From IMG/VR virus record IMGVR_UViG_3300043418_000114, positions 186,001-250,000 of that record: 64,000 nucleotides of DNA; one strand, written 5' to 3'. Position numbers and translations under genes: made by a program. Source of the DNA: a virus. The notes beneath the pieces are model-generated. The model did no database searches and was not told the DNA's origin. It worked only from the letters and a program-made list of their open reading frames with translations. Of the stretch, positions 1 through 64,000 are shown in pieces. Numbering within the stretch: position 1 is the stretch's first letter; each line of letters begins with the position of its first letter.

Positions 1-1
1 T

Positions 2-403
2 ACACCAGAACAAGTCTACGATTTCTTCCGCAAGCTAAAACCACTACCAGGTGGACAACTAATTATCAATTGGTTGAAAGAAAACAAAATCCCCTTTACC
101 GTACTGAGTGCTCCTCTACGGGGCCCATACGCCGATGTTAGTAAGCAAGCCAAACGTGATTGGTTAGATGAACATAATCCAGGTACTAGCGAAGATGCTA
201 TCTTTACTAGCGGCAAGCAAAAGTACGCAGTGACAGATGGTGTTGCTAATGTACTAGTTGACGATTTTGGACCCTATATCCAAAAATGGACAGATGCTGG
301 CGGCATACCCGTCAAGCATGAGGATGAATCAGAAGTTGCAAGTGCCGCTGAGGACACTATTGAGAAACTAGAAAAGATTTATTCTCCTTATCTAAAACGA
401 TAA
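2..403 (+). CDS. HAD-type 5'-nucleotidase-like phosphatase, 3' part
   Basis: The reading frame is open from the first complete codon, so the N-terminus with the nucleophile Asp motif lies outside the window. The visible part has the HAD landmarks of the deoxyribonucleotidase (NT5C-type) group: VLSAPL as motif II, SKQAKRDWL supplying the motif III lysine, and VLVDD as motif IV, the acidic Mg2+ site. Such enzymes dephosphorylate nucleoside monophosphates; in phages they are placed in nucleotide recycling. Family is fairly sure, substrate is not. The next gene begins 7 nt after the stop. Confidence 0.7.
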   Translation, partial: TPEQVYDFFRKLKPLPGGQLIINWLKENKIPFTVLSAPLRGPYADVSKQAKRDWLDEHNPGTSEDAIFTSGKQKYAVTDGVANVLVDDFGPYIQKWTDAGGIPVKHEDESEVASAAEDTIEKLEKIYSPYLKR

Positions 404-410
404 GTAGTAG

Positions 411-596
411 ATGACTGCTCCAGGACAAAACCAAACACGTTACGAAGTTATAACACAAGAAGATCCAGAAACTGGTGATCTTCTTATGCCTATTCCACCT
501 GAACTATTGAAAAGTCTGGGATGGAAAGAAGGCGACGAAATAGAATTCGGCATCGACGACTCTGGTAATTATATTCTAAAACGAGTTGATAAATGA
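411..596 (+). CDS. Small SpoVT/AbrB-like (MazE-fold) protein
   Basis: 61 aa with the pattern of a swapped-hairpin AbrB/MazE domain: MPIPPELLKSLGWKEGDEIEFGI followed by a short strand ILKRV. Such domains bind DNA as dimers and occur as antitoxins or small regulators; no toxin partner is adjacent. The stop overlaps the start of the next gene by 4 nt (ATGA). A DNA-binding role is inferred from the motif only. Confidence 0.6.
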   Translation: MTAPGQNQTRYEVITQEDPETGDLLMPIPPELLKSLGWKEGDEIEFGIDDSGNYILKRVDK

Positions 597-1000
597 GCGA
601 ATACGACATAGATTTATCGGACATGGCTTACACAACACTAACATCACCTAATTCAAGTTTAGTCCGGGGTGCAACTGGAACAACAGCAACAAACAACGTA
701 TACACAGTAGCAGGATCAAACGGGTCAAGTGCCATGTGGTCTGATACTGTTACTATATCTGCGGCACCCCACCCATCACTTGCAGTAAAAGGTGATGCCA
801 CGTTTGAAGGCGATGTTAAAATCAATGGCAAGTCAATCGGTGACTCACTTGAGCGTATTGAAGAACGACTAGCTATCTTACGTCCTAACGAAGAACTAGA
901 AGAAAAGTGGGAAAACTTACGTGGCTTACGTAAGATGTATATGGACCTCGAAGCTGAGATTATTGAGAAAGAAAAGATGTGGGGTATACTCAAAAAGTGA
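593..1000 (+). CDS. Conserved phage protein with C-terminal coiled coil
   Basis: 135 aa. The first ~70 residues are Ser/Thr/Gly-rich and non-helical; around 62-80 lies a short beta segment (VKGDATFEGDVKINGKSIG) that resembles tail-fibre or baseplate decoration sequences; residues 83-135 are strongly helical and charged. A virion-associated role is inferred from composition and from the downstream fibre genes. No enzymatic motif is seen. Confidence 0.7.
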   Translation: MSEYDIDLSDMAYTTLTSPNSSLVRGATGTTATNNVYTVAGSNGSSAMWSDTVTISAAPHPSLAVKGDATFEGDVKINGKSIGDSLERIEERLAILRPNEELEEKWENLRGLRKMYMDLEAEIIEKEKMWGILKK

Positions 1001-1003
1001 TAC

Positions 1004-1031
1004 TTGACAATTAACTAAATTCCAATATAAT
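1004..1031 (+). promoter_or_regulatory. Sigma-70 type promoter
   Basis: TTGACA at 1004-1009 and TATAAT at 1026-1031 with a 16-bp spacer, directly upstream of the gene starting at 1062. It is the only clear plus-strand sigma-70 promoter in the first 7 kb. Confidence 0.75.
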
Positions 1032-1061
1032 AGCGCATATATCAACTATGTCCAAACAGCC

Positions 1062-1457
1062 ATGACAATGCATCTCGCACATCCCTCCCTTTCCATGGGT
1101 GGCAAGCGCAAAGGCAAAAAGAAATTTCGCAATGCAGACGAAGCACGTAAAGCACGTGAGCTTGATGCTGAGTGGGAACAAAAGCAAAAAGAGTGGGCTA
1201 AACTCAGTCCACTTGCTAACAAAAAAACAACATTCAAGCCTGCACCTTCCCTGAGTCCGCAGATTCCTGCAGGCCGTGATACAACTCGTCACATCAAGAG
1301 TCTAGACACTGGTCACACTGGTGCAATCGCTAGTAAACAAATCCCACAGTACACTGGCACTAAGATCATCGGCATTGGCACCCTGCACAAATCAAATGCT
1401 GTGCCTATTTTCAGTGATGAAGAAGCGGTTGAAATTTCAAGGATGCGCCGTGGCTAA
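1062..1457 (+). CDS. Basic hypothetical phage protein
   Basis: 131 aa, very Lys/Arg-rich at 13-50, then a low-complexity middle and a hydrophobic stretch TGTKIIGIGTLHKSN; the C-terminus is DEEAVEISRMRRG. It lies behind its own sigma-70 promoter and starts the block leading to infA. A nucleic-acid-binding or scaffold-like role is possible from charge alone. Function unknown. Confidence 0.7.
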   Translation: MTMHLAHPSLSMGGKRKGKKKFRNADEARKARELDAEWEQKQKEWAKLSPLANKKTTFKPAPSLSPQIPAGRDTTRHIKSLDTGHTGAIASKQIPQYTGTKIIGIGTLHKSNAVPIFSDEEAVEISRMRRG

Positions 1458-1701
1458 TTTCTATTTTGAGATTGCTGACTGCATGATAGACAAAGTTGGC
1501 GGCAAGTATTACATGACCAGTAAGTCAATCACTAGTAATCTTGCCGGAAAATCTCAACGACTATTAGAGTATAGCGATAGGGCTTGGTGCGAAAAAGAAG
1601 GCGCAGTCTGGTTTATTAAACACCGCATGGATCCAACTGCCGAAGTTGACTTGAAGGAATTCATGTGGATCAAACTTAGTGCGGAGGATGTACGTGGTTA
1701 A
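1450..1701 (+). CDS. Small protein of the WIKL/LRW-tail family
   Basis: A GTG start at 1450 is chosen because an AAGGA sits 6 nt upstream and the start overlaps the previous stop by 8 nt, as is usual here; a longer version would run inside the previous gene. The 83-aa product ends LKEFMWIKLSAEDV, nearly the same ending as the next gene, and resembles the minus-strand array at 14-19 kb. Function unknown. Confidence 0.6.
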   Translation: MANFYFEIADCMIDKVGGKYYMTSKSITSNLAGKSQRLLEYSDRAWCEKEGAVWFIKHRMDPTAEVDLKEFMWIKLSAEDVRG

Positions 1702-1981
1702 TCAAAAAACTCCAGCAATGGTCAATCAATACTATTGTGAGTTAGAGCATGGCTATCAGAGCATTGAAGCTGGCATCTATACTTTCAACAAAGGCCAAGG
1801 CACAAGACACCCTGCTAGTAAATTGCGATATATAGATATTGCTGATAGAGTTTGGAAAGAAAACGAAGTTGGCGTATTTGTAATAAAAAATACTCACAAG
1901 AGCGTAGGTATACCAAACAAACTCGCAGGTGACGAGTTGAAAGAGTTTATGTGGATTAAACTCAAAGCACAAGATATTTAA
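1694..1981 (+). CDS. Paralogue of the preceding small protein
   Basis: 95 aa from a GTG at 1694 with GGAGG 6 nt upstream, overlapping the preceding stop; an ATG at 1718 is the alternative start. Its end ELKEFMWIKLKAQDI matches the neighbour's DLKEFMWIKLSAEDV, so the two are a tandem duplication that has diverged elsewhere. No catalytic motif. It precedes infA by 21 nt. Confidence 0.65.
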   Translation: MVNQKTPAMVNQYYCELEHGYQSIEAGIYTFNKGQGTRHPASKLRYIDIADRVWKENEVGVFVIKNTHKSVGIPNKLAGDELKEFMWIKLKAQDI

Positions 1982-2002
1982 GGAGCGTAAAGCAAAACAC
2001 AT

Positions 2003-2218
2003 ATGGCAAAAGAAGAAACTATCAATATGGAAGGTAGCGTCATTGAGGTACTACCCAATGCGACATTCCGTGTAACCCTAACATCTGGTCAGACCGTTAT
2101 GGGATTTATCTCAGGCAAGATGCGACAGCATAACATCAAGATTCTACTTGGCGACAGAGTAGAAATTGAGTTCAGTCCATACGACTTGAGTAAAGGACGC
2201 ATTACAAGGCGCAAGTAA
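2003..2218 (+). CDS. infA: Translation initiation factor IF-1
   Basis: 71 aa, the length of bacterial IF-1, aligning from end to end: MAKEE start, [37 protein letters not shown] and the diagnostic [13 protein letters not shown] tail. IF-1 is an OB-fold protein that occupies the 30S A site during initiation. The basic loop and the PYDLSKGRI signature are intact, so it is probably functional. The stop overlaps the next start (TAATG). Phage-borne IF-1 is known from very large phages. Confidence 0.96.
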
Positions 2219-2838
2219 TGCAATTCTATGACAAGTATATTGGTCATTCTCTCGGCAATGACTTTAACAGTCTTGGACATAGATGTAGAGAAATAGATGA
2301 CATAAATCATCGAAATTATATATTGTTTGTTGGTGACAATATAACGCTTGGGTTAGGTACCTCCATTGAGGAAACGTATCCGTATCTAGTCAGTAAACAA
2401 TTGAACATGGATTACTACAATCTTGCGGTGTTCAATGGTGGATTGGATGCATCCAAGTATAATATGATATCATGGCAAGCGAATCAACCTACGCCTAGAG
2501 CTATCGTAGTTGGACATGAGTTCTTAAATTCATTCCTTACAGCAGATCAGAATTTTCAAAACTGGAAAACATGTGATTTATCCGATGCTAGCGTTCAGGA
2601 TATTTTTGATGCTGGCAATACAAATGGCTTTTTTACCACGAGACAATTCTTAGCTGAAAAGATATTGAAGAATCTAATAAAGGTTCCTATCTATCAGATA
2701 GTGTTCAATGACAAAACACCACTGTTTACTAGTGGGATAGTCAATATAAAATATGATGGTGATCCATACAATCACACCGATATCACGACTGTGGTAGTGA
2801 ATGCAATGCGTACTAATACGAGAAAGATGCTACCATGA
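2218..2838 (+). CDS. SGNH-hydrolase-like protein lacking the catalytic Ser
   Basis: 206 aa, homologous to the next gene: both contain the run YILF.G....G.G...E.TYPYLVSK with a Tyr-Tyr-Asn-Leu-Ala strand after it. In SGNH/GDSL esterases the first block carries the nucleophile Ser (GDS); here it reads FVGDNITLG, with Asn where Ser is expected, and the C-terminal half is shorter. It is likely a non-catalytic paralogue, perhaps structural. Fold is inferred from block I and order of strands. Confidence 0.6.
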   Translation: MQFYDKYIGHSLGNDFNSLGHRCREIDDINHRNYILFVGDNITLGLGTSIEETYPYLVSKQLNMDYYNLAVFNGGLDASKYNMISWQANQPTPRAIVVGHEFLNSFLTADQNFQNWKTCDLSDASVQDIFDAGNTNGFFTTRQFLAEKILKNLIKVPIYQIVFNDKTPLFTSGIVNIKYDGDPYNHTDITTVVVNAMRTNTRKMLP

Positions 2839-3566
2839 AGTTTCATGGCGATTTCATAGGTTTAGACAATCAGAATCAAATAGAACAGTTCACTGGTGGT
2901 GATTCTAAGAATCAGTTCGAGCGTCATTTGATTACTCAGCCAGATGATTGGTATTATAGAAATACAGCTATCACATATCAATTTAACGACAATGGTCATC
3001 GTTGTAAGAACATAGAAGATGTAGACTTAGACAATTACATATTGTTCACTGGTTGCAGTCACACTATGGGAATTGGATTAGAGCTAGAAAAGACATATCC
3101 ATATCTTGTCAGTAAACGTTTAGGATATGATTACTACAATCTTGCAATTCCGGCAACTGGCATAGATGTAGTTGAATACAATTTGTTGACTTGGTGGGCA
3201 ACTATAGAGAAAAAGCCAAAATACGTATTCGTGCAGTTGCCAGATCATAGTAGATTTGTGTCATATTTTGCACAATATGATCACCTGGTAGAGCGGGGCA
3301 CGTGGTCGATTGACGATAGGGATTTACGTTTCATTGTGAATGGCGAAGACTCTGGATTCTTTCATGCCAGAAAGATTCTTCATCTAAATAACATTAAGAA
3401 TACAGTGAATGTGCCATTGTACACATTTAACTTTGGGGCACAAGTTTCATATGGATCAGAAGACTGGTGTATGAAACAGATAGATAAAGCAAGAGACTTA
3501 TCTCACAGTGGGATATTGTCCAATATTGAGTTTTCGAATCAAGTTTGTAATAGGATACCATTATGA
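2835..3566 (+). CDS. SGNH/GDSL-hydrolase-like protein
   Basis: 243 aa. Block I reads FTGCSHTMGIG with the Ser in the nucleophile position; an N-terminal extension and FVQLPDHSRF in the middle fit an SGNH fold. Such enzymes remove acyl groups from sugars or lipids; near tail genes this could modify host surface glycans. It forms a tandem pair with the upstream gene (4-nt overlap). Activity is inferred from motif only. Confidence 0.6.
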   Translation: MKFHGDFIGLDNQNQIEQFTGGDSKNQFERHLITQPDDWYYRNTAITYQFNDNGHRCKNIEDVDLDNYILFTGCSHTMGIGLELEKTYPYLVSKRLGYDYYNLAIPATGIDVVEYNLLTWWATIEKKPKYVFVQLPDHSRFVSYFAQYDHLVERGTWSIDDRDLRFIVNGEDSGFFHARKILHLNNIKNTVNVPLYTFNFGAQVSYGSEDWCMKQIDKARDLSHSGILSNIEFSNQVCNRIPL

Positions 3567-3883
3567 TAACATTAACAGAATCGGCAATTGCCAAAATAGC
3601 AGAAGTATTAGAGGACGAGAGTCCAAGTTCCAGACTTAGAATGTATGTCCAGGGCGGTGGATGCGCTGGTTTCTCATATGGATTTACCATCGACGATCAA
3701 ACTAACGACGATGACTTTGAAATCCCAGCTGGCGCTACGACAGTTCTAGTTGATAGCATGAGCGCACAGTATTTGACTGGTAGCACAGTAGATTATGAGG
3801 AAAGTCTAATGGGTGCCAGCTTTAAAATCAAGAATCCACAAGCACAATCTACCTGCGGATGCGGAGCCAGTTTTAGCGCATAA
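3563..3883 (+). CDS. erpA: A-type iron-sulfur cluster carrier, ErpA-like
   Basis: 106 aa matching the IscA/ErpA/HesB family over its whole length: LTESAIAKI at the N-terminus, the first cluster Cys in GGGCAGFSYGF near residue 34, the SxxYLxGSTVDYEESLMGASFKIKNP core and the paired cysteines in STCGCGASFSA. All three cluster-ligating Cys are present. These proteins deliver Fe-S clusters to apo-enzymes. The sequence is closest in feel to proteobacterial ErpA, pointing to acquisition from a host. Confidence 0.92.
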   Translation: MITLTESAIAKIAEVLEDESPSSRLRMYVQGGGCAGFSYGFTIDDQTNDDDFEIPAGATTVLVDSMSAQYLTGSTVDYEESLMGASFKIKNPQAQSTCGCGASFSA

Positions 3884-3901
3884 TCCAGAGTTGCCCGTTT
3901 C

Positions 3902-3937
3902 TCCTTTATTGATAAATACAATAATAAGGATGAAAAC
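3902..3937 (+). promoter_or_regulatory. T4-like late promoter
   Basis: GATAAATACA upstream of the fibre-like gene at 3938 resembles the T4 late element TATAAATA recognised by gp55-type sigma; an AAGGA ribosome site lies between it and the ATG. No -35 element is visible. Confidence 0.5.
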
Positions 3938-5167
3938 ATGGCAATTCCAGGCATTCAAGTCATTAATGTTGGCTTACCTAATGAATCAGCAAACAGCGAT
4001 TCAATACGTAACGCATTTAACAAAACCGTAACTAATTTTAACACTCTATTCGATAACGCTAGTCCGTATAATACATACACTGGCAACACTGGCATTTCAG
4101 TAGCGGCAAATGCTACTAGCGGCACAGTAGACATAACGAATACAGGCGTCACTAACATCATAGCTGGTACTAACATTGTTGTTAGTCAAGCGAATGGTAA
4201 CGTAACAATCTCTGCTACTGGCGGAGGTGGTGGATCTGGAGGCACAGTCACCAGCGTTGGCATCGTGCCAGGAAGCACAAGTAGACTGACTGTTTCAAAC
4301 AGCCCAGTAGTGTCTGCTGGCAACATGACAATCGACTTGGCCACTAGTGGTGCGATTGCTGGCTCATATGTATATCCAGCAATCACAGTTGATAGCTATG
4401 GTCGTGTTACTAACATTGCAAATGGCGCTAGCGTTGGCACTGTCACTAGCGTTGGTATTACCCCTGGTGCAGGTATCCAAGTCACTGGAACTAACCCAAT
4501 AACGACTTCTGGCACACTTACAGTGGTGAACACTGGCGTAACTAGTTTGAGCGCTGGTACGGGCATTATGCTAAGTGGAAGTAACGGTAACGTCACTATC
4601 AGTACTAGCACATCAGGTGGTACCGTAACTAGTATTGTACTCAGTAGTTCAACATTAACAGTAACTGGTAGTCCAATTACCAGTGCTGGCACAATCACTG
4701 TAGATTTGCCAAGCACGATAACCTTGTCTGGTAACATCACAGGTGGTAACTTAAAGACTGCTGGTATAGTATCTGCTACTGGCAATATTAGTGGTGGCAA
4801 TCTATTGTCATCAGGCGGAATCCTCTCAAACAACAGTTCTGGCATTGGTTATGCAACAGGCTCAGGTGGCACAGTCACTCAACTAACATCACGCACAACT
4901 GGTGTAACAATCAACAAGATTTCTGGCGCAATCACTCTATTCTCTGCCGCTGGCACATCATCATATACAACGTTTACTGTCACGAACAGCACAGTAGCGG
5001 CAACTGACGTAATTATCGTCAATCAAAAATCTGGTACTGACAAGTATGAAGCATTCGTAACTAACGTTTCATCTGGTAGTTTTGACATTACTTTCTCAGA
5101 TACTTCAGGTACAACTACTGAGCAACCAGTATTCAATTTCGCTGTTATCAAGGCAGTGGCGGCATAA
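3938..5167 (+). CDS. Tail-fibre / neck-fibre-like structural protein
   Basis: 409 aa built from repeats of the type GTVTSVGI-x(n)-TVSGSPITSAGTITVDL, at roughly 105-140, 165-200 and 220-260, a pattern known from phage fibre proteins. Gly/Ser/Thr-rich, few charged residues. The C-terminal ~80 residues (SYTTFTVTNSTVAATDVIIVNQ...) form a distinct beta domain. Preceded by a late-type promoter, consistent with a virion protein. Confidence 0.82.
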   Translation: MAIPGIQVINVGLPNESANSDSIRNAFNKTVTNFNTLFDNASPYNTYTGNTGISVAANATSGTVDITNTGVTNIIAGTNIVVSQANGNVTISATGGGGGSGGTVTSVGIVPGSTSRLTVSNSPVVSAGNMTIDLATSGAIAGSYVYPAITVDSYGRVTNIANGASVGTVTSVGITPGAGIQVTGTNPITTSGTLTVVNTGVTSLSAGTGIMLSGSNGNVTISTSTSGGTVTSIVLSSSTLTVTGSPITSAGTITVDLPSTITLSGNITGGNLKTAGIVSATGNISGGNLLSSGGILSNNSSGIGYATGSGGTVTQLTSRTTGVTINKISGAITLFSAAGTSSYTTFTVTNSTVAATDVIIVNQKSGTDKYEAFVTNVSSGSFDITFSDTSGTTTEQPVFNFAVIKAVAA

Positions 5168-5176
5168 GGATAAGAA

Positions 5177-6856
5177 ATGATAATCGGATCAATAACAATA
5201 ACATCTTTAGACTCAATCGGCAACAATGTTGCTGGCGATACTCTAATACCGGTTGTAAACATGGATGGTGTCCCAACGACACAAAAGATGACAGTGGCCA
5301 ACTTAATGCAAGCTGGCATAGGAGCTAATCTAGGACCTGTTGCTAATGTGACAATCTCAGGTGGCACTAACGGATACGTACTACAAACAGATGGTACTGG
5401 TAATTTAAGTTGGACTGCTCAGACTGGTGGGGGCGGTAACGGATCAGTGGGCGGTGCGAACACACAAGTTCAATTCAATGATGCTGGTAATTTCGGCGGC
5501 GATACTGGATTTACATTTGATAAAACCACCGGTGCATTAGCAGTTACGAAACTAGATACAGCGACGGTGTATCACTTAAATGGTGTAGTTGTAGAAAACG
5601 CTGATTTAACACACGGTGCAACTTCTGCACTAATTATTCCAACAAATGGAAACACAACTAATCCAGCACAGTTAAACAACTTTTATGGAAACGTTATTGT
5701 CACTAGTGGTGTTGATGTTGACCATCTTAAGGTATGGACATTTAATGCTAATGGCGCAATCACTTTTCCTAATCAACCTACTAATCAGCGAACTGGTAGT
5801 GGCGAAGCACTAATGTTTGCCAAAACAGGCACTCAGAAAATAATTGGCACACAAACAGGAACAGCAAATATACCAGTCGTAGAACGATTAGTAGTTGCAG
5901 GTGGTGATGGATTTGATACTGGTGAAGGTGGTGATATCTATCTATGGGCCGGCTCAAGTGGAGCCAACGGTGGCGGCGGCGGTGATATCAAAGTAGATGG
6001 TGGCACTGGCTACAATGGTAGCGAGGGAGGTACTATTAAGATTCGCGGTGGACAGAGTAATGACACTGGTAATGGTGCTGGATATGGCGGTTTTGTTGAA
6101 ATCTATGCCGGTAGTGGCAAGTACGGTGCACCAGTTGACATTCGTTCCGGTCAAGGTGACAGTCAAGCTAATAGTGCTGATATCAGATTGAACACACCGT
6201 ACGGCGGACAGTGGACGTTTGATAATTATGGCAACTTAACACTACCAAGTGGCGGCAAACTAGGCTATGCTGGCATGGGATGGACAGGTCTGCATGGTGC
6301 TAATACTGGGACTCCGTTGGAAGTAACGGCATACACTAATACTGGAAATACTTCTTCACAACTATTCCTTAATAATAATGGAAGTCTAGCACTCTTTACT
6401 TCCGATGAAGCTAACGCAAACTCTTATTCATGGAATTATAACAGCAATGGTAGTTTGACATTACCTAATATTGGTGTAGGTGTCGGATTAGATGAACAAA
6501 CAGTAATTCAAAGTCAACGTAAGATTATACCACCAAATCGTTATAGCGCATTAATTGATGGTAATACACCAACTGTAGTTTATACTGCTAGTCAGGGTTC
6601 ATTATCACTAAAAACAACACTTGTTGTCCAACATGCTGGTTTTGGATTAGAGATGTTTGATGTGTCCGCAGTCAGTGCGGGCGCTAATGTTATCTATAGT
6701 GTAAGCAATAGATTGAATGCTACTGGTCAACCTGATACTACAGCAGTAGTTGATTGGGATAGTACTCAACTAGCAATAACATTGACTGTTAATTCAGGCG
6801 CAACTACAAGTTGGGTAACATACGATTCTACCGAATTCGGTATCGCAGTAGACTAA
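5177..6856 (+). CDS. Large tail-fibre-like structural protein
   Basis: 559 aa. Begins with a fibre-type N-terminal strand (SITITSLDSIGNNVAGDTLIPVVNM), has VGGANTQVQFNDAGNFGGD near 95, a trimeric-fibre-like motif, and a Gly-rich beta-helix-like centre around 250-330 with repeated GG-DIxxx-GG units. The C-terminal ~120 residues form another beta domain. It follows the other fibre gene by 9 nt and ends before the terminator at 6910. Receptor-binding is inferred. Confidence 0.82.
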   Translation: MIIGSITITSLDSIGNNVAGDTLIPVVNMDGVPTTQKMTVANLMQAGIGANLGPVANVTISGGTNGYVLQTDGTGNLSWTAQTGGGGNGSVGGANTQVQFNDAGNFGGDTGFTFDKTTGALAVTKLDTATVYHLNGVVVENADLTHGATSALIIPTNGNTTNPAQLNNFYGNVIVTSGVDVDHLKVWTFNANGAITFPNQPTNQRTGSGEALMFAKTGTQKIIGTQTGTANIPVVERLVVAGGDGFDTGEGGDIYLWAGSSGANGGGGGDIKVDGGTGYNGSEGGTIKIRGGQSNDTGNGAGYGGFVEIYAGSGKYGAPVDIRSGQGDSQANSADIRLNTPYGGQWTFDNYGNLTLPSGGKLGYAGMGWTGLHGANTGTPLEVTAYTNTGNTSSQLFLNNNGSLALFTSDEANANSYSWNYNSNGSLTLPNIGVGVGLDEQTVIQSQRKIIPPNRYSALIDGNTPTVVYTASQGSLSLKTTLVVQHAGFGLEMFDVSAVSAGANVIYSVSNRLNATGQPDTTAVVDWDSTQLAITLTVNSGATTSWVTYDSTEFGIAVD

Positions 6857-6909
6857 TAACAGTGGTACAACCCAAGTTGTAAATTGGGGCTATACAAAGC
6901 TATAAAATG

Positions 6910-6936
6910 AAAAAGCCCCTCACTTGGGGCTTTTTG
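6910..6936. terminator. Bidirectional rho-independent terminator
   Basis: AAAAAGCCCC-TCACTT-GGGGCTTTTT: a 10-bp A/T-flanked hairpin with T-runs for both directions, at the meeting point of the plus fibre operon and the minus early genes. The last codons of the minus gene ending at 6920 run into it. Confidence 0.92.
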
Positions 6937-7150
6937 CTTTCTTTGGGGTCTTCATCTGAGACAACATGTGTTCAGCGTACTTATGCATACACATCACTGG
7001 AATATTGTCCCAGTATTCTTCTAGATAAAATGGACAACTACCGATCCACTGATTTGTGTCAATGTAATGTTTCAGTTCACGTAAATCTTCATCCCGTGTA
7101 GGATCAAAAAGCCGACGATTACTGACCGCATTAAGTAGAGAATATCGCAT
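6920..7150 (-). CDS. Small hypothetical phage protein
   Basis: 76 aa with RYSLLNAVSNRRLFDPTRDEDLRELKHYID and an aromatic CPFYLEEYWDN segment; the Lys-rich end KTPKKAKSPK is encoded by the terminator hairpin. Last gene of the first minus operon. Function unknown. Confidence 0.65.
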   Translation of the reverse strand: MRYSLLNAVSNRRLFDPTRDEDLRELKHYIDTNQWIGSCPFYLEEYWDNIPVMCMHKYAEHMLSQMKTPKKAKSPK

Positions 7151-7152
7151 GG

Positions 7153-7347
7153 TTAGCTATCCATTTCCATTGAGTTGTATTCTTTAACAACATCAAGTAC
7201 TTCTTCCTCTGTGTTACAGATAATTTTACAGTTCTTCCATTCACTGTCGTCATCGCGGCCGCCAACTTCGACCATCCAACCATTGTCGTAACGATTGATT
7301 GTAATTGATTCGTTTACTTTTGCTAGTTTGCCTAGTTTATTTGCCAT
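7153..7347 (-). CDS. Small conserved phage protein
   Basis: 64 aa; core NRYDNGWMVEVGGRDDDSEWKN and an acidic C-terminal helix EEEVLDVVKEYN. Starts behind AGGAG and a sigma-70 promoter 20 nt upstream. No enzymatic motif; function unknown. Confidence 0.75.
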   Translation of the reverse strand: MANKLGKLAKVNESITINRYDNGWMVEVGGRDDDSEWKNCKIICNTEEEVLDVVKEYNSMEMDS

Positions 7348-7369
7348 TGTTACTTCTCCTTAAAACTTA

Positions 7370-7398
7370 ATGATATCAAATAACTCAGAGTGAGTCAA
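7370..7398 (-). promoter_or_regulatory. Sigma-70 type promoter
   Basis: Reading the minus strand: TTGACT (7398-7393), 17-bp spacer, TATCAT (7375-7370), immediately upstream of the gene starting at 7347. Confidence 0.65.
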
Positions 7399-7412
7399 CT
7401 ATTTGTTTACCA

Positions 7413-7568
7413 TTAACCTGGAATAGCACTCTCAGACATAAGAAGACGACCGTACTGTGCTTTTGCCATCTGCACAGCTTGATGGGGATTATCAGCACGA
7501 ATCATCACACGACCAAAGCCTGCACCAGGTTCGTCTTTGTATTTTACCATCACATAATATGTGTTCAT
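7413..7568 (-). CDS. Very small conserved-looking protein
   Basis: 51 aa (MNTYYVMVKYKDEPGAGFG... ending SAIPG). The ATG overlaps the stop of the upstream gene (ATGA), the usual coupling in this region. Contains AVQMAKAQYGR, a short amphipathic helix. Function unknown. Confidence 0.65.
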   Translation of the reverse strand: MNTYYVMVKYKDEPGAGFGRVMIRADNPHQAVQMAKAQYGRLLMSESAIPG

Positions 7569-7798
7569 TTTACAACTCCAGTTAAAGTGAATTTACCAAG
7601 TGCTTCTTTTGCGTCGAACAAGTTTTCAACATCATCTAAAATCTCGGCAGTCTGTTGAATGAGTTCAGTTCGTGCCATTCTGATCAATTCGATGGCATAC
7701 TGTGCATCATCATCGCTGATTGTAGCATACCAATTCTCAAATTGTTGAGGCGACAGTGACATGATAAACAAATAATTATCGCGGTCATGTTTGTTCAT
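7565..7798 (-). CDS. Small hypothetical phage protein
   Basis: 77 aa, mostly helical: LSPQQFENWYATISDDDAQYAIELIRMA then an acidic helix. Coupled to both neighbours by overlapping stop/start codons. Function unknown. Confidence 0.75.
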   Translation of the reverse strand: MNKHDRDNYLFIMSLSPQQFENWYATISDDDAQYAIELIRMARTELIQQTAEILDDVENLFDAKEALGKFTLTGVVK

Positions 7799-8013
7799 TA
7801 TACGACTCCAGCTTCCTTTGTGTAATCAAGATCGAGTTTGATGTGACCATATCCATTCTTTATCAGATTGGCAGTCACTCGTGAAGATGCCATTCGCTTC
7901 ATCCAAACAGTTGTATGGACACCTCATTTAGTTTCTCGACCAGTTACTCTAGTGCCGTTGATGTAAACAGCACCCAGATTGGTGACTTCTACGTTAACTC
8001 GTTTGGATCGCAT
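7798..8013 (-). pseudogene. Small gene interrupted by one in-frame TGA
   Basis: From the ATG at 8013 the frame reads 29 codons to a TGA at 7924-7926, then stays open in the same frame for 41 more codons to TAA at 7798. The flanks (VTGRETK / GVHTTVWMKRM) look like one continuous ~71-aa protein, and a single TGG-to-TGA change would explain the break. Start and stop overlap the neighbouring genes exactly as for intact genes. It may be a broken gene or a readthrough case; compare the release factor at 35137. Confidence 0.6.
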
Positions 8014-8426
8014 TATGCAACCTCGTATGATTTGTTCCACTGGCCGATGTTCACATCAACATACCAGCCCACATCGAAGTAATCTGATTGAATGTCCGAG
8101 TTGTTGTGATTGCCGTTGTTCATAGCAGTCATGACTTCTTGCAAGAACGTCAATGCTTTGCCATCGAAGTGGTCGTGATACCAGTAAGGGTTAACTTGAA
8201 TAGAACCTTCTGCCTTACGGAAGTTTTGTGGCTCAGCCATGTAACGAGGAGTACGGCTTACAGTACTGTTAAAGTTATCGATAAAGTCGATAGAACCAGA
8301 CTTGATGTTCAACACCAGGGTAGAGTGATTACGAACAGCAAGAGTGCCTTTGACGTTGTACTTTTTCAAGATAGCCTTGACGACTGGTGCGATTTCTGCT
8401 TTGTGATCTTGAGACATGTAAGCCAT
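8013..8426 (-). CDS. Conserved phage protein, early
   Basis: 137 aa; N-terminus MAYMSQDHKAEIAPVVKAILKKYNVKGTL with a beta strand set, an aromatic NPYWYHDHF motif, and C-terminal DVGWYVDVNIGQWNKSYE. The pattern is of a small alpha/beta protein found widely in large phages without known function. First gene after the promoter at 8459-8487; GGAG ribosome site. Confidence 0.8.
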   Translation of the reverse strand: MAYMSQDHKAEIAPVVKAILKKYNVKGTLAVRNHSTLVLNIKSGSIDFIDNFNSTVSRTPRYMAEPQNFRKAEGSIQVNPYWYHDHFDGKALTFLQEVMTAMNNGNHNNSDIQSDYFDVGWYVDVNIGQWNKSYEVA

Positions 8427-8458
8427 TTTGTTTCTCCGGTTTGTTTGTTGATGAATGA

Positions 8459-8487
8459 ATTATATATCCAAATCCATTCGTCGTCAA
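8459..8487 (-). promoter_or_regulatory. Sigma-70 promoter, conserved-spacer early type
   Basis: Minus strand TTGACG (8487-8482), 17-bp spacer containing ATGGATTTGG, TATAAT (8464-8459). The spacer is shared with the promoters at 9366, 20830 and 21634. Confidence 0.8.
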
Positions 8488-8810
8488 GTCAAAGTTAATT
8501 TAACTTCAACAACTTCCAGGTGGGCTGTTTTTTGAGTGTAAGTGTCACGAATGCCGTCAGCCATGTCAGGTCTGGTTGAATTAGCACATTGGTCAATATA
8601 TGCTTGAACATTGGGATGATATCGATCACCGTCAATAGTCCAAGCATTGTATTGCTGTCCGTTTTTCTCACCTTTGAACATGTTCTTGATAGCTTTTTCA
8701 GCATTGGCTCGTGAAACGAATTGTGCCGCACTTTGCATGTCCATGCTAAATGAACGGAAGTTTTGACCTGTACAAAATGCGCCAGTTTCTGTTTCACGAA
8801 TTACAAACAT
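8484..8810 (-). CDS. Hypothetical phage protein
   Basis: 108 aa. Opens with a strand MFVIRETETGAF and FRSFSMDMQSAAQFVSRANAEKAIKNM, resembling small phage proteins with one beta hairpin and a helix. The C-terminal end overlaps the -35 region of the promoter serving the downstream gene. Function unknown. Confidence 0.72.
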   Translation of the reverse strand: MFVIRETETGAFCTGQNFRSFSMDMQSAAQFVSRANAEKAIKNMFKGEKNGQQYNAWTIDGDRYHPNVQAYIDQCANSTRPDMADGIRDTYTQKTAHLEVVEVKLTLT

Positions 8811-8818
8811 TTTTGTCC

Positions 8819-9334
8819 TTAGTTAAAAACTTGACCATCAGCACGAATTTGTGTGATGTTCTCAACATCGAACGTGCGAATCACAACTTTGTCAGACAAG
8901 CCACCTTGTTCGCCTTCGCTAGCTTCTTGGAGACCTTGAATGCTAGATGCAGGAACAACATTCCCGTCAAGAGTGAAGTAAGATGCGCCAGCTTTCAGGA
9001 AGATCACTTCAAGATAGTGCTTAGTATCGCCGTTCTTAGTATGTTCAACGATTGGCATGTTCTCAAGACGAGTACCCCATTGACGAGGACCCAGTGTGAA
9101 GTTTGCAGGGTCTTTGCCTTCTGCAATCAAGCGACGATTAACCATATTCTCGTAGCCGTTGGAGTTTTTGTTTTGAAACACCATGACGTTAGCACCAGTC
9201 ATGAACTTCTGAACACGACCTTGATGTGGGTTAGACTTACCGCCAGTAAGTTTAGGAACAGTAACAGTGTCGATAGTTACGAAAGAAGCGCCATTAACGT
9301 TTGCGATGGCGTTGAGAACTTGAGCGTATTTCAT
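8819..9334 (-). CDS. Conserved phage protein
   Basis: 171 aa from the ATG at 9334, chosen for its GGAG ribosome site and because the promoter TSS lies downstream of the longer frame's start. Contains ASFVTIDTVTVPKLTGGKSNPHQGRV and LGPRQWGTRLENMPIVEH, features of a basic beta-rich protein of the kind that recurs in large phages. A nucleic-acid-binding role is possible but not shown. Confidence 0.78.
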   Translation of the reverse strand: MKYAQVLNAIANVNGASFVTIDTVTVPKLTGGKSNPHQGRVQKFMTGANVMVFQNKNSNGYENMVNRRLIAEGKDPANFTLGPRQWGTRLENMPIVEHTKNGDTKHYLEVIFLKAGASYFTLDGNVVPASSIQGLQEASEGEQGGLSDKVVIRTFDVENITQIRADGQVFN

Positions 9335-9365
9335 TTTTAACTCCGTTTTGTGTGTTGATGGATGA

Positions 9366-9394
9366 ATTATATGCCCAAACCCATTTAATGTCAA
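9366..9394 (-). promoter_or_regulatory. Sigma-70 promoter, conserved-spacer early type
   Basis: TTGACA (9394-9389), 17-bp spacer TTAAATGGGTTTGGGCA, TATAAT (9371-9366) on the minus strand, 32 nt before the start at 9334. Confidence 0.85.
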
Positions 9395-9400
9395 CCGTTT

Positions 9401-9577
9401 TTAGGAATTAATTGTATTAAATGGGTCAGTTTCGTCGTATTGTTGATCGTGAATACTTTCTACTACATCGTAGACAAAGGTAACAGGCACTCCCAATCTG
9501 ACCGCAATCATCTTGGGAGGCACATCCTCGTCCAGCAACATTTCGATTTCAAGTGCTAGTTCGGACATGTGGCTCAT
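9401..9577 (-). CDS. Small protein with a possible helix-turn-helix
   Basis: 58 aa (MSHMSELALEIEMLLD... ending NTINS). The segment VPPKMIAVRLGVPVTFVYDVVE resembles a helix-turn-helix with a turn at LGV. Its ATG overlaps the stop of the upstream gene (4 nt). A regulatory role is inferred only from this pattern. Confidence 0.65.
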   Translation of the reverse strand: MSHMSELALEIEMLLDEDVPPKMIAVRLGVPVTFVYDVVESIHDQQYDETDPFNTINS

Positions 9578-9786
9578 TTTGAGGAATTACTAGTAGTGTG
9601 AAACATAATGCCAGTCAGGATGTTCAAACCCCAGGCTTGCAACCAGGTAACTTCTTTGACACCAGTAACAGCGTCAACCAAGCAACCATTCCACAACATG
9701 TACACTGGCCAACTCAGCAAAAAACTGACGAAGACCAAGAGTGCGATGCCAAAAACTACAGTGATAAGTTTTGCTAGAAAATTCAT
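9574..9786 (-). CDS. Small membrane protein
   Basis: 70 aa. Residues 7-31 (ITVVFGIALLVFVSFLLSWPVYMLW) are one clear membrane segment and 49-63 (LQAWGLNILTGIMF) a second, shorter one. Proteins of this shape with a WNGCLVDAVTGVKEVTWLQAWG-type loop are common in large phages. Function unknown. Confidence 0.75.
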   Translation of the reverse strand: MNFLAKLITVVFGIALLVFVSFLLSWPVYMLWNGCLVDAVTGVKEVTWLQAWGLNILTGIMFHTTSNSSK

Positions 9787-9809
9787 GATGATTCCTTTAA
9801 TTGTATGGA

Positions 9810-10037
9810 TTACTTACTATTGATTTCTTTAATCTTTTGCTCATACTCAAGTCGGTTGAGCGTGATTGCGTAGAACAAATAAATGAACCAAGCGACGAGG
9901 CCGCCCCCAATCGCATTGCCAATGATCTGAGCGGGCACATTTGCAACAATGAATGCAACGGCGAATGAACCTGCAATTACACTAACAATGATGCCTGCTG
10001 TAATAAGCATTGCTTTTTGTTTAAGGGAGAGAGTCAT
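9810..10037 (-). CDS. Small two-pass membrane protein
   Basis: 75 aa with hydrophobic segments at about 10-33 and 38-57 and a charged C-terminal tail EYEQKIKEINSK. Preceded by AAGGA. Neighbours the other small membrane protein; a role at the host inner membrane is inferred. Confidence 0.7.
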   Translation of the reverse strand: MTLSLKQKAMLITAGIIVSVIAGSFAVAFIVANVPAQIIGNAIGGGLVAWFIYLFYAITLNRLEYEQKIKEINSK

Positions 10038-10069
10038 ATTTTTCCTTTATAGAGGAGGGTTGAGAAATC

Positions 10070-10321
10070 TTACATTGTCTTTAACAAATGCATCGTTAGA
10101 TCAGGGCCGCCGATCAATACACATTGTTGTGTGTATTTTAAGTAGCCGGTATCTGAGCGATAACCTGTTAGCATGGGAACTACACGAACTTGTTTGGGCG
10201 TTACCTTAATTACTTTGCCCACATATAACATATTATGATGGCAGAATGCCACCGCGTCATCTTCTTTTACTTCACGACCTAACAGGTCTTTGTGCTGTTC
10301 TTCTGGTTGTTTAATAGTCAT
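10070..10321 (-). CDS. Small SH3-like/beta-barrel phage protein
   Basis: 83 aa starting at the ATG at 10321, which overlaps the previous stop; a longer frame upstream is a shadow of the neighbouring gene. DLLGREVKEDDAVAFCHHNMLYVGKVIKVTPKQVRV has the strand-turn pattern of a small barrel domain. Function unknown. Confidence 0.7.
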   Translation of the reverse strand: MTIKQPEEQHKDLLGREVKEDDAVAFCHHNMLYVGKVIKVTPKQVRVVPMLTGYRSDTGYLKYTQQCVLIGGPDLTMHLLKTM

Positions 10322-10469
10322 CTTTGTATCTATGTTTCGGGCGACGATTGTATTGCCCCTTCTTAGGCTTTTCAACCTTAGGCTGGAAGGGCAATTCATC
10401 ATCAAACAGTGCCTTGTGGACACGGCGTTTCATGGGCTCGATTCGGAAGGTGATAGTTTCTCGTTTCAT
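10311..10469 (-). CDS. Small basic protein
   Basis: 52 aa, MKRETITFRIEPMKRRVHK then FQPKVEKPKKGQYNRRPKHR; strongly basic. First gene behind the promoter at 10479-10507, only about 9 nt after the -10 region's expected start site, so the leader is very short. It overlaps the next gene by 11 nt. Confidence 0.6.
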   Translation of the reverse strand: MKRETITFRIEPMKRRVHKALFDDELPFQPKVEKPKKGQYNRRPKHRYKDDY

Positions 10470-10478
10470 AGTGAGAGT

Positions 10479-10507
10479 ATTATACTTCCAAATCGAGTTC
10501 TTGTCAA
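10479..10507 (-). promoter_or_regulatory. Sigma-70 type promoter
   Basis: TTGACA (10507-10502), 17-bp spacer with CGATTTGGAAG, TATAAT (10484-10479) on the minus strand; it overlaps the last codons of the gene ending at 10504. Confidence 0.8.
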
Positions 10508-11820
10508 ATCTCTTGTTTAATCTGGGTGATTACACTATCCCAGGTGGTATCTGTCTGTCTGAACAATTTTACACAAGAATAGAAGGGACTGTCACTTCTT
10601 TCGGTGAACCAGCGCCAATCGCATCCATATTGACTCAACATTACATACGTTGGTACTCCAAGAGCGCCAGCTAAATGAGCAGTCACGGTGTCAACTGTTA
10701 CGATCAAGTCACATTGAATCATCAACTTTGCAGTTTCATGAAAATTGCCTAGAGTGGGAACCAATACGTTGTATTCCTGCAACAAATGTTTTTCTTCATC
10801 TGTTAGATCGAAGTTCAAACATACAAGTTGAATATCATCACGTGAAATCTCAAGGAGCTTTGCAAGATCCATCTTTCTAAAGCGAGTGATAAATGCAACA
10901 CCATTACTTCCCCACTGAATACCAACACGTTTCTTTGTAGTTGGTTGCAAGAATCTCATGGAGTGTGGAGTTATCGTTGTAGATAGATACTGGTCTGGAT
11001 ATGGGATTGTGTCGATAGTAGTGCCGAAACATTTAGGCAATGAAAGCAAAGGCACATTATAATGATAAGAGGGAACTTCATCTATTTTTGAGGTTACAAT
11101 TACGTTTGGGAAATTTTCTTCGAACAAGCTAACTAGCGGCTGTCTTACAAGTAGCACAACTGTGGCATTAAGATTCGCTAGCATCTTTACATAGCGCACA
11201 AACTGAATACAATCACCAAAGCCTTGTTCTCCGTAAACAAGTACAGTTAAGCCATTGACATTTTGTGTGCCATCCCACTCTGGTCCATGGTACACTGGCT
11301 TAAAGCTAGTTGCACTTTCATAGTACCAACGTGCGTCATAGTTCTTCCAGCCTTCAATTAGATCACCCTTCATTAGGTGACACACACTTTCATTCAAGCG
11401 ATGCACTGGATCATTGCTGTAGGTTTGTGCTATCTTGCAGAAATTCGCACCAATCTCTGGCATGCCAAACTCGCGCAGGCTATTGCCATAGTTGCTGTAC
11501 GCCGATGCGTTCTTTGGATCAAGAATAAATGCTTGACCAAAGTCCATCATTGCTTGTTTGTAGTGTCCTAGAGTTCTGAGGACTGCACCTCTACTGATTA
11601 AACTTTCAGCATAGCCAGCGGCGATCGGTGCTTCGAAATACTTCAATGCCTGATCGAGTTGATTCAACTTTATACAGGTCAATCCACAATTATGTTGAAT
11701 AACGTAATTGTCAATGCCATCATTGAGAATTTTCTCATAGCATTCTTTTGCTAGTTCAAACTCTCCAATCGTGTAATGTGCATTACCTCGATTGAAAAGT
11801 TCAAGTTGTGCTTCATTCAA
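10504..11820 (-). CDS. TPR protein fused to GT9-like glycosyltransferase domain
   Basis: 438 aa. Residues ~1-160 are TPR repeats (e.g. GEFELAKECYEKIL, GHYKQAMMDFGQAFILDPKNASAYSNYG). Residues ~185-430 resemble heptosyltransferase-like (GT9/GT41-type) domains: VLVYGEQGFGDCIQFVRYVKML, then CDLIVTVDTVTAHLAGALGVPTYVML, the donor-site signature. Likely adds a sugar to a protein or surface glycan. Phages use such enzymes for virion or host-surface modification; the acceptor is unknown. Confidence 0.82.
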   Translation of the reverse strand: MNEAQLELFNRGNAHYTIGEFELAKECYEKILNDGIDNYVIQHNCGLTCIKLNQLDQALKYFEAPIAAGYAESLISRGAVLRTLGHYKQAMMDFGQAFILDPKNASAYSNYGNSLREFGMPEIGANFCKIAQTYSNDPVHRLNESVCHLMKGDLIEGWKNYDARWYYESATSFKPVYHGPEWDGTQNVNGLTVLVYGEQGFGDCIQFVRYVKMLANLNATVVLLVRQPLVSLFEENFPNVIVTSKIDEVPSYHYNVPLLSLPKCFGTTIDTIPYPDQYLSTTITPHSMRFLQPTTKKRVGIQWGSNGVAFITRFRKMDLAKLLEISRDDIQLVCLNFDLTDEEKHLLQEYNVLVPTLGNFHETAKLMIQCDLIVTVDTVTAHLAGALGVPTYVMLSQYGCDWRWFTERSDSPFYSCVKLFRQTDTTWDSVITQIKQEI

Positions 11821-12103
11821 TTGATATCTCCACGGACTTTACGCTTTTAACAGTAAAGCTACGCCACTCTTTTTTATCCGTGTCGAATACTCGCATGGAT
11901 TCAGTTGACTCTTTTCGAGGAGTTGCGCCCTCCTTGATTTCAACTTTAGGCAGTTGTGCTGGTTCAAGTGTGCAGTTCATGACACGCTCGGTGCCATCTT
12001 TTTTAGTAAAAGTTACCTTAGCAGGACCAGCTTGTAGCATACCATGAAGCCACTCACGAAACTTATTCCACTCTTGATCTGTAAATTCAGCTTTAATTTC
12101 CAT
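11813..12103 (-). CDS. SH3-barrel (DUF2693-like) phage protein
   Basis: 96 aa from the ATG at 12103. VTFTKKDGTERVMNCTLEPAQLP and MRVFDTDKKEWRSFTVKSVKSVEI match a small phage protein family described as SH3-barrel fold. The acidic N-terminal helix FTDQEWNKFREWLHGML is also typical. Molecular role is unknown in the family. Confidence 0.78.
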   Translation of the reverse strand: MEIKAEFTDQEWNKFREWLHGMLQAGPAKVTFTKKDGTERVMNCTLEPAQLPKVEIKEGATPRKESTESMRVFDTDKKEWRSFTVKSVKSVEISIE

Positions 12104-12395
12104 CTGTTTCTTTCTCTGTTGGCAAACAACCAAATACGATGATAGGAATAATTGTTACAAACGTAACTAAACTAAACCATGGGTTAATTCCTGCGTCACG
12201 GCAACGTCTAGCTGATGTGGCAAACATCAAATAGAATGATAGTATCAACGATACAAATGCCACGATGCTACCGATTACTCCTAGCAACACCGATAGCAAA
12301 ACAATAAACGGCATTACAGCTAGGTAACAAATAAGCAACACACCCCAGAATTCACTGCGGGTTGATCGACCGCTAAAGCTAAAATATTTTTCCAT
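12093..12395 (-). CDS. DUF805-family membrane protein
   Basis: 100 aa. FSGRSTRSEFWGVLL at the N-terminus and RRCRDAGINPWFSL near 62-75 are the two hallmarks of DUF805, separated by a long hydrophobic segment (about 20-58); a further segment follows. Inner-membrane location inferred. The biochemical role of DUF805 is not established. Confidence 0.85.
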   Translation of the reverse strand: MEKYFSFSGRSTRSEFWGVLLICYLAVMPFIVLLSVLLGVIGSIVAFVSLILSFYLMFATSARRCRDAGINPWFSLVTFVTIIPIIVFGCLPTEKETDGN

Positions 12396-12685
12396 TACAG
12401 TACTGCCATTCTGAATAGTGCTACACTGTCGATAGATACCAGCAACAGGTAATTTGAAAGCATGCCTAGACTCTTACGTGTCCATGCGGCCCATGCAAAG
12501 ATCGCACATTGCGAGATAAAGATGGGATACAGAATAAGAAAAGGTGGTGTTGGCACAGTTAACATCATAGTGATTGAGCATCCAATGCTCATGAACCATG
12601 CCAAGATTTCTAAGAAACATCTAAGAGGATTGCTTTTCCAATCCTCTTTAATCCAGTTGATTACGCCGTAAAATAATTCATTCAT
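12395..12685 (-). CDS. Conserved phage membrane protein
   Basis: 96 aa from ATG 12685. MNELFYGVINWIKEDWKSNPLRCFLEILAW then membrane segments at about 23-45, 47-66 and 73-95. Closely resembles a small membrane protein seen in many T4-type phages. Coupled by overlap to the neighbours. Function unknown. Confidence 0.78.
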   Translation of the reverse strand: MNELFYGVINWIKEDWKSNPLRCFLEILAWFMSIGCSITMMLTVPTPPFLILYPIFISQCAIFAWAAWTRKSLGMLSNYLLLVSIDSVALFRMAVL

Positions 12686-12978
12686 TGAGTACATGTCCGT
12701 GTGCGAGTTACTGTACCATTGGGTTGCATTGTTTCTACCCAAGGTGTGCAGTTTTCTTTTGATTGATAGATGATTGGTGGTTGTTGCTGTTGCACAATCA
12801 CTGGCTGTTGTTCAACAATCACAGTTCGTGGATGACTGAGTTCGTAACCAATCACACCTCCAATGATTGCTGGACCTACCCAGCCTCCGCGATAACCACC
12901 ATAGTAATGATGATGGTAATGTTGAGCAAATGCTGGCGCTGATGCTAGTAATGCTACTGCTAATAGAACTTTTTTCAT
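12682..12978 (-). CDS. Secreted His/Gln-rich protein
   Basis: 98 aa with a textbook Sec signal peptide (MKKVLLAVALLASAPAFA, cleavage after Ala-Phe-Ala) followed by a His/Tyr/Gly-rich stretch, a short hydrophobic PAIIGGVIGYEL and a poly-Gln region; C-terminus CTPWVETMQPNGTVTRTRTCTQ may form a disulfide. Looks like a bacterial periplasmic protein acquired by the phage. A periplasmic role during infection is inferred. Confidence 0.75.
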   Translation of the reverse strand: MKKVLLAVALLASAPAFAQHYHHHYYGGYRGGWVGPAIIGGVIGYELSHPRTVIVEQQPVIVQQQQPPIIYQSKENCTPWVETMQPNGTVTRTRTCTQ

Positions 12979-13005
12979 GATAGTCTCCTATTCGTATTTA
13001 ACGTA

Positions 13006-13542
13006 TTAGGAGGTCACCTCGTTGACCTTAGTTTCATTGTGCTTGTCAATAGCCTCTTGCATGAGAATTTCGACCATCTTGTTTAATGTGATATCACGCT
13101 TGTGAGCTTCTAATGCCAGCTTCAATAACATATCATCTTCGAGTGTCAGTGGAACTTCAATACGCTCGTCGAATCCAGTACCAATAGAGATAGCTTCTGC
13201 TTTGTATAGCCAATCTTCCTCGGTCTCAAGATCGTACCACTTTACATCGTCCCATGCTTGATTAGGATCAACTTTACGTTCTTTGGCTTCTGTAATCATT
13301 GCTTCCTTGAATCGTGGATCTAACCAACGATATGGTTTGATTTCACTTGGAAACCATTCATCTGGTTTAACACTGACCTCTGCCTGATAGACTTCTTGCG
13401 TCTTGGAGTTGAATACGACACTAACGTGACAGTACTCAGTTTCATAATCTAAGTATCGTGCATTTGGCCAGCAATCCCATTGATACTCACTGCCATCAGT
13501 GATTTTATGAGCCATGATTTCATTTACTTGTGCTAGTTTCAT
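13006..13542 (-). CDS. Conserved phage protein, acidic
   Basis: 178 aa; aromatic N-terminal half (YQWDCWPNARYLDYETEY, CHVSVVFNSKTQEVYQAEVS) and an acidic helical C-terminus TLEDDMLLKLALEAHKRDITLNKMVEILMQEAI that looks like a ribbon-helix-helix segment. Function unknown. Confidence 0.72.
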   Translation of the reverse strand: MKLAQVNEIMAHKITDGSEYQWDCWPNARYLDYETEYCHVSVVFNSKTQEVYQAEVSVKPDEWFPSEIKPYRWLDPRFKEAMITEAKERKVDPNQAWDDVKWYDLETEEDWLYKAEAISIGTGFDERIEVPLTLEDDMLLKLALEAHKRDITLNKMVEILMQEAIDKHNETKVNEVTS

Positions 13543-13820
13543 TTGTTGTCCTCGAAATACATTTGTGCCAATCGCATCATTAGTGCGGCGTGTTCTTTGC
13601 TTTGTGGAACTTGAACACTACGTCCCTCTTTCAAATCGTTGAATTCTTTCAAGAGTGGTTCAATGTCGTTATTATATATTTGTTCCATCGTTTTGTAAAG
13701 CATAATGGCATCTTGTTCAGTCATGCCTGCTGTCCATGAAGGATCGCCTTGTTCTTTACGTAGACCATAGTCATGACGATAGGTCATGCACATGTTATAG
13801 ATGATTTCTTCTTTTGTCAT
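13539..13820 (-). CDS. Helical hypothetical phage protein
   Basis: 93 aa, nearly all helix: EEIIYNMCMTYRHDYGL, MTEQDAIMLYKTMEQIYNNDIEPLLKEF. ATGA-coupled to both neighbours. No motif of known function. Confidence 0.75.
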   Translation of the reverse strand: MTKEEIIYNMCMTYRHDYGLRKEQGDPSWTAGMTEQDAIMLYKTMEQIYNNDIEPLLKEFNDLKEGRSVQVPQSKEHAALMMRLAQMYFEDNK

Positions 13821-14056
13821 TTTGGATATCCTTTATCATAATCCCAACCTTTACCACCGAGCTTTTCCCAGTTATCCCATTTCTGAGCTTCATCCTTACA
13901 ACGCTGTGGTTGACCCATGGAACCAATTACTGCATTGCATGTATCACATCTATGGGCGCATCCTGAACCAAAATCATAGTAAGCAGTACCACCACATGGC
14001 ATATAGATTGGATCTAACGCAGGATGCTTGTCATCAAAGTCGGTATAGTAGTTCAT
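13817..14056 (-). CDS. Small zinc-ribbon-like phage protein
   Basis: 79 aa with GCAHRCDTCNAVIGSMGQPQRC: two CxxC-type pairs spaced as in a small zinc site, followed by a Trp/Lys-rich tail. Metal binding is inferred from the cysteine spacing; function unknown. Confidence 0.75.
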   Translation of the reverse strand: MNYYTDFDDKHPALDPIYMPCGGTAYYDFGSGCAHRCDTCNAVIGSMGQPQRCKDEAQKWDNWEKLGGKGWDYDKGYPK

Positions 14057-14331
14057 TTCATTATCAATTCTTTGAGTTTCTTGGCAGTGATAATTTCATG
14101 GACACCCTTGACTTCTTTGATGACCATCTCCAATTCAACTACTTCCCATTCACTCACACGATTGCGTCCACTGTCACTTCTGCTATCACTATTCATGACA
14201 CCAGTAACAAACGTTCTTAGTTGCCCCAGTGTCTGAAAGATTCTTCCAGATTTATCGTAACTCTGATAGTAAGGTGTACCCCTCACAAATAACTCAGGGT
14301 CATCCTTTTTTCTAATTTTATAGTATATCAT
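14053..14331 (-). CDS. Hypothetical phage protein
   Basis: 92 aa; an N-terminal RKKDDPELFVRGTPYYQSYDKSGRIFQTLGQLRTFV and C-terminal WEVVELEMVIKEV are typical of a small family of phage proteins with one beta sheet. Function unknown. Confidence 0.75.
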   Translation of the reverse strand: MIYYKIRKKDDPELFVRGTPYYQSYDKSGRIFQTLGQLRTFVTGVMNSDSRSDSGRNRVSEWEVVELEMVIKEVKGVHEIITAKKLKELIMK

Positions 14332-14332
14332 A

Positions 14333-14602
14333 TTATTCCCATCTTAATTTAAACCACATATACTCTTGCTCACACAAAAACTTAAATGTATATCGGCCAG
14401 AGTATATCCTGTTGCCATCGTCATTGTCGTAACCTTCACCCTCGGCACATATAAACTTATACCCACGCTCATCCTGCAACCATTTGTATGCCTGAACGTA
14501 TACCCGATAGTTGGGCACAGTATGTAACAACCAGTCATTACACTCACAATGATTCTCGTGGCGACAAATATCTGTCCACTCTAATTTAACTGTGTCTGTC
14601 AT
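14333..14602 (-). CDS. LRW-tail array protein 1
   Basis: 89 aa from the ATG overlapping the previous stop (ATGA). Shares with the following genes the layout: variable N-terminus, a Trp in the middle (YKWLQDERGYK), then an F-x-F strand and the ending EYMWFKLRWE. First (most downstream) member of the array at 14.3-19.1 kb. Function unknown. Confidence 0.72.
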   Translation of the reverse strand: MTDTVKLEWTDICRHENHCECNDWLLHTVPNYRVYVQAYKWLQDERGYKFICAEGEGYDNDDGNRIYSGRYTFKFLCEQEYMWFKLRWE

Positions 14603-14853
14603 AGCCATCTCAACACAAACCAGGTGCGTTGCTCCTCTGTTTTGAATCTAATGTAATCACCTGGTGGATTGATTGCGCCAAATTTAGCCAATTCTTGATT
14701 CGCAATTACTCGCAAATGCATTACCCGCCATGGATAAGTCAGCTTCTTTACATGATCGCAGAAGTTGTCCCACAGTGGTGTTACATTCATATCATCTGAA
14801 CATACCTGTAACTCATATGGATATGCCCTAAGTTGTTCCGTATCTTCTGTCAT
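14599..14853 (-). CDS. LRW-tail array protein 2
   Basis: 84 aa. The start at 14853 is chosen because the upstream gene's last codons TTG AGG TGG provide the Shine-Dalgarno and its stop overlaps this ATG. Ends RFKTEEQRTWFVLRWL. Carries MNVTPLWDNFCDHVKKLTYPW, the mid-protein Trp region. Function unknown. Confidence 0.75.
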   Translation of the reverse strand: MTEDTEQLRAYPYELQVCSDDMNVTPLWDNFCDHVKKLTYPWRVMHLRVIANQELAKFGAINPPGDYIRFKTEEQRTWFVLRWL

Positions 14854-15236
14854 AGCCACCTCAATATAAACCAAGCATAATCTTTTTCATCACGAAATCT
14901 AATACGATCAATATGTATATCATACCAGCGTGTCCACGCATCCGGTCGTCTAGGGCGTGGACCAAAATGTTCAGTACACCATGCTATGACTTCATCATAA
15001 TCGTCATAATGATGGTCTGCATCGTACCATCGGGCACGGCTGAATTGATATTTTGGCTGTTGTTTGTAGCTGGCTTTCATAGTAAAGATTTCACCCACAG
15101 AATCTGTCATAGTTTGTACACCTAGAATAGATTGGGCTAACAGTTGAGGATATACTTGCCTAATCATGGGCATGAGTATCTGCTGGCCTGTGGCGGTCAC
15201 ACTGGCCGCTAGATTGGGATTATAGTGATGCGTCAT
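14850..15236 (-). CDS. LRW-tail array protein 3
   Basis: 128 aa; longest of the array. Contains IAWCTEHFGPRPRRPDAWTRWYD and ends RIRFRDEKDYAWFILRWL, closely matching array protein 5. Start at the ATGA overlap (15236). The near-identity of the C-terminal third with protein 5 shows recent duplication. Confidence 0.78.
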   Translation of the reverse strand: MTHHYNPNLAASVTATGQQILMPMIRQVYPQLLAQSILGVQTMTDSVGEIFTMKASYKQQPKYQFSRARWYDADHHYDDYDEVIAWCTEHFGPRPRRPDAWTRWYDIHIDRIRFRDEKDYAWFILRWL

Positions 15237-15472
15237 GACCACCTCAACGTAAACCACTCGGCGTCTTTTTCATCACGAAATTCGAACCATTCGATATCCC
15301 ACGTGCCGTCAATCGTTTCACTGCCCAAGAATCCTGGATGATCTTTGCCATAAGTCCAACGCTTTTTATAATTATTGTGTGCTTCTGGGGGACCAAACAT
15401 ATCAGTCATCCATTTCCATATCTCGGTCATTTCCTGAATAGTGCGTTCAGTATTTCTAGTATAGACTTTCAT
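15233..15472 (-). CDS. LRW-tail array protein 4
   Basis: 79 aa; IWKWMTDMFGPPEAHNNYKKRW and the ending FRDEKDAEWFTLRWS place it in the array family. Start at the ATGA overlap with the upstream stop. Function unknown. Confidence 0.75.
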   Translation of the reverse strand: MKVYTRNTERTIQEMTEIWKWMTDMFGPPEAHNNYKKRWTYGKDHPGFLGSETIDGTWDIEWFEFRDEKDAEWFTLRWS

Positions 15473-15810
15473 GACCACCTCAACATAAACCACTCGTAGT
15501 CTTTGCTATCACGAAATCTAAATGTTCTGTTGACATTAAAGTACCAACGTGACCACGCATCAGGATACTTTGGGTCCGGACCAAACTGTTCAATGCACCA
15601 GTTATATGCGCCTGCACCGTCTTTAGGCAATTTAGCTTCATGCCACTTAGCACGGCTGAACTTGTATTTCGATTCACTCATAATAGTTGGAATATAGGGA
15701 GCATAGTATGCTCCATCAATCAATATTGAATCAAGTGTACTTTCTATTGTCTGTGCAGTAAGTAATATTTCCTTGCACAAGTTTGAATTATAAATTTGAG
15801 TTTTATTCAT
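15469..15810 (-). CDS. LRW-tail array protein 5
   Basis: 113 aa; YKFSRAKWHE and YNWCIEQFGPDPKYPDAWSRWYF, ending FRDSKDYEWFMLRWS; sister of array protein 3. N-terminal helix region variable. Function unknown. Confidence 0.76.
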   Translation of the reverse strand: MNKTQIYNSNLCKEILLTAQTIESTLDSILIDGAYYAPYIPTIMSESKYKFSRAKWHEAKLPKDGAGAYNWCIEQFGPDPKYPDAWSRWYFNVNRTFRFRDSKDYEWFMLRWS

Positions 15811-16115
15811 TGGAACTTCAAAATTAACATTGAATAGATTTTTTCAGGTACATCAAAGTATGAATCGAATGTCCATCCAGTGTTAGCCTCAACTGCACAA
15901 TCTTGTTCACGTAACCACTTGCCTGCATCGCTATCTCTGCGGGTTCTAATAGAATACCACTGTTCGCCATCAACAATAGCTTCATCAACTTTTTCAAATT
16001 GAAAATTCTTTGATGTTGGATAGTAGTATGAACTTTTGCCAGTTCGTCTAGCCTGCATAATCAGCATTTCTCCTGCTTTGAAACCACCTGATTCAATGTC
16101 GATAAATGTTTTCAT
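15807..16115 (-). CDS. Array-associated protein, diverged tail
   Basis: 102 aa from ATG 16115 (AGGTGG ribosome site 5 nt upstream). FIDIESGGFKAGEMLIMQARRTGKS at the N-terminus and a weakened family tail YSMLILKFQ. It is coupled to the array but may be a separate small phage family. Function unknown. Confidence 0.65.
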   Translation of the reverse strand: MKTFIDIESGGFKAGEMLIMQARRTGKSSYYYPTSKNFQFEKVDEAIVDGEQWYSIRTRRDSDAGKWLREQDCAVEANTGWTFDSYFDVPEKIYSMLILKFQ

Positions 16116-16390
16116 GACCACCTCAATGTTATGTAAGTGTAAAGCGATTCGTGCACCAGATAGGGCATGCAATTCATTTGGCCCCAAGAAGGCGTTCCTT
16201 CACACCACATGTCGTCTGGTTGTTTCTCGATCCAACGTTGTAAGCTGGTAACGAATACATTGATTTCATACCACATCACACCGCTTGAATCAGGACTGGA
16301 CTCAACATACACAAATGGAGTTAAACCCGCTGTATTAACTACATGTGGGTACATTGAGTTTACATCTGAGTCTAAAAAGTTTATAGCCAT
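16112..16390 (-). CDS. LRW-tail array protein 6
   Basis: 92 aa; WYEINVFVTSLQRWIEKQPDDMWCEGTPSW in the middle and the ending HESLYTYITLRWS. The start overlaps the preceding stop. Function unknown. Confidence 0.72.
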   Translation of the reverse strand: MAINFLDSDVNSMYPHVVNTAGLTPFVYVESSPDSSGVMWYEINVFVTSLQRWIEKQPDDMWCEGTPSWGQMNCMPYLVHESLYTYITLRWS

Positions 16391-16611
16391 TTTAATGCAA
16401 AGATGGTTGCATCTTTGTGTACTGCAAATTTAAATACTGCTTCATCCCATTCATCACTACAGACCCATGATCCTTTGCAATTCTTTTTGCACCATCTGGT
16501 AGCGGCACTAACTCGCTGGTCGTGTTCGTACCAGCGCTGATCTTCAATTGCACGTACAGTAATGACATGCGGATGTTCTCTTCGGGATTTCCTACGTTGT
16601 GCTGAGTTCAT
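16381..16611 (-). CDS. LRW-tail array protein 7
   Basis: 76 aa; basic N-terminus, ATRWCKKNCKGSWVCSDEWDEAVFKFAVHKDATIFALKWL at the C-terminal half matches the family's W-C...W...F-x-F...F-x-L-x-W layout. Function unknown. Confidence 0.72.
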   Translation of the reverse strand: MNSAQRRKSRREHPHVITVRAIEDQRWYEHDQRVSAATRWCKKNCKGSWVCSDEWDEAVFKFAVHKDATIFALKWL

Positions 16612-17303
16612 GATACTGAATATAGAATGTCAGAGGTTTGATATTGTGTGCCAGCGTTTTGATTATTTTCTACCCATTCCATGACTTTCTTATATCCGAA
16701 TGGTTCTATTAATTTGAAAGCATCGTGTTCGCAGTGCCCATAAAATTTATTAAGAAAATCATTTGATTCAATGACAATCACTGGTTTGTATTTCTCAATA
16801 GTAGCCAATGCGCCTTGAATGGCCGCTTGTTCATATCCTTCAATATCAAGATGAATTAAATCTGGACGTAGATTCAATGAATCTATCTTCAATTGAGGAA
16901 TATTTCCGCCACCGACTACTCGAATCGCACCAAGATTTTTGTTGCCGCCCCATGTGTCCGGTGGTGGTGAAATAGCTAGACCACCTGGGTCATTTCCCAA
17001 ACAGCATTGAAACTTGAAAATGTTATCAGCATTCGCATTATGAGTAAGACATTGGAACCATTTACTGTCTGGCTCAAACGTATACACATTTTCAAAATGA
17101 TTGGCATACAATTTAGCATATAGTCCAGAATTACCGCCAGCTTGAATAACTGTCGATCTACCATCAACATACTGCATGATCGTTTCTGGAAAAGTTGCGG
17201 CATCATGACGATTAAAGAAATCCCAACACATGGTATCCTGGGCCGGCCATAGCCAACCCGCACCAAATACGTCACTGTCTCTAATTTCTAACTCTTTGTT
17301 CAT
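16608..17303 (-). CDS. FkbM-family methyltransferase-like protein
   Basis: 231 aa. STVIQAGGNSGLYAKLYANHFENVYTFEPD is the SAM-binding loop and acidic strand of FkbM methyltransferases, and DLIHLDIEGYEQAAIQGA is the second family signature. FkbM enzymes O-methylate sugars or polyketides. Start at the ATG overlapping the previous TGA (17303). It interrupts the LRW array and may be a cargo gene modifying glycans; substrate unknown. Confidence 0.85.
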   Translation of the reverse strand: MNKELEIRDSDVFGAGWLWPAQDTMCWDFFNRHDAATFPETIMQYVDGRSTVIQAGGNSGLYAKLYANHFENVYTFEPDSKWFQCLTHNANADNIFKFQCCLGNDPGGLAISPPPDTWGGNKNLGAIRVVGGGNIPQLKIDSLNLRPDLIHLDIEGYEQAAIQGALATIEKYKPVIVIESNDFLNKFYGHCEHDAFKLIEPFGYKKVMEWVENNQNAGTQYQTSDILYSVS

Positions 17304-17494
17304 TCTTTCCACTTTTTCGATTCTACACTATTGCAATGAATGCAGTAGCGCACTTGTTTTGTAAATGACGAATAACTACTTGTAACAGGATCACTCCACT
17401 TAGTCCACGTGTGCCAATTGAATCGGCACCAGAAGCTAGTCACTGCCGGTGGCAAGTCTTGTAGTGAGCGCCATGTGTTGATCTTCTCGTTCAT
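17300..17494 (-). CDS. Small Trp-rich CxxC phage protein
   Basis: 64 aa: FWCRFNWHTWTKWSDPV and YCIHCNSVESKKW, giving a CxxC and many Trp. Very similar short proteins recur in large phages. Zinc binding would need further ligands and is uncertain. Function unknown. Confidence 0.75.
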   Translation of the reverse strand: MNEKINTWRSLQDLPPAVTSFWCRFNWHTWTKWSDPVTSSYSSFTKQVRYCIHCNSVESKKWKE

Positions 17495-17721
17495 ATCTTT
17501 AACAGAAACATCATTTGATCCTGTGTGTTATCAAACTTCAAGTAGTTACGACCTTCTTTCCAATTATACACCTGTTCAGCATTAAATTCTCTCTTTATAA
17601 AGCCCCATAAATCCATTGTATATCCATTAGGATCCATCAACATCATGTTAATGATGCTGTCTTTGTAGTCCGTAATTGGAACTAACTTTTTGCCTAACAG
17701 TTTATATAGAAAGAATTTCAT
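17491..17721 (-). CDS. LRW-array-related protein 8
   Basis: 76 aa from the ATGA overlap. ITDYKDSIINMMLMDPNGY..LWGFIKREFNAEQVYNWKEGRNYLKFDNTQDQMMFLLKI: keeps the F-x-F and terminal F-L-L-K pattern but lost the final Trp. Function unknown. Confidence 0.68.
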   Translation of the reverse strand: MKFFLYKLLGKKLVPITDYKDSIINMMLMDPNGYTMDLWGFIKREFNAEQVYNWKEGRNYLKFDNTQDQMMFLLKI

Positions 17722-17903
17722 TGCCACCTCAACATGAACCATAATTTATGGGATTCATCAGAGAATTCAAAATGCTCGTCAACATAATCCCAATCGTAAC
17801 CAATCGTATCATCTAACCAAGTTGATAACTGGTACCATTTCCCTTCATTATTATACCAATCACCAGTTCGTGGGAAATAAACACGATAGATATTTTTCTT
17901 CAT
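17718..17903 (-). CDS. LRW-tail array protein 9
   Basis: 61 aa, the shortest full family layout: YQLSTWLDDTIGYDWDYVDEHFEFSDESHKLWFMLRWQ. It shows the minimal conserved unit. Function unknown. Confidence 0.75.
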   Translation of the reverse strand: MKKNIYRVYFPRTGDWYNNEGKWYQLSTWLDDTIGYDWDYVDEHFEFSDESHKLWFMLRWQ

Positions 17904-18130
17904 GCAAACCTCAGTGAAAACATAAACGCATCTTGTTCACGTATGAACACAAAATTAGTGCAATTATTGAATCGTTCATATGTCCAACCACGTTTGTCAT
18001 ACAGACTATATCCATCATTGTCACATTCTACTACATTTAACTTGCACCATGCAAGTGCTTCTGCTACATCCTTTGATGCATATAGTTTTGTCATTACATG
18101 ATAGTCATCTGCCAGACTTCGTTTAATCAT
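17900..18130 (-). CDS. LRW-tail array protein 10
   Basis: 76 aa from the ATG at 18130, after AGGTGG in the upstream gene's last codons. ALAWCKLNVVECDNDGYSLYDKRGWTYERF, ending FIREQDAFMFSLRFA. Function unknown. Confidence 0.74.
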   Translation of the reverse strand: MIKRSLADDYHVMTKLYASKDVAEALAWCKLNVVECDNDGYSLYDKRGWTYERFNNCTNFVFIREQDAFMFSLRFA

Positions 18131-18324
18131 GTCCACCTCAAGCTAAACCACTCGGCTTGTTTTTCGTCGTCAAACTGAAAAGTATAATGAGTCTCAAGAT
18201 TGTAATAATCTGGTTTAAACCATCGCCATTCAACAAGATGCTTCCATCCCTGTTGTTGAATCCATTCAAACACATCAGGAAGAACTTCATCCTTTTTCAG
18301 ATTAACATGTATGTTATAACTCAT
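18127..18324 (-). CDS. LRW-tail array protein 11
   Basis: 65 aa: VFEWIQQQGWKHLVEWRWFKPDYYNLETHYTFQFDDEKQAEWFSLRWT. Same layout, coupled to its neighbours. Function unknown. Confidence 0.74.
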   Translation of the reverse strand: MSYNIHVNLKKDEVLPDVFEWIQQQGWKHLVEWRWFKPDYYNLETHYTFQFDDEKQAEWFSLRWT

Positions 18325-18533
18325 GACATTAGAATTTTAAAAATCTCATGATACGTAGTTTGACATTGTTGCAAAGCCCAGTTCAACTGTTTCGCAGGCA
18401 TGTCATCAACAACGGTGTCAATGTCTTTATCTAAATCCAAATGACTGTACATACGCTTAAACACCATGCGATTCTTGTCCTCAAGCAAGTGCAAAATGCG
18501 TTTAATCTCAGTACGTTTTTGCTTCGGTGTCAT
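18321..18533 (-). CDS. Small helical phage protein
   Basis: 70 aa, charged and helical (KRTEIKRILHLLEDKNRMVFKRMYSHLDLDKDIDTVVDDMPAKQLNWALQQC). Not part of the LRW family. Similar short proteins occur in large phages. Function unknown. Confidence 0.74.
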   Translation of the reverse strand: MTPKQKRTEIKRILHLLEDKNRMVFKRMYSHLDLDKDIDTVVDDMPAKQLNWALQQCQTTYHEIFKILMS

Positions 18534-18535
18534 GA

Positions 18536-18862
18536 TTAAATCTTGAATGTAGCCCAGAATGCAGTCTTCTCTAAGTCACTTTGAAACTCGGGATAGACTT
18601 CATCGAGTTGGTCTTTGTCAACTTCTTTATAGCCCTTGTTTGTTTTCTTTTCAAACATCAACATAGCGTCATAGCTTGATCCAGAAAACAATTTAGTTTG
18701 CAGTTTAGCACCACGACGGCCCCAAAACGAAACGTACTTGTTTGTGCGGAATGGCCATGCTGATGTATTTACTGGCACATCTTGTGCTAACAGAATGATG
18801 CCCCAAACTTTGTCTGCGTTTGTCTTTTCGTCTTTGCACCAACCGATATGCTCATATTTCAT
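18536..18862 (-). CDS. WGR-domain-like phage protein
   Basis: 108 aa. NKYVSFWGRRGAKLQTKLFSG contains the WGR-type core and the flanking Trp and Lys fit a WGR domain, a nucleic-acid-binding module also found in PARP proteins. C-terminal helices QLDEVYPEFQSDLEKTAFWATF. DNA-end or RNA binding is inferred from family knowledge. Confidence 0.7.
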   Translation of the reverse strand: MKYEHIGWCKDEKTNADKVWGIILLAQDVPVNTSAWPFRTNKYVSFWGRRGAKLQTKLFSGSSYDAMLMFEKKTNKGYKEVDKDQLDEVYPEFQSDLEKTAFWATFKI

Positions 18863-18865
18863 ACT

Positions 18866-19120
18866 TTACTCCATTGACAATTGTTTTCGTTCAAACTGTT
18901 CTAACGTTAACACTTCTGGGAATTGTAGCACAAACCAGGTAGCAATTGCTTCGTTGTAGAAAACAAATTCAACAAAATCTTCTGTATCATCATGCCAATA
19001 CCATGTCCAAGTTGATTTGTCATATGAGCATTTGCCAAAGTTTTTCTCGACCCAGTTCCACTTTACCATCATGTCTTCAAAGTGTTTATGACCGTGTCGT
19101 GGGATAACAAACGTAGTCAT
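18866..19120 (-). CDS. LRW-array relative with extended tail
   Basis: 84 aa; KWNWVEKNFGKCSYDKSTWTWYW then FVFYNEAIATWFVLQF, the family layout, but the final LRW is replaced by LQFPEVLTLEQFERKQLSME. Most upstream member of the array. Function unknown. Confidence 0.7.
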   Translation of the reverse strand: MTTFVIPRHGHKHFEDMMVKWNWVEKNFGKCSYDKSTWTWYWHDDTEDFVEFVFYNEAIATWFVLQFPEVLTLEQFERKQLSME

Positions 19121-19506
19121 ACATTGAACCCTGCACTACGCAATTCAACGAGAGCCTTGTTTCGATTAGTAGGATCAACTTCGATTTTGATGACTTTGCC
19201 AGATGAAATCAAGTCACTCATGTCCTTGGCTTCTTTCAGCCCAGGGCCACGCCGGTCAACAGTACGAATAGCTTTAATCATCGCAACACGATTAGCATTC
19301 GGAGAATGACTAGCAATGGTGATGATATTGTTATATTCACCAGTCAGCATTGCAAAGAAAATCTGACCCTTAACGTCAGGGTCAAGAGTACTTGCAATAG
19401 TATCCCACAGTTTCATGCCTTCATCAGTACCGTAGGCTTCTGTGATACTACGCATGAAGTTCATGCCACTTTGGATAATGTCTTGTTTGTTTTCAGCAGG
19501 AATCAT
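19117..19506 (-). CDS. Ribosomal protein L7/L12 C-terminal-domain-like protein
   Basis: 129 aa. Residues ~70-129 (NANRVAMIKAIRTV... GLKEAKDMSDLISSG... NKALVELRSAGFNV) match the bL12 C-terminal domain, the part of the ribosomal stalk that recruits translation GTPases. The N-terminal ~65 residues are a phage-specific helical domain and not the L12 dimerisation domain. Phage bL12-like proteins are known in large phages; here it presumably interacts with the host translation GTPases or ribosome. Confidence 0.85.
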   Translation of the reverse strand: MIPAENKQDIIQSGMNFMRSITEAYGTDEGMKLWDTIASTLDPDVKGQIFFAMLTGEYNNIITIASHSPNANRVAMIKAIRTVDRRGPGLKEAKDMSDLISSGKVIKIEVDPTNRNKALVELRSAGFNV

Positions 19507-19820
19507 TTTTTAATACCAAGAACTTTCTTTTCTTCGGCAGTCAATTTAGACAATGCCTCTTTGCGAATACGTGCTTCGTGTGCTTTCTTTTCTTTTGCTT
19601 CACGTGCTTTACGGTCAGCTTCTTGGTGAAATTCCCACCACTCACGGACTTCATCATCACGTAGAATCAGGAAATCACCTTTGCCTTGTTCCATTAGTTC
19701 AGTTATTACTTTACAAGCAATACGAGCCAACTTGTCATTATTCGCTTTGAGTTCTTTGTACTGCCAACTTTCTGTTGGCGAACCGGTGCGATCATTGTCT
19801 TCATAACTCATGCATGGCAT
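19503..19820 (-). CDS. Hypothetical coiled-coil phage protein
   Basis: 105 aa from ATG 19820 (the longer frame would overlap the upstream gene). An acidic/Trp N-terminal part and a long charged helix EADRKAREAKEKKAHEARIRKEALSKL ending TAEEKKVLGIKK. Its tail resembles that of the protein at 30447 (SDEERELLGL). Function unknown. Confidence 0.7.
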   Translation of the reverse strand: MPCMSYEDNDRTGSPTESWQYKELKANNDKLARIACKVITELMEQGKGDFLILRDDEVREWWEFHQEADRKAREAKEKKAHEARIRKEALSKLTAEEKKVLGIKK

Positions 19821-19821
19821 T

Positions 19822-20088
19822 TTATTGTCCCATCCTGTCAGGGTTGAGTTCCCAACCCATATCTGAATTTTCTTTTTTAAGTTTTTCAAATTGGTCAACG
19901 CACACTTCTACATCAACAAGGATACGCTTGAGTTCGTCAATGTTGATTTCAAGGAATTCCATTGTTACTGATAACGCTCTTGCTTCTCCTTGAGACAGAG
20001 TGTATTGTTTCTGCAACATTTCGGCCATCATCCGTTCCTTGCCGGCGATTGTGTTACGCAGATTCTCTGCTACGGTTTGGATGTTCAT
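19822..20088 (-). CDS. Coiled-coil hypothetical protein
   Basis: 88 aa predicted as two helices: VAENLRNTIAGKERMMAEMLQKQYTLSQGEARAL and MEFLEINIDELKRILVDVEVCVDQFEKLKKE. Similar coiled-coil proteins are common in phages. Function unknown. Confidence 0.74.
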   Translation of the reverse strand: MNIQTVAENLRNTIAGKERMMAEMLQKQYTLSQGEARALSVTMEFLEINIDELKRILVDVEVCVDQFEKLKKENSDMGWELNPDRMGQ

Positions 20089-20360
20089 AGTTCAACCCAA
20101 AAATGTTCTGCCAATTTATTGCGAAGGGTAGCATTATACAGATTCCAATTGATTTTGGAGCCAGGTGTTTGAATGCTTTCATCTGCCTTTAGCTCATTAC
20201 AAGTTTCTTTGCTTATTTTATTACATTCTGCAACAATCAACTCGGCGAACTTTTCTTTGAACAATGTAGCCTGGCTTGGGTTATTTGCATTAGCCCAGTT
20301 CCAGGTTTTATCTACGAATTCCCAAGCCTGCTTCTCAAGTTCTTTAATTCGTTCGTTCAT
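20085..20360 (-). CDS. MNERI-family small phage protein
   Basis: 91 aa: starts MNERIKELEKQA, has EKFAELIVAEC in the middle and AEHFWVEL at the end. Paralogous copies occur at 24735, 29266, 29732 and 29989. The family is abundant in T4-type phages and has no assigned function. Confidence 0.78.
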   Translation of the reverse strand: MNERIKELEKQAWEFVDKTWNWANANNPSQATLFKEKFAELIVAECNKISKETCNELKADESIQTPGSKINWNLYNATLRNKLAEHFWVEL

Positions 20361-20509
20361 TTGACTTCTTTCAAAATTTTGTTGATAGCATCAGGCAGAA
20401 ACTTTTTCATTTCTTCTGCGTCAAGGAAGTCACCAAACGTTCCAGGCGCTTTACTGTATGTTTGTGCATCGAGCCATTTCTTCAATGCCTCAATTTGTGT
20501 CTCAGTCAT
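20357..20509 (-). CDS. Very small hypothetical protein
   Basis: 50 aa (MTETQIEALKKWLDAQTYSKAPG... NKILKEVK), helical and acidic-basic. ATGA-coupled at both ends with AGGAAG upstream of its start. Function unknown. Confidence 0.65.
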   Translation of the reverse strand: MTETQIEALKKWLDAQTYSKAPGTFGDFLDAEEMKKFLPDAINKILKEVK

Positions 20510-20823
20510 TTTTCTTCCTCCGCTTTAAGTTCTGCCAGCATTTCAGCAATCAGTTTGTCAGCAAGTGCGTTGCGGCGCACGGATTCTTCACGGGTCCAAC
20601 CACGTGAAACAAAGTTTTTAAATGCACATGACCCATGACGATCCGAACCGTGAGTAGAACCAATTGGCATACATTCAGGAGCATCAAGGCATCCATCCAA
20701 GTCCAACCAGAAGCCAGTAGATGTGATTTCAGTTGTTTCACGATCTACCAAACAGTACAATGGAGTGCGACCGTATGTGTACTGGTAGCTAGGATGAATT
20801 CGGATGCTGTGTTCGTATGTCAT
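20506..20823 (-). CDS. Hypothetical protein, apparently leaderless mRNA
   Basis: 105 aa from ATG 20823. The -10 box of the promoter lies only 6 nt before the ATG, so transcription should begin at or beside the start codon. Contains WLDLDGCLDAPECMPIGSTHG and ends in a charged helix RNALADKLIAEMLAELKAEEEK. Function unknown. Confidence 0.72.
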   Translation of the reverse strand: MTYEHSIRIHPSYQYTYGRTPLYCLVDRETTEITSTGFWLDLDGCLDAPECMPIGSTHGSDRHGSCAFKNFVSRGWTREESVRRNALADKLIAEMLAELKAEEEK

Positions 20824-20829
20824 GGTTGA

Positions 20830-20858
20830 ATTATACATCCAAATCCATTTAGTGTCAA
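20830..20858 (-). promoter_or_regulatory. Sigma-70 promoter, conserved-spacer early type
   Basis: TTGACA (20858-20853), spacer CTAAATGGATTTGGATG (17 bp), TATAAT (20835-20830) on the minus strand; identical spacer to the promoter at 21634. Confidence 0.88.
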
Positions 20859-21109
20859 CCGATTAACTGTAGAATCTTTTCTTTGCAGTCTTCTCGACTA
20901 CTCTTTGCATTAGGACTGTACTTGAGTCCCGGCTCAGGGTCGCACCTCGATGCACATTCATTGATAAGCAAATTGGCAAATGCCTTGATGAATTCAGCAG
21001 GAATCTCATACGTGATTTCGCCGTTGGAAGTTTGCAACATAAAATCCTGTGAATCGAATCCCATGTTGTATGTGGCTTCTTCTGCTAGTTTACTAATAAT
21101 ATCGTTCAC
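20855..21109 (-). CDS. MNERI-family-related small protein
   Basis: 84 aa: MNDIISKLAEEATYNMGF, AEFIKAFANLLINECASRCDPEPGLKYSPN, ending EKILQLIG. The KAFANLLINEC segment corresponds to EKFAELIVREC of the MNERI family, so it is a diverged member. Function unknown. Confidence 0.68.
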   Translation of the reverse strand: MNDIISKLAEEATYNMGFDSQDFMLQTSNGEITYEIPAEFIKAFANLLINECASRCDPEPGLKYSPNAKSSREDCKEKILQLIG

Positions 21110-21606
21110 TTCACCAACTCCATAACTTTAGTTGCATCAGCTTCGTCACCACGGATGCGAGTGAAAACATCACTGTTATCCATGCGATCATAATAAGTAC
21201 GATTTGCTTTGGCAGCCTCTACGATGACCAGTGGGTTTTGCAACCAACGACCATTATCACCAGCTGGCTTGAATTCAAAAGTACGATCAAACTCAAAGTC
21301 AAAGCCGCTGTCATCATAGATGTAGTTGCCAATAAAACTATTCATCTTTGAAACCCAACCTGGATTATAGTGATAGCTATTGCCAATGTTACTAAAATCC
21401 ATGCCAGAGATTTGCCAGATCATCTGAATAATCTCGCGGCCAATCTTAGCATCAGAGTCGCCGCCACAATAAGCCATCTGGTCACTGTATGCGAGAATGT
21501 AGCGCATCATTTCAGCAACGCCAGGGTCTCTATTGCATGTAGCTTTGAGTTCGTCAATTTGCAGTTGCAGATAGTCGTGTGATTTTTTAGATACGATATC
21601 AAACAT
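21106..21606 (-). CDS. Hypothetical phage protein
   Basis: 166 aa. Helical N-terminus (VSKKSHDYLQLQIDELKATCNRDPGVAEMMRYILAYSDQM), a YHYNPGWVSKMNSFIGNYIYDDSGFDFEFDRTF centre. First gene of the unit driven by the promoter at 21634; ribosome site AAAG is weak. Function unknown. Confidence 0.72.
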   Translation of the reverse strand: MFDIVSKKSHDYLQLQIDELKATCNRDPGVAEMMRYILAYSDQMAYCGGDSDAKIGREIIQMIWQISGMDFSNIGNSYHYNPGWVSKMNSFIGNYIYDDSGFDFEFDRTFEFKPAGDNGRWLQNPLVIVEAAKANRTYYDRMDNSDVFTRIRGDEADATKVMELVK

Positions 21607-21633
21607 TGTGGTCTTTCGTTAATGAATGACTGA

Positions 21634-21662
21634 ATTATACATCCAAATCCATTTAGTGTCAA
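21634..21662 (-). promoter_or_regulatory. Sigma-70 promoter, conserved-spacer early type
   Basis: TTGACA (21662-21657), spacer CTAAATGGATTTGGATG, TATAAT (21639-21634) on the minus strand. Confidence 0.88.
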
Positions 21663-21913
21663 CGACCTTCTGAATTCTTAATAAACTCGAACAAGTTTGC
21701 TTTATTGTATGCGTTCTTTACGATAGGAAGATTGTTTCGCCACGTTGCAAACTTTAATATTGAATTCTCAACAAAGTCCAATGTTCGTATGCGGAACATA
21801 GGAACAATAGAAATGATGCCAGCGATTATCAACATCAAAACAATAAACGGCACAATTGGCACCGTGATTGCCCAAAATATGATATTGAGCTTTGCGTCAG
21901 GACTGAGTTTCAT
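21659..21913 (-). CDS. Small membrane protein
   Basis: 84 aa from the ATG overlapping the upstream stop. Residues ~9-36 (LNIIFWAITVPIVPFIVLMLIIAGIISI) are strongly hydrophobic, followed by a basic C-terminal half RTLDFVENSILKFATWRNNLPIVKNAYNK. One or two membrane passes. Function unknown. Confidence 0.72.
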   Translation of the reverse strand: MKLSPDAKLNIIFWAITVPIVPFIVLMLIIAGIISIVPMFRIRTLDFVENSILKFATWRNNLPIVKNAYNKANLFEFIKNSEGR

Positions 21914-22278
21914 TTGTATCGCTTCGCTTTCTTGTCGTAGCCGATCTTGTCGTAGAAGTCCCATACTCCCTTGCATACCGGCACAGTGTTGATATCAACT
22001 CCAAGATCATCAAGGTATTCTTTGATGGGGCGACCTGTAACTTGCTCACCACAGTACTTCACAGTGCGAGAATACTCCATCCAGTTCATACCCTTGTATA
22101 GTCCACCAGAGGTATCAGGATACGCACGTTTCAATTCACGGTCACGAAACCATTGAAACGAAATGCACTGAGGATAAAAGTTTGGTTCATTTGGTGTCGG
22201 CACTTCAACAATGAAGAATTTACCATAGTCACCAGAATGACGGTTAGGTTCGTGTAGTTCCATTAGATATTGTCGCAT
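21910..22278 (-). CDS. Hypothetical phage protein
   Basis: 122 aa; MRQYLMELHEPNRHSGDYGKFFIVEVPTPNEPNFYPQCISFQWF then GVDINTVPVCKGVWDFYDKIGYDKKAKRYK. Mixed alpha/beta. No known motif. Confidence 0.72.
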   Translation of the reverse strand: MRQYLMELHEPNRHSGDYGKFFIVEVPTPNEPNFYPQCISFQWFRDRELKRAYPDTSGGLYKGMNWMEYSRTVKYCGEQVTGRPIKEYLDDLGVDINTVPVCKGVWDFYDKIGYDKKAKRYK

Positions 22279-22280
22279 GA

Positions 22281-22511
22281 TTATTTTCCTTCAGGCTTGT
22301 TGCATTCCCAGAACACTTCGTTGATGCCGCATTTAATGCAGTGTCCGCCTTCGTGTTCGTAGCCTTTGAGTGCAGATGCAAAGTCATGGTTACATTCAAA
22401 TCGATATGACTTGAGTTCCGCAATCATTGCATCTTGCTCCGCCAATCGTTTGGCAAGTTCGCGGCGCTGTTTTTCAGCGTGTTCGATTTGATCGAGTAGA
22501 GTCACAGACAT
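22281..22511 (-). CDS. Coiled-coil protein with Cys/His cluster
   Basis: 76 aa from ATG 22511. Helix LLDQIEHAEKQRRELAKRLAEQDAMIAELKSYRF then CNHDFASALKGYEHEGGHCIKCGINEVFWEC, where C-x-H ... H-C-x-x-C ... C could bind zinc. Behind the promoter at 22539. Function unknown. Confidence 0.72.
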   Translation of the reverse strand: MSVTLLDQIEHAEKQRRELAKRLAEQDAMIAELKSYRFECNHDFASALKGYEHEGGHCIKCGINEVFWECNKPEGK

Positions 22512-22538
22512 TGCAGTTCCTTTTAAATGTATAGGCTT

Positions 22539-22567
22539 AGTATACATCCAAAATGGTTTAATGTCAA
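22539..22567 (-). promoter_or_regulatory. Sigma-70 type promoter
   Basis: TTGACA (22567-22562), 17-bp spacer TTAAACCATTTTGGATG, TATACT (22544-22539) on the minus strand. Confidence 0.85.
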
Positions 22568-22570
22568 CAA

Positions 22571-23005
22571 TTATGTGGCTAAAAATGCACGTAGATCTGG
22601 GAGAATTCTACGTTGTCGATTGATAACGTCTTGTTCCCAAGGTAGATTTTGATAGTATTGATAGTCGGCGTTCTTAGGAACAGGGTAGTTGTTACCGTTC
22701 CAGATATATTGGCCGTTTGATGTGTTAGACAGTTTGCCTGTCTTAATTTGACTTAAATGTAACAACTCATGTAAGAGAACTTGTGGTATCTCTCTGACTG
22801 TTAATTTAGAATTGACATTAACCCTATTCTTGAATCTAGGGTTAACAGGGGTGTTTCCGTATTCATGGTCTGCGAGTGCCGCAAATACAATTTCAATATC
22901 AACAGGCAGTTCAACTACTGTTGATAAGTATTCAACCACACGAGTTGCCAGTGCCTCTCGTTCTGCTATTTGCTCACCTGCTTGATAAATGAATCTGATT
23001 GCCAT
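22571..23005 (-). CDS. Zincin-type metallopeptidase-like protein
   Basis: 144 aa. VLLHELLHLSQ places HExxH at residues 79-83, and LPWEQD near 125 supplies a plausible third Glu ligand, as in SprT-like or phage metallopeptidases. No signal peptide, so cytoplasmic. Substrate unknown; could act on DNA-protein crosslinks or in virion assembly. Confidence 0.72.
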   Translation of the reverse strand: MAIRFIYQAGEQIAEREALATRVVEYLSTVVELPVDIEIVFAALADHEYGNTPVNPRFKNRVNVNSKLTVREIPQVLLHELLHLSQIKTGKLSNTSNGQYIWNGNNYPVPKNADYQYYQNLPWEQDVINRQRRILPDLRAFLAT

Positions 23006-23298
23006 TAGTGGATTGTCTCGCCGAATGAACTATTGATCCAACGCTTTAGTTCTTTCTTTAGGTCTTTCTCGGTATAGCCCATTGCGCCTAAACGCATGAC
23101 CACCTCTGTAAATAGACCTAGTGTAGCTACGCCATATACGTATTCTGGATCTTCATTCTCGTGTTCGAATTCGTCTAGTTGTTCTAGTACGTTCTCGTTC
23201 AAGAATTCGCTTGCTATCTCGGCACTATGTTCAAATTGCCAGTCTTCGTATTCTTCTTCGGTTAATTCCCTTACTTCGATTCCTGACTTTTCGCTCAT
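23005..23298 (-). CDS. Acidic hypothetical protein
   Basis: 97 aa, strongly acidic (ELTEEEYEDWQFEHSAEIASEFLNENVLEQLDEFEHENEDPEY), overlapping the metallopeptidase start by 1 nt. An acidic mimic or inhibitor is conceivable but not supported by any motif. Confidence 0.7.
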   Translation of the reverse strand: MSEKSGIEVRELTEEEYEDWQFEHSAEIASEFLNENVLEQLDEFEHENEDPEYVYGVATLGLFTEVVMRLGAMGYTEKDLKKELKRWINSSFGETIH

Positions 23299-23302
23299 AG
23301 TG

Positions 23303-23761
23303 TTACTCCTGAATAGTATCTTTATTTATGACGTATTCGTAGTTGGTTGTCTCTAGATTTTCTCTAAAGATAATAGCACCATTTTTCAAATGAAAACGTC
23401 TTGCCATGTTAGTCTTAGGACTCAGAGTTACAAACCTAGTTACACTTGGGTATTTTTCTTGAATCCCTTTCACCGCCCTAAGCAATAATTCCTTGCCTTT
23501 GCCACTCTTATAAGACCAGATTGTGTAGAAGATTGCAGTCGTAGGGACTTGACTTGTGTTATTCAAGTCAGTTACATCTTCTGGTACAAAATCATGAAAA
23601 CTCACACAAACCATCGCCTCTGGATTCTGTTCCTCGTCTGTCAGGGCGGCAATTAAGCGACCGTTTGATACTCGGAAATCCGCAGGAATCTCAGGACGCA
23701 CTGGATCGTCCTTGATGAATTCCAATAATTTGTGTGTGAGGTCTTGAATGAAGTGAAGCAT
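23303..23761 (-). CDS. GNAT-family acetyltransferase-like protein
   Basis: 152 aa from ATG 23761. SGKGKELLLRAVKGIQEKYPSVTRFVTLSPKTNMARRFHLKNGA corresponds to GNAT motifs A and B (acetyl-CoA loop and the following helix-strand). A TATAAATAA element sits 5 nt upstream of the ATG. Closely resembles a small acetyltransferase-like protein found in T4-type phages; acceptor unknown. Confidence 0.72.
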   Translation of the reverse strand: MLHFIQDLTHKLLEFIKDDPVRPEIPADFRVSNGRLIAALTDEEQNPEAMVCVSFHDFVPEDVTDLNNTSQVPTTAIFYTIWSYKSGKGKELLLRAVKGIQEKYPSVTRFVTLSPKTNMARRFHLKNGAIIFRENLETTNYEYVINKDTIQE

Positions 23762-23766
23762 AATGT

Positions 23767-23776
23767 TATTTATACG
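23767..23776 (-). promoter_or_regulatory. T4-like late promoter abutting a start codon
   Basis: Minus strand TATAAATAA ending 5 nt before the ATG at 23761; the transcript would start at about the initiation codon. Confidence 0.5.
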
Positions 23777-23792
23777 TATATTATAAAAATCC

Positions 23793-23818
23793 AAAAAATA
23801 GGGACTTTCGCCCCTAGT
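23793..23818 (-). terminator. Rho-independent terminator (minus strand)
   Basis: On the minus strand AGGGG-CGAAAG-TCCCT followed by ATTTTTT. It separates the unit starting at 24390 from the gene at 23761, which has its own late-type promoter. Confidence 0.75.
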
Positions 23819-23869
23819 ACTGGTTACGAGTTCCAGTGCCACTCAATCTTTGTGGTCGGTTACTATTAT

Positions 23870-24076
23870 TTAATCAGATTTGTGTGACAGGCGTGTGACA
23901 ATCTCACGTAATCTTTCGATTTCAGTTGCCGCCTCGTCCAATAAGTTAGCAATTTTGTCCGGTTTGCCTTCTGTTACAGCGAGTCGTCCTGGAATCTGGC
24001 GTCTGATTTCAGCCCGTTTTCTCAGTCTGAATACTAGACTTTGCTCCGCAACTGGTAAATGTGATTCGTCTTTCAT
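23870..24076 (-). CDS. Small basic helical protein
   Basis: 68 aa from the ATG overlapping the upstream TGA. LVFRLRKRAEIRRQIPGRLAVTEGKPDKIANLLDEAATEIERLREIVTRLSHKSD: basic first half and a heptad-like second half, a layout common in phages. Function unknown. Confidence 0.7.
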   Translation of the reverse strand: MKDESHLPVAEQSLVFRLRKRAEIRRQIPGRLAVTEGKPDKIANLLDEAATEIERLREIVTRLSHKSD

Positions 24077-24390
24077 CGTTTGAGTTCCTCCCATACTTCC
24101 TGTCGCTCACTGTCGTAAATTCGGTGCAATACAACTAACCAGTTGTATAAGAAAAAGATTACAGGATTAGCAAGTAGGATGTAGAGCCAAAATTGATCCG
24201 GGCGTCCGCCTGATAGTCCAACTATTACTAATGCGCCGACAATAAACTGAGCAATGCCCAGTAAAAACGTGAGGACAATTGCCGCAAACATTTCATCTTC
24301 AATTATATCACGATAACCTTCAATCATGCCATAATTACTGTCGAATAATCGAAATTGAATTCTCTTTAAAATCCATACTATAAAATTCAT
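24073..24390 (-). CDS. Small membrane protein
   Basis: 105 aa with hydrophobic segments at about 33-58 and 66-88 and charged ends. Coupled to its downstream gene. Function unknown. Confidence 0.7.
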   Translation of the reverse strand: MNFIVWILKRIQFRLFDSNYGMIEGYRDIIEDEMFAAIVLTFLLGIAQFIVGALVIVGLSGGRPDQFWLYILLANPVIFFLYNWLVVLHRIYDSERQEVWEELKR

Positions 24391-24399
24391 ATCAACTCC

Positions 24400-24738
24400 T
24401 TAAAATGGGATATCGTCATCCCAGCTAGCTGGATATTCAACTGGCTTAGGCTTAGGCGCTACGTAGTTTTCATCATGGAAGTTATCGAATACTTCTTGGT
24501 AACCACCACTCCAATCACTAACACTACGCAACCTGTCTTGATTATCACACAAGATTTCAACCTTGTCTAAGCTAGAGTAGTCACCGCTAGGGCAGTCATG
24601 AACCGTGACATACCCATCAATGTATGTACCGTTCCAACGACCATTGACCACATGAAAGTCAAAATGGGTGGGACTGTATTCTTGCTCGACATTAACAAGC
24701 AAACTTGGTTTATCTTTTGTACCTAACATTAGTCTCAT
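24400..24738 (-). CDS. Protein with an SSB-like acidic C-terminal tip
   Basis: 112 aa. The body has strands (SLLVNVEQEYS, TYIDGYVTVHD) and no OB-fold SSB signature, but the last residues are PASWDDDIPF, the same DDDIPF tip by which bacterial SSB binds repair and replication proteins. A decoy or recruiter of host SSB-binding proteins is a reasonable inference; the rest of the function is unknown. Confidence 0.75.
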   Translation of the reverse strand: MRLMLGTKDKPSLLVNVEQEYSPTHFDFHVVNGRWNGTYIDGYVTVHDCPSGDYSSLDKVEILCDNQDRLRSVSDWSGGYQEVFDNFHDENYVAPKPKPVEYPASWDDDIPF

Positions 24739-24944
24739 TCTTCAACTCCGAAATGTTCTTTAATCCTGTGTTCAATCTTTACTGCTACATCGGCATTGAG
24801 TTCTGCCTTGTCCCACATGTCATACGGAACACGGATACATTCCCGAACAATCAACTCGGCGAACTTTTTAGAATTAAACCAAGGTGGACCATATTGTTTC
24901 GGCTCCCAGCATTGCGCTTCAAGTTCTTGAATTCGTTCGTTCAT
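24735..24944 (-). CDS. MNERI-family small phage protein
   Basis: 69 aa: MNERIQELEAQC, KKFAELIVREC, and IKEHFGVEE at the end, the complete consensus of the family. Coupled by ATGA to both sides. Function unknown. Confidence 0.78.
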   Translation of the reverse strand: MNERIQELEAQCWEPKQYGPPWFNSKKFAELIVRECIRVPYDMWDKAELNADVAVKIEHRIKEHFGVEE

Positions 24945-25282
24945 TCGTCATCCTCGTTATAGAAAACTTTGGTATGGTCAGTGATGTTGTAACCACTTAA
25001 ATTTAGTCGGCTTCTTGCAGGAATATCACCACGTACATATTCGTACTTGATAAACTTACCCAACTTGGCATCAATCTCAGCTACAGTACATCCATGCCAT
25101 CCTCTGCCAAGAATGTATTTTACTTTCACCCATTTGACATTGTTTTCAGGTGCACCGGTATAGCAACTTTGAAAACTGTAATAGTCACTATGTCCACCAT
25201 TCATGCTCATAAGAGACAGAGGACGACACCAATCTTCTGGATCAACTGTGTCATTGGCTTCAAGTAATTGCAGTGTTATCAT
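24941..25282 (-). CDS. Hypothetical phage protein
   Basis: 113 aa with EDWCRPLSLMSMNGGHSDYYSFQSCY and VKYILGRGWHGCTVAEIDAKLGKF; mixed beta and loops. Function unknown. Confidence 0.7.
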   Translation of the reverse strand: MITLQLLEANDTVDPEDWCRPLSLMSMNGGHSDYYSFQSCYTGAPENNVKWVKVKYILGRGWHGCTVAEIDAKLGKFIKYEYVRGDIPARSRLNLSGYNITDHTKVFYNEDDE

Positions 25283-25542
25283 TTAACTACCCTTAATGTT
25301 GTTGGGTCTTCCCTACGCTTGTGCATTTCACACATACCATGACCCTTTTCAAAGAACACGATTGCTGGCATATCTGGCACAGTACAGCCATATCCAATCA
25401 CAGTAGTGATGGATGATTTCGTAGCTAGACTTTTGTTCCAGGGATGACCTACGATGGCACGATGATACTTGCAGTTACAACAGCAACTGCCACTACTGTT
25501 GCCGTCTTCTTCTCGCCATCCCTCGAAGCATAATTCTAGCAT
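25279..25542 (-). CDS. Cys-rich, probable zinc-binding phage protein
   Basis: 87 aa: CFEGWREEDGNSSGSCCCNCKYH and, later, GYGCTVPDM...GMCEMHKRR. At least seven Cys plus His in metal-site-like spacing. Similar Cys-rich proteins are frequent in T4-type phages. Function unknown. Confidence 0.75.
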   Translation of the reverse strand: MLELCFEGWREEDGNSSGSCCCNCKYHRAIVGHPWNKSLATKSSITTVIGYGCTVPDMPAIVFFEKGHGMCEMHKRREDPTTLRVVK

Positions 25543-26051
25543 ACTTTACTTTCGTCAATCTTTTCGCACAACGATTCGTACTGTTTAAAACTTACTCCGA
25601 GTGCTTCTAGCCATTTGGTAAAATAACGATCCAGTTCATTGCTTCTGGCATGTTTTCCATAATGATATGTAGCGAAGTCCTTCAGGTTCTGTACCTTATC
25701 AGCAATCAGCATTTCATTGACTTCAAGAATAGGACTCAATTTCAATGGATAATCTGTATCAATCTTGTCGCTTAGATATGCATTGGCAATGTTACGATAT
25801 TCCATCGTTAGGAGCAATACATGTGGCTCAACAAAGGAAGCCATATAGTAGTTCTCTTGCAGGTCTTCATCTGCCTGAAACAATGGATGCAAACAGAATG
25901 CCTTCTTGGTTGTTTCTACTGCACCGATTTCTTTTAGAATAATCAAGCCTTCGTTGATGTGATTAATCAGAGGGACCTGACTGCGCTTGGCAACACGGTC
26001 GCCATAGTGCTTGGCAATCAACTTGTATTCGACAGAATTTTTGATACTCAT
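25536..26051 (-). CDS. Conserved phage protein, HD-like fold possible
   Basis: 171 aa, mostly helical. VPLINHINEGLIILKEIGAVETTKKAFCLHPLFQADEDL is the conserved core; the His/Asp placement resembles small HD-type helical proteins of T4-like phages, but a complete HD metal site is not certain. Function unknown; nucleotide hydrolase activity is only a possibility. Confidence 0.68.
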   Translation of the reverse strand: MSIKNSVEYKLIAKHYGDRVAKRSQVPLINHINEGLIILKEIGAVETTKKAFCLHPLFQADEDLQENYYMASFVEPHVLLLTMEYRNIANAYLSDKIDTDYPLKLSPILEVNEMLIADKVQNLKDFATYHYGKHARSNELDRYFTKWLEALGVSFKQYESLCEKIDESKVC

Positions 26052-26155
26052 GTTACCACCCTATATCGTGAGTGCGGATACGTTTCAACAAGCCATTCTA
26101 ACAGGTCTTCGCTGTATGGCAATCTGATTGAATCATATTTGTTTGTGATGTACAT
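26048..26155 (-). CDS. Tiny possible protein after a terminator
   Basis: 35 aa (MYITNKYDSIRLPYSEDLLEWLVE... RVVT), ATGA-coupled to the next gene. The ATG directly follows the T-run of the terminator at 26155-26184 and has no Shine-Dalgarno, so it would be translated only from readthrough RNA. Weak call. Confidence 0.4.
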   Translation of the reverse strand: MYITNKYDSIRLPYSEDLLEWLVETYPHSRYRVVT

Positions 26156-26184
26156 AAAAGAAAAGGGCGAACAAGTCGCCCTCT
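26155..26184 (-). terminator. Rho-independent terminator (minus strand)
   Basis: Minus strand AGGGCGA-CTTGT-TCGCCCT followed by TTTCTTTT; ends the single-gene unit from the promoter at 26707. Confidence 0.9.
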
Positions 26185-26200
26185 CACATGGGAGCAACTG

Positions 26201-26626
26201 TTATGCAGTTTGTGTTTCGGCAGTGTCTGCTTCTTGAGTAGTGGCAGTAGCACGTGCTTTGATTGCGTCAAGAGAGAGTTCAACCTTGACTTCTTTTTGC
26301 TTTGCAGGCTTGGCGGTACGCTCAGAGAGAGCTTCTTGAATAGTTGCCTGATCTGCGGGAGATTGGAAATCTGCATGTTGAGCCAAGAAAGCAAGTGCTT
26401 GCTCTTTAGTCATTGCGTTAGGCAATTCGACCAGGTCAACACGTTTGCTGTCCAGGAAGCCATCACCACGACCACCCAGATCATAAGAGACACCGATCTT
26501 GCGATCAGAGGACAGAGTTTTCACAAGACGGATCATGTCGTTACCATAGCGAACTTTGGTAACAGTGACATTCTCGCGAGAGTGAGTAGTAATACCAGCA
26601 ACAGTAAAAAGTTTAGAAGTAGACAT
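26201..26626 (-). CDS. Conserved early phage protein
   Basis: 141 aa from ATG 26626, the first gene behind its own strong promoter and terminator: a monocistronic unit, suggesting high expression. LFTVAGITTHSRENVTVTKVRYGNDMIRLVK and VDLVELPNAMTKEQALAFLAQH are typical of a widespread phage family; the last ~40 residues are low-complexity Ala/Thr/Glu/Lys. Function unknown. Confidence 0.75.
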   Translation of the reverse strand: MSTSKLFTVAGITTHSRENVTVTKVRYGNDMIRLVKTLSSDRKIGVSYDLGGRGDGFLDSKRVDLVELPNAMTKEQALAFLAQHADFQSPADQATIQEALSERTAKPAKQKEVKVELSLDAIKARATATTQEADTAETQTA

Positions 26627-26706
26627 ATATTTCTCTTTCAAGATAACACCTGAGATTAAAATATCGTAATTGCTGTCAGGCACCACAATCACGACTTGGA
26701 ATAATT

Positions 26707-26735
26707 AGTATAAGTGGAACGGTATCAAATGTCAA
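26707..26735 (-). promoter_or_regulatory. Sigma-70 type promoter
   Basis: TTGACA (26735-26730), 17-bp spacer, TATACT (26712-26707) on the minus strand; ~75-nt leader before the gene at 26626. Confidence 0.85.
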
Positions 26736-26752
26736 CAGTATCTTACCAGAAA

Positions 26753-27823
26753 TTAAACCATTTTGTATCCAACGGAAAACTTCATTGCATTTTTGTAGCT
26801 TTCCAGCAACACAATGCGTTGATCTTCACTAGGAACTGTGTTAGATTTCAACGGAGACAAGTCAATATTAAAACTTTTGCTTACATCTTCGATATTGCAA
26901 TCTGGATGAATTAATGGCAAGCAATCATTATAGATTGATTCAATGAATCTGTAATTGGAGAAACAATGAGAATCGTAGCTAGGCAACATGAACGTAAACT
27001 TAGAACGTTTCACTTTGTCAAGGTACTCATTCCCTGGAATATGTGAGTTCTCGCCAGTGAATTCATTTTTGCAATACACGTTTGCGACCTTGAATTGACT
27101 AGCAATATTATTGACATATTCTGGATAATGTTCACGACCGCTATCATCTAGAATTGTATATCCAAACGTGAAGTCGTAGCACTTGTCTACTGCTTCCTCG
27201 AATAGTGGATTCTGCTTCGCTTCAAAATAATATTGCAGACTATCTAATCGATTCGCGTTGTACTTAGGAATGTCGTATCCGTGATACAGATAGAAGTTGT
27301 CGCCAACAGCAACGTCCGTATGAAATAAGTCACAACTCATTTCATTTGGATCATATGCCATTTCATGCAGAGGAATTCCATACTCACGATGTGCTTTCAA
27401 CATAGCAAGAATGTTGGTCAAGTGAGTGCCGAGAGATTCAAACTTGATCTGTCCACCATCATGTGGGAAAACACCCTTACGCTTTTGGTGACGACCGATA
27501 TTGCTATTGTGAAAATCTAGTCCACCAATGATATACAAGGCATCGTAGTCCTTCAAGAATGCTGGGTTAATATCGTTGTAGATATCAATCCACTTGTCAA
27601 ACTTTTTTGCCTCGTTATCGTAGTATAGACGATAGCTATCATTCATTTCATTGATGCGAATCATTGAATGCTGTTCGATCAACTTCTTTGATGCGGGTGA
27701 TTTCTTACTAGTGAGTAAATCGATTTGATCGTGGTGATGTTTCAGAATAGTGAAGTGGCGACAGATGTTCGGGCCTTCTCGACCATCAATCGCACGTGTT
27801 GTATAAAATAGACATTTTGACAT
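26753..27823 (-). CDS. Putative glycosyltransferase
   Basis: 356 aa. KVKRSKFTFMLPSYDSHCFSNYRFIESIYNDCLPLIHPDCNIEDV resembles the C-terminal donor-binding part of exostosin-like/GT1-like glycosyltransferases. The N-terminal half has ALYIIGGLDFHNSNIGRHQKRK and PLHEMAYDPNEMSCDLFHTD. Probably glycosylates DNA, protein or surface sugar; family assignment is tentative. Confidence 0.6.
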   Translation of the reverse strand: MSKCLFYTTRAIDGREGPNICRHFTILKHHHDQIDLLTSKKSPASKKLIEQHSMIRINEMNDSYRLYYDNEAKKFDKWIDIYNDINPAFLKDYDALYIIGGLDFHNSNIGRHQKRKGVFPHDGGQIKFESLGTHLTNILAMLKAHREYGIPLHEMAYDPNEMSCDLFHTDVAVGDNFYLYHGYDIPKYNANRLDSLQYYFEAKQNPLFEEAVDKCYDFTFGYTILDDSGREHYPEYVNNIASQFKVANVYCKNEFTGENSHIPGNEYLDKVKRSKFTFMLPSYDSHCFSNYRFIESIYNDCLPLIHPDCNIEDVSKSFNIDLSPLKSNTVPSEDQRIVLLESYKNAMKFSVGYKMV

Positions 27824-27827
27824 ACTG

Positions 27828-27980
27828 TTACTTATAGTGGTCGAACCACTGAAAACTAATTCTTCGCCAAGGCTGATACCATGTGAAATAGCCGCCAGTC
27901 AAGTGGACCATACGAACCCCAAACTTTCCAATCTGGAGTTCGTATGCAGTAGCGCCTTTAATACAGCCAATGTAAATCAT
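27828..27980 (-). CDS. Small aromatic-rich protein
   Basis: 50 aa (MIYIGCIKGATAYELQIGKFGVRMV... FDHYK) with HLTGGYFTWYQPWRRISFQWF near the C-terminus. Its ATG overlaps the upstream stop and AGGTGG in the upstream LRW codons is the ribosome site. Function unknown. Confidence 0.6.
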   Translation of the reverse strand: MIYIGCIKGATAYELQIGKFGVRMVHLTGGYFTWYQPWRRISFQWFDHYK

Positions 27981-28156
27981 GCCCACCTCAATTGATATAA
28001 GGTATATTGAATATCAGTTAGCCTCAACCCATACTTTCCAGTACTGGGTTGGTGGGTAGATTTATAGTCATCATTCCACACTGCCCTGCACCAAGCGTGT
28101 ATTTCTTGATATGCAGGTACACGAAGGTGTCTCAAATCAACATATGTTAGATGCAC
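27977..28156 (-). CDS. Isolated LRW-tail family member
   Basis: 59 aa from a GTG at 28156 with GAAGGA 7 nt upstream, right after the RNA-ligase stop. AYQEIHAWCRAVWNDDYK and the ending TLYQLRWA match the 14-19 kb array, showing the family extends beyond it. Function unknown. Confidence 0.62.
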   Translation of the reverse strand: MHLTYVDLRHLRVPAYQEIHAWCRAVWNDDYKSTHQPSTGKYGLRLTDIQYTLYQLRWA

Positions 28157-28157
28157 T

Positions 28158-29063
28158 TCAATTTCCTTCTACAAAGTTACGAACCCATGCTAAACGAGCT
28201 TGCTCGTCCATAGCAGTGTACTCAACAATGTTGGCACGAATAGCGTCAACAAGTGGATAATACTCCTCGTCTAGGTTTTGCTTGATATCTTTGTTCATAT
28301 CAACCAATTTATCTGTACGAGGATTACGTGCTACCCACTTAGAGGTCAAGTAGTAAGGACTCTTGATCTTGGAGCTAACTCCATCTTGTGTATAGAACAC
28401 ATAGCCTTCATGCTTACATTCCTTGACTAAGTTCTTTAGTTGAGCCAGATTAGTTGTTACACTTTCTGGTACAAAACAGTTGAACATTGCGCCAAGTTCT
28501 TTCAACATGAAAACATCATGACCTACCTTAGAACCCCATGCGTTCTCACGATGACCCAAGATGTACATACCTGGCTTTTCAATCACGATATGTGGATCGT
28601 TAGGATGTACGCACTCAAACATGAAAGTCATGTCACGGCAGTCGTCACCCATGAGTGCCATTTGCCAGTCTGTCCAAGGCATGTGCTTTAGCATCATTTC
28701 TTTTGCCATGGTAACAAAATCACTGTCAGTAGAACCAGTAGTAGATACCAATACATCGCCATTGTGCCAAGTCACTGAAACCATAAAGCCATTGACCTTA
28801 CGGAAAGCAGTCACTTGAGTATCATCGGACAACACAGGTGCTTCTTTTTCGATACCATAATTGTAGATTTTTGTGAATGGATATGCAACTAGGTTGAAAT
28901 CCTTGTCAACAATCGTACCACGGCATTCAGCAATGTAGTCGTTCCACAAGTTATCGTAGAACACTTTCTTCTTGTACTTTAACACATAGATGCCGTCGCC
29001 AGCCTCTTTCATGTTCACAAGGCCAGAAGTCTCTACGTAGTTTTTCAATTCATCTTTAAACAT
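28158..29063 (-). CDS. T4 Rnl1-like RNA ligase
   Basis: 301 aa from ATG 29063 (an ATG at 29075 is the alternative). Nucleotidyltransferase motifs are in order: FRKVNGF (motif I, catalytic Lys; the usual KxDG reads KVNG), ECRGTIV just before it, TFMFECVHPND (III), HEGYVFYT (IV) and KIKSPYY (V). Joins 5'-phosphate and 3'-OH RNA ends; in T4 it repairs cleaved tRNA with polynucleotide kinase. The kinase-like gene at 31308 is a possible partner. Confidence 0.88.
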   Translation of the reverse strand: MFKDELKNYVETSGLVNMKEAGDGIYVLKYKKKVFYDNLWNDYIAECRGTIVDKDFNLVAYPFTKIYNYGIEKEAPVLSDDTQVTAFRKVNGFMVSVTWHNGDVLVSTTGSTDSDFVTMAKEMMLKHMPWTDWQMALMGDDCRDMTFMFECVHPNDPHIVIEKPGMYILGHRENAWGSKVGHDVFMLKELGAMFNCFVPESVTTNLAQLKNLVKECKHEGYVFYTQDGVSSKIKSPYYLTSKWVARNPRTDKLVDMNKDIKQNLDEEYYPLVDAIRANIVEYTAMDEQARLAWVRNFVEGN

Positions 29064-29262
29064 CTTTAGTTCCATTTTGTTGAAGACTAGATACGTATTT
29101 TACATCATACCATCCAATTGAGCAATACTTTCTATCAAGTATTTCTGCTTGCAGACGTTTGCCGTTGTCATATTTGACAGAAAGCAACACATATCCATCT
29201 TCACCTTTTTTGCCATCAAGTAGCACAAATTCGCCAATGTCTTGTAGAGTAATTGCAGTCAT
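29056..29262 (-). CDS. Small beta-rich phage protein
   Basis: 68 aa: LQDIGEFVLLDGKKGEDGYVLLSVKYDNGKRLQAEILDRKYCSIGWYDVKYV, the strand pattern of a small barrel. Overlaps the RNA-ligase start. Function unknown. Confidence 0.72.
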   Translation of the reverse strand: MTAITLQDIGEFVLLDGKKGEDGYVLLSVKYDNGKRLQAEILDRKYCSIGWYDVKYVSSLQQNGTKDV

Positions 29263-29265
29263 TCC

Positions 29266-29463
29266 TCAACTCCGAAAATGTTCCTCTACACGATACGATA
29301 GTGTTCCAGTATCTTCTCCACGGTTGTTGCGAAGTATAGTCTGAAATTCTTCCACCATCAACTCGGCGAACTTTTCCAAGTACCACGCTGGAATATTCAT
29401 GGTATGAGTGGTTGAACCGTGATGTGTTGCCTGTTCAGCAAGTTGCTTAATTCGTTCGTTCAT
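29266..29463 (-). CDS. MNERI-family small phage protein
   Basis: 65 aa: MNERIKQLAEQATHHG, YLEKFAELMVEEF, YRVEEHFRS. One of four family copies within 30 kb. Function unknown. Confidence 0.78.
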   Translation of the reverse strand: MNERIKQLAEQATHHGSTTHTMNIPAWYLEKFAELMVEEFQTILRNNRGEDTGTLSYRVEEHFRS

Positions 29464-29732
29464 TTCACAATCTCCACTCGACCTTCGTCGATCATTTTAT
29501 CCCACGCTTGGCAACGATATCCGTTGCAAAAACTTTTGTACACTGTACCGTCTTTTTTGATTTTCTCAAAATTGTAGCTTTGACGGCGAGGGTCTTCTTT
29601 GTCTTTGCCGTAGCAGAATGGGGCCCAGATATGTTTCACACGATACAACCCAGTCTTCCAGTCATCACATTTGTGAATACCTGGAATAGTTTCATTCAGT
29701 TTTACAACATCACCGACTTTGAGTTTGAACAT
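29460..29732 (-). CDS. Small conserved phage protein
   Basis: 90 aa; FKLKVGDVVKLNETIPGIHKCDDWKTGLYRVKHIW then NGYRCQAWDKMIDEGRVEIVK. Barrel-like N-terminus; function unknown. Confidence 0.74.
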   Translation of the reverse strand: MFKLKVGDVVKLNETIPGIHKCDDWKTGLYRVKHIWAPFCYGKDKEDPRRQSYNFEKIKKDGTVYKSFCNGYRCQAWDKMIDEGRVEIVK

Positions 29733-29989
29733 TACTTTGCTCCTAGTTTAGCTATCATACGTTGTTGTGCAATGAACAGTGCCTTGGCTTGGTCTTCGTT
29801 ATTGATTCTTTGTGCCTTGGCGGCATCACGATATTCAATAACTAGATCAGCACAGATTGTAACACATTCCCGAATAAGCAACTCGGCAAACTTCTCAAGA
29901 TGCGGCGCGATGCACAATTCAGTGCCGTATTCCAGATGATACTCTGGAATTTTAGCCTTTTCTGCAAGTTCTTTAAATTGTTTGTTCAT
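29732..29989 (-). CDS. MNERI-family-related protein
   Basis: 85 aa: MNKQFKELAEKAKIPEY, HLEKFAELLIREC, then a longer helical tail IEYRDAAKAQRINNEDQAKALFIAQQRMIAKLGAK in place of the KEHFGVE ending. Function unknown. Confidence 0.75.
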   Translation of the reverse strand: MNKQFKELAEKAKIPEYHLEYGTELCIAPHLEKFAELLIRECVTICADLVIEYRDAAKAQRINNEDQAKALFIAQQRMIAKLGAK

Positions 29990-30222
29990 TATTCAACTCC
30001 GAAATGTTCTTTGATTCTGTCTTTAACAACTTGGGAAATATTGCCATTTATACCATCTTCACGAGTATACCAAACCTGATCTATACATTCCCGAACAATC
30101 AGCTGGGCGTGTTTACCAGCGGCAATGGCATAGTAAATGTCATTGTATCTGCGTTCAGCAGGCACAACGCTGTCTGCATATTCAATAGCCTGCATGTACA
30201 GTTCTTGAATTCGTTCGCTCAT
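29989..30222 (-). CDS. MNERI-family small phage protein
   Basis: 77 aa from ATG 30222: MSERIQELYMQAIEYADSVV, KHAQLIVRECIDQV, VKDRIKEHFGVE. Adjacent to two other copies, indicating tandem duplication. Function unknown. Confidence 0.76.
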   Translation of the reverse strand: MSERIQELYMQAIEYADSVVPAERRYNDIYYAIAAGKHAQLIVRECIDQVWYTREDGINGNISQVVKDRIKEHFGVE

Positions 30223-30226
30223 AATA

Positions 30227-30445
30227 TTACCGTTGAGTAAAAAGTCGGTCATCCACAAACAGCGTATACTCATGCTCTGCTATTCCGGGAATAGGATCGG
30301 AGACACTGATCATTACTTTGAGTTTCTTTCCTAGAAAGAAGTCAATCAATGTATGCAGGTCTTCTTCTACAACAGCATTATGCTGATATCCGTATTGCTC
30401 AAGTTTAACTGAGCCTGCCCAAGAGAAAATTAAAACTTTGTTCAT
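30227..30445 (-). CDS. Small hypothetical phage protein
   Basis: 72 aa from ATG 30445; MNKVLIFSWAGSVKLEQYGYQHNAVVEEDLHTLIDFFLGKK then PIPGIAEHEYTLFVDD. Alpha/beta. Function unknown. Confidence 0.68.
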   Translation of the reverse strand: MNKVLIFSWAGSVKLEQYGYQHNAVVEEDLHTLIDFFLGKKLKVMISVSDPIPGIAEHEYTLFVDDRLFTQR

Positions 30446-30446
30446 T

Positions 30447-30878
30447 TTACAGTCCAAGTAGTTCACGTTCTTCGTCACTAAGCAGTTCATTTACCTTACG
30501 TTGAGCTTCACGCTTAACTTCTAGTCGGCGTTGTGCTTCTCGTTGTTCTTCTTCAAGTTGATCAAGTTTCCATTCCAGACTATCTAAAGTGTCTTGAGTG
30601 TCAACATTCCAACTATAGCTAAGTTCATATTCGGAGTCATATCGTTCACGACTATTCTTCACCACGAACAATCCATTTCGCACTTTAAGATCCATGTCGT
30701 ATTGATTGTTCAGGCGCTCGAATGCCGCCATCAATCGCGCAGGATACTCACGAGCCTGCTCTGCCAAACGATTTACTTCTGCTTGACGTTCACGCTCTTG
30801 GCGTTCAGCTTTTGTTTCTTTTGCCATATCTTTTGCCCAGTTACGTGCGTCACGTTGTTTTGTAGTTTCACGTACCAT
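30447..30878 (-). CDS. Highly charged coiled-coil protein
   Basis: 143 aa: ETKAERQERERQAEVNRLAEQARE at the N-terminus, a short beta part KVRNGLFVVKNSRERYDSEYELSYSWN, and a second charged helix ending NELLSDEERELLGL. Nucleic-acid or protein scaffold possible; function unknown. Confidence 0.72.
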   Translation of the reverse strand: MVRETTKQRDARNWAKDMAKETKAERQERERQAEVNRLAEQAREYPARLMAAFERLNNQYDMDLKVRNGLFVVKNSRERYDSEYELSYSWNVDTQDTLDSLEWKLDQLEEEQREAQRRLEVKREAQRKVNELLSDEERELLGL

Positions 30879-30891
30879 TTTAGGCTCCTAG

Positions 30892-31242
30892 TTACATATA
30901 TTTCAATTCGTCCAGTGCTTCTGCATATGCAGATGCTTCATATTGTTCCATCAGATTGGAAGTAGGACTAGTGCTTTGTGCAGGATAACGTGCTTTGCTC
31001 ATAACACGATCAAGCAATGTTTCACGTGCCTGTTCGATTGTGCAAACTTCTTCGCCTTCGCGTGGAGTAAATGAATACACCAACATGGTAGCTACTTTCA
31101 ATCGTGCCGCATTGTGAAATGCATCGAGGCCCCAGCTAAGTGCGTGTGCAGGATCTTTATCCAAGGCTTCTTTGAATTTGTCGATTTTTGCTTGAGCTTG
31201 CTCGGCGATTGCGGTGAACTTCTTGAGTGCTTTGGCTGACAT
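30892..31242 (-). CDS. Helical early phage protein
   Basis: 116 aa from ATG 31242, 26 nt behind the -10 of a strong promoter. MSAKALKKFTAIAEQAQAKIDKFKEALDKDPAHALSWGLDAFHNAARLKVA then an acidic helix ATLLDRVMSKAR. Fully helical. Function unknown. Confidence 0.74.
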   Translation of the reverse strand: MSAKALKKFTAIAEQAQAKIDKFKEALDKDPAHALSWGLDAFHNAARLKVATMLVYSFTPREGEEVCTIEQARETLLDRVMSKARYPAQSTSPTSNLMEQYEASAYAEALDELKYM

Positions 31243-31273
31243 TTTGGGCTCCAGTGTGTTAAACAATGACTGT

Positions 31274-31302
31274 ATTATATGCCCAAAATGTTTTGTTGTC
31301 AA
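31274..31302 (-). promoter_or_regulatory. Sigma-70 type promoter
   Basis: TTGACA (31302-31297), 17-bp spacer with CATTTTGGGCA, TATAAT (31279-31274) on the minus strand. Confidence 0.87.
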
Positions 31303-31307
31303 CCGTT

Positions 31308-31772
31308 TTACTGAGCGTACCAGATTTCTTTGAAGCCTTCGTCTTCGGTAGGAGGATCGTAACTCTCAATCATGTTTTTCATCACATGCTCAGGAATGTT
31401 TTTGCCAACTCGTGAGTTCAATCGACGATCATGTTCTTCCTTCTCAGGAGTCTTAAAGACCACCGCGATAAACTCATAACCAGGCAACATATTGAACTTG
31501 CGTTCACGACTGCGAATGGTAGTAGAAGTCTGGTCCCAGATCACATCCAAGTTGTTTGCATGACAGACTGCCGCCTGATTAGCCATCAACTTAACAGCAA
31601 TAGGCATGTAGTCTTTGAACACTTCATTGTAAGTCTTGCCTTGGCGAACTGCCTCAGCTTCAACGAAATTGTCAGTAGAAACAACAGGCATGTCCTTGGT
31701 CCAATCTTGGTTCTTAATCCAAGTAGACTTGCCTGCGGCAGGCACACCAATCAACATATAACACTTAGGCAT
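31308..31772 (-). CDS. P-loop polynucleotide-kinase-like protein
   Basis: 154 aa. Walker A GVPAAGKST at residues 9-17; VVSTDNF and VIWDQTSTTIRSRERKF are the acceptor-side elements of T4 PNK-like 5'-kinase domains; DRRLNSRVGKNIPEHVMKNM is the lid region. Phosphorylates 5'-OH RNA or DNA ends, if the resemblance holds; the 3'-phosphatase domain of T4 PNK is missing. Together with the ligase at 28158 it could repair nicked tRNA. Confidence 0.78.
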   Translation of the reverse strand: MPKCYMLIGVPAAGKSTWIKNQDWTKDMPVVSTDNFVEAEAVRQGKTYNEVFKDYMPIAVKLMANQAAVCHANNLDVIWDQTSTTIRSRERKFNMLPGYEFIAVVFKTPEKEEHDRRLNSRVGKNIPEHVMKNMIESYDPPTEDEGFKEIWYAQ

Positions 31773-31781
31773 ATTTTCTCC

Positions 31782-32189
31782 TTACTGAAACACTGTCTTT
31801 GCTACGGTTGATGCCAACTTGCCGTCATACTGACCGGCATATGCTTCTTTCAAATGTTTCATGAATGAAGGCATGCTCTCGTGATGGAGGGCAATTTCAC
31901 GAAGGGCGCCTTCTCCAAGTTGCTGAGGCAAAAACTGTTCCAAAACTTCGCGTTCGACCACGAATTCAACGAATAGTTGATTACGAGCTTGAAGGGCGGC
32001 AATGGTTTCATCGATATTCTTGATGAATTTCTTTACCACAGCAACAACTTCTTGGTCAGTAGTTTCTCGATTGGCATTCTTACCAACCATGCTAGCTTCG
32101 CCCAACAGCGTAGTCAACAGACTCGCTTGTGGATCACCGGACTTACGTGCGGCAACTTGTCTTGTTTTGATTTGTTCCATCAATGTCAT
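31782..32189 (-). CDS. YqeY/GatB-domain protein
   Basis: 135 aa covering a YqeY-like domain: LLTTLLGEASMVGKN, TTDQEVVAVVKKFIKNIDETIAAL, then EREVLEQFLPQQL and FMKHLKEAYAGQYDGKLASTVAK. The domain is shared with the tRNA-binding part of GatB amidotransferases, so tRNA interaction is possible. It sits beside the kinase-like gene in a phage rich in tRNA genes. Confidence 0.85.
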   Translation of the reverse strand: MTLMEQIKTRQVAARKSGDPQASLLTTLLGEASMVGKNANRETTDQEVVAVVKKFIKNIDETIAALQARNQLFVEFVVEREVLEQFLPQQLGEGALREIALHHESMPSFMKHLKEAYAGQYDGKLASTVAKTVFQ

Positions 32190-32199
32190 TTTGTTTTCC

Positions 32200-32742
32200 T
32201 TAGTGATGGGCGCGAATTTCGCCCTTTAATGCATCAGCAATCATATCATCTAAATTGCTAACTACTCGACCAGTTGCGTCAAATGCAACATCACGGGCAC
32301 GATATTTCTCCATGCCAGTTTTGTTACCATGAACATGTCCATAGAAATGAACACTGCCACGATGCATTTGGTCCCATTCCCAGATAGGGTAGTGCAACAT
32401 AATCACGATTTGTCCATTGTGATTATAACGCAAATATTGATGAACTTCTTTAAACTGAAGGCGAAACAATTCATCCTGCAACAATTTGCGGTCATGATTG
32501 CCTTCAATCAAAATCTTTTCACCATTTAATCTGCATAAGATATCAACTGCATCTTTTGCAGGCAAGAAAGCAAAGTCACCCAAGATGAATGTTTCATCTT
32601 CTGGAGCTACCTTACTGTTCCACTCTGCAATCATCTTCTCTCGCATATCTTCTACATCCTTAAAGCCTGCCCGAGTTACTGGACAGAACTTCATGATGTT
32701 TGCGTGACCGAAATGCAGGTCACTTGTAATCCATTTTGTCAT
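32200..32742 (-). CDS. Calcineurin-like metallophosphoesterase
   Basis: 180 aa with the whole motif set: WITSDLHFGHANI (DxH), FILGDFAF (GD), EGNHD (GNHD), MLHYPIWEW (H) and FYGHVHGN (GHxH). Two-metal phosphoesterase of the type common in large phages; substrate (nucleotide, RNA end or phosphoprotein) not determined. Confidence 0.9.
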   Translation of the reverse strand: MTKWITSDLHFGHANIMKFCPVTRAGFKDVEDMREKMIAEWNSKVAPEDETFILGDFAFLPAKDAVDILCRLNGEKILIEGNHDRKLLQDELFRLQFKEVHQYLRYNHNGQIVIMLHYPIWEWDQMHRGSVHFYGHVHGNKTGMEKYRARDVAFDATGRVVSNLDDMIADALKGEIRAHH

Positions 32743-32942
32743 TTTGTTGTCTTTCTTAAACTTTTCTCAAACCATTCAGTTAGGTATGAGTTTTGACTAG
32801 TAACATTGTCCTCGTAGAACTCTTGTTCTGCGGCAACACGAATCATAGTGTATAACTCAGTGATGCGTTGTGGATGATCGAATCCTTGACGCACTTGCTT
32901 ACGAAATACGCGAGTCAAGAACCAACGTTCAAATTTTGTCAT
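32739..32942 (-). CDS. Small basic phage protein
   Basis: 67 aa: MTKFERWFLTRVFRKQVRQGFDHPQRITELYTMIRVAAEQEF. Resembles a short family present across many phages. Function unknown. Confidence 0.76.
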   Translation of the reverse strand: MTKFERWFLTRVFRKQVRQGFDHPQRITELYTMIRVAAEQEFYEDNVTSQNSYLTEWFEKSLRKTTK

Positions 32943-33199
32943 ACGTATTCCTTATTCAAACGTTCACGTGCGGCACTTGCGAATTCGCTGATGTTACCAC
33001 ACTTATCTTCCCAACGCAACAGATTTCGACAAGTGTAACCAATGTCACGCTTATTGTAGCAAACTGCTTCCTGATTTACTTCACCATTAACCAACACACG
33101 GCAGTGATAGTTGCCATTGATATTGCGAACAGTTACTTCATGTTCTACTGCACCAACGAGACAACGCTGGATGCGAATGAGTTGTTTATATCGTTCCAT
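32939..33199 (-). CDS. Hypothetical phage protein
   Basis: 86 aa from ATG 33199, chosen because the longer frame would overlap the neighbour entirely. GAVEHEVTVRNINGNYHCRVLVNGEVNQEAVCYNKRDIGYTCRNLLRWEDKC. Function unknown. Confidence 0.7.
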   Translation of the reverse strand: MERYKQLIRIQRCLVGAVEHEVTVRNINGNYHCRVLVNGEVNQEAVCYNKRDIGYTCRNLLRWEDKCGNISEFASAARERLNKEYV

Positions 33200-33200
33200 G

Positions 33201-33398
33201 TTATTCTCCAATGTACTCACGAACCCATTCAAACTTAGCTTCGCTAGCTTTGACCCATTTGAATTGTTCACGGCGTCTGTTAATCTTGTCAAAGTCGAAA
33301 CATATAAAGATCCAACCTTTGTCCTCTGAGAACATGACGGTATCTTGGACTTTGACAATCTGTACGATTTTGTCTTTCATCTTTGCTACAATCATCAT
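33201..33398 (-). CDS. Small hypothetical phage protein
   Basis: 65 aa; MMIVAKMKDKIVQIVKVQDTVMFSEDKGWIFICFDFDKINRRREQFKWV. GGAGA ribosome site, short leader from the promoter at 33422. Function unknown. Confidence 0.72.
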   Translation of the reverse strand: MMIVAKMKDKIVQIVKVQDTVMFSEDKGWIFICFDFDKINRRREQFKWVKASEAKFEWVREYIGE

Positions 33399-33421
33399 TA
33401 TGTTCTCCGGTTAATGCATGT

Positions 33422-33450
33422 ATTATATAACCAATTCCATTTAATGTCAA
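33422..33450 (-). promoter_or_regulatory. Sigma-70 promoter, conserved-spacer early type
   Basis: TTGACA (33450-33445), spacer TTAAATGGAATTGGTTA, TATAAT (33427-33422) on the minus strand. Confidence 0.87.
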
Positions 33451-33749
33451 CCGAATCTTGCTTTGTCAGGAAAGAGTCGTCTTGCATCAATTCTAGCCTG
33501 TAGATAAGTTTCTACCACTTGAGTATCCATTTTCTTAAATCCAGATTTAAGCAAAAAGAATAATTCATCCTTCTCAGACTCTACAGTAACTGCGTGTACA
33601 TCACCTTCGCTGATTTTGGCAACTGAGTTGCAAATAAATGTTATCTGCACTCCCAGTTCTCGTGTTAACACATCAGGTCCAGTCATGTCACCTGGGACAT
33701 AATCATACTGATAGGTATTAGGAACGTCAACGTAGAATACGTAGCTCAT
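33447..33749 (-). CDS. Hypothetical phage protein
   Basis: 100 aa; VDVPNTYQYDYVPGDMTGPDVLTRELGVQITFICNSVAKISEGDVHAVTVESEKDELFFLL: beta-rich first part, helical tail. Its end overlaps the -35 of the promoter at 33422. Function unknown. Confidence 0.7.
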   Translation of the reverse strand: MSYVFYVDVPNTYQYDYVPGDMTGPDVLTRELGVQITFICNSVAKISEGDVHAVTVESEKDELFFLLKSGFKKMDTQVVETYLQARIDARRLFPDKARFG

Positions 33750-33982
33750 GTGCGTTCTCGTTGTACTCGGCCTATACGTGCTGACTTGTTCCAGTCATAC
33801 TTTACACCGTCAGGAGTCTTACCGTCTACAACAGAGTCAACTCCAAACATACCCACGATTTCAAAGTCCGGACCTGTGATAGTCACAAACTCGTTCATCT
33901 TCTTTGCGTACTTCATAGCTTCGTCCAACGACAAAACTTCATGTTCTACACTCTTACCTTTTACTTTATACATTAAAGTCAT
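33746..33982 (-). CDS. Conserved small phage protein
   Basis: 78 aa; LSLDEAMKYAKKMNEFVTITGPDFEIVGMFGVDSVVDGKTPDGVKYDWNKSARIGRVQRE, a pattern repeated in many phage proteins. AGGA 9 nt before the ATG. Function unknown. Confidence 0.76.
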   Translation of the reverse strand: MTLMYKVKGKSVEHEVLSLDEAMKYAKKMNEFVTITGPDFEIVGMFGVDSVVDGKTPDGVKYDWNKSARIGRVQRERT

Positions 33983-34220
33983 TTAAACTTATCCTTTTCA
34001 ATCCATACTTGTTTGATATTTCTATGTGATCGGCAATTGCCTCTTTCTTTGTTTTATATCGTCCTAACACCGCACTCTCACCATTACCATAAAAGATACA
34101 ACTTTCATATGGGGCATACTTATACAAGTCGCCATCTAATTCAACTGTGCTTAGTGAGATATCAGCTGGGAACATCCAAACATGATCATCGCTTACAATT
34201 TGCCAACGCTTGCTATGCAT
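33966..34220 (-). CDS. Conserved small phage protein
   Basis: 84 aa from ATG 34220. RWQIVSDDHVWMFPADISLSTVELDGDLYKY...CIFYGNGESAVLGRYKTKKEAIADHIEISNKYG is a recurrent phage pattern. Function unknown. Confidence 0.74.
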   Translation of the reverse strand: MHSKRWQIVSDDHVWMFPADISLSTVELDGDLYKYAPYESCIFYGNGESAVLGRYKTKKEAIADHIEISNKYGLKRISLNDFNV

Positions 34221-34224
34221 ACTA

Positions 34225-34725
34225 TTAAGTGTCACCAAGTTGTTGCGGACTACGCTTAGGGATGATAAGTCCGGATTCAAGTTCGATTCCATTAATTGTA
34301 TGAGGCTCGTTTTCGTCATAAGTCCATCCCAATGCTTTCATCATCTTGTGCTTTACTAGCAAGTTAGGACTGCGAAACACTTCTGTGTCTTGAAATCCCA
34401 TCATTACGCCAATCTCACAAACTGCGCCACTACGACACACACCGGCATGACAATGAACAATCACGTTCATGTGATTTTCTTGTGCATGTTGTAGCAATCG
34501 AACTAGTTCATCGGCTTGCTCTTGACTGCATCTCCATGCTTCGTCAAGTGAGTAATCATTTGCTTCAATATCAAGAAACTCAAACTGATGAACTTCTTTG
34601 AATTTGTACAAGGGAGTAGGAAATTCATAAGCAGGATCAACAATTTGAATCAGCATTGCATTGTCGCCAGGGTTGATATGAAACCCTTTCTTGATATCAC
34701 TGAGTGATACGTTTTGAATCCACAT
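34225..34725 (-). CDS. Cys-based protein phosphatase (DSP/PTP-like)
   Basis: 166 aa from ATG 34725 (GAGAGGA ribosome site). VIVHCHAGVCRSGAV contains the HCx5RS phosphate loop with Cys92 and Arg98; an Asp/Asn before it (EANDYSLDEAW) may act as general acid. Dual-specificity-type phosphatases in phages probably dephosphorylate nucleotides or host proteins; the exact substrate is open. Confidence 0.82.
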   Translation of the reverse strand: MWIQNVSLSDIKKGFHINPGDNAMLIQIVDPAYEFPTPLYKFKEVHQFEFLDIEANDYSLDEAWRCSQEQADELVRLLQHAQENHMNVIVHCHAGVCRSGAVCEIGVMMGFQDTEVFRSPNLLVKHKMMKALGWTYDENEPHTINGIELESGLIIPKRSPQQLGDT

Positions 34726-34727
34726 TG

Positions 34728-35135
34728 TCAATCCTCTCGAAACATTTTAATCATGGGTCCGTCAAGATAATCTCGACCTGGATCCATGTCACTGTAAACA
34801 GTCTTACTACCAAACTTCTTTTTCAATCGTTCATATTCAGCTAGTTCTTTGGCTTCTTTCGCCGCCTTGTCGGCTTTGTTTTTTGCTTTAGTTTTAGCTT
34901 CAACTGCGAGTCGTGCGTTATATTCTTTGTCAGTTTCTTCACGGCGTTCACGCAACTTTAATTCTTTGCCACCATCATAGCCGTAGTGTTCGATATCGAA
35001 ATACACATCACGATTGCCCATTTCTTCTCGGAGTGCCTTCATGCGTTCGATGATTTCCTCAGGAGTTCTACCGTCAAACTCACAGAAGTCAACATACTCA
35101 TTTGCTTCAACATCTAAAATTTTACGTTTGCTCAT
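34728..35135 (-). CDS. Charged coiled-coil phage protein
   Basis: 135 aa from ATG 35135 (AGATA ribosome region). FDGRTPEEIIERMKALREEMGNRDVYFDIEHYGYDGGKELKLRERREETDKEYNARLAVEAKTKAKNKADKAAKEAKELAEYERLKKKFG. Very high charge in the helix. Function unknown. Confidence 0.72.
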   Translation of the reverse strand: MSKRKILDVEANEYVDFCEFDGRTPEEIIERMKALREEMGNRDVYFDIEHYGYDGGKELKLRERREETDKEYNARLAVEAKTKAKNKADKAAKEAKELAEYERLKKKFGSKTVYSDMDPGRDYLDGPMIKMFRED

Positions 35136-35136
35136 A

Positions 35137-35808
35137 TTATCTCCAAAGTAAATCAAAGTTGCCAGCTAGTACTTTAGTAGCATTAGCAACTTTACCTGTT
35201 AAGTGATCTTGAACTTTATCATCTTGGAAACGATATGTGCGAATCTTGTCACCGCGCATGCCAGAACCAACCTGAGTCTTTCTATCACTAGCTATTTCGT
35301 TATTGTACATCATTTGGTTATTGCTGTCAACACGTTCTTGTATTGCACTCAATGCTTCGTTATAGCTATTCTCACGGCTACGACATTGAGCCGTTGCAAC
35401 TACGCCGCTTGGGATGTGCGTGATTCTGCAACTGTTTTGATGCTTGTTACGATGTTGACCACCTGCACCAGTGCCACTATACCATTCGATTCGTAAATCT
35501 TTTTGTTGTATAGTTGTTGTGATTTTAGCAGGATCGATAACGGCAACTGTCACTGTGCTTGTATGCACTCGACCTTTGCGTTCTGTTGGCGGTACACGTT
35601 GTATTCTGTGTCCACCTGGCTCGTTGTATAAGCCGGATAAATCAGTACCCTCTATCTCTAGATGGATCTCGCCTTGATGCTCATTTATCAGGCGGGTAGT
35701 TCAGCCGAGCTTGGAAGCCATGCGAATATAAGACTTCGCTAAATCTTTTACAAACAACTTACTGTCATCGCCACCTTCTGCGGCTCTAATCTCAATTACA
35801 CGTTTCAT
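35137..35808 (-). CDS. Class-I release factor (RF1-like) with in-frame TGA
   Basis: Start ATG 35808 after AAAGGAG. The frame encodes IEIRAAEGGDDSKLFVKDLAKSYIRMASKLG, then TGA at 35701-35703 (codon 36), then continues in the same frame: GGHRIQRVPPTERKGRVHTS (RF1-type PxT region), GTGAGGQHRNKHQNS (GGQ peptidyl-hydrolysis loop) and a full C-terminus. The N-terminal domain of bacterial RFs is absent, as in short phage/organellar types. The TGA stands where RFs usually have Trp. Product depends on readthrough, frameshift-free suppression or is broken. Confidence 0.85.
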
Positions 35809-35870
35809 GATATTCTCCTTTAATTGTGTTGAGTATTTATTATACACTATAAATCCGTATCTGGAAATAA

Positions 35871-35908
35871 GAATGGCCGGACACTTCCACCACAGAAGCC
35901 CCGGCCTT
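35871..35908 (-). terminator. Hairpin, possible terminator
   Basis: Minus strand AAGGCCGG ... CCGGCCATT followed by a modest T-rich tract; 6-7 bp GC stem with a ~20-nt loop. It could end the RNA running out of the Ro-like gene before the release-factor unit. Confidence 0.45.
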
Positions 35909-35909
35909 A

Positions 35910-36262
35910 GTTGTTTACACTGTCTCACGTTATAGTTTCTGGAAACTACTATTCGTCAACCTAGGGCTTTGTCCGTATCCTGAAATTGGATCGTGTAGTA
36001 GTCCCTATGCACTAAACTACGTTGTGGTTGTAGTCAATACCTCACACATCATAACGACTGTGTGACGCCGGGTTTTAGGTTTGATATGTCACTAAATGCT
36101 CAATCCTGAGAAAGATTTTACGGCATGCCAGCATTTTTTACTGTGAACAGAAGGTGTCTCGGATACTATTTTAAACTTCTTCATATCAAATTAGGGGTTG
36201 AATGATTAGGCTGACTCCTGGGCGTCCCCTGGCTTTATTTAAAGTGACTCACACTCACCTAA
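35910..36262 (-). ncRNA. Gene-free structured RNA region downstream of the Ro-like gene
   Basis: No coding frame. On the minus strand several closed helices follow one another: TGATTAGG/CCTAATCA (8 bp), TTTGATATG/CATATCAAA (9 bp, ~100 nt apart), TCACACA/TGTGTGA (7 bp) and TAGTTT/AAACTA. This looks like a string of small structured RNAs rather than an untranslated tail. Function unknown; Ro-bound RNAs are a possibility given the neighbour. Confidence 0.5.
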
Positions 36263-36273
36263 TCAATCAGTAG

Positions 36274-37695
36274 TTACGACAAGTCGTAACGTGTCTTCAT
36301 CACTGTCTTCAACATGACGGCTTCTGGTGTGAAGTCTTCCAAGTCGTTAGACAATACAGAAGTTGCTAGTGCTGGGCTAAAGCCTGACACTAGTGCAGTA
36401 CCACTCTTATCGAATGACACTGGTGTGTTACCGTAACTTGCGTTCAAGTTCCAGAAGACAACTTTTGGAAGTGCGTAGCCTGCGGCTTCGTACTTACGTG
36501 CGATCATTTGCATCGCGGTGTCGTCATGCTTAACACATTGGTTAAATTGCATGTCTGAGAAGATAACAAGAGTTTCAGGCATTTCTGCTTGTGGAACACT
36601 GTTTTCTGTCGCAGTCTTCAGGATCTTTTCAAACGCCTTGTGAAGGTCTGTACTCATATCCCAGTTAGACTTGACCATTTGGTCAATCTTTTGGTTGATG
36701 TTACCCTTTAGGTGCATCAATTCTGGCTTGCTTGAGAAGGTCAAGAAGGTATCTTTGAACTTACCCTTGTTCTTATCAGCAAAGTACAAACCTAGGCTAA
36801 CAGCAACTTCCATGCAAGACAGGTTGCTCTTAGAGCCATGACCACCTGCTGGACAAGACATTGAACCAGAAACGTCAACCAGAGGAAGAACGTTTGCATC
36901 GCCAACGTAGTTAGGCATTGCTTCCCATTGCTTTTGGATCAAGTCAGTTTCAGTCTTGTTAAACTGCATCCAACCACCAATACGACCCTTCAGTACGTCA
37001 TATGGGAACACTGCGCCTGCGTTAACCTTAACACCAGCTTCGCCCTTAACGAGCTTAGTTACATATTCAGCGTATGTAGTACCATGACGGCCAAACGCTT
37101 TCTTGTAACGTGCATGTGCCACTGAAGGAACATGTGAGTAGTTGATGTTATCCCAATTTTGGGCACACATTTGTGTTTCAACAACATTAGTAAGGCCGAC
37201 TAGGCTCTTACGATATTGTTTAGGGGTCATTCCGAAGAATTGACGGATTTCACGTGCTACTTCACCTTTACGTGGAGTCCACTTAGCCGCAAGACCGTTA
37301 CCTGCACGTAGTGCATCGCCGAGCATAGTGTATGCCTTGGCCTTCACAGGCTGAGTCTTAAACACTAGCAAGTCGTCGTAACGACCCAATTCTGGAATCT
37401 TAGCCATCAAACGCATTGCGTCTTCTGGGTTAGTCTTTTCCAAGTGAACGAGGATGTCTCGGAAGACTTGACGTTCACCTGAACCACCACGTGCATCACG
37501 TGCCCATTGAGCGATACGCAATGCAAGATCAGAGTTCTCTACATAAGCCGCTGTGAAAGCCGGCACGATGTTTTTACCACGGCTTGCACCGATGTTGTAA
37601 AACAAATCAACACATGCGTTAGCACTTGATTTGCGAGCCTTCATACCATTGGTGGTACGAGTTGATTGATTCTTAACTGCTTCTGCGAATTGCAT
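36274..37695 (-). CDS. Ro60/TROVE-like vWA protein (DUF2828 type)
   Basis: 473 aa. Residues ~1-240 are helical repeats resembling the TROVE ring of Ro60 (e.g. NIVPAFTAAYVENSDLALRIAQWARDARGGSGERQVFRDIL, IPELGRYDDLLVF); ~265-470 is a von Willebrand A domain with intact MIDAS DVSGSMS (Asp274, Ser276, Ser278), VIFSDMQFNQC and FWNLN. Ro60 proteins bind Y RNAs and misfolded RNAs and help RNA decay. Structured RNA flanks the gene on both sides, and a sigma-70 promoter lies at 37793. Ribosome site AAAGGAG. Confidence 0.85.
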   Translation of the reverse strand: MQFAEAVKNQSTRTTNGMKARKSSANACVDLFYNIGASRGKNIVPAFTAAYVENSDLALRIAQWARDARGGSGERQVFRDILVHLEKTNPEDAMRLMAKIPELGRYDDLLVFKTQPVKAKAYTMLGDALRAGNGLAAKWTPRKGEVAREIRQFFGMTPKQYRKSLVGLTNVVETQMCAQNWDNINYSHVPSVAHARYKKAFGRHGTTYAEYVTKLVKGEAGVKVNAGAVFPYDVLKGRIGGWMQFNKTETDLIQKQWEAMPNYVGDANVLPLVDVSGSMSCPAGGHGSKSNLSCMEVAVSLGLYFADKNKGKFKDTFLTFSSKPELMHLKGNINQKIDQMVKSNWDMSTDLHKAFEKILKTATENSVPQAEMPETLVIFSDMQFNQCVKHDDTAMQMIARKYEAAGYALPKVVFWNLNASYGNTPVSFDKSGTALVSGFSPALATSVLSNDLEDFTPEAVMLKTVMKTRYDLS

Positions 37696-37721
37696 AGTAA
37701 CTCCTTTCTATGTGTGTTATG

Positions 37722-37789
37722 CAACAGGATGCGCTTTTAGTTTCATCTATGAATTGAAATTTTAAAGTTTGCTGAATGCATCCTAAAAC
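37722..37789 (-). ncRNA. AGGAT/ATCCT-helix RNA element A
   Basis: Minus strand: TTTTAGGATGC-ATTCAGCAA ... GCGCATCCTGTT; 7-bp closing helix AGGATGC/GCATCCT, conserved CAGCAA, internal hairpin TTCAAT/ATGAA-like. It begins at the start site expected for the promoter at 37793 and is therefore the 5' leader of the Ro-like mRNA or a separate RNA. Member of a seven-copy family. Confidence 0.65.
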
Positions 37790-37792
37790 TTG

Positions 37793-37821
37793 ATTGTACT
37801 ACAGTAGTCATTGTATGTCAA
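37793..37821 (-). promoter_or_regulatory. Sigma-70 promoter for the Ro-like gene
   Basis: TTGACA (37821-37816), 17-bp spacer, TACAAT (37798-37793) on the minus strand; transcription would begin at the edge of element A. Confidence 0.82.
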
Positions 37822-37835
37822 CTGTAGTTCGAAAA

Positions 37836-37995
37836 ATAAAACAGGATCGTTGTTGACTGCTTTTTGAATAGGGCCATCACTCCTATTGCGATAGATGCAT
37901 TTCAATAACTACCTTCAAAGTCCGTAGACTCCAGTAGTTACCATGCGATCCATCAGTTCCAATAAAGTAAATTATTGCTGTACCGATCCTAAAAA
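37836..37995 (-). ncRNA. AGGAT/ATCCT-helix RNA element B, multi-branched
   Basis: Closing helix AGGATCG/CGATCCT with CAGCAA next to it. Inside on the minus strand: hairpin CAATAA/TTATTG; an 11-bp stem GATGGAT-C-GCAT/ATGC-ATCTATC with one bulged C, topped by TAACTAC/GTAGTTA; and AATAGG/CCTATT. Three arms on an outer stem give a cloverleaf-like plan. A bulged C in a long helix is a feature of Ro-binding Y RNAs, but the sequence is not the classical one. Confidence 0.6.
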
Positions 37996-38305
37996 TAAAC
38001 GGGATGTTTGAACGTAGTTTATTTTATTGTCTGGTTGAGTCTAACTCACCTTTGCAGGACTTACGTTCCTCAACCATATCAACAATTCATGTTGACTATC
38101 TAGTAATTGAGTCTGCTACTAGCAACATAGAATGTCTTTCCATTCTGTCGTCTATTCCCTGAATGCTTAGTTGCCTAAGAGTATTGCTACTGTCTCCCGA
38201 CCACCTTCTATAGCTGATAGTTTGATTTTTAAATGCTGAACACATCCCAGTCATTCAATACAAGTATTGTATCATCAATACATGTGATTTTAAACTGTTT
38301 TGGGT
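37996..38305 (-). ncRNA. Gene-free structured region upstream of the Ro-like gene
   Basis: No coding frame. Minus-strand helices include TGGTTGAG/CTCAACCA (8 bp), AGAATG/CATTCT, TCAACA/TGTTGA and, at 38252-38265, CAATAC-TT-GTATTG. The last includes a TACAAT with a weak upstream TTTAAA 17 bp away, matching the -10 region of the tRNA-array promoters, so transcription of this region may begin near 38250. Confidence 0.5.
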
Positions 38306-38307
38306 AA

Positions 38308-39441
38308 CTATCGTAAATTAATTTTTACGTTAGGGTCTAATGTGATGCTAGACCAATTCTTGTTGAAATTGCCCCATATATCTTTCTCATTCTTGTAATC
38401 AGAAAGCAATGATAGCAATTGTGGATTGAATCGCTCAACTATCTTACGTTGAATAAGACCTGTTGTGGAATTCAGGGTGATATCCTCTACTGACATTCTA
38501 TGAATCGTTTGAGGGATTCGTATGTCTGCGAAAGGACTAAAAGTCATGTTGTTGTCAATGTGCCAATACTGATGATCATAAAAAATTGTTGAGTATAAAA
38601 ACTTCATCAACTGTTCTTGGTCGTAGTATTCTTCCATTGAATCTTTGTACTTGGCTACAACATTGGGACGCTTCAAAAACCAATAAAGATAATCAGTTTC
38701 TTTAGCTAGTTCGTCAATGTGTTTGCCTTGATAGTTTGCCAATGCGTTGATTGCTTCGCCGTCACGGTACTGATATGTCTCTGCATAGAAGCCAGTTGCA
38801 TACCAATTTAATTCCGTAAATGCACTTGATACATCATATCCCCAGTGTTTACTGGATACAAAGTCTACCAAGTCACTATCGTACTCTCTAACTCTGCCCA
38901 AAAACTTATGTAACGTATCGTCACCTTGTTTAGGCACATATGCTGTTAGAGTATAGTCTTTTGTGTAGCTGTCTAGTACAGCCCATGTTGTTAGGGTATC
39001 CAGTCCTGCTGAATACAACACATTCATGCGTTCAATATTATTGTACTTGTAGAAGTTTCGTGTGTTTTCTAACAATATATCGCCGATGATAATCGACGAC
39101 TCTTCCAATGACAGTAGGGTATCATTGGGAATTTTAGGTTCATTGTATGTAACAATGCCGTAGCCTTCAGTGGCTAGGTTTGTTTGTTCACCATTGCGTT
39201 CATATAATGGAAAACCTCTGAGAACTGGGTGATACACTTTTTCGTCATGTATCACGCACCATTTCCCAGCTGGCTGATAGCCATCAAGTATTTCTAGTAG
39301 CGTATCTGCTAGAGTACAATCTACGCTATAACCCTTATACCAGATGTTATCTTTTTGTTTCCAGCCGCCATCTAAAAACAGGCGATCTGAAACTTTGTTC
39401 ATCGCCTGTATTGGACAATTGGATCCGATGTAGAAAAACAT
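38308..39441 (-). CDS. Asparagine-synthetase-like PP-loop ATPase
   Basis: 377 aa. MNVLYSAGLDTLTTWAVL at ~140-157 is a PP-loop (SxGxDS/T variant) of the N-type ATP pyrophosphatases; the C-terminal ~200 residues with HIDELAKETDYLYWFLKRPNVVAKY fit asparagine-synthase-like domains. The N-terminal part resembles the beta-rich half of such enzymes but lacks the Cys1 glutaminase residue. Could amidate or adenylate an acceptor, possibly tRNA or peptide; unassigned. It overlaps the omega gene by 1 nt. Confidence 0.7.
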   Translation of the reverse strand: MFFYIGSNCPIQAMNKVSDRLFLDGGWKQKDNIWYKGYSVDCTLADTLLEILDGYQPAGKWCVIHDEKVYHPVLRGFPLYERNGEQTNLATEGYGIVTYNEPKIPNDTLLSLEESSIIIGDILLENTRNFYKYNNIERMNVLYSAGLDTLTTWAVLDSYTKDYTLTAYVPKQGDDTLHKFLGRVREYDSDLVDFVSSKHWGYDVSSAFTELNWYATGFYAETYQYRDGEAINALANYQGKHIDELAKETDYLYWFLKRPNVVAKYKDSMEEYYDQEQLMKFLYSTIFYDHQYWHIDNNMTFSPFADIRIPQTIHRMSVEDITLNSTTGLIQRKIVERFNPQLLSLLSDYKNEKDIWGNFNKNWSSITLDPNVKINLR

Positions 39442-39665
39442 TATCGCTTGTTGCCGATGCGCTTTAGATAATCACGGCCGACTAGGCCCTTTTCGATTTC
39501 TTGCAATGCAGTAACAAGATGGCCTGCTTTTGTTGCTAGTTTTGGTCGATGACCACGGGATAATTCACGAGTACGTTGACTTGCGATTAGAATCAAATCA
39601 TATCGATTGCCAACTGCATTAACTGCATCTTCGCTAGTATAGCGAACTCTACTTTCTGTCGTCAT
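39441..39665 (-). CDS. rpoZ: RNA polymerase omega subunit homologue
   Basis: 74 aa. SEDAVNAVGNRYDLILIASQRTRELSRG is the conserved omega core (T/S-x-E-D-A-V-x-x-x-G-N-R-x-D-L-x-L-x-A), followed by TALQEIEKGLVG. Omega wraps the beta' C-terminus and helps polymerase assembly. The homology is convincing; whether it joins the host RNA polymerase or a phage one cannot be seen here. Phage omega homologues are rare outside very large phages. Confidence 0.88.
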   Translation of the reverse strand: MTTESRVRYTSEDAVNAVGNRYDLILIASQRTRELSRGHRPKLATKAGHLVTALQEIEKGLVGRDYLKRIGNKR

Positions 39666-39694
39666 TTTTTACCTTTTAAGGTTGTTAATAAACA

Positions 39695-39770
39695 TGGAGC
39701 GGGAAAAGGGGCTCGAACCCTCGACCTATACCTTGGCAAGGTATCGCTCTACCAACTGAGCTATTCCCGC
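39695..39770 (-). tRNA. tRNA-Gly(GCC)
   Basis: Minus-strand cloverleaf; anticodon loop TTGCCAA, stems ATACC/GGTAT; acceptor GCGGGAA paired with TTCCCGC, discriminator T and encoded CCA. Ends the minus-strand tRNA array at its low-coordinate side. Confidence 0.97.
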
Positions 39771-39776
39771 ATGTTC

Positions 39777-39851
39777 TGGTACATCGACACGGTTTCGAAC
39801 CGCGGACCCTCTCCGTGTAAAGGAGACGCTCTACCCCTGAGCTATCGATGC
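39777..39851 (-). tRNA. tRNA-Val(TAC)
   Basis: Anticodon loop TTTACAC on TCTCC/GGAGA; acceptor GCATCGA/TCGATGT; ACCA end encoded. Confidence 0.96.
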
Positions 39852-39862
39852 ATATATTCTAT

Positions 39863-40051
39863 TTAGCCACCCTGTTGGCTATCTTTAATTTCTGTTCCCC
39901 AGTCAATTTCCTTCTTGTCATCAGACATATCAGGTAATGGAGGTGGAACGTAACGTTCACGCTTTGGCTTTTCACCAAAGATTTTGTCCATGTTCTCACC
40001 GAATTCTGTAGGACTAATACTAAATGGACGAGGACGAGAACCCTTGCTCAT
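39863..40051 (-). CDS. Small Pro-rich phage protein
   Basis: 62 aa: MSKGSRPRPFSISPTEFGENMDKIFGEKPKRERYVPPPLPDM. Coupled to the next upstream gene (stop overlaps start). Similar short proteins are seen in large phages; function unknown. Confidence 0.68.
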   Translation of the reverse strand: MSKGSRPRPFSISPTEFGENMDKIFGEKPKRERYVPPPLPDMSDDKKEIDWGTEIKDSQQGG

Positions 40052-40218
40052 TACTTAGATTCCTTACGTGAACCCTTCTGACGGGCATCGCTCTCTGCGA
40101 TTTGTGTAAAGCTACGCAAGAATGCGCCACGCTTGTGTGAATCTAGAATTGTTGCAGATGCTATCTTAACTAGCTTGCCTAGCTTCACTGCTTTTGGATC
40201 ATAACCTCTACATGTCAT
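40051..40218 (-). CDS. Small basic protein between tRNA genes
   Basis: 55 aa: MTCRGYDPKAVKLGKLVKIASATILDSHKRGAFLRSFTQ, ending KGSRKESK. AAGGA ribosome site; located just downstream of tRNA-Pro. Function unknown. Confidence 0.66.
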   Translation of the reverse strand: MTCRGYDPKAVKLGKLVKIASATILDSHKRGAFLRSFTQIAESDARQKGSRKESK

Positions 40219-40241
40219 ACTATTTTCCTTTTATGTTAAAT

Positions 40242-40319
40242 TGGTCTCGGTAGTAGGATTCGAACCTACGACCCTCTGCTCCCAAAGCAGATGCGCTAAC
40301 CAGACTGCGCTACACCGAG
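40242..40319 (-). tRNA. tRNA-Pro(TGG)
   Basis: Anticodon loop TTTGGGA on TCTGC/GCAGA; acceptor CTCGGTG/TACCGAG; ACCA encoded. Confidence 0.97.
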
Positions 40320-40325
40320 ATTGTT

Positions 40326-40399
40326 TGGATGCGGGTGACAGATTCGAACTGCCGATGCTCCGAGCTTATGAGACTGGAGTGGTGACCACCCTACCCGCG
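40326..40399 (-). tRNA. tRNA-Met(CAT), initiator-like acceptor
   Basis: Anticodon loop CTCATAA. The acceptor CGCGGGT/ACCCGCA leaves C1 opposite A72, the unpaired 1-72 position typical of initiator tRNA, but the three G-C pairs of the initiator anticodon stem are absent and the D arm is short (GGTG-GTCAC-CACT). TCCA encoded. Confidence 0.85.
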
Positions 40400-40410
40400 T
40401 AAATCGTTTT

Positions 40411-40485
40411 TGGTGCGTGATAGAGGGATCGAACCTCTGACCTTCTCAATGTCACTGAGATATTCTACCGCTGAAATAATCACGC
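40411..40485 (-). tRNA. tRNA-Val(GAC)
   Basis: Anticodon loop GTGACAT on TCTCA/TGAGA; acceptor GCGTGAT/ATCACGC; ACCA encoded. Confidence 0.93.
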
Positions 40486-40488
40486 ATT

Positions 40489-40613
40489 TTAACAGGTTCT
40501 CTTTTTTCGTGCTACCACTACACCAACGCGAAGACCAACTCGCGCCTGGGATTCGAACCCAGCCCCTCTTTTTTACAGAAAGATTATTAAGATTGCTGAA
40601 AAGAACCTAATGG
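40489..40613 (-). ncRNA. RNA element G: permuted tRNA(GTA) body in an AGGTTC/GAACCT helix
   Basis: Minus strand order: outer helix AGGTTC(TTTT), CAGCAA, anticodon-type hairpin TCTTT-CTGTAAA-AAAGA (anticodon GTA), T arm CTGGG-TTCGAAT-CCCAG, 3' acceptor GCGCGAG, 6-nt loop, 5' acceptor TTCGCGT, D arm GTG-TAGTGGTAG-CAC, then GAACCT closing the helix. The 3' half of a tRNA thus precedes its 5' half, and the acceptor strands pair over 7 bp. Either a permuted tRNA or a Y-RNA-like tRNA mimic. Confidence 0.7.
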
Positions 40614-40620
40614 TCAAACT

Positions 40621-40696
40621 TGGTGGAGGTGACAGGACTCGAACCCGCTACCTATTGCTTGCAAAGCAACCGCTCTCCCAGGTGAGCTACACCCCC
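40621..40696 (-). tRNA. tRNA-Ala(TGC)
   Basis: Anticodon loop TTTGCAA; acceptor GGGGGTG/CACCTCC; ACCA encoded. Confidence 0.96.
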
Positions 40697-40771
40697 GAAA
40701 TTTGTTACACACTACTTATCTCATTATACGCCATGTGTAAGGGCGAGGCTTCTAACTCTTTCGAGTTTTGT

Positions 40772-40848
40772 TGGTGCGGATGGTGGGACTCGAACCCACA
40801 AAATTTGGCTTCTAAGACCAACACGTATACCAATTCCATCACATCCGC
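40772..40848 (-). tRNA. tRNA-Leu(TAG), short variable arm
   Basis: Anticodon loop CTTAGAA on TTGGT/GCCAA; Leu-type D arm (GATGGAATTGGTA). The variable region is only ATTTT instead of the long class-II arm normal for tRNA-Leu. ACCA encoded. Confidence 0.92.
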
Positions 40849-40857
40849 GTAATTCTA

Positions 40858-40940
40858 TTTATACTGAAACACACTAACCAAGTCTCCTAACCTGTATCAA
40901 CTGCCCCACTTGTGCAGTTATCAATGCGTTTTAGTATAAA
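40858..40940 (-). ncRNA. Inverted-repeat RNA, AAACAC/GTGTTT family
   Basis: TTTATACTGAAACAC pairs with GCGTTTTAGTATAAA (13 of 15). Inside on the minus strand: hairpins AACTGC/GCAGTT and CAGGT/ACTTG. One of several similar elements between tRNA genes. Confidence 0.5.
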
Positions 40941-41118
40941 GGCTATCAGAGGCTTGCCATCGCCCTTAGGTTATACTGATATTACTCGTTGAAATATACC
41001 GAAGTATAGAGTTGGATTCAACAAGACCCTACTACTCACCTAAACTCATGTAGTCTGTAACGCATCATCATGAAGGGTCCAGCGACCTCTATCGTTACAG
41101 CATCTGGTTACATTCTTT
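40941..41118 (-). ncRNA. Structured non-coding stretch
   Basis: No gene. Minus strand has TATAC-TTCG-GTATA, a UUCG-capped hairpin (about 40996-41009), and CTGTAACG/CGTTACAG closing a ~48-nt loop (41057-41100). Confidence 0.4.
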
Positions 41119-41200
41119 CTATACTGAAACACACTGACTCTCCAGTATTTCTACTTTCGCCGAGTTTGACCGCGTAGTCGTGCAATGTGTTTTAGTATAG
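41119..41200 (-). ncRNA. Inverted-repeat RNA, AAACACA/TGTGTTT family
   Basis: CTATACTGAAACACA pairs with TGTGTTTTAGTATAG (14 of 15) around a ~52-nt interior with a GACT/AGTC helix. Confidence 0.55.
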
Positions 41201-42083
41201 TGGAGCACTGAGAATACATGCTTACCGAGTAACACCTCAGACATTATTACAATCCTTGCGAGACTGCTTTCTTCTGACTTCCACTGCAACCTCTTGCGAG
41301 TATCACAGTCTGTTACCAACATCGCCGTTTTAAGTCAGGCATTAGACTTGACGCTGTATGCTATTCTACGCTTTCTATCCCGTTGACCTTTAGAGCCATT
41401 CACTACCGCTAAGTAGTTACGAAACTTCCTGCATAAACAGATTTCACCTTGCGAGTTACGTCTGACTGGATTATCTTGCGACTCCAGTATTAGATGCTTT
41501 TCACATACAACCGAGACAGACTTTGCTTTTTTAATCGATAGAAGGGATCGAACCTTCAGCCGACTGCTTGAAAATGCAGTTGATCTACCATTGATCTATA
41601 TCAACCTACTGTGATGTGCTGTCTCAGTTGCTTCATAATCTTTTGGACTACAAAATACAACACGCCACGTACCTTTTGTCTCGCGGACTACTCAGTCGTC
41701 TTTCACGATTAATGTCGGGTCTCGGCTTTCGCGTACCTCCATCAACCATTCAAACTGCATTACAACTCTTAGATGCGACTCCTCGAATCATAACACTACC
41801 CTTTCTCATACCAATTAACTGGACTGGTTTTGTCGTGAGGTCAGCACCACCTGTTACTCTCTAATGACTTGCGTTACCCTCGATATTATCTCAGGCGCTT
41901 AAGCCACTAATTCTTTCCACAACTTCCAGCGTCATTGTTATCACCACCGGTCTTATCAGTGATGAAACCCTCGCGGGTTTGAGCAGGCTTGCTTAGATGA
42001 ACTATTTCTAGCGCGGGTCTGTAGGAGACTACCGCTTTGGGCCGATCACTCGGCTTATTCTAATGAGGCTAAGCCCCCATAAA
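41201..42083 (-). ncRNA. Large gene-free structured RNA region with an embedded tRNA
   Basis: About 880 nt without a credible gene. The minus strand repeats CTCGCAAG three times plus GTCGCAAG (41255-41490), has GNRA-capped hairpins AAACCC-GCGA-GGGTTT (41965-41980) and GCCGA-GTGA-TCGGC (42042-42055), and encloses a tRNA (41533-41605) in a GAGACAG/CTGTCTC helix. Size, tRNA neighbourhood and an internal tRNA recall the GOLLD RNA class; this is a hypothesis. Confidence 0.45.
41533..41605 (-). tRNA. tRNA-Glu(TTC)-like with 8-nt anticodon loop
   Basis: Acceptor GTTGATA/TATCGAT, D arm GATC/GATC, T arm GAAGG-TTCGATC-CCTTC are good. The anticodon stem ACTGC/GCAGT closes an 8-nt loop ATTTTCAA instead of 7, so TTC is the likeliest reading but not certain. 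CCA is not encoded. Lies inside an outer GAGACAG/CTGTCTC helix. Confidence 0.75.
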
Positions 42084-42200
42084 TTCTTATACTCGCATAC
42101 ACTTGCAATATTGAAATTGCCTACCGGAAGGATATCTCACATCCAGCTGTGTCCGCTCACATCCGTATGGCCTATACGTTTATGTATGCGAGTATAAGAA
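42084..42200 (-). ncRNA. Inverted-repeat RNA with an 18-bp perfect stem
   Basis: TTCTTATACTCGCATACA pairs perfectly with TGTATGCGAGTATAAGAA; the interior contains CGTAT/ATACG, GGAT/ATCC and GCAAT/ATTGC hairpins on the minus strand. Confidence 0.6.
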
Positions 42201-42212
42201 CTACTTTCTTAA

Positions 42213-42301
42213 CATTGTTGAACATACTAGTGCATTTCCAAATTATGCTACTCCTCATCAGGGATGGAATCGAACCAACATCCCTAATACATTCAACAAT
42301 G
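42213..42301 (-). ncRNA. tRNA-like element in permuted order, 10-bp closing helix
   Basis: CATTGTTGAA/TTCAACAATG close the element. On the minus strand a T-arm-like GTTGG-TTCGATT-CCATC is followed by a D-arm-like GCAT-AATTTGGAA-ATGC; the acceptor between them is reduced to CCT/AGG. It has the same permuted order as elements D and G but is degenerate. Confidence 0.45.
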
Positions 42302-42323
42302 CTAAGAAAATTCTTAGCAATAA

Positions 42324-42394
42324 TTTTTTAAAGAACATCACTGATTTCTCAGTGTCAATACAAGTATTGTATAAGGTTTTTAATTCACTGTCAA
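42324..42394 (-). promoter_or_regulatory. rRNA-operon-like promoter and antitermination leader 1
   Basis: Minus strand: TTGACA (42394-42389), 17-bp spacer, TACAAT (42371-42366), then boxB-like hairpin CACTGA-GAAA-TCAGTG (42354-42339) and boxA-like TGTTCTTTAAA (42337-42327). The same order stands at 46332 and 46121. It drives the gene-poor RNA region and tRNAs below 42.3 kb. Confidence 0.82.
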
Positions 42395-42424
42395 CAACTT
42401 TTTTAAGATTGTTAACCATTTTAT

Positions 42425-42500
42425 TGGAGCGGGAGGCGGGAGTCGAACCCGTCTATTTCAGTTTGGAAGACTAACGTGTAACCACAAACACTTCACCCGC
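42425..42500 (-). tRNA. tRNA-Gly(TCC)
   Basis: Anticodon loop CTTCCAA; acceptor GCGGGTG/CTCCCGC; TCCA encoded. Its 5' edge touches the late promoter of the plus-strand gene at 42513. Confidence 0.95.
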
Positions 42501-42512
42501 ATAAATAACTTT
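42501..42512 (+). promoter_or_regulatory. T4-like late promoter abutting a start codon
   Basis: CATAAATAACTTT immediately before the ATG at 42513; the transcript would carry almost no leader. Confidence 0.5.
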
Positions 42513-42677
42513 ATGCATATCTATGACGCTATCACAAACTCTGGATTACACATCCACTTGTCCATGAGCGCCGATAATACATTTTACATTCTAGTATACG
42601 ACATTGATAACTTCATGTTAACTATGAAATTTTTCAACAATGTAGATACTGCAATGCAATTTATCCATTCACTATGA
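42513..42677 (+). CDS. Small hypothetical late protein
   Basis: 54 aa: MHIYDAITNSGLHIHLSMSADNTFYILVYDIDNF... FIHSL. Plus strand, opposite to the surrounding tRNA genes, with a late-type promoter 5 nt upstream and no Shine-Dalgarno. Stop overlaps the next start (ATGA). Function unknown. Confidence 0.6.
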   Translation: MHIYDAITNSGLHIHLSMSADNTFYILVYDIDNFMLTMKFFNNVDTAMQFIHSL

Positions 42678-42865
42678 GTAGCCCAACAGATTACGAAATC
42701 TTATATAGATTAAACACTAGTCCATATGCAGAGACTAAGAGTTGGGTACTGCCTAATACATTCAAAGCAATGTTCTCAAATGAGAACTTACCTGAATTTG
42801 TTATTGATGAACTATTAAAGAAACAGACGTTTAAATTAGACGATCAGTTTCCTCAATACAAATAA
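42674..42865 (+). CDS. Small hypothetical late protein
   Basis: 63 aa: MSSPTDYEILYRLNTSPYAETKSWVLPNTFKAMFSNENLPEFVIDELLKKQTFKLDDQFPQYK. Second gene of the small late unit inserted between tRNA genes. Function unknown. Confidence 0.68.
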   Translation: MSSPTDYEILYRLNTSPYAETKSWVLPNTFKAMFSNENLPEFVIDELLKKQTFKLDDQFPQYK

Positions 42866-42867
42866 TC

Positions 42868-42943
42868 TGGCATCCCGGGAGGGATTTGAACCCCCAACTT
42901 ACGGTTTTGGAGACCGTTGCTCTGCCAATTGAACTACCGAGAT
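42868..42943 (-). tRNA. tRNA-Trp(CCA)
   Basis: Anticodon loop CTCCAAA on ACGGT/ACCGT; acceptor ATCTCGG/CCGGGAT; GCCA encoded. D-stem position 24 is G, so it is not the Hirsh-type UGA suppressor form. Confidence 0.97.
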
Positions 42944-42947
42944 ATAT

Positions 42948-43013
42948 AAAACAGGATGCTTATTTTTCAATTAAAAGTTGAATTATAAGATGTTGCTGGA
43001 CGCATCCTAAAAC
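42948..43013 (-). ncRNA. AGGAT/ATCCT-helix RNA element C
   Basis: Minus strand TTTTAGGATGCGTCCAGCAA ... GCATCCTGTTTT; closing helix AGGATGC/GCATCCT, conserved CAGCAA, inner hairpin TTCAA/TTGAA. Lies between tRNA-Trp and tRNA-Ser. Confidence 0.62.
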
Positions 43014-43014
43014 T

Positions 43015-43104
43015 TGGCGGAAACGGTGAGATTCGAACTCACGGACCCTTTGAAAGATCGCCGGTTTTCAAGACCGGAGCCATAGACCACTCGACCACGT
43101 TTCC
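43015..43104 (-). tRNA. tRNA-Ser(TGA)
   Basis: Anticodon loop CTTGAAA on CCGGT/ACCGG; long class-II variable arm; acceptor GGAAACG/CGTTTCC; GCCA encoded. Confidence 0.97.
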
Positions 43105-43117
43105 ATTAAAATATTTA

Positions 43118-43203
43118 TACCATATGTAAACACACTAGCGTTTTTCACTAAACTACAACTTGACTGGACTTGACCAGTGACTCTATTGTGCTTGCATATG
43201 GTG
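43118..43203 (-). ncRNA. Inverted-repeat RNA, AAACACA/TGTGTTT family
   Basis: TACCATATGTAAACACA pairs with TGTGCTTGCATATGGTG; the interior on the minus strand contains ACTGG/CCAGT. Confidence 0.52.
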
Positions 43204-43312
43204 ACAGTTTAGTCCGATAACTGCCAAGAGTTGTGGTGATCCGGCACACCTTTTATGTATAAGTTGACTACAAGAGGCTTATACACTAGGGCCTTCACGT
43301 TGCCCTATTTTT
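43204..43312 (-). ncRNA. Short structured stretch
   Basis: No gene. Hairpins CAGTT/AACTG and GTATAAG/CTTATAC (7 bp, 43256-43283) are visible. Confidence 0.35.
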
Positions 43313-43442
43313 TAATACCATATAGAAACACACTGTCGTTTCTCTTTCCAGTCTAGACAACCTCGCTTACGAAGCACGATTATATCACAGGATTACGCAT
43401 CCTGCTCGTCACTGTACTCAAGCAATGTGTTTTTATATGGTA
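43313..43442 (-). ncRNA. Inverted-repeat RNA, AAACACA/TGTGTTT family
   Basis: ACCATATAGAAACACA pairs with TGTGTTTTTATATGGT (15 of 16). The interior holds AGGAT/ATCCT and GCTT/AAGC hairpins. One strand runs into the CCA end of tRNA-Lys. Confidence 0.52.
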
Positions 43443-43512
43443 GGGGCACAGGGAATCGAACCCTGATAGACCGGTTAAAAGCCGGATATTCTAGCCGTTG
43501 AATTATACCCCC
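43438..43512 (-). tRNA. tRNA-Lys(TTT)
   Basis: Anticodon loop CTTTTAA on CCGG/CCGG; acceptor GGGGGTA/TGCCCCT; ACCA encoded. Confidence 0.95.
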
Positions 43513-43515
43513 ATA

Positions 43516-43590
43516 TGGTCCCAGTGCTGAGATTCGAACTCAGTTCTCTCGGCTTAAGAGGCCGGACTTCACCTTCAAAGTTTCTCTGGG
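43516..43590 (-). tRNA. tRNA-Lys(CTT)
   Basis: Anticodon loop CTCTTAA on CGGC/GCCG; acceptor CCCAGAG/CACTGGG with one A-A mismatch; D arm ACTT/AAGT; ACCA encoded. Confidence 0.9.
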
Positions 43591-43689
43591 ATGGATCGTA
43601 AGAAATTTTCTTTTACGTGCCATCTGAGACCATACGGGGGTCAAAGATGACACTATCGTTTACCTGAACGTTTCATGTCATTTACCTTT

Positions 43690-44046
43690 TTAAGATTTAA
43701 GTGCTTTTAAAATATTATCCCAAGATTCAGTTGGATTATGACCTTGATCTAGCAAGGCAACATAAGTCTTAACTGCATCTTCTGGAATCTTGAAATAGAT
43801 GTTTGCGTAGGTGCAGTCGAATGAATCATCTTCATCACGAACGTACCATGGATGACTTGACATTTCATCAAATACATCTTCATAGTCTTCACGATTGCCA
43901 CCACCATTACGTGTGTGAACAACAATGTGACCATCTTCTACATAAACATCACGAAAGCGACCGAAGTCACCTTTTGTTTTATCTAACAGACTCAGGAGTT
44001 GATCCGAGTTAGGGTTAGTGCCAAACATCATGTTATACAAACTCAT
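43690..44046 (-). CDS. Conserved T4-type phage protein
   Basis: 118 aa from ATG 44046 (AAAGGAG). FGRFRDVYVEDGHIVVHTRNGGGNREDYEDVFDEMSSHPWYVRDEDDSFDCTYANIYFKIPEDA is a pattern repeated in many T4-type phages. Inserted between tRNA genes. Function unknown. Confidence 0.78.
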   Translation of the reverse strand: MSLYNMMFGTNPNSDQLLSLLDKTKGDFGRFRDVYVEDGHIVVHTRNGGGNREDYEDVFDEMSSHPWYVRDEDDSFDCTYANIYFKIPEDAVKTYVALLDQGHNPTESWDNILKALKS

Positions 44047-44144
44047 TTCATTCTCCTTTGTTAATTTGTGGAAGTTCCGATAGCACCCATCGTCACTTAC
44101 AACCGTTGAGTAGCCTTGCATCAAAACAGTGCTACTATTTGCTC

Positions 44145-44219
44145 TGGAGGACAGGATAGGAATCAAACCTACCTAGAACGGATTTGCAATCCGCCACATA
44201 ATCGCTCTGTCACCTGTCC
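44145..44219 (-). tRNA. tRNA-Cys(GCA)
   Basis: Anticodon loop TTGCAAA on GCGGA/TCCGT; acceptor GGACAGG/CCTGTCC; TCCA encoded. Confidence 0.96.
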
Positions 44220-44228
44220 ATATTTTGT

Positions 44229-44316
44229 TGGCGGAGCATGTAGGAATCGAACCTACTCACCTCTTTCGAAATGATGGATTAGCAATCCATTGCCTTAACC
44301 GGTCGGCCAATGCTCC
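44229..44316 (-). tRNA. tRNA-Ser(GCT)
   Basis: Anticodon loop TTGCTAA on TGGA/TCCA; class-II variable arm; acceptor GGAGCAT/ATGCTCC; GCCA encoded. Confidence 0.97.
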
Positions 44317-44345
44317 GTAAAATATCTGATTAAAAATCATAAAAT

Positions 44346-44486
44346 AGTGTATTCAGCTGGCAGACTGCAACAAGATACTATCCTCTAATATATTAGTATC
44401 ACAGTGATATTAAGTTCCGGACCCTAATATCACCAAAGTCTGGCAAATAAGATATATAAATTCAAAGTTTATTAAATGAATACACT
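44346..44486 (-). ncRNA. Structured RNA with nested helices and two hairpins
   Basis: Closing helix AGTGTATTCA/TGAATACACT (10 bp perfect), then CAGACT/AGTCTG, enclosing GATACTA/TAGTATC and GTGATATTA/TAATATCAC (9 bp). The perfect nesting over 140 nt without any gene is strong evidence of a folded RNA. Not recognised. Confidence 0.65.
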
Positions 44487-44499
44487 AATTTATGATTTT

Positions 44500-44576
44500 T
44501 GGTGGGCCCAACAGGACTCGAACCTGTGGCCAAGGAATTATGAGTTCCCTGCTCTAACCAACTGAGCTATAGGCCC
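44500..44576 (-). tRNA. tRNA-Met or Ile2 (CAT)
   Basis: Anticodon loop CTCATAA on GGAA/TTCC; acceptor GGGCCTA/TGGGCCC; ACCA encoded. Body could be elongator Met or Ile2 whose C34 is lysidine-modified; sequence alone does not decide. Confidence 0.93.
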
Positions 44577-44591
44577 ATAATCTAAAACCAT

Positions 44592-44619
44592 ATTATAATA
44601 CACTCCCAATGCATGTCAA
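44592..44619 (-). promoter_or_regulatory. Sigma-70 type promoter
   Basis: TTGACA (44619-44614), 16-bp spacer, TATAAT (44597-44592) on the minus strand, upstream of tRNA-Met/Ile2 and tRNA-Ser(GCT). Confidence 0.75.
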
Positions 44620-44633
44620 GCACTGTAACTTCA

Positions 44634-44707
44634 TGGTACATCTTGAACCACAGTTTCGAACCTGTGAAATGTAGCACTATCTAGTATCAACTCTTTCGAA
44701 TTCAAAA
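44634..44707 (-). tRNA. tRNA-like element, anticodon not recognisable
   Basis: T arm CACAG-GTTCGAA-CTGTG and an 8-bp acceptor TTTTGAAT/GTTCAAGA are visible, followed by TGTACCA; the D and anticodon arms do not fold normally. A decayed tRNA or tRNA mimic. Confidence 0.4.
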
Positions 44708-44762
44708 CATACTAGACCCGGCAAGCTGGGGCCTCTATATATGACAAGAGTATACTATAATA

Positions 44763-44849
44763 TGGTGCGGGTGGCCGGAATCGAACCGGCACGGTGTCTC
44801 CACCGACGGATTTTAAGTCCGTTACGTCTACCTATTTCATCACACCCGC
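44763..44849 (-). tRNA. tRNA-Leu(TAA)
   Basis: Anticodon loop CTTAAAA on ACGGA/TCCGT; normal long variable arm; acceptor GCGGGTG/CACCCGC; ACCA encoded. Confidence 0.97.
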
Positions 44850-44856
44850 ATATTAC

Positions 44857-44933
44857 TGGCGCCTCGTAGGGGACTCGAACCCCTGGCCTCTTGCGTGACA
44901 GGCAAGCGATCTAACCAACTGAGCTAACGAAGC
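44857..44933 (-). tRNA. tRNA-Asp(GTC)
   Basis: Anticodon loop CTGTCAC on CTTGC/GCAAG; acceptor GCTTCGT/ACGAGGC; GCCA encoded. Confidence 0.96.
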
Positions 44934-44938
44934 GTAAA

Positions 44939-45014
44939 TGGTGGGCTATCGCGGATTCAAACCACGCAACAACTCTATGTTGTAGAGTTAGGATTTCCAA
45001 TCACTCTAAAGCCT
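44939..45014 (-). tRNA. tRNA-like element with CCA end, atypical arms
   Basis: 3' end is tRNA-like: T arm CGTGG-TTTGAAT-CCGCG, ATAGCCC, ACCA. The 5' side AGGCTTT pairs at 5 of 7 positions. The middle hairpin ACTCT-ACAACAT-AGAGT has no T at position 33, so no anticodon can be assigned. Degenerate tRNA or mimic. Confidence 0.45.
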
Positions 45015-45139
45015 ATAAATTCATCACCGTTGACGTTTTACCATTGAAAGACACGGTGCCATCTGTCTCAGTCGCATTACCTATCACCCCATGCTCGGAT
45101 TCATAGATAGGCATTCTACTGATAATTCAATGTTTATCT
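45015..45139 (-). ncRNA. Structured stretch with a D-arm-like hairpin
   Basis: No gene. CACCGT/ACGGTG closes a hairpin with a D-loop-like CAATGGTA; CTATC/GATAG lies beyond it, and CTGTCTCAGTCGC repeats a motif seen at 41621. Confidence 0.35.
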
Positions 45140-45226
45140 TGGTGGATGCGGCTGGAGTTGAACCAGCAGTGCCTTTCGGGCGGCGGGTTTACAGCCCGCT
45201 GGGGTTACCAATTTTCCTACACATCC
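45140..45226 (-). tRNA. tRNA-Tyr(GTA)
   Basis: Anticodon loop CTGTAAA on CGGG/CCCG; class-II variable arm; acceptor GGATGTG/CGCATCC; ACCA encoded. Confidence 0.96.
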
Positions 45227-45227
45227 A

Positions 45228-45656
45228 TTATTTGTTTTTGCCACACCAAGTGTCAGTCTGTGAATGACAATTGGGACAGAGTAATCTTAAGTTTTTAAAC
45301 TTGTGATTGTGATTATCGCCGTCTATGTGATCTAAATGTAGAGAAATTTCTTTTCCCATCCATTCTTCTAATCCACACGACGAGCATTTGTTATCTAATA
45401 TTTTTTCTTTTAACAAACGCTTTTTCAGTTTTAGTGTTTGATATGTAGGATGCAATCCTTCTAGAATTTCATTCAACTCTATCTTCTTTGCACCACCACC
45501 TATCTTAAAATCTAAACCTAATCTTTTTGCTCTACGCCAAACTGTAACATCTGGCACATTAAAATAATGTGCTAACTTGCTCAAGACTGGCGTAATGTTA
45601 TACTGTTCTATCAATTCAGTATCTGTAAACTTTTCTGTACTATGTTTTTGTTTCAT
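45228..45656 (-). CDS. HNH homing-type endonuclease
   Basis: 142 aa. N-terminal helix-turn-helix-like PVLSKLAHYFNVPDVTVWRRAKRLG; CSSCGLEEW ... ISLHLDHIDGDNHNHKFKNLRLLCPNCHSQT is an HNH nuclease with CxxC pairs. Sits 1 nt from tRNA-Tyr inside the array and starts 4 nt after a CATAAATA late-type element without a Shine-Dalgarno. Probably a selfish endonuclease. Confidence 0.9.
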   Translation of the reverse strand: MKQKHSTEKFTDTELIEQYNITPVLSKLAHYFNVPDVTVWRRAKRLGLDFKIGGGAKKIELNEILEGLHPTYQTLKLKKRLLKEKILDNKCSSCGLEEWMGKEISLHLDHIDGDNHNHKFKNLRLLCPNCHSQTDTWCGKNK

Positions 45657-45660
45657 ACAG

Positions 45661-45670
45661 TATTTATGAA
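45661..45670 (-). promoter_or_regulatory. T4-like late promoter abutting a start codon
   Basis: Minus strand CATAAATA, then CTGT and the ATG at 45656. Confidence 0.45.
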
Positions 45671-45699
45671 AAGTTAGATATGAAATCTAAAAATAAACT

Positions 45700-45776
45700 T
45701 GGTGCCCCCAGCGGGACTCGAACCCGCAGAATCTTGATTTTGAGTCAAGCACGTATACCAATTCCATCACAAGGGC
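45700..45776 (-). tRNA. tRNA-Leu(CAA), short variable arm
   Basis: Anticodon loop CTCAAAA on CTTGA/TCAAG; variable region only ATTCT; acceptor GCCCTTG/TGGGGGC; ACCA encoded. Confidence 0.93.
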
Positions 45777-45813
45777 AAAAAGAAACATACTAGCGATCTA
45801 CTGTTGTTGTGAT

Positions 45814-45875
45814 TGAACACAGGACTTAGTATAAGTCGTCCCAACTCCGCATCTTTTTAACACAAGTCCTGCGGT
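45814..45875 (-). ncRNA. Inverted-repeat element CAGGACTT/AAGTCCTG
   Basis: An 8-bp perfect closing helix around ~45 nt between tRNA-Leu(CAA) and tRNA-Glu. It recalls the AGGAT-helix family but lacks the CAGCAA motif. Confidence 0.4.
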
Positions 45876-45904
45876 TGCTTGTGAGCTAATATATTTCAAA
45901 AACT

Positions 45905-45980
45905 TGGTACTCCGTATGGGAATCGAACCCATCTTACCAACGTGAAAGGCTGGTGTCCTAAACCGATAGACGAACGGAGC
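45905..45980 (-). tRNA. tRNA-Glu(TTC)
   Basis: Anticodon loop CTTTCAC on CCAGC/GTTGG; acceptor GCTCCGT/ACGGAGT; ACCA encoded. Confidence 0.96.
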
Positions 45981-45989
45981 ATAGTTATT

Positions 45990-46106
45990 CACTATATGTA
46001 AACACAAAAGCAATACTAACCGGGCGGTCGATATCGGCGTTAGCCAAGTCACTTACCCAGACTTTCAAACTAATGTGCTTACATATAGTGACTGCTTCAC
46101 AGCAGT
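45990..46106 (-). ncRNA. Inverted-repeat RNA plus adjacent hairpin
   Basis: CACTATATGTAAACACA pairs with TGTGCTTACATATAGTG (45990-46090, 15 of 17); next to it ACTGCT-TCAC-AGCAGT (46091-46106). First RNA downstream of promoter 2. Confidence 0.55.
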
Positions 46107-46120
46107 GTATATGTTGGTTG

Positions 46121-46192
46121 TTTTTTTAAAGAACAGTGCTGATTTCTCAGCGTCAATACATGTATTGTATAACATGTTTGAATCATTGTCAA
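46121..46192 (-). promoter_or_regulatory. rRNA-operon-like promoter and antitermination leader 2
   Basis: Minus strand TTGACA (46192-46187), 17-bp spacer, TACAAT (46169-46164), boxB-like GCTGA-GAAA-TCAGC (46151-46138), boxA-like TGTTCTTTAAA (46136-46126). Drives tRNA-Glu, Leu, Tyr and beyond. Confidence 0.85.
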
Positions 46193-46201
46193 ACTATTTT
46201 T

Positions 46202-46314
46202 AAGTATTTTAGATGGATTCGAACCATCGTTTCACTGGCGATTCCCACCATACAGTTACTATGACTTCACTGTGTGGGCCCTTGCGTCCTAAGCCCCTAG
46301 ACGATAAGACACTT
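46202..46314 (-). tRNA. Large tRNA-like RNA with a long middle arm
   Basis: T arm GATGG-TTCGAAT-CCATC, D arm CGTC/GACG and a ~9-10-bp acceptor AAGTGTC-TTA/TAA-AATACTT (one mismatch). In place of a normal anticodon arm there is a ~10-bp stem CCCAC-ACAGT/ACTGT..GTGGG with a 12-nt loop. First RNA after promoter 3; no CCA encoded. tRNA mimic or tRNA with insertion. Confidence 0.45.
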
Positions 46315-46331
46315 AGAAATAGTCTGACAAA

Positions 46332-46400
46332 TTGTTAAAGAACAGTGATTGATTTCTCAATCGATACACGTATTGTATGCGAGTTTTTATTTAGTGTCAA
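46332..46400 (-). promoter_or_regulatory. rRNA-operon-like promoter and antitermination leader 3
   Basis: Minus strand TTGACA (46400-46395), 17-bp spacer, TACAAT (46377-46372), boxB-like GATTGA-GAAA-TCAATC (46362-46347), boxA-like TGTTCTTTAACAATT. The last motif is very close to proteobacterial rrn boxA leaders. Confidence 0.87.
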
Positions 46401-46445
46401 GCGTTTCCTAAAATATTTTGATAAATAGTTAAAAGGAACCCCAAA

Positions 46446-46943
46446 ATGAAAAAGTACGCAACATTAAGCATTGATAGCTCAACTCTAGCAACTGAAATCA
46501 TGACATATTTGAAATCTTCAATCGATGTTGAGGATAACGATCATCATATCCATGCATTTCACGTGTTAAATTTGACTGATCTTGCCAACACTACACTCAA
46601 CACTACGTTTACCGGATTAACCGCAAAATTCGTGGGGCATTTGACAATCAATGGCAGTCAAATGTTTAATCATTGCTATGATTCTGCATTTATGCTTATT
46701 CCATTGGAAGATTGTGAATCAACAGTGGTTAAGATTTTTGACGTTGCTCCTGGCGCAGTATTTAATCCAACTGACTCTTGCTACATGGACCAAGACTGCA
46801 CACTAGCAAATGCATTGCCACTTACATCACCTATTGTGATTAGTGCGAATACAACTCACACCATTGAAACAACCAACTTCACAAAACTAGCAGATGTGTT
46901 AATGATCATCTTCAATGAAGATGTATCAACGTTACTAGCTTAA
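46446..46943 (+). CDS. Hypothetical late protein
   Basis: 165 aa, beta-rich and neutral: KKYATLSIDSSTLATEIMTYLKSS, FTGLTAKFVGHLTINGSQMFNH, ISANTTHTIETTNF. Plus strand, opposite to the tRNA genes; GATAAATAG late-type element and AAAAGGAA ribosome site upstream. Probably a virion or assembly protein; not recognised. Stop lies 1 nt before the tRNA-Arg 3' end. Confidence 0.72.
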   Translation: MKKYATLSIDSSTLATEIMTYLKSSIDVEDNDHHIHAFHVLNLTDLANTTLNTTFTGLTAKFVGHLTINGSQMFNHCYDSAFMLIPLEDCESTVVKIFDVAPGAVFNPTDSCYMDQDCTLANALPLTSPIVISANTTHTIETTNFTKLADVLMIIFNEDVSTLLA

Positions 46944-46944
46944 G

Positions 46945-47019
46945 TGGTCCGGCGTAGTGGAATCGAACCACTATAATCACTTTAGAAGAATGATGTCCTA
47001 TCCGTTGAACGAACGCCAG
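46945..47019 (-). tRNA. tRNA-Arg(TCT)
   Basis: Anticodon loop CTTCTAA on TCATT/AGTGA; acceptor CTGGCGT/ACGCCGG; ACCA encoded. Confidence 0.95.
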
Positions 47020-47028
47020 ATAACTGAT

Positions 47029-47057
47029 AGCATATCACAATAAAAAGAAAAAGTCAA
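47029..47057 (-). promoter_or_regulatory. Sigma-70 type promoter
   Basis: TTGACT (47057-47052), 17-bp spacer, TATGCT (47034-47029) on the minus strand, just before tRNA-Arg(TCT). Overlaps the terminator hairpin. Confidence 0.65.
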
Positions 47058-47083
47058 GAGATTTTTAGTTTCTTGACTTTTTT
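47049..47083. terminator. Hairpin terminator between tRNA-Asn and tRNA-Arg
   Basis: AAAAGTCAAGA ... TCTTGACTTTTTT: 9-10-bp hairpin with T-run. Its arm contains the -35 box of the promoter at 47029, an economical terminator/promoter overlap. Confidence 0.7.
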
Positions 47084-47086
47084 GTT

Positions 47087-47162
47087 TGGCTCCCCTACGT
47101 GGGCTCGAACCACGGACATTTTGATTAACAGTCAAACGCTCTACCAACTGAGCTATAGGAGA
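47087..47162 (-). tRNA. tRNA-Asn(GTT)
   Basis: Anticodon loop CTGTTAA on TTTGA/TCAAA; acceptor TCTCCTA/TAGGGGA; GCCA encoded. Confidence 0.97.
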
Positions 47163-47169
47163 ATAAATG

Positions 47170-47244
47170 TGGTGCCCTCGAGGTGAATCGAACACCTGAT
47201 CCTCCGCTTACAAGGCGGATGCATTACCACTCTGCTACAAGGGC
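47170..47244 (-). tRNA. tRNA-Thr(TGT)
   Basis: Anticodon loop CTTGTAA on TCCGC/GCGGA; acceptor GCCCTTG/CGAGGGC; ACCA encoded. Confidence 0.97.
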
Positions 47245-47262
47245 ATAATTTTATTTATAGTG

Positions 47263-47291
47263 AGTATATCACAGCAAAACTTTTTTGTCAA
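47263..47291 (-). promoter_or_regulatory. Sigma-70 type promoter
   Basis: TTGACA (47291-47286), 17-bp spacer, TATACT (47268-47263) on the minus strand, upstream of tRNA-Thr(TGT). Confidence 0.85.
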
Positions 47292-47310
47292 GTCTTGCCA
47301 TGATATCTTC

Positions 47311-47871
47311 CTACGAAAGCAAGATTCTAGAATGCTTTGGCACACCTGCCATCAAGTATTCCATTTGGTCTGCAAGAATTGTTCGTTGTTGCAGAATCAT
47401 GTTTTCATAGTGGTTAGGTTCATAAGGAACATAAAGTAGTTCCATACGTGCTTCTTTCAAAGACTTATGACCCTTCTTAGAGTTACATTCCTTACATGCA
47501 GTAACTACGTTCATCCAAGTGTTGTCGCCGCCATGGTACCGAGGTACAATGTGGTCACGGCTTAGATTGTGATAGTTAGGGAAATGTCCACCACAGTATG
47601 CACAAACATACCGGTCACGACCAAACAATGTCTTGTTAGTCAATGCAACATGTGCGTGACGATGTGGGTTATAACCATGACCCTTGATAGCAATAATAGA
47701 AGGAGATTCTAGGTAGCTTAGTGATCCGTCACGTTGTACGCCACCACGATACTTCGCAACAATTTCACCCATAGACCATGCTACGGAGTCAGTTGCGTGA
47801 TATGCAATTGCGTCATCGTTTGAGATCCATTGCCGGGGAACTCCTGAAATATCTAGTGCTAGAACAGCCAT
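47311..47871 (-). CDS. HNH endonuclease
   Basis: 186 aa. DRYVCAYCGGHFPNYHNLSRDHIVPRYHGGDNTWMNVVTACKECNSKKG is a complete HNH domain with CxxC...CxxC zinc site and the DH general base. The rest is a conserved N-terminal beta region and a helical tail. AAAGGAG ribosome site. Likely a phage DNA endonuclease or homing enzyme. Confidence 0.92.
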   Translation of the reverse strand: MAVLALDISGVPRQWISNDDAIAYHATDSVAWSMGEIVAKYRGGVQRDGSLSYLESPSIIAIKGHGYNPHRHAHVALTNKTLFGRDRYVCAYCGGHFPNYHNLSRDHIVPRYHGGDNTWMNVVTACKECNSKKGHKSLKEARMELLYVPYEPNHYENMILQQRTILADQMEYLMAGVPKHSRILLS

Positions 47872-47916
47872 GCTTTTCTCCTTTGTGTTACTGTCTACAT
47901 TTATTTAATGTTCCTT

Positions 47917-47991
47917 TGGAGGGTCGTACAAGATTCGAACTTGTGACTGCTGGTTTCGAAGACCAGAACTCTTCCACTGAGCTAACGACCC
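47917..47991 (-). tRNA. tRNA-Arg(TCG)
   Basis: Anticodon loop CTTCGAA on CTGGT/ACCAG; acceptor GGGTCGT/ACGACCC; TCCA encoded. Confidence 0.97.
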
Positions 47992-48000
47992 ATGTTAATG

Positions 48001-48029
48001 ATTATATGACAAACACCATTATTTGTCAA
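48001..48029 (-). promoter_or_regulatory. Sigma-70 type promoter
   Basis: TTGACA (48029-48024), 17-bp spacer, TATAAT (48006-48001) on the minus strand, upstream of tRNA-Arg(TCG). Confidence 0.87.
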
Positions 48030-48032
48030 ACT

Positions 48033-48108
48033 TGGTGGCCTCGGGCGGGATCGAACCACCGACACATGGATTTTCAATCCACTGCTCTACCATCTGAGCT
48101 ACGAGGCC
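48033..48108 (-). tRNA. tRNA-Phe(GAA)
   Basis: Anticodon loop TTGAAAA on GTGGA/TCCAT; acceptor GGCCTCG/CGAGGCC; ACCA encoded. Confidence 0.97.
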
Positions 48109-48109
48109 A

Positions 48110-48283
48110 TTATTTTTGTTCTGGTATCTTACGCAAGCTATCTAGCTTCACTAGACAATCACGTTGAGTACCCATTCTGAATACGCGCAGATAATCTACG
48201 CCATCAATCTTTTGAATGTCCTTCATGTTTTTACAGAAGAACTTTTCCTTGTTTCTGACATTTTCGAAATAAGTTGTTTTCAT
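48110..48283 (-). CDS. Small conserved phage protein
   Basis: 57 aa from ATG 48283 (AAGGAG): MKTTYFENVRNKEKFFCKNMKDIQKIDGVDYLRVFRMGTQRDCLVKLDSLRKI. Resembles a short T4-type phage family. Placed between tRNA-Leu and tRNA-Phe. Function unknown. Confidence 0.74.
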   Translation of the reverse strand: MKTTYFENVRNKEKFFCKNMKDIQKIDGVDYLRVFRMGTQRDCLVKLDSLRKIPEQK

Positions 48284-48297
48284 ATCATTCTCCTTCT

Positions 48298-48374
48298 TGG
48301 TACCCCAGATGGGACTCGAACCCACAGATACAACGACCTCAACGTTGCGTGTCTACCAATTCCACCACCGGGGC
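48298..48374 (-). tRNA. tRNA-Leu(GAG), short variable arm
   Basis: Anticodon loop TTGAGGT on CAACG/CGTTG; variable region only TATCT; acceptor GCCCCGG/CTGGGGT; ACCA encoded. Confidence 0.93.
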
Positions 48375-48482
48375 ATATATTAGTGCCAGGTTGTCCTTGT
48401 CCCTAGCGTTGCGGCAAGTTGTTTTAGGTTTTGCTTTTACTATGGATCCGCTTTACCTTAAACCACAAAAGGATTTAAACAC

Positions 48483-48572
48483 TGGCAGAGAGTAAGGGAT
48501 TCGAACCCTTGTGCCGCGCTAGCGACCATCACCTTTCCAAGATGCGCCCTTAAGCCTCTCGGGCAACTCTCT
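48483..48572 (-). tRNA. tRNA-Ser(GGA)
   Basis: Anticodon loop TTGGAAA on CATC/GGTG; class-II variable arm; acceptor AGAGAGT/ACTCTCT; GCCA encoded. Confidence 0.96.
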
Positions 48573-48577
48573 ATATT

Positions 48578-48676
48578 TGGTGCCTCTGGCAGGACTCGAA
48601 CCTGCACACTGTGGCTTATCTAGCCACTGCTTTGGGGAGGTATAAGCTCCCTTCTTTACCATTAAGCTACAGAGGC
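48578..48676 (-). tRNA. tRNA-Ile(TAT) with a long variable arm
   Basis: Anticodon loop CTTATAC on GGGAG/CTCCC; acceptor GCCTCTG/CAGAGGC; ACCA encoded. Between the anticodon and T arms are ~29 nt with hairpin GTGGCT/AGCCAC, a class-II-like arm not expected in tRNA-Ile. Confidence 0.88.
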
Positions 48677-48683
48677 ATTATCT

Positions 48684-48775
48684 TGGCGGAAAGCAGAGGA
48701 GTCGAACCCCATCCCCGTTAGGAGAACCCAGTTTTCAAGGCTGGTCGGCACACCAACGCGCCTGCATTACTTTCC
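48684..48775 (-). tRNA. tRNA-Ser(TGA), second copy
   Basis: Anticodon loop CTTGAAA on CCAGC/ACTGG; class-II variable arm CTCCTAACGGGG; acceptor GGAAAGT/GCTTTCC; GCCA encoded. Diverged from the copy at 43015. Confidence 0.95.
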
Positions 48776-48776
48776 T

Positions 48777-49781
48777 TTATTTTTTGACGCCACGGGATGG
48801 ATTGAGCAATTCATGTAGATGCTCAATATATCGGTGGACTTCTTGATACACTAATTTTAGGTATCGTCTACGAACCTGCACTTCTTGTGGGTTGCGCGGT
48901 TCGGCGAATCTATTGCTGATTCTATTGTTTATGTAAGAAATGATATCTTCACTTTCAATGCGAGGAATATCTTGTAGTCTTTCAACTTTATCTAAGCCAT
49001 TTGCTTTAATAACGTCTAATGCCATTTGATGTGCAAATGCGGCAATTTCTTGTGGACTAGCATAATACAAGTCGTAGTAACGATCTTTGTTCTTAGACTT
49101 TACAGCCTTTTGTGCGGCGCTGTAGAACTCACCCTTAGTTTTATCTAAGTAGCTACGATATTCAGTCTTGCCTAGTGGTCTATGTGCCTGTTGCTTGTGT
49201 TGAACTAAGTGTACTGCCTCGTGAACTACAATTGATACAATCTTGTCGATTGCACTGTCCATGTCTTTCAAAAGTACATTAAGAATTTCTCTGTCATTAG
49301 ATTTCAACATCTTGAACAAGAAACTCATGCCCTTTGTTCTATCGCCTGCCTCATAATTGTCATACAAATAAATGCTAAAACGATTCATGATTGTACGAGC
49401 AATTGCTGGCAAGTAAGCACGATTAATAACCATGTTAGAACCCTGTGCGTAACCGCCCATGCCCTTCATGGTACCAAATCTGAACTTAGATATTGCGTCT
49501 TTACCAAGGATCTTTTCCAAGGTAAGTTTCATTTGTTTGGTAATACCTTTTTCAATCTTTTCATTACCTTCACGTTGCATGAACTCACGTACATAACGAT
49601 CACTTAGGTTATCGTCGTTTAAGATTTCTTGCAAGTTTGGATTGTTCATGAATGACTTTTCCAATGCAGACACGCCATTAATAATGCCGTCTTTAACAGC
49701 CCTTGACAAGTCTTCTTCATACTTGGTCATACTTATGGCTTCATCGACCACTTCTTCATTAACAAATTCAAATATACGCAT
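48777..49781 (-). CDS. Zincin metallopeptidase-like phage protein
   Basis: 334 aa from ATG 49781. VSIVVHEAVHLVQHKQQ gives HExxH at 187-191 and YYASPQEIAAFAHQ a downstream Glu ligand. The N-terminal ~110 residues are helical and Asn/Glu-rich; the C-terminus contains RNPQEVQVRRRYLKLVYQEVHRYIEHLHELL. GATAAATA stands 8 nt before the ATG. Possibly a late, virion-associated protease; substrate unknown. Confidence 0.75.
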   Translation of the reverse strand: MRIFEFVNEEVVDEAISMTKYEEDLSRAVKDGIINGVSALEKSFMNNPNLQEILNDDNLSDRYVREFMQREGNEKIEKGITKQMKLTLEKILGKDAISKFRFGTMKGMGGYAQGSNMVINRAYLPAIARTIMNRFSIYLYDNYEAGDRTKGMSFLFKMLKSNDREILNVLLKDMDSAIDKIVSIVVHEAVHLVQHKQQAHRPLGKTEYRSYLDKTKGEFYSAAQKAVKSKNKDRYYDLYYASPQEIAAFAHQMALDVIKANGLDKVERLQDIPRIESEDIISYINNRISNRFAEPRNPQEVQVRRRYLKLVYQEVHRYIEHLHELLNPSRGVKK

Positions 49782-49802
49782 AGTACATATATTTATCTTA
49801 TT

Positions 49803-49880
49803 TGGTGTGTCCTGTTGGAATCGAACCAACTTCTCCGATTTTTCAGACCGGCGCTGAATGACCACACTAGCTCAGGACAC
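49803..49880 (-). tRNA. tRNA-Phe(GAA), second copy
   Basis: Anticodon loop CTGAAAA on CCGGT/ATCGG; acceptor GTGTCCT/AGGACAC; unusually long D arm; ACCA encoded. Confidence 0.93.
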
Positions 49881-49881
49881 A

Positions 49882-50244
49882 TTAAATTGTTTTATATCTT
49901 TTATCTTTTTGCTTGTGTTCTACGTCCCACTTGATTGCGGCGCCAGAACAAAACTTTTCATCTTTCCAGAATCTTGCTCCATTCAATATGAATGGCTTCA
50001 ATACTCTATCACCGTTCCACCAACCACGTTGGCATTTAATGAAGCCTTTTGCTTCTAATTCGTTTCGTAGTTCTTTGAACTCTGGATGATCATCATGTGA
50101 CAATGACTTACATCGATCCTCGCCCTTGATAATCTTAATCAATTGATCTGGTGTTAGTTCGTTTACTGGAATGTGATCATACATTCCCCACTCTTTTTCA
50201 ATCTTAACATCACATAATGAATTCATGTCGATTTCAAACTTCAT
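49882..50244 (-). CDS. Hypothetical phage protein
   Basis: 120 aa from ATG 50244 (GGAGGAAG ribosome site). DHIPVNELTPDQLIKIIKGEDRCKSLSHDDHPEFKELRNELEAKGFIKCQRGWWNGDRVLKPFILNGARFWKDEKFCSGAAIKW. The mid helix and Trp-rich C-terminus look like a small DNA- or RNA-associated domain; unassigned. Confidence 0.72.
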   Translation of the reverse strand: MKFEIDMNSLCDVKIEKEWGMYDHIPVNELTPDQLIKIIKGEDRCKSLSHDDHPEFKELRNELEAKGFIKCQRGWWNGDRVLKPFILNGARFWKDEKFCSGAAIKWDVEHKQKDKRYKTI

Positions 50245-50410
50245 GCTTCCTCCATTGTAGGTTTTTGAGCGCCCAACTATCTTTCTCAAGGACTCACTGG
50301 ATTGTCTCGTATGAAGGAGTTTAGCAACCTTGTACTGCTACTGGCGTGTCAGTCACAAGAATAGGGACCTAGCGCACAAGGGACTCTACTTCTACGTCTA
50401 TCTCAAAAAT
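50245..50410 (-). other. Gene-free stretch
   Basis: No credible gene, tRNA or strong helix seen; probably spacer or unrecognised RNA between the gene starting at 50244 and the mini tRNA-like element. Confidence 0.3.
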
Positions 50411-50464
50411 TGGTGGTAGGCTTTCCTGGCACATGTAACCAGTAAGGCCCGGGCGCCGCCTACC
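50411..50464 (-). tRNA. Mini tRNA-like hairpin with CCA
   Basis: Only 54 nt: acceptor GGTAGGC/GCCTACC (7 bp perfect) followed by A and CCA; inside, CTGG/CCAG forms one short arm. It looks like a tRNA acceptor minihelix with an encoded CCA end and no anticodon arm. Confidence 0.45.
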
Positions 50465-50474
50465 ATAACTCGAA

Positions 50475-50556
50475 TGTGTGTTGTAGGATTCGAACCTACA
50501 TCAGGAGGTTTTTAGGCCTCTTGTAATGATGCCCTAAACATTTATACGAAACACAC
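50475..50556 (-). tRNA. Atypical tRNA with large D region and 8-nt anticodon loop
   Basis: Acceptor GTGTGTT/AACACAC and T arm GTAGG-TTCGAAT-CCTAC are perfect. GAGG/CCTC closes an 8-nt loop CCTAAAAA; the D region is ~25 nt. Anticodon TAA (Leu) or AAA is possible. CCA is not encoded. Confidence 0.6.
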
Positions 50557-50561
50557 AAAAC

Positions 50562-50640
50562 TGGCTTCGTTAGCAAGACTCGAACTTGCGATAGTGGCTT
50601 CAAATCGCGTATGCTGGGTGCCACCGTGTTTCCCAAAGTT
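50562..50640 (-). tRNA. tRNA-like 3' part with CCA, expanded anticodon loop
   Basis: T arm GCAAG-TTCGAGT-CTTGC, TAACGAA and GCCA are tRNA-like; GTGGC/GCCAC could be an anticodon stem around a 21-nt loop. No 5' acceptor partner for TAACGAA is found upstream. Boundaries uncertain. Confidence 0.35.
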
Positions 50641-50826
50641 ACCCTCGTATCCCCTCTGCTAGTTTATCTCACTTTTCTCACATTTCGACCTGTTCCGCAC
50701 TTCCCGGACTCACAGTGTTTGGTTTTAAAGCCTACGCGATTGTTATCTACTTTGTTTTACTAGTTGCCTTATTAATAGCATACTCAATACTACTCTACCT
50801 TCCTCTACACTATAACGAAATAAAAT
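50641..50826 (-). other. Gene-free stretch
   Basis: About 185 nt without a gene or clear tRNA; A/T-rich, no convincing helix family member seen. Confidence 0.3.
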
Positions 50827-50902
50827 TGGCACCGTAGACGGGAATCGAACCCGCCGCGTCTTCATAGACAGTGAAGTATCACCCCTAGGTGAACTCTACG
50901 GT
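50827..50902 (-). tRNA. tRNA-Asp(GTC), second copy
   Basis: Anticodon loop CTGTCTA on CTTCA/TGAAG; acceptor ACCGTAG/CTACGGT; GCCA encoded. Confidence 0.93.
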
Positions 50903-50907
50903 ATAAA

Positions 50908-51447
50908 TCATTTTACAACATCTTGCCAACGAATGACTAGTGATTTGTCGTAATTTTGAGTTTTGTTCTTTCTGCGATTTTCCAATGCAGGAAGATACTG
51001 AAAGTTATCAGGATGATGTAGACCTCCGCATGCCAATGGCACAATATGGTCGACTTCGTATCCAGTTGGACAACTCTCGTAAATTTTTCGAATTAACTGA
51101 CTATCAACGTAATCAGGTGTTGCGTTGTACTTTCTCGCTCTATAGTTTTGTACATTCAACACATTTAATTTTGCAGATTCGTCTTTCGTTTTTCTTCCAA
51201 CTTTATCCCAATAAGCTATTCTAGCCTCTGATATTTTGGCAGAATGTTCTGCTGTTCTCGGCTTAAGTTTCTTTCCTTTGGTACTGGTTTGCTTAATTGA
51301 ACCAGAAGCAATTCCTTCTTTAACCGAGTTGGCTATTTTTCGTTTCGTTTCATCGGATCTAACTCTAGAGTTAGCACACGGTCTACAACAATACTTTCCT
51401 GATCCATATGATCCATCATGTTCACTATTACATTTGAGGCAAAACAT
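50908..51447 (-). CDS. HNH homing endonuclease with zinc and NUMOD-like region
   Basis: 179 aa. CLKCNSEHDGSYGSGKYCCRPCANSR is a zinc site; RSDETKRKIANSVKEG resembles a NUMOD DNA-binding repeat; GYEVDHIVPLACGGLHHPDNFQYLPALENRRKN is the HNH core. GATAAATA and AAAGGAA lie upstream. Selfish endonuclease embedded in the tRNA array, with no intron visible next to it. Confidence 0.9.
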   Translation of the reverse strand: MFCLKCNSEHDGSYGSGKYCCRPCANSRVRSDETKRKIANSVKEGIASGSIKQTSTKGKKLKPRTAEHSAKISEARIAYWDKVGRKTKDESAKLNVLNVQNYRARKYNATPDYVDSQLIRKIYESCPTGYEVDHIVPLACGGLHHPDNFQYLPALENRRKNKTQNYDKSLVIRWQDVVK

Positions 51448-51496
51448 ATTAAATTCCTTTAATATATTTATCGAACCTCGCTCATTCTTTAGTTTT

Positions 51497-51572
51497 TGGC
51501 TCCCCAGGATGGGATCGAACCACCGACATCCTGATTAACAGTCAGGCGCAACTACCGCTGTGCTACTGGGGA
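51497..51572 (-). tRNA. tRNA-Asn(GTT), second copy
   Basis: Anticodon loop CTGTTAA on CCTGA/TCAGG; acceptor TCCCCAG/CTGGGGA; GCCA encoded. Confidence 0.96.
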
Positions 51573-51580
51573 ATAATTCT

Positions 51581-51655
51581 TGGTGCCTCCACCTGGGCTC
51601 GAACCAGGGACTCCCACCTTATCAAGATGATACTCTACCACTGAGTTATAGAGGC
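51581..51655 (-). tRNA. tRNA-Ile(GAT)
   Basis: Anticodon loop TTGATAA on TCATC/GGTGG; acceptor GCCTCTA/TGGAGGC; ACCA encoded. Confidence 0.96.
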
Positions 51656-51665
51656 AATTAATTGT

Positions 51666-51739
51666 TGGTACCCAGTGCAAGAATTGAACTTGCGTCTATC
51701 GATTATCAGTCGATTGCTCTTCCGTTGAGCTAACCGGGC
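51666..51739 (-). tRNA. tRNA-Ile(GAT), second copy
   Basis: Anticodon loop CTGATAA on ATCGA/TCGAT; acceptor GCCCGGT/ACTGGGT; ACCA encoded. Confidence 0.94.
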
Positions 51740-51745
51740 ATTGTT

Positions 51746-51821
51746 TGGTAGATGTGAGTGGATTCGAACCACCGACCTGCTCCGTATGAAGGAGATGCAC
51801 TAGCCGCTGTGCTACACATCC
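51746..51821 (-). tRNA. tRNA-Met or Ile2 (CAT)
   Basis: Anticodon loop TTCATAC on TCTCC/GGAGC; acceptor GGATGTG/CACATCT; ACCA encoded. Confidence 0.93.
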
Positions 51822-51827
51822 ATTGTA

Positions 51828-51902
51828 TGGTGCTCCTTGACAGAATCGAACTGCCACCCCTAGATTACAAAACTAGTCCACTACCATTATGATTAAAAGA
51901 GC
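51828..51902 (-). tRNA. tRNA-Thr(TGT), second copy
   Basis: Anticodon loop TTTGTAA with one T-T mismatch closing it; acceptor GCTCTTT/AAGGAGC; ACCA encoded. Somewhat degenerate. Confidence 0.88.
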
Positions 51903-51905
51903 AAA

Positions 51906-52025
51906 TAAAACAGGATACATTCTTGACGAATGCTCTACCAATTGAGCTAATCTCGCATGAAGCGAAATGTTGGAATCGAACCAACGACACATCGTTTGAT
52001 GTAGTTTGCTGTATGTATCCTAAAA
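51906..52025 (-). ncRNA. RNA element D: permuted tRNA body in an AGGATACAT/ATGTATCCT helix
   Basis: Minus strand order: AGGATACAT, ACAGCAA, hairpin ACATC/GATGT, T arm GTTGG-TTCGATT-CCAAC, 3' acceptor ATTTCGC, 5-nt loop, 5' acceptor GCGAGAT, TA, D arm GCTC-AATTGGTA-GAGC, linker, ATGTATCCT. The acceptor strands pair over 7 bp and the closing helix over 9. No standard anticodon loop forms. This is the topology of YrlA-type Y RNAs or of a circularly permuted tRNA. Confidence 0.7.
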
Positions 52026-52026
52026 T

Positions 52027-52146
52027 TGGCGCCGCCGGAGGGATTCGAACCCCCATCTCTTCCTTGACATGGAATTTTTATATGCTGAACGTACTCTGTA
52101 CAGAGTCACTTTTTATAAGTGTCCTGATCCATTAGACGACAGCGGC
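52027..52146 (-). tRNA. tRNA-Asp(GTC)-like with insertion before the anticodon arm
   Basis: Acceptor GCCGCTG/CGGCGGC, D arm GTC-TAATGGATCAG-GAC, anticodon hairpin TTCC-ATGTCAA-GGAA and T arm GGGGG-TTCGAAT-CCCTC with GCCA end. About 45 nt are inserted between D and anticodon arms, containing hairpins CACTT/AAGTG and ACTCT/AGAGT. Could be an intron or a tRNA mimic. Confidence 0.72.
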
Positions 52147-52153
52147 GATAAAT

Positions 52154-52227
52154 TGGTGCGGGGTAAGGGAGTTGAACCCTTGACTAAACGTTGGCAACGT
52201 TTGATTTTACCGTTAAACTAACCACGC
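52154..52227 (-). tRNA. tRNA-Gly(GCC), second copy
   Basis: Anticodon loop TTGCCAA on AAACG/CGTTT; acceptor GCGTGGT/ACCCCGC; ACCA encoded. Confidence 0.94.
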
Positions 52228-52235
52228 ATAAAAAC

Positions 52236-52312
52236 TGGAATACGGAGTGAGATTTGAACTCACGAATAACTGGTTTGCAATCAGTCCCCTTAGGCCGCTC
52301 GGGCATCCGTAC
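52236..52312 (-). tRNA. tRNA-Cys(GCA), second copy
   Basis: Anticodon loop TTGCAAA; acceptor GTACGGA/TCCGTAT; TCCA encoded. Confidence 0.92.
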
Positions 52313-52322
52313 ATAAATTGAT

Positions 52323-52398
<76 letters not shown>

Positions 52399-52411
52399 AA
52401 ATTCACTTAGG

Positions 52412-52485
52412 GGTGACCGGTGGGACTTGAACCCACAAAAACCTGAGTCACAGTCAGGGTCGTCTACCAATTCCGACACGGCCAC
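52412..52485 (-). tRNA. tRNA-His(GTG)
   Basis: Anticodon loop CTGTGAC on CCTGA/TCAGG; acceptor GTGGCCG/CGGTCAC; discriminator C as expected for His. CCA not encoded; flanks CTTAGG/CCTAAG extend the acceptor helix. Confidence 0.93.
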
Positions 52486-52506
52486 ACCTAAGTAAACTTA
52501 GGAGAA

Positions 52507-52574
52507 ATAAAACAGGATGCGTTTTTGCTTTTTACCAATAAAAGTTTTTTTAATTGCTGAATGCATCCTAAAAA
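52507..52574 (-). ncRNA. AGGAT/ATCCT-helix RNA element E
   Basis: Minus strand TTTTAGGATGCATTCAGCAA ... GCATCCTGTTTTATTT; closing helix AGGATGC/GCATCCT as in elements A and C. Directly follows the terminator at 52575. Confidence 0.62.
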
Positions 52575-52604
52575 CAAAAAACCCTGAGAGGATCAGGGTT
52601 TGTA
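52575..52604 (-). terminator. Rho-independent terminator (minus strand)
   Basis: Minus strand AAACCCTGA-TCCTC-TCAGGGTTTTTTG; 8-bp hairpin and T-run after the gene at 52622. Confidence 0.92.
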
Positions 52605-52621
52605 ATGTGTTGCAAGTATGT

Positions 52622-53275
52622 TTACTTTTTAGGATAAACATACAGTTTTTGCAAGTCTGGTCTTTCAGGTTCTAACCACTCGCCTTTCTTGCACATAGCA
52701 ATGATGCTTTTTGGGCATCCTGCTAACTCTAATTGTGTATAAGAACTAAGTCCTCTACCTTGAATTTTAGGTTGCATATGACATGGCTGAGGAACTTCTC
52801 TCCAATAACCGGTGCCATTGTCTACACCTGATGCAATGTAGTTAGTGTATTCTGCTTTGATACCAGGACGAAAATAAATTGTCAAGCCACGATCAGGTGT
52901 TTCATACACTCTAGGACCATCAACAAATATTTCTGCCATGTCTAAGCATGTCATTACAGCAGTAGGTCGCTGTAGATGATCTAACCTTGTGCCATCAGGG
53001 CATGCACCGTTGTCTAACTCAGTTTTATCGCCGTTAGGCAACTCCATGAACTCGCCATGCTGAGTTTTGAATTCACCGAACAAGTCTTGGTAATTCTCAC
53101 TGATCCAGTATTTCTCGCGTGTCCAATCTTCATCCCTATCGATGGTAGTAGTCACACCTTTAAACACTTTAATATAGCCACTATCGCCGCCATCAAGTGC
53201 TTCATAAGATAATTCTTTATTGACTGTTAATGTCAATTTCTTTGTATTGTAATCATAAATCCATGGTAAAATCAT
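52622..53275 (-). CDS. Hypothetical phage protein
   Basis: 217 aa. FKGVTTTIDRDEDWTREKYWISENYQDLFGEFKTQHG, then a Cys-containing C-terminal half (CPDGTRLDHLQRPTAVMTCLDMAEIF; PCHMQPK; ELAGCPKSIIAMCKKGEW). TATAAATACTAG late-type element and GGAG ribosome site; own terminator. Late expression suggests a structural or lysis-stage role; not recognised. Confidence 0.7.
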   Translation of the reverse strand: MILPWIYDYNTKKLTLTVNKELSYEALDGGDSGYIKVFKGVTTTIDRDEDWTREKYWISENYQDLFGEFKTQHGEFMELPNGDKTELDNGACPDGTRLDHLQRPTAVMTCLDMAEIFVDGPRVYETPDRGLTIYFRPGIKAEYTNYIASGVDNGTGYWREVPQPCHMQPKIQGRGLSSYTQLELAGCPKSIIAMCKKGEWLEPERPDLQKLYVYPKK

Positions 53276-53294
53276 AGTTCGTCTCCGATACTAG

Positions 53295-53306
53295 TATTTA
53301 TAGATT
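53295..53306 (-). promoter_or_regulatory. T4-like late promoter
   Basis: Minus strand TATAAATACT, 19 nt before the ATG at 53275 with GGAG between; the spacing is that of a normal leader. Confidence 0.6.
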
Positions 53307-53315
53307 AATGAATAA

Positions 53316-53392
53316 TGGCGCCACCGAAGAGATTCGAACTCCTGACTCCTTCGTTCGTAGCGAAGTACTCTAATCCACTGAGTTACGGCGGC
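53316..53392 (-). tRNA. tRNA-Arg(ACG)
   Basis: Anticodon loop CTACGAA on CTTCG/CGAAG; acceptor GCCGCCG/CGGTGGC; GCCA encoded. Confidence 0.97.
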
Positions 53393-53397
53393 ATAAT

Positions 53398-53503
53398 ATA
53401 ACAGGATAGTTGTTTTGCAGGGGGAATTGAACCCCCAAGGTTTGATTAGAAGTCAAATTGTGAACCGTTCACATGCGTATTGTTTGCTGTAACTATCCTA
53501 AAA
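53398..53503 (-). ncRNA. RNA element F: tRNA(TCT)-like cloverleaf in an AGGATAGTT/AACTATCCT helix
   Basis: The 9-bp closing helix and ACAGCAA motif place it in the AGGAT family. Inside, in normal order: D-arm-like GTG-AACGGTT-CAC, anticodon-type TTTGA-CTTCTAA-TCAAA (TCT), T arm GGGGG-TTCAATT-CCCCC. The tRNA acceptor is reduced to GCA/TGC and replaced by the outer helix; no CCA. Arg(TCT) mimic. Confidence 0.65.
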
Positions 53504-53504
53504 C

Positions 53505-53579
53505 TGGCATCCTGTACGGGAATCGAACCCGTCTTTATGACTTGAAAGGCCATCGTTCTTACCGATAAACTAACAGGAT
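53505..53579 (-). tRNA. tRNA-Glu(TTC)
   Basis: Anticodon loop CTTTCAA on ATGGC/GTCAT; acceptor ATCCTGT/ACAGGAT; GCCA encoded. Its acceptor resembles the outer helix of the adjacent element F. Confidence 0.94.
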
Positions 53580-53689
53580 ATTAATTCGTTCCCGTGCTAC
53601 GACTTTTACGCAACGACCGTAGTGCCCGATCTCGCAAGTTGCTCCGGACGGGAGTAGAGCAACGTTGTCTTCTTTCTGGCCAGAAATAC
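53580..53689 (-). ncRNA. Short structured RNA stretch
   Basis: No gene. Minus-strand hairpins CTACG/CGTAG, GTTGCTC/GAGCAAC (7 bp) and the palindrome TTTCTGGCCAGAAA. Confidence 0.45.
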
Positions 53690-53765
53690 TGGCACCCCGT
53701 GATGGACTCGAACCACCGCATGTCGGAATCAAAATCCGATGCCTTACCAACTTGGCGAACAGGGT
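53690..53765 (-). tRNA. tRNA-Gln(TTG)
   Basis: Anticodon loop TTTTGAT on TCGGA/TCCGA; acceptor ACCCTGT/ACGGGGT; GCCA encoded. Confidence 0.95.
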
Positions 53766-53771
53766 ATAATT

Positions 53772-53846
53772 TGGTGGAAGCCGAGGGAGTTGAACCCTTC
53801 TAGACAGCGATCTTGCAAGGATCACCCGTAGCCCGCTACTGCCCCC
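53772..53846 (-). tRNA. tRNA-Ala(TGC)-like, degenerate D arm
   Basis: Anticodon loop CTTGCAA; acceptor GGGGGCA/GGCTTCC with wobbles; ACCA encoded. The D region GTAGC-GG-GCTAC cannot form a standard D loop. Confidence 0.75.
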
Positions 53847-54050
53847 AATTGTATGGCGTCCACCGTCGGTATCACACCGCACTCCAAGTCAGCTGGTAAG
53901 TGCTGACCTACGTATCTCACGTTGAGTGGACTGTCTTATACTTCCATCGTTGCCACCACAGCATTGACTACTCATATAAGCACTAACTTGAATAGACGCT
54001 ACCGGGCATTAATATCCGCCCGTATCACAGTTAGTTGGTCTACATAAACT
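53847..54050 (-). other. Gene-free stretch with hairpins
   Basis: About 200 nt without a gene; GTCAGC/GCTGAC and CGGGC/GCCCG hairpins on the minus strand suggest further small RNA. Confidence 0.35.
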
Positions 54051-54137
54051 TGGTGGAACCCTAAGGAATCGAACCTCTTGCCACCACCCACCTTATTATG
54101 GCTACGATTTTACAGACCGCAAGCGGGAAAGGGCTCC
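54051..54137 (-). tRNA. tRNA-Tyr(GTA)-like lacking a normal D arm
   Basis: Anticodon loop CTGTAAA on GCGGT/ATCGT, class-II-like variable arm (GCCA/TGGC), acceptor GGAGCCC/GGGTTCC, ACCA encoded. The D region is too short (CCGC-TT-GCGG conflicts with the anticodon stem). Confidence 0.65.
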
Positions 54138-54148
54138 ATTAAATTGTT

Positions 54149-54222
54149 TGGTCTGGGTGGCAAGAATCGAACTTGCTCCTCGAGTATCCAAGACTCGCCG
54201 ACTTCCATTATCCTACACCCAG
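54149..54222 (-). tRNA. tRNA-Pro(TGG), second copy
   Basis: Anticodon loop CTTGGAT on CGAGT/ACTCG; acceptor CTGGGTG/CACCCAG; ACCA encoded. Confidence 0.95.
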
Positions 54223-54224
54223 AT

Positions 54225-54238
54225 TGATAAATACTATT
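54225..54238 (+). promoter_or_regulatory. T4-like late promoter abutting a start codon
   Basis: GATAAATACTATT immediately before the ATG at 54239; no Shine-Dalgarno between. Confidence 0.5.
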
Positions 54239-54802
54239 ATGAATACACAAAAACTACGCCAACTAATGAATCTATGCGAGGGTCGTAACCCTGATCTAGA
54301 ATATCAAGACGCAGAAGATAAAGTCATTGCTAGACTTCAAAGTTATAAGAGTCAATCTTATACTAAACTTGCTCAAAAAGTCAACCGCATCAAAGAATTA
54401 AAAGATGAGGTCAAGGCCTTAGAGGAAGAAGTCAAACAAGAAACTCGTGAAAACATCAATGATTTGTTTGATGCCGAAGATGCTGTAAAAACACGCATCG
54501 TTGAAACTATGAGTTTTATTCTTACTCTAAGCAAGAATCCAAAAGCTACAGAAACTCCTAAGTACAAGGACATTCTGAATGAACTTACTAATCACTTGAC
54601 TCCAGAGTTGATTAACGTCCTAGAAGGTCTTAAGAAACAAATGGTTACTGTTACTCAGAAAGAACCATCATTGAAAATTGAACCACTTAAGGAAGGTTTC
54701 TTAGGCTCATACTTTGCACGTTTGAAAAACGCTGTTATGAGTTGGGGTCAACGTTATGACCAGAAACTCGATAACTTAAAGCGTTTAGCTTACTCAAAAT
54801 AA
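54239..54802 (+). CDS. Helical late protein, possibly virion-associated
   Basis: 187 aa from ATG 54239. Long charged helices RLQSYKSQSYTKLAQKVNRIKELKDEVKALEEEVKQ, then helical bundle ILTLSKNPKATETPKYKDILNEL; C-terminus LGSYFARLKNAVMSWGQRYDQKLDNLKRL. Late-type promoter, plus strand among minus tRNAs. Could be an assembly or structural factor; unassigned. Confidence 0.72.
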   Translation: MNTQKLRQLMNLCEGRNPDLEYQDAEDKVIARLQSYKSQSYTKLAQKVNRIKELKDEVKALEEEVKQETRENINDLFDAEDAVKTRIVETMSFILTLSKNPKATETPKYKDILNELTNHLTPELINVLEGLKKQMVTVTQKEPSLKIEPLKEGFLGSYFARLKNAVMSWGQRYDQKLDNLKRLAYSK

Positions 54803-54804
54803 GT

Positions 54805-54882
54805 TGGCAGAGGTAACTGGATTCGAACCAGTGTTCACGATTTCAAAGACCGTAGCTTTAGGCCAGACTAAGCTATACCCCA
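54805..54882 (-). tRNA. tRNA-Gln(TTG), second copy
   Basis: Anticodon loop CTTTGAA on ACGGT/ATCGT; acceptor TGGGGTA/TACCTCT with 1-72 mismatch; GCCA encoded. Highest-coordinate tRNA of the array. Confidence 0.9.
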
Positions 54883-55123
54883 ACAAAAAACGCTATTCAT
54901 TAGTATACAGGACATAAGGCCGTCAGGAGGCGAAATGCAGTGTTCATCCTATGATACTAGTGAATAGCATCTTGCGATGCTATGCTAGAGTCAATGCTCT
55001 AGCCAGTTATTTGTACTCCCGGGTTCTCGCCCACGGTTTCATCCAACTGTCCGCCCGTTCAAAGTTTATTATAGTGTTCTTTCAGGACCTCGTTTCCTGG
55101 GCTTACGCTCTTATTCAACACTG
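54883..55123 (-). ncRNA. Structured leader region of the tRNA array
   Basis: No gene. GCTATTCATTAGTAT pairs with ATACTAGTGAATAGC (54892-54968, 14 of 15); GCATC-TTGC-GATGC and CTAGAG/CTCTAG hairpins follow. This RNA would be transcribed from the promoters at 55649-55775 ahead of the first tRNA. Confidence 0.5.
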
Positions 55124-55376
55124 TTAATCAGCATAGTTTACTAGCTTTTTCAAACTAGCTAACTTTTCCTGATCCTTTTTCGCTCTCTCATACTTGTTTC
55201 GCATGAGAATTCTAACTTGTTCTTTTGACAGAGTATGGTTCTTTAACCAGTTATCTTTGTCAGAAGAACTTAATCTTATTTCATCCTTCAATTTTTATCA
55301 ATCTTTCTTTTTGTTCTGTTGTATTTTTGCTACATTCAAAACAAAAAACCTCTGGGTTTTTAATCCAGAGGTTTCA
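55124..55376 (-). pseudogene. Frameshifted gene fragment
   Basis: On the minus strand one frame encodes PEVFCFECSKNTTEQKERLIKIEG and stops; a -1 shift at that point continues DEIRLSSSDKDNWLKNHTLSKEQVRIL...KLVNYAD to TAA at 55124. The CxxC start resembles the zinc element of HNH-type endonucleases; no start codon is found. Probably a decayed endonuclease remnant. Confidence 0.4.
55343..55373 (-). terminator. Rho-independent terminator (minus strand)
   Basis: Minus strand AACCTCTGG-ATTAAAAA-CCCAGAGGTT then TTTTGTTTT; terminates the small gene at 55398 and overlaps the fragment's 5' end. Confidence 0.88.
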
Positions 55377-55397
55377 TAATCTTTTTGGAGTGTTACT

Positions 55398-55571
55398 TTA
55401 AGCGTAACCGTCTCCTTCTATGAAACTCTCTGGTGTTCTCGCATCATAATTGCTCTCTGATCCGCGAATACTAGATAAGCCTGATGTACCAAACGTAGCC
55501 CATACCGGCTGTTGCAATGCGAAAGCATTTAGCCCTGTATGTTTAGCGGTTTGACACATTATGTTTTTCAT
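55398..55571 (-). CDS. Small hypothetical late protein
   Basis: 57 aa: MKNIMCQTAKHTGLNAFALQQPVWATFGTSGLSSIRGSESNYDARTPESFIEGDGYA. GATAAATAA lies 8 nt before the ATG and no Shine-Dalgarno is seen; a terminator follows. Short acidic C-terminus. Function unknown. Confidence 0.65.
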   Translation of the reverse strand: MKNIMCQTAKHTGLNAFALQQPVWATFGTSGLSSIRGSESNYDARTPESFIEGDGYA

Positions 55572-55648
55572 AGTAAGTTTATTTATCTCTGATTAAAAAT
55601 TTAGTCATTTAAGACTGGTTTTTTGTTGTTTTTGCAACGTATGAGTGA

Positions 55649-55677
55649 AGTATAACTTGTTTTCGATTAGTTGTCAA
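55649..55677 (-). promoter_or_regulatory. Sigma-70 type promoter (array, inner)
   Basis: TTGACA (55677-55672), 17-bp spacer, TATACT (55654-55649) on the minus strand, pointing into the tRNA array. Confidence 0.87.
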
Positions 55678-55719
55678 CAACTTTTTTCGTTAACTTGTCC
55701 AAAACTTCAAAATTCTTTT

Positions 55720-55775
55720 TTGCTCGATTTCTCAAGCAATGTGTGTAGTATATATCTGTTTTGAGTTGTTGTCAA
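55720..55775 (-). promoter_or_regulatory. Sigma-70 promoter with boxB-like hairpin (array, outer)
   Basis: TTGACA (55775-55770), 17-bp spacer, TATACT (55752-55747), followed by GCTTGA-GAAA-TCGAGC, the same GAAA-capped hairpin as in the rrn-like leaders at 42.3 and 46 kb. No good boxA is seen after it. Confidence 0.82.
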
Positions 55776-55791
55776 ACTTTTTTGGACATCT

Positions 55792-56820
55792 TCACAACAA
55801 CCATCGTTGATTCTTCATTGTCCACTCTACAACATCACGAAGTTTATCTTGAAATGTGTACTTTGGTTTCCAACCCAACGATGCCAGATACTCTCCTGAC
55901 AAACTGTAGCGAAAATCATGACCAGGTCGTTGACTATCATTTCCAGTGATTTGATATTGTAGCGTCTTGTTCATCACTGTAGCAATCATTTTGGCAACTG
56001 CTAGATTACTAAATTCCTCATTTGCTGTGATGTTGAATTTAGGACAGGTGATGCCTTCTGTGTTGGATGGCAATGAAAACTGCTTGTGTGGCAGATTCAT
56101 AATGAACAATGTGGCTAGAGCCACGTCTTCTACATAGATCCAATGACGTAGTCCACTCACTGTGCCAGTACTATCGCCATGAATTGTAACAACTTCATCG
56201 TTCGATAACTTATTCATCACTAAACCAATGAACTTTTCTGGATTCTGTCTCTCGCCGAACGTGTTCATAACGTGTAGGCAGTATATTGGCATGCCATACG
56301 TATTCTCATATGCTACGCACAGTTCTTCTGCCGCGGCCTTACTTGCACTATATGGACTACGACTGTTATATCTGTCGTATTCGTTGAAATTTACACCAGC
56401 TGGAGCACTTCCAAAAATCTCATCCGTCCCAAAATAGATGAACTTTTCTAGATTAGGAAGATGATGCCTTGCATATTCCAATAGGTTACATGTGCCTACC
56501 ACGTTGTCTTGAATGAATTGAACTGGATTTTGTATGCTTCTGTCAACGTGACTACCCGCGGCTAGGTGAATAATATAGTCAACGTTGCCTAGTTGTTTGG
56601 CTAGCTGAGGATTAATTTCTGCACGAAGATCATGGTAGATTACTCTAAGATTATGATTTACTGGATCTAACTCATCGCGTATTTCGACTAATCTATTCAG
56701 ATTGCCAGAAAAATCCAGTCTATCCAGACTAGTCACCTGGTAGCCTCTCGACAATAGTTGTTTTATTAGATGATGACCAATGAATCCTGCTCCACCTGTC
56801 ACTAGTACATTTTTACCCAT
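55792..56820 (-). CDS. dTDP-glucose 4,6-dehydratase-like SDR enzyme
   Basis: 342 aa extended SDR: NAD-binding VTGGAGFIGHHL at 6-17, LAAGSHVDRSI, FGTDEIFGSAP, catalytic YSASK near 157-161 and C-terminal RPGHDFRYSLSGEYLASLGWKPKYTF, the RmlB-type substrate region. Makes 4-keto-6-deoxy nucleotide sugars for surface glycans. The TATAAATA late element is 4 nt before the ATG. Exact sugar substrate not certain. Confidence 0.87.
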   Translation of the reverse strand: MGKNVLVTGGAGFIGHHLIKQLLSRGYQVTSLDRLDFSGNLNRLVEIRDELDPVNHNLRVIYHDLRAEINPQLAKQLGNVDYIIHLAAGSHVDRSIQNPVQFIQDNVVGTCNLLEYARHHLPNLEKFIYFGTDEIFGSAPAGVNFNEYDRYNSRSPYSASKAAAEELCVAYENTYGMPIYCLHVMNTFGERQNPEKFIGLVMNKLSNDEVVTIHGDSTGTVSGLRHWIYVEDVALATLFIMNLPHKQFSLPSNTEGITCPKFNITANEEFSNLAVAKMIATVMNKTLQYQITGNDSQRPGHDFRYSLSGEYLASLGWKPKYTFQDKLRDVVEWTMKNQRWLL

Positions 56821-56824
56821 CCAG

Positions 56825-56832
56825 TATTTATA
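56825..56832 (-). promoter_or_regulatory. T4-like late promoter abutting a start codon
   Basis: Minus strand TATAAATA then CTGG and the ATG at 56820; the divergent plus operon has AATAAATATC just before its ATG at 56862. Confidence 0.55.
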
Positions 56833-56848
56833 GACAAGGTTCCTTCAG

Positions 56849-56861
56849 AATAAATATCAAC
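56849..56861 (+). promoter_or_regulatory. T4-like late promoter for the biosynthetic operon
   Basis: AATAAATATCAAC ends directly before the ATG at 56862. No sigma-70 promoter is visible, so the operon appears to be expressed late. Confidence 0.5.
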
Positions 56862-57764
56862 ATGGACATACTGACTATTACATGCGACCGCGACTTCGAT
56901 ATCATGGAGTCTCACGCCAAAAGCATTCAACGTTTTTTGGCACCATGTAAGCATTGGGTTTTCGTAAATCAGTCAAAACGCTCACGCCAAGACTGGATGG
57001 AAATGCTAGAGCCATATTACACAAGGCATGAACTAGAAATTGTCTTCACCGATGACATAGAATCATTTGGTGACTTGAATGGTTGGATCGTTCAACAGAT
57101 ATGGAAGATACGTGCAGTAGATTGGATCAAAAAGGATTACGTTGTTTTTGATTCTAAAAACATATTTGTGCGTGACACTGACGTTGGCACATGGACTCAT
57201 GAAGGACCTGGTGTGTTTGGATACTTACCCGACACTGAGCAGAAGCCAGATGATCCTGACTTTGATTTAACTATCAACTACATTCTGTCTGCCAGAGATT
57301 GCTATGTAAAGTACTATAATTTACCAGCAATTAAAAAGACTATGAACATTATCACGCCATTCGTAGTGCGTGAAAAAGTAATGTCTGAGTTGTCAGCTAT
57401 GATCAAAAAGAATAACGTGTTTGTAGACGTACCAATCGACGACAAGGTTATATGGCATGGTGACTTTTTGCTATACAGTATGGTAGCAGAAAAATATGGA
57501 CTACTAGACACTGAACCTGACTTCCATCTTCCAGGCGATGTTACTAGTAAATCTGTATTCTATCATCATTCAGAATGGGAACAAGATGCATACAAGAGTG
57601 GGTTTGATAGATTACGCAACAATGAAAACTATGCGTGTTTGAGTCTACATCATACCTGGTTAGCGAATGCTTCAATGAATGAGCGTGTGGAAATGGCAGA
57701 GTTCTTAGAGCAATTGGATGTGCTACCAGAACGATTAAAAAAACAAATATTGAGAATAAAATGA
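56862..57764 (+). CDS. Putative glycosyltransferase (DUF6492-like)
   Basis: 300 aa. MDILTITCDRDFDIMESHAKSIQRFL opens a GT-A-like fold; VVFDSKNIFVRD is in the position of a DxD strand; SVFYHHSEWEQDAY and SLHHTWLANASM occur at the C-terminus. Comparable proteins are annotated as DUF6492 in glycan clusters. First gene of the plus operon; its stop overlaps the next start. Sugar transfer to the product is inferred. Confidence 0.68.
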   Translation: MDILTITCDRDFDIMESHAKSIQRFLAPCKHWVFVNQSKRSRQDWMEMLEPYYTRHELEIVFTDDIESFGDLNGWIVQQIWKIRAVDWIKKDYVVFDSKNIFVRDTDVGTWTHEGPGVFGYLPDTEQKPDDPDFDLTINYILSARDCYVKYYNLPAIKKTMNIITPFVVREKVMSELSAMIKKNNVFVDVPIDDKVIWHGDFLLYSMVAEKYGLLDTEPDFHLPGDVTSKSVFYHHSEWEQDAYKSGFDRLRNNENYACLSLHHTWLANASMNERVEMAEFLEQLDVLPERLKKQILRIK

Positions 57765-58537
57765 GACATGAACAAACTAAATTAGACAATCATATTCTTT
57801 TTGCAATTCAGTTACTGAGTTATGCCTCCATTCCATTGATGTTCATGTATGCTACTATTGGACAATGGATTATTGCCAGTATCATGTGTTTCTTGTTATA
57901 TCACGTTGGTGTTGCAGTTACATTCCATCGTTTGTTAACTCATAATTCGTTCAGCACAGGTCCAATCACTAAAGTGGTGATGACAATCTTAGGCACATTA
58001 GCTACTAATGGCAGTTCATTGTACTGGGTTGCACTGCACACAACACATCACAAGTATTCAGATAGTGATAAAGACGTTCACAGTCCACGCTTTGGCTTCT
58101 GGAAGACTTGGTTCATGCCTATGTATCCACATAGCCCAGTTGACTCTACTAAGCTAGCTATCCGTTTAGCTAAAGAGCCATTGCAATTGTTCTTACACAA
58201 GTACTATTGGTTCGTTATTGCCGCATATGTTCTAATGTTGTATGTCATTAGTCCATTCGCTATCGTATATGCTTACTTGTTCCCTGTAATGTTCTCATGG
58301 GCAATGTCAGCAGGCATCGTCAACACACTATGCCATGTTCGTGGATATCGCAATCACGAGACTAAAGACAATTCAACAAACATTCGTTGGTTCTCTTGGA
58401 TCACAAACGGTGAAAGCTATCATAACAATCATCACGCTAGACCAAGCAGTGCTAATTTTGGTAGCGATACCGAGTACGACCCAGGCTACTCGTTTATCAA
58501 GTTGTTAGCAAAGTTGAAACTGGCAACCTTAAAATGA
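57761..58537 (+). CDS. Membrane fatty-acid (acyl-CoA-type) desaturase
   Basis: 258 aa with the three His boxes of front-end/delta-9 acyl desaturases: HRLLTH (56-61), HTTHH (93-97) and ESYHNNHH (221-225). Hydrophobic pairs at ~13-50 and ~145-185 give four membrane passes. Introduces a double bond into a membrane-bound acyl chain using a di-iron centre. A phage-borne desaturase next to a ketoacyl synthase points to a lipid or polyketide product. Confidence 0.9.
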   Translation: MRHEQTKLDNHILFAIQLLSYASIPLMFMYATIGQWIIASIMCFLLYHVGVAVTFHRLLTHNSFSTGPITKVVMTILGTLATNGSSLYWVALHTTHHKYSDSDKDVHSPRFGFWKTWFMPMYPHSPVDSTKLAIRLAKEPLQLFLHKYYWFVIAAYVLMLYVISPFAIVYAYLFPVMFSWAMSAGIVNTLCHVRGYRNHETKDNSTNIRWFSWITNGESYHNNHHARPSSANFGSDTEYDPGYSFIKLLAKLKLATLK

Positions 58538-58851
58538 TAATTGGCAAACCTAAAGGCAAAGACCACTATACTTGTTCCTTGAGTGATAAGTATTATGAGA
58601 ATCAATGTAAGAATCCACCAGATTATTACAGTTTGTTTGACTTCCATCAAGTGCCAGATAGCTATACCTTCGTTCCTGACATAAAGAACTATGATAAATT
58701 AGAGAAAGTATGTTATCTATTTCATCACAGGCTAGTTCAGTATTATATTGATCACAATTTAGATCCTGATACCCCGTGGTGGTGGTATGATGACAAAGAG
58801 TTACATGCATTAGCAGATAGGCTAGCACAAAGAATAAAGGACACACTATGA
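58534..58851 (+). CDS. Small acidic hypothetical protein
   Basis: 105 aa: KGKDHYTCSLSDKYYENQCKNPPDYYSLFDFHQVPDSYTFVPDIKNY, then a Trp-Trp-Trp-Tyr stretch and helix ELHALADRLAQRIKDTL. Coupled in the operon on both sides. No known motif; an accessory of the pathway. Confidence 0.7.
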   Translation: MIIGKPKGKDHYTCSLSDKYYENQCKNPPDYYSLFDFHQVPDSYTFVPDIKNYDKLEKVCYLFHHRLVQYYIDHNLDPDTPWWWYDDKELHALADRLAQRIKDTL

Positions 58852-59672
58852 GTACTAAACGAATTTCACACAAAAACACGCCAATGGTCATGCGTATTCC
58901 ATTGCCAGCATCACTAGCACAATTGCAAAAAGAAACACTAGATTTGATTGCTAAACCAAAAGAAGAACGCCGTAGAGTTGACAATGATTCAACATTCGCC
59001 GCACTTGACGCAGGCGAAGAAGGCAAGTACTCAGTCTATTCGAATGATGGCATCGATATGCAAGGCACGACTGGTGAAAAGTTTGAGTACAACGTTGCAT
59101 CGTTCTTTGAAATGAATGACAAAGCCAAGCAATGGGTAGCTGACAATGGCGGCCATCGTCGTGTTATCAGTCCACTAAATCGCTATCGTGGCTACATGAA
59201 TCCTTGGGTCAGTGAGTACTGGGATCCAGGACTAGACGAGCGTGTGTTTGACAAGCCAACTGAGTTGAACGTTGGTATCTTTAAAGAACTAAACGATTGG
59301 TTCAGTAACAAAGGCTATAGTGTTCGTCGTAGTGCTTTAGTCAGAGTTATGCCGCACCAATTCTTGAGTCCCCACGTTGACACTGGTCCTGATTTTATCG
59401 TTCGATTCCAAATCCCAGTTATTCACAATGACAAAGCGGTAATGGGTTTCAGAAAGTCTAAGACTGATCCATGGACAGTATTCAACTTCGAACCAGGTTA
59501 CATCTATGCTGTTAACTCAGGACTAGAACATTTTGCACGTAACGATGGCGACGATGACCGAGTTCAATTCCGTATCTGTGTTGAAGAATACAATGTATTA
59601 GAAGAACTAGGTTTCGAAGAATGGAATCAAGCCATGACTTGGGAAGATTGGGAAACACCCAAGTATGACTGA
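58848..59672 (+). CDS. 2-oxoglutarate/Fe(II) oxygenase, Asp/Asn-hydroxylase-like
   Basis: 274 aa. SPHVDTG gives His176 and Asp178, SGLEHFARN gives His228, and FRI (Arg242) is placed to bind 2-oxoglutarate: the ligand order of aspartyl/asparaginyl beta-hydroxylase-type oxygenases. Likely hydroxylates the pathway product or a carrier-bound intermediate. Followed by a second enzyme of the same class. Confidence 0.82.
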   Translation: MSTKRISHKNTPMVMRIPLPASLAQLQKETLDLIAKPKEERRRVDNDSTFAALDAGEEGKYSVYSNDGIDMQGTTGEKFEYNVASFFEMNDKAKQWVADNGGHRRVISPLNRYRGYMNPWVSEYWDPGLDERVFDKPTELNVGIFKELNDWFSNKGYSVRRSALVRVMPHQFLSPHVDTGPDFIVRFQIPVIHNDKAVMGFRKSKTDPWTVFNFEPGYIYAVNSGLEHFARNDGDDDRVQFRICVEEYNVLEELGFEEWNQAMTWEDWETPKYD

Positions 59673-60303
59673 TTGCTATCAAAGTCATGGTAGCGTTGAC
59701 GAACAAATTGTACTTGAGTTGCACAAATATCTAGACAGTATTTTTCCTCAAGAGATTCGTAATAGTTATCCATTGTCTGAGAATGTGTATTACACATTCC
59801 ACATGAAATACTTGTTTGACAAAAGCGTACCATTGGACATGGACGCATTGTCGTGGTATGGCGATGGTGAACGCACAGTTGACTTGATATATGATATGCA
59901 TCCCTTGAAGATTTACAAGGTCATTGAATCAGTTAGACGAGGGGTAATTGATATCATCGCTGTGGTAGATGATGCGCCTGGTAATGAGACCTTCAAAGAA
60001 TTCATCGGGGCCATGGAAGAAAAAATGGGTCGCAAAGTCCTGAAGGTTGCATTCAGTGTGTGTGGCGAAGGCCATAGAATTAAAATACACAAAGACTTTT
60101 CTGTTAAATACGACAACAAACTTCACTTAGTTATTAAGAACGGTGGAGTTAGTTCGCTTGTATGGTACGACGACAATTTCAAAGAACTTGCTAGATGTAA
60201 TGGGCAAAGTGGTGAATTGTTCTATTTTGAGGGTGACAAATACTTTCACCGTTTTGATAGACCAAAGAGCGAACGCATACATCTAATTATGTGCTTTGAA
60301 TGA
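59665..60303 (+). CDS. Second 2OG/Fe(II) oxygenase-like protein
   Basis: 212 aa. IKIHKDFS gives His142 and Asp144, followed by LHLVIKNGG, and YFHRFDRPKSERIHLIM gives His195 and Arg204, the beta-hydroxylase arrangement. Shorter than its neighbour and different in sequence, so a distinct enzyme rather than a duplicate. Overlaps the upstream gene by 8 nt. Confidence 0.75.
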   Translation: MTDCYQSHGSVDEQIVLELHKYLDSIFPQEIRNSYPLSENVYYTFHMKYLFDKSVPLDMDALSWYGDGERTVDLIYDMHPLKIYKVIESVRRGVIDIIAVVDDAPGNETFKEFIGAMEEKMGRKVLKVAFSVCGEGHRIKIHKDFSVKYDNKLHLVIKNGGVSSLVWYDDNFKELARCNGQSGELFYFEGDKYFHRFDRPKSERIHLIMCFE

Positions 60304-61718
60304 AACAGGTTGACTTTCTAATAATTGGCGCAGGCCTTGCTGGAATTGGTGCGGCAGTTCACTTCCAAAAACAATACCCAAACAAAACTTTTGCTATCGT
60401 AGAGAAACGTGGTAGTATTGGTGGCACATGGGATGTGTTCAAGTACCCAGGTGTTCGTTCAGATAGCGACATGTTTACACTGGGTTACAGTTTCAAACCG
60501 TGGACTGGTAGTTACTATGCCACAGGACAAGAGATTAACAACTACATCAAAGAAACTGCCCAAGAATACAACATTACACAACACATCCATTTCAACACTA
60601 CAGCTAGTGGCTTAGAATGGCAAGACAATCAATGGACTCTATATACTAACAACGATATGTTCGTTGCCAAATTCGTATTGTTTGCTACCGGTTACATCAA
60701 CCACGAACGTTCACACTTCCCATTCATCAAGAACCACAATAGTTTTAAAGGCAAAATCATTCATACTCAGTACTGGGATAGTGACATAGACTATACAGAC
60801 AAGAAAATAGTCGTGATTGGCAGTGGGGCTACTGCATACACATTAGTGCCAGAACTTGCAAAGACAGCAAAACACGTGACTATGATACAGCGTAGTCCTA
60901 GCTATGTACGCAGTGAAGAACGTAACCCTGAATGGTTAAAAGACATTCGTAAAGAACTATCAGACCCACAAGAGATTCATGACAAGGTTAGATTGTACAG
61001 CACTCATATACAGCACAATCAATTTCACAATAGCAGACAAAGACCTGAAGTAATGAAACGGTTGCTTATTAACGATGTTAAGAAACAACTGGATCCAACT
61101 GTTGATATTAAACACTTCACTCCAAACTACATGCCATGGGACCAGCGTATCTGCAAGATTATTGACAATGATTTCATTCAGACTGTCAATAGTGGCACAG
61201 TTTCAATCGAGACTGACACGATTGAATCGTTTACGGTGAACACCGTTGTATTATCATCTGGCAAAGAAGTTGAAGCTGACATTATTGTTATGGCAACTGG
61301 ATTCAAGACTCGCATGATGGGAGATATCTCTATCAAAGTCGATGACGTTGACAAAGATTATACCAAACTAAAAGCATACAAAGGAACAATGATTGAAGAC
61401 TTGCCTAACTTAGGCTATATATTTGGGTATGCCAGCATGTCATGGACGTTGAAGTTAGAACTAGCACTGTCATTCTATTCACGTGTATTTGATTACATGG
61501 ATAAAAACAACTATTCAGTGTTTGTACCATTTGATGAAAACACAGTTGAGTCTGGCACAGGCTTTATTGATTTGAGTGCAAACTTCTATACACGCAGTGA
61601 AGATAAATTCCCTAGACAAGGTGTTGAGTTACCTTGGCAAAACACAAACAATATCGTAGTCGATAAGACTATGTTATTAGAAGACCCAATAGATGATGGA
61701 GTATTGAAATTCAAATGA
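60300..61718 (+). CDS. Flavin-containing (Baeyer-Villiger-type) monooxygenase
   Basis: 472 aa. FAD loop IGAGLAGIGA at 8-17, YPGVRSDSDM near 52, FKGKIIHTQYWD at ~157-168 matching the BVMO fingerprint FxGxxxHxxxW, NADPH loop VIGSGATA near 177. Inserts oxygen next to a ketone, or oxidises S/N atoms. In context it may act on a keto-acyl chain made by the ketoacyl synthase. Confidence 0.88.
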   Translation: MKQVDFLIIGAGLAGIGAAVHFQKQYPNKTFAIVEKRGSIGGTWDVFKYPGVRSDSDMFTLGYSFKPWTGSYYATGQEINNYIKETAQEYNITQHIHFNTTASGLEWQDNQWTLYTNNDMFVAKFVLFATGYINHERSHFPFIKNHNSFKGKIIHTQYWDSDIDYTDKKIVVIGSGATAYTLVPELAKTAKHVTMIQRSPSYVRSEERNPEWLKDIRKELSDPQEIHDKVRLYSTHIQHNQFHNSRQRPEVMKRLLINDVKKQLDPTVDIKHFTPNYMPWDQRICKIIDNDFIQTVNSGTVSIETDTIESFTVNTVVLSSGKEVEADIIVMATGFKTRMMGDISIKVDDVDKDYTKLKAYKGTMIEDLPNLGYIFGYASMSWTLKLELALSFYSRVFDYMDKNNYSVFVPFDENTVESGTGFIDLSANFYTRSEDKFPRQGVELPWQNTNNIVVDKTMLLEDPIDDGVLKFK

Positions 61719-62362
61719 GAGCTTGGACTAAATTCGAACACGGTAATGAAGTACACGAACACATGCTAGATGAGTTTTTAAAGACTCCTGGCATGCCTGA
61801 ACACATGTCAAGTAGAGAAGGCATTAAGATTGCAAAGTTCCAAGAGCATCCTGCTAGTGAGTTCTATATGCTAGTTGTTAGTGGCAAGATGGTAGGATGC
61901 TGTGGCTTCTATGTGTTGCATGATGACAATGGCATATTGTACTGCAAGAGCCCATATCGTTTATACATTTTACCTGAAGGCAATGGTGCATACACTGCTA
62001 ATCGTACCAGTTGGGAAAACATCAGTAGAGATTGGCTAAGTCGTTGGCCTGATATTCCATTCTTGGCAACAGTAAATGTAGGCAATGAAAAGATATTGTA
62101 TTATGAGATTCTTGGCATGCAACGATATACTGACAGATTGCCACTAGATGATCCATTCAGACAAAATCAAAAGTCATTCTACTTGCATCCCAAATTAGTC
62201 AAAGAAATGTACACGTGGCAATATGCATGGTATACCACTAACTATGTTGGATTTCAACGTGAAGAAATGGACATGGATGTTGAAGTCAAGAAACAAATTG
62301 AAGACTACTGGGCTAAAGGATATTGGCTTGGCAAGGGCAACACTGACAGGACAACAGTATGA
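61715..62362 (+). CDS. Acyltransferase-like protein (GNAT-type fold possible)
   Basis: 215 aa. EHPASEFYMLVVSGKMVGCCGFYVLHDDNGILYCKSPYRLYILPE has the beta-sheet core of GNAT-like N-acyltransferases; the CoA-binding loop is not canonical. C-terminal helix EMDMDVEVKKQIEDYWAKGYWLG. Could load or transfer the acyl chain onto an amine; assignment is weak. Confidence 0.55.
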   Translation: MRAWTKFEHGNEVHEHMLDEFLKTPGMPEHMSSREGIKIAKFQEHPASEFYMLVVSGKMVGCCGFYVLHDDNGILYCKSPYRLYILPEGNGAYTANRTSWENISRDWLSRWPDIPFLATVNVGNEKILYYEILGMQRYTDRLPLDDPFRQNQKSFYLHPKLVKEMYTWQYAWYTTNYVGFQREEMDMDVEVKKQIEDYWAKGYWLGKGNTDRTTV

Positions 62363-63561
62363 CAGACATAGCCATTATTGGAGTAGGTATTGTTGACAGT
62401 TTAGGTTTCAACAAAGACGAATGCTGGAACAACATGCTCAACGGTGTTGTTGGACTAAGCCCTAATGTTCTATTCAATAGAGAACAATATCCTATATCAA
62501 AAATCAATAGTGTTCATAGCGTAGACTTGAACAAGATAACACTTGCCGAGTTCACTGACAAAGAAAGACAGAATATGGATCGCATCTTTTTGCTTTCCAT
62601 GCATTCAATATTAGACTGTATCAAAGACAGTAATGTTACATCCACTGATGTTTCAATGATTGTAGGCATGACTAGTTCTATGAAGAATTTAGAACTAGAA
62701 TCTTGGAACAGATTACTCAATAATAAACGCACTGCGCCTAGACAAATGTACTTTGCAATGCGTGATACTATCACATCGACAATCACTCGAATGTTTGGGT
62801 ATACGGGTGCAACAAGTACCATGAGTAACATGTGTACTACATCTATAAGTTCGTTAGATTATGCTGTGCGTTTGTTAAACGACAACGACTGTGCATATTC
62901 ATTAGTCACTGGAGTAGATTCGTTCGTACACCCTCTTGACATGTATGTTATGCAATCAATGGGTGCAACATGCATTGACGAAAATCCATTAACCAAACCA
63001 TTTGACGAGAATCGTAATGGTATCACATTAGGTGAAGGCAGTTGTTCATTCATGCTAACCACCTTAGCTAATGCTAAAAATAACAATCATAAAATCTATG
63101 GCATTATTAAGGGAATAGGTCACGGTACTGAATCTGTGCATGAAACTGACATGAGTACAGATGGTATTGGTTCACGCAATGCTATCAACATGGCACTAAG
63201 AAAAGCAAACTTGTCCAGTGCCGATATTGGATACGTTAATTGTCATGCAACAGGAACACCTCAAGGAGATACTGTCGAATATGATATTGTCAGTAGCATG
63301 TTCCCAAACGTAACAGTAGGTGCAAACAAATCAAATATCGGACACACCATGGGTGCGTGTGGTATGCTTGAGTTGTTCTACACGATCATGGCGTTGAATC
63401 GTCAGGTAGCACCACCTATCGCTAATTTAATTACCCCTATAGGTCATTCAATAAATATCCCAATGACCATGCAAACAATTGACACTATGTATGCCCTAAA
63501 GAATTCTTTTGGCTTTGGTGGCAAAAGTAGTTGCGTTGTCATTGAACGGGGAACATTATGA
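62359..63561 (+). CDS. Beta-ketoacyl synthase (KAS/FabF-like)
   Basis: 400 aa, thiolase fold with complete catalytic set: Cys159 in SNMCTTSISS, His296 in NCHATGTPQGD, Lys324 and His329 in GANKSNIGHTMGACG, and C-terminal NSFGFGGKSSCVV. Catalyses decarboxylative condensation of malonyl thioesters. Shorter than FabF-type by few residues and diverged at the N-terminus. No acyl carrier protein or KR gene lies within the window, so it may use the host ACP. Confidence 0.92.
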   Translation: MTDIAIIGVGIVDSLGFNKDECWNNMLNGVVGLSPNVLFNREQYPISKINSVHSVDLNKITLAEFTDKERQNMDRIFLLSMHSILDCIKDSNVTSTDVSMIVGMTSSMKNLELESWNRLLNNKRTAPRQMYFAMRDTITSTITRMFGYTGATSTMSNMCTTSISSLDYAVRLLNDNDCAYSLVTGVDSFVHPLDMYVMQSMGATCIDENPLTKPFDENRNGITLGEGSCSFMLTTLANAKNNNHKIYGIIKGIGHGTESVHETDMSTDGIGSRNAINMALRKANLSSADIGYVNCHATGTPQGDTVEYDIVSSMFPNVTVGANKSNIGHTMGACGMLELFYTIMALNRQVAPPIANLITPIGHSINIPMTMQTIDTMYALKNSFGFGGKSSCVVIERGTL

Positions 63562-64000
63562 AGTTAGCAATGGTTTCAGCACATACAGTTGACTTTTACC
63601 ATTTTTTCAAAATTCAATATGCAATGATGCAGATGTATGACCCATTGGTTAAAATCACTGTAGCAAAGAGTGATACATTCGAGCAGTTCAATGAGAAGGT
63701 TGATTGGGTAGATTTAGGATATCCTGATTTCTTGCATCCAATGCATCGTAACTATACAACCAAATTCAACTTTGCACGTGCTCCGTTGGCACAATCAGTA
63801 GATGCAGACCGAGTAGCATGGGTAGATGCAGATATATTGCCTCTAGTTCCAACCGCTATTAGCAACTTCATGACTGTAAGTGACAAGCCCACAGTAGCAC
63901 ACAATGTATACATGAGCGATGAACAATATGATGGGTGGAATAGTCTTACTGAATGGTATGGAGTTGGTAAGTTACCATGTTATAATTGCGGATTGGTTGC
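63558..64000 (+). CDS. Glycosyltransferase-like protein, 5' part
   Basis: Begins at ATG 63558 overlapping the previous TGA and runs off the window end. MKLAMVSAHTVDFYHFFKIQYAMMQMYDPLVK then RVAWVDADILPLVPTAI, a DxD-type metal site of GT-A glycosyltransferases. Ninth gene of the operon; a second sugar-adding step is inferred. Confidence 0.65.
   Translation, partial: MKLAMVSAHTVDFYHFFKIQYAMMQMYDPLVKITVAKSDTFEQFNEKVDWVDLGYPDFLHPMHRNYTTKFNFARAPLAQSVDADRVAWVDADILPLVPTAISNFMTVSDKPTVAHNVYMSDEQYDGWNSLTEWYGVGKLPCYNCGLV

What the first reader, a model, noticed from the sequence alone, without database searches (positions are those of the whole stretch)
35910..38305. RNA-rich surroundings of the Ro-like gene
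About 350 nt downstream and 600 nt upstream of the gene are free of coding frames and full of closed helices; elements A and B of the AGGAT family are in the upstream part, and element A begins at the predicted transcription start. Bacterial Ro genes are typically next to their Y RNAs.
Basis: partly seen in the sequence, partly recalled or inferred. Interest (0 to 1): 0.7.

Follow-up and report, generated by a model that had tools for sequence, protein, structure and literature searches.

The report
Phage Y RNAs displaying anticodon loops
A giant phage carries, beside its gene for a Ro-like RNA-binding protein and throughout its tRNA cluster, a family of small RNAs that share one end-stem and mostly mimic tRNAs or only their anticodon loops; distantly related phages that carry the same protein gene carry the same kind of RNA, so the two most likely form one particle.

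Summary
Upstream of the Ro-like gene (36274-37695, minus strand) lie three RNA elements in a row (C, B, A), not two. All share a frame: a 7-bp end stem, then CAGCAA, an insert, an A-rich strand and the stem's other half, then GUU. The window has eight framed elements plus one tRNA gene holding the same parts as an insert in its anticodon stem. In 1.67 Mb of related DNA I found 553 elements against 9 in reversed controls, with strong stem covariation. Short inserts are anticodon stem-loops (120 of 235; 3.6 in shuffles). Longer ones are circularly permuted or acceptor-less tRNAs, some scoring as Rfam YrlA (Y RNA-like) below its cut-off. Of 30 records picked by element DNA alone, 25 hold the Ro-like gene; 1 of 24 tRNA-rich controls does. 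Twelve of 13 isolated phages with the gene have the element (E<=0.001), several beside it. The Y RNA reading is therefore well supported by comparison, though binding is untested. The downstream 350 nt folds no better than shuffles and has no framed element. Likely role: Ro-bound tRNA mimics acting as anticodon decoys or tethers; splicing into circles is the main rival. The short elements share their frame with Dictyostelium Class I RNAs.

The parts
36274..37695 (-). Ro-like protein gene, 473 aa: Pfam DUF2828 + DUF7788 (vWA-like; DxSGSM motif at 274-279 invariant), PHROG 850 'RNA-binding protein'
   Evidence: full-length matches to mycobacteriophage 'Ro-like RNA binding protein', E about 1e-60
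37726..37784 (-). Element A: framed RNA, leader of the Ro-like gene; insert resembles an anticodon arm with loop UUCAUAG (CAU) behind a mismatched pair
   Evidence: CM R1 66 bits; equivalent element in 47 of 48 related loci
37793..37821 (-). Sigma-70-like promoter TTGACA-17-TACAAT for element A and the Ro-like gene
   Evidence: similar hexamers visible at this place in several relatives
37843..37990 (-). Element B: framed RNA, 148 nt, compact multi-helix insert without tRNA look
   Evidence: z -5.0; aligned in 16 loci
38001..38248 (-).
   Evidence: z -2.5; homologues in many loci
40494..40608 (-). Framed element with circularly permuted tRNA (closed acceptor stem, anticodon loop CUGUAAA = GUA)
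   Evidence: z -2.8
42953..43008 (-). Framed element with lone anticodon stem-loop UUCAA-CUUUUAA-UUGAA (UUU)
   Evidence: R1 69 bits
51912..52021 (-). Framed element with permuted tRNA-like module of YrlA type (no anticodon loop)
   Evidence: YrlA 31.3 bits, E 0.002, at 51909-52021; z -4.6
52027..52146 (-). tRNA-Asp (GUC) gene with encoded CCA whose anticodon stem is interrupted by about 44 nt carrying the same stem (closed by a loop) and UUCAGCA, i.e. the frame in the opposite order
52514..52569 (-). Framed element, short, anticodon-arm-like insert (loop AUUGGUA)
   Evidence: R1 70 bits; Dicty_Class_I_RNA 34.5 bits, E 0.0024, below cut-off
53403..53499 (-). Framed element with tRNA body that has only a 3-bp acceptor stem (anticodon loop CUUCUAA = UCU)
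   Evidence: z -3.3
42206..42305 (-). Second Y RNA-like candidate of classical YrlA type (long stem, permuted tRNA-like module, no CAGCAA frame)
   Evidence: 32.3 bits, E 0.001 (cut-off 69)

Best explanation
The elements are the phage's Y RNAs. The Ro-like protein binds the shared frame (end stem + CAGCAA + A-rich strand), and each insert is a module displayed on the particle. Most modules mimic tRNA: lone anticodon stem-loops, tRNA bodies with a stub acceptor stem, or permuted tRNAs with a closed acceptor. None of these forms can be charged or used in translation as it stands. The same frame also occurs in reverse order inside the anticodon stem of intact tRNA genes, which gives the same fold with different ends. 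Most likely role: the particles hold or mimic anticodon arms as decoys (or tethers) for enzymes that act on anticodon loops, above all host anticodon nucleases; element A in the leader may also let the protein sense its own level. Shown by comparison: frame, covariation, module types, co-occurrence with the gene. Inferred: binding. Hypothesis (about 0.35): the decoy role.
For: Frame: 553 elements against 9 in reversed DNA; two stem positions left out of the selection pair in 275 of 287 (shuffles mean 56, maximum 80). Co-occurrence with the gene: 25/30 against 1/24; CM R1 hits in 12 of 13 gene-bearing isolates at E <= 0.001 and, of 24 controls, only the gene-bearing one. Adjacency: 47/48 loci; next to the gene in phages JoeDirt, P100plus, CP81, BUCT-ZZ01, LAh_9 and within 1 kb in Felix-like DE7. 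tRNA mimicry: 120/235 perfect 5-bp/7-nt loops with U33 and R37 against 3.6; YrlA up to 48.9 bits, E 6e-8. Redundancy: the anticodons readable in the window's elements are all present on ordinary tRNAs of the cluster. Bias: UUU, UGU, UCU, GUU are 60% of displayed loops but 12.5% of tRNAs. Published idea that the YrlA tRNA-like domain may competitively inhibit an anticodon nuclease (PMC7790460); PARIS cleaves tRNA-Lys (PMC11455837).
Against: No binding data. YrlA scores stay below the Rfam cut-off of 69 bits. Elements B and C show no tRNA likeness. In several isolates (KVP40, BF, DLP_6, OC, Ci1) R1 hits lie 7 kb to about 200 kb from the gene, and Vibrio phage D480 has only a weak hit (E 0.056). 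Intact CCA ends and good anticodons in the interrupted tRNA genes are better explained by splicing.
Confidence: 0.72

Rival explanations
1. The frame is a tiny intron. In tRNA genes it is removed to give a normal tRNA; in the framed elements the two intron halves sit at the ends (permuted intron-exon), so removal would yield circular RNAs: circular anticodon arms and permuted tRNAs.
For: 17 interrupted tRNAs with encoded 3' ends, mostly CCA, and 7-bp acceptors regain a 5-bp anticodon stem and U33 loop when 41-51 nt are removed from one strand of the stem; permuted L012 and L013 regain CUCCG/CGGAG and CUCGC/GCGAG on joining (sequences). RtcB lies near the gene in Listeria phage P100plus.
Against: The same base pairs form without joining. 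No RtcB in any of 23 element-bearing records, including this phage; RNA ligase PF09414 over cut-off in only 8 and Rnl1 in 4, none in this phage, though a host ligase is possible. The anticodon supplied (Asp GUC) is already encoded twice. The insertion point varies along the stem.
Confidence: 0.2
2. Elements are anticodon-arm decoys or sponges acting on their own, the end stem being only a protective clamp, and the Ro-like gene is a fellow traveller of tRNA-rich phages.
For: Strong bias of displayed anticodons; lone anticodon arms.
Against: tRNA-rich controls lack both gene and elements; elements adjoin the gene in unrelated phages; B and C display no anticodon.
Confidence: 0.1
3. Elements are processing or transcription signals of the tRNA operon (spacer hairpins, mobile repeats) without a function as RNAs.
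For: Many lie directly behind a tRNA CCA end.
Against: Sequence-specific CAGCAA, covarying stem, insert types conserved by position, anticodon loops, linkage to one protein family.
Confidence: 0.05

Closest known systems
Bacterial Y RNAs / YrlA (Rfam RF02553) with Ro60/Rsr
   Same: Encoded next to a Ro-type gene; ends paired in a stem; circularly permuted tRNA-like module with closed acceptor; some elements align end to end with the YrlA model. From memory: Chen et al. 2014 (cited in PMC7790460) reported Y RNAs near Ro60 in more than 250 bacterial and phage species.
   Different: Below the Rfam cut-off; shared CAGCAA/A-rich frame; many copies spread through the tRNA array; modules that keep a real anticodon loop or are only an anticodon arm; the reversed arrangement inside tRNA genes; DUF2828/DUF7788 protein instead of a TROVE match.
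Dictyostelium Class I RNAs (Rfam RF01414)
   Same: 42-65 nt, short covarying end stem, conserved motif on the 5' side (CAGCAA in the Rfam consensus), variable insert, start AAG, end CUGU (PMC7919456); phage elements score up to 36.7 bits, E 0.003.
   Different: Below the cut-off of 41.5 bits; eukaryotic, from own promoters; known partner is an RRM protein, no Ro-like partner known; anticodon arms not described.
Permuted or intron-containing tRNA genes of algae and archaea
   Same: tRNA halves in reversed order or a break in the anticodon region (own knowledge).
   Different: No bulge-helix-bulge motif recognised; very short closed acceptor loops; the same frame carries non-tRNA inserts.
Phage tRNAs resistant to anticodon nucleases (e.g. 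T5 tRNA-Lys against PARIS, PMC11455837)
   Same: Proposed target, the anticodon-loop attack of host defences.
   Different: Those are working tRNAs; the framed elements cannot be charged as they stand.

Membership tests
Y RNA | Encoded beside a Ro-type gene | tested here: met
   47/48 related loci; next to the gene in several unrelated isolates
Y RNA | 5' and 3' ends paired in a stem | tested here: met
   covariation
Y RNA (bacterial) | tRNA-like module in at least one member per genome | tested here: met
   window 40494, 51912, 53403; YrlA alignment over the full model
Rfam YrlA RF02553 | Score above gathering cut-off (69 bits) | tested here: not met
   29.6-48.9 bits
Y RNA | Bound by the Ro protein | not testable with these tools
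   needs pull-down
Ro60/Rsr protein | TROVE HEAT-repeat ring, PF05731 | tested here: inconclusive
Ro60/Rsr protein | C-terminal vWA domain | tested here: met
   DUF7788 strong; VWA_2 in 18 of 30 members and vWA_Ro60 in 10 of 30, both weak; DxSGSM invariant
Dictyostelium Class I RNA RF01414 | Score above gathering cut-off (41.5 bits) | tested here: not met
   26-36.7 bits
Self-splicing or spliced tRNA intron | Exons joined in the mature RNA | not testable with these tools
   no RNA data
Spliced by a phage ligase | RtcB or RNA ligase in the genome | tested here: not met
   none in this phage record

The most novel reading that the evidence does not exclude
A widespread Ro-like/Y RNA system of tRNA-rich phages presents isolated anticodon stem-loops on a common protein-binding frame as decoys for host anticodon-loop enzymes, and the same RNA frame, orphan until now, underlies the Class I RNAs of social amoebae, whose unknown partner would then be a DUF2828-type Ro-like protein.
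Probability: 0.2. Interest if true: 0.93.

Novelty: new variant of a known kind. Interest (0 to 1): 0.78.

Why it matters
It offers an RNA partner for a widespread phage Ro-like protein (680 of 50,697 phage records hold a match) and shows Y RNAs whose module is an anticodon arm, which makes the open question of what bacterial Y RNAs do directly testable in laboratory phages such as JoeDirt or a Felix-O1-like phage. If the frame shared with Dictyostelium Class I RNAs is homologous, it also suggests a partner for that orphan class.

Tried and rejected
AGGAT as a motif by itself: not enriched; in other phages the stem letters differ (AGACC, GAGCG, GGTAC) while CAGCAA stays. Y RNAs in the downstream 350 nt: no frame, no excess structure. 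RtcB or RNA ligase as obligate partner: absent here and in most element records. Solved-structure homologues of the protein: none. ARAGORN intron mode gave mostly false joins of neighbouring tRNAs; I used the motif instead. About a dozen further interrupted-tRNA candidates of the Tyr type could not be resolved by my script. CUA 'anticodons' in the short elements are a separate hairpin class (GUUGUC-UAGC-GACAA), left out of the statistics. Literature on phage permuted tRNAs or anticodon-arm RNAs: nothing found in the held library; the key Y RNA papers are not held.

Full report
What was claimed.

Checking the observation. The upstream 600 nt are non-coding and hold three elements in a row: C 38001-38248, B 37843-37990 and A 37726-37784. 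Each is closed by a 7-bp stem, followed on the 5' side by two or three letters and CAGCA(A), ends in an A-rich stretch and the other half of the stem, and is followed by GUU. A near-consensus sigma-70 promoter lies at 37821-37793, so element A is the leader of the gene. B and C fold better than shuffled sequence, A only weakly. The downstream 369 nt do not (z -0.52) and lack the frame.

Is it more than chance? AGGAT alone is not. The frame is: 553 elements (447 unique) in 1.67 Mb of window and related loci against 9 in the reversed sequence. In a test that used only the constant letters, both free stem positions paired in 275 of 287 elements; shuffled partners gave 56 on average and 80 at most. 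The alignment of 35 short elements shows covariation in both helices, but those had been selected for pairing, so one search is the fair test.

What is inside the frame. Elements up to 72 nt mostly hold a lone anticodon stem-loop: 120 of 235 have a perfect 5-bp stem, a 7-nt loop, U33 and a purine at 37, against 3.6 in shuffled inserts. The letters at 34-36 are far from random: UUU 22.5%, UGU 20%, UCU 9.2%, GGA 8.3%, GUU 8.3% of displayed loops, against 2.6, 3.8, 2.7, 1.0 and 3.4% of ordinary tRNAs in the same loci. Inserts of about 97 nt are tRNA bodies with a 3-bp acceptor stub (window 53403-53499). Inserts of about 115 nt are circularly permuted tRNAs: T arm and acceptor first, a short closed acceptor loop, then the D arm (window 40494-40608; 51912-52021 lacks an anticodon loop). 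Inserts of 130-250 nt (B, C) show no tRNA likeness. In the window, the anticodons readable in the elements (CAU, UGG, UUU, GUA, UCU; GUC in the interrupted tRNA) are all also carried by ordinary tRNAs of the cluster, so these are extra copies.

The same parts in reverse order. About thirty tRNA genes in the related loci and isolates hold, in the 5' strand of the anticodon stem, an insert made of the A-rich strand, the stem closed by a short loop, and CAGCA. Seventeen were resolved: removal of 41-51 nt restores the anticodon stem, the acceptors are 7 bp, and nearly all have an encoded CCA. One is in the window, a tRNA-Asp (GUC) at 52027-52146. Geometrically this is the same fold as the permuted elements (a tRNA with the stem arm rising from the anticodon stem), with the free ends at the acceptor instead of at the stem. 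This can be read as selection for that fold, or as an intron and its permuted form.

Link to the Ro-like gene. In IMG/VR, 47 of 48 loci of the protein family have a framed element within 130 nt of its start codon, none in the reversed control. In the opposite direction, 30 records of at least 50 kb chosen only by the element's DNA pattern include 25 with the gene; 24 tRNA-rich records chosen by a plain tRNA pattern include 1; Fisher p 2e-9. A covariance model of the short element (R1) searched in whole records found 12 of 13 isolated phages with the gene at E <= 0.001 (Synechococcus, Citrobacter, Cronobacter, Stenotrophomonas, Aeromonas, Serratia, Vibrio KVP40, a Felix-O1-like phage, Mycobacterium, Listeria, Campylobacter, Ochrobactrum), the thirteenth (Vibrio D480) weakly, and of the 24 controls only the one that has the gene. 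In JoeDirt, P100plus, CP81, BUCT-ZZ01 and LAh_9 the elements adjoin the gene, in DE7 they lie within 1 kb. Their stem letters differ entirely while CAGCAA and the A-rich strand stay. A metagenome-assembled Gastranaerophilales contig with a 33%-identical protein shows the same arrangement.

The protein. DUF2828 and DUF7788 are strong; vWA_Ro60 is marginal; no TROVE match. PHROG 850 calls it an RNA-binding protein; mycobacteriophage homologues are annotated Ro-like; one GenBank record notes HHpred similarity to Deinococcus Rsr. Ro-like is therefore reasonable but not proven here.

Comparison with what is known. Rfam YrlA aligns over its full length to permuted elements (48.9 bits, E 6e-8 in L069; 31.3 bits in the window; cut-off 69). 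From memory, Chen et al. 2014 reported Y RNAs near Ro60 in bacteria and phages and showed that they mimic tRNA, so phage Y RNAs as such are not new. New, as far as the held library shows, are the common CAGCAA frame, the anticodon-arm modules with their biased anticodons, the spread through tRNA arrays, the tRNA genes carrying the closed frame, and the near-identity of the frame with Dictyostelium Class I RNAs: start AAG, stem, motif with CAGCAA, variable insert, end CUGU (for the model letters; PMC7919456; scores up to 36.7 bits against a cut-off of 41.5). That last link may be convergence.

Mechanism. I commit to a phage Ro/Y RNA particle (0.72). For its job, the decoy reading has most behind it: the tRNA-like modules cannot be charged as they stand, most keep the anticodon loop, the anticodons are biased and redundant, a published suggestion exists that YrlA's tRNA-like domain competes for an anticodon nuclease (PMC7790460), and PARIS attacks tRNA-Lys (PMC11455837). 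It remains a hypothesis (about 0.35); tethering of tRNA enzymes or RNases, as for bacterial Y RNA and PNPase (PMC7790460), is the alternative within the same frame.

Noticed in passing
window 35140-35808 (-), next gene downstream of the Ro-like gene: Release-factor (RF1-like, GGQ) gene with a single in-frame TGA (ASKLG*TTRLI); the same in-frame stop is kept in L007, L149 and L008, suggesting a recoded or regulatory UGA.
   Followed up: partly
window 41205-41668 (-): GOLLD RNA (203.5 bits) with a tRNA-like gene inside it (41532-41606), in the same tRNA cluster.
   Followed up: no
window 42206-42305 (-): Separate classical YrlA-like RNA candidate with a long stem and no CAGCAA frame (32.3 bits).
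   Followed up: partly
window 39444-39665 (-): Phage gene for an RNA polymerase omega-like subunit (RpoZ/Rpb6).
   Followed up: no
window 39695-54882 (-): Cluster of about 45 tRNA genes on one strand in a 364 kb virus record; three sub-threshold tRNA-Sec-like matches at 48688-48775, 50830-50903 and 54054-54138.
   Followed up: no
L014 987-1049, L043 2700-2759, L132 and others: A distinct short-element class with GCUA...GUUGUC-UAGC-GACAA, which could form a pseudoknot, in place of an anticodon arm.
   Followed up: no
L021 1137-1256, L023, L027, L029: Framed elements whose insert (ACGGCUAAUACCCGU...GAUAACUUC) recalls a piece of 16S rRNA in permuted order; by eye only (sequences).
   Followed up: no
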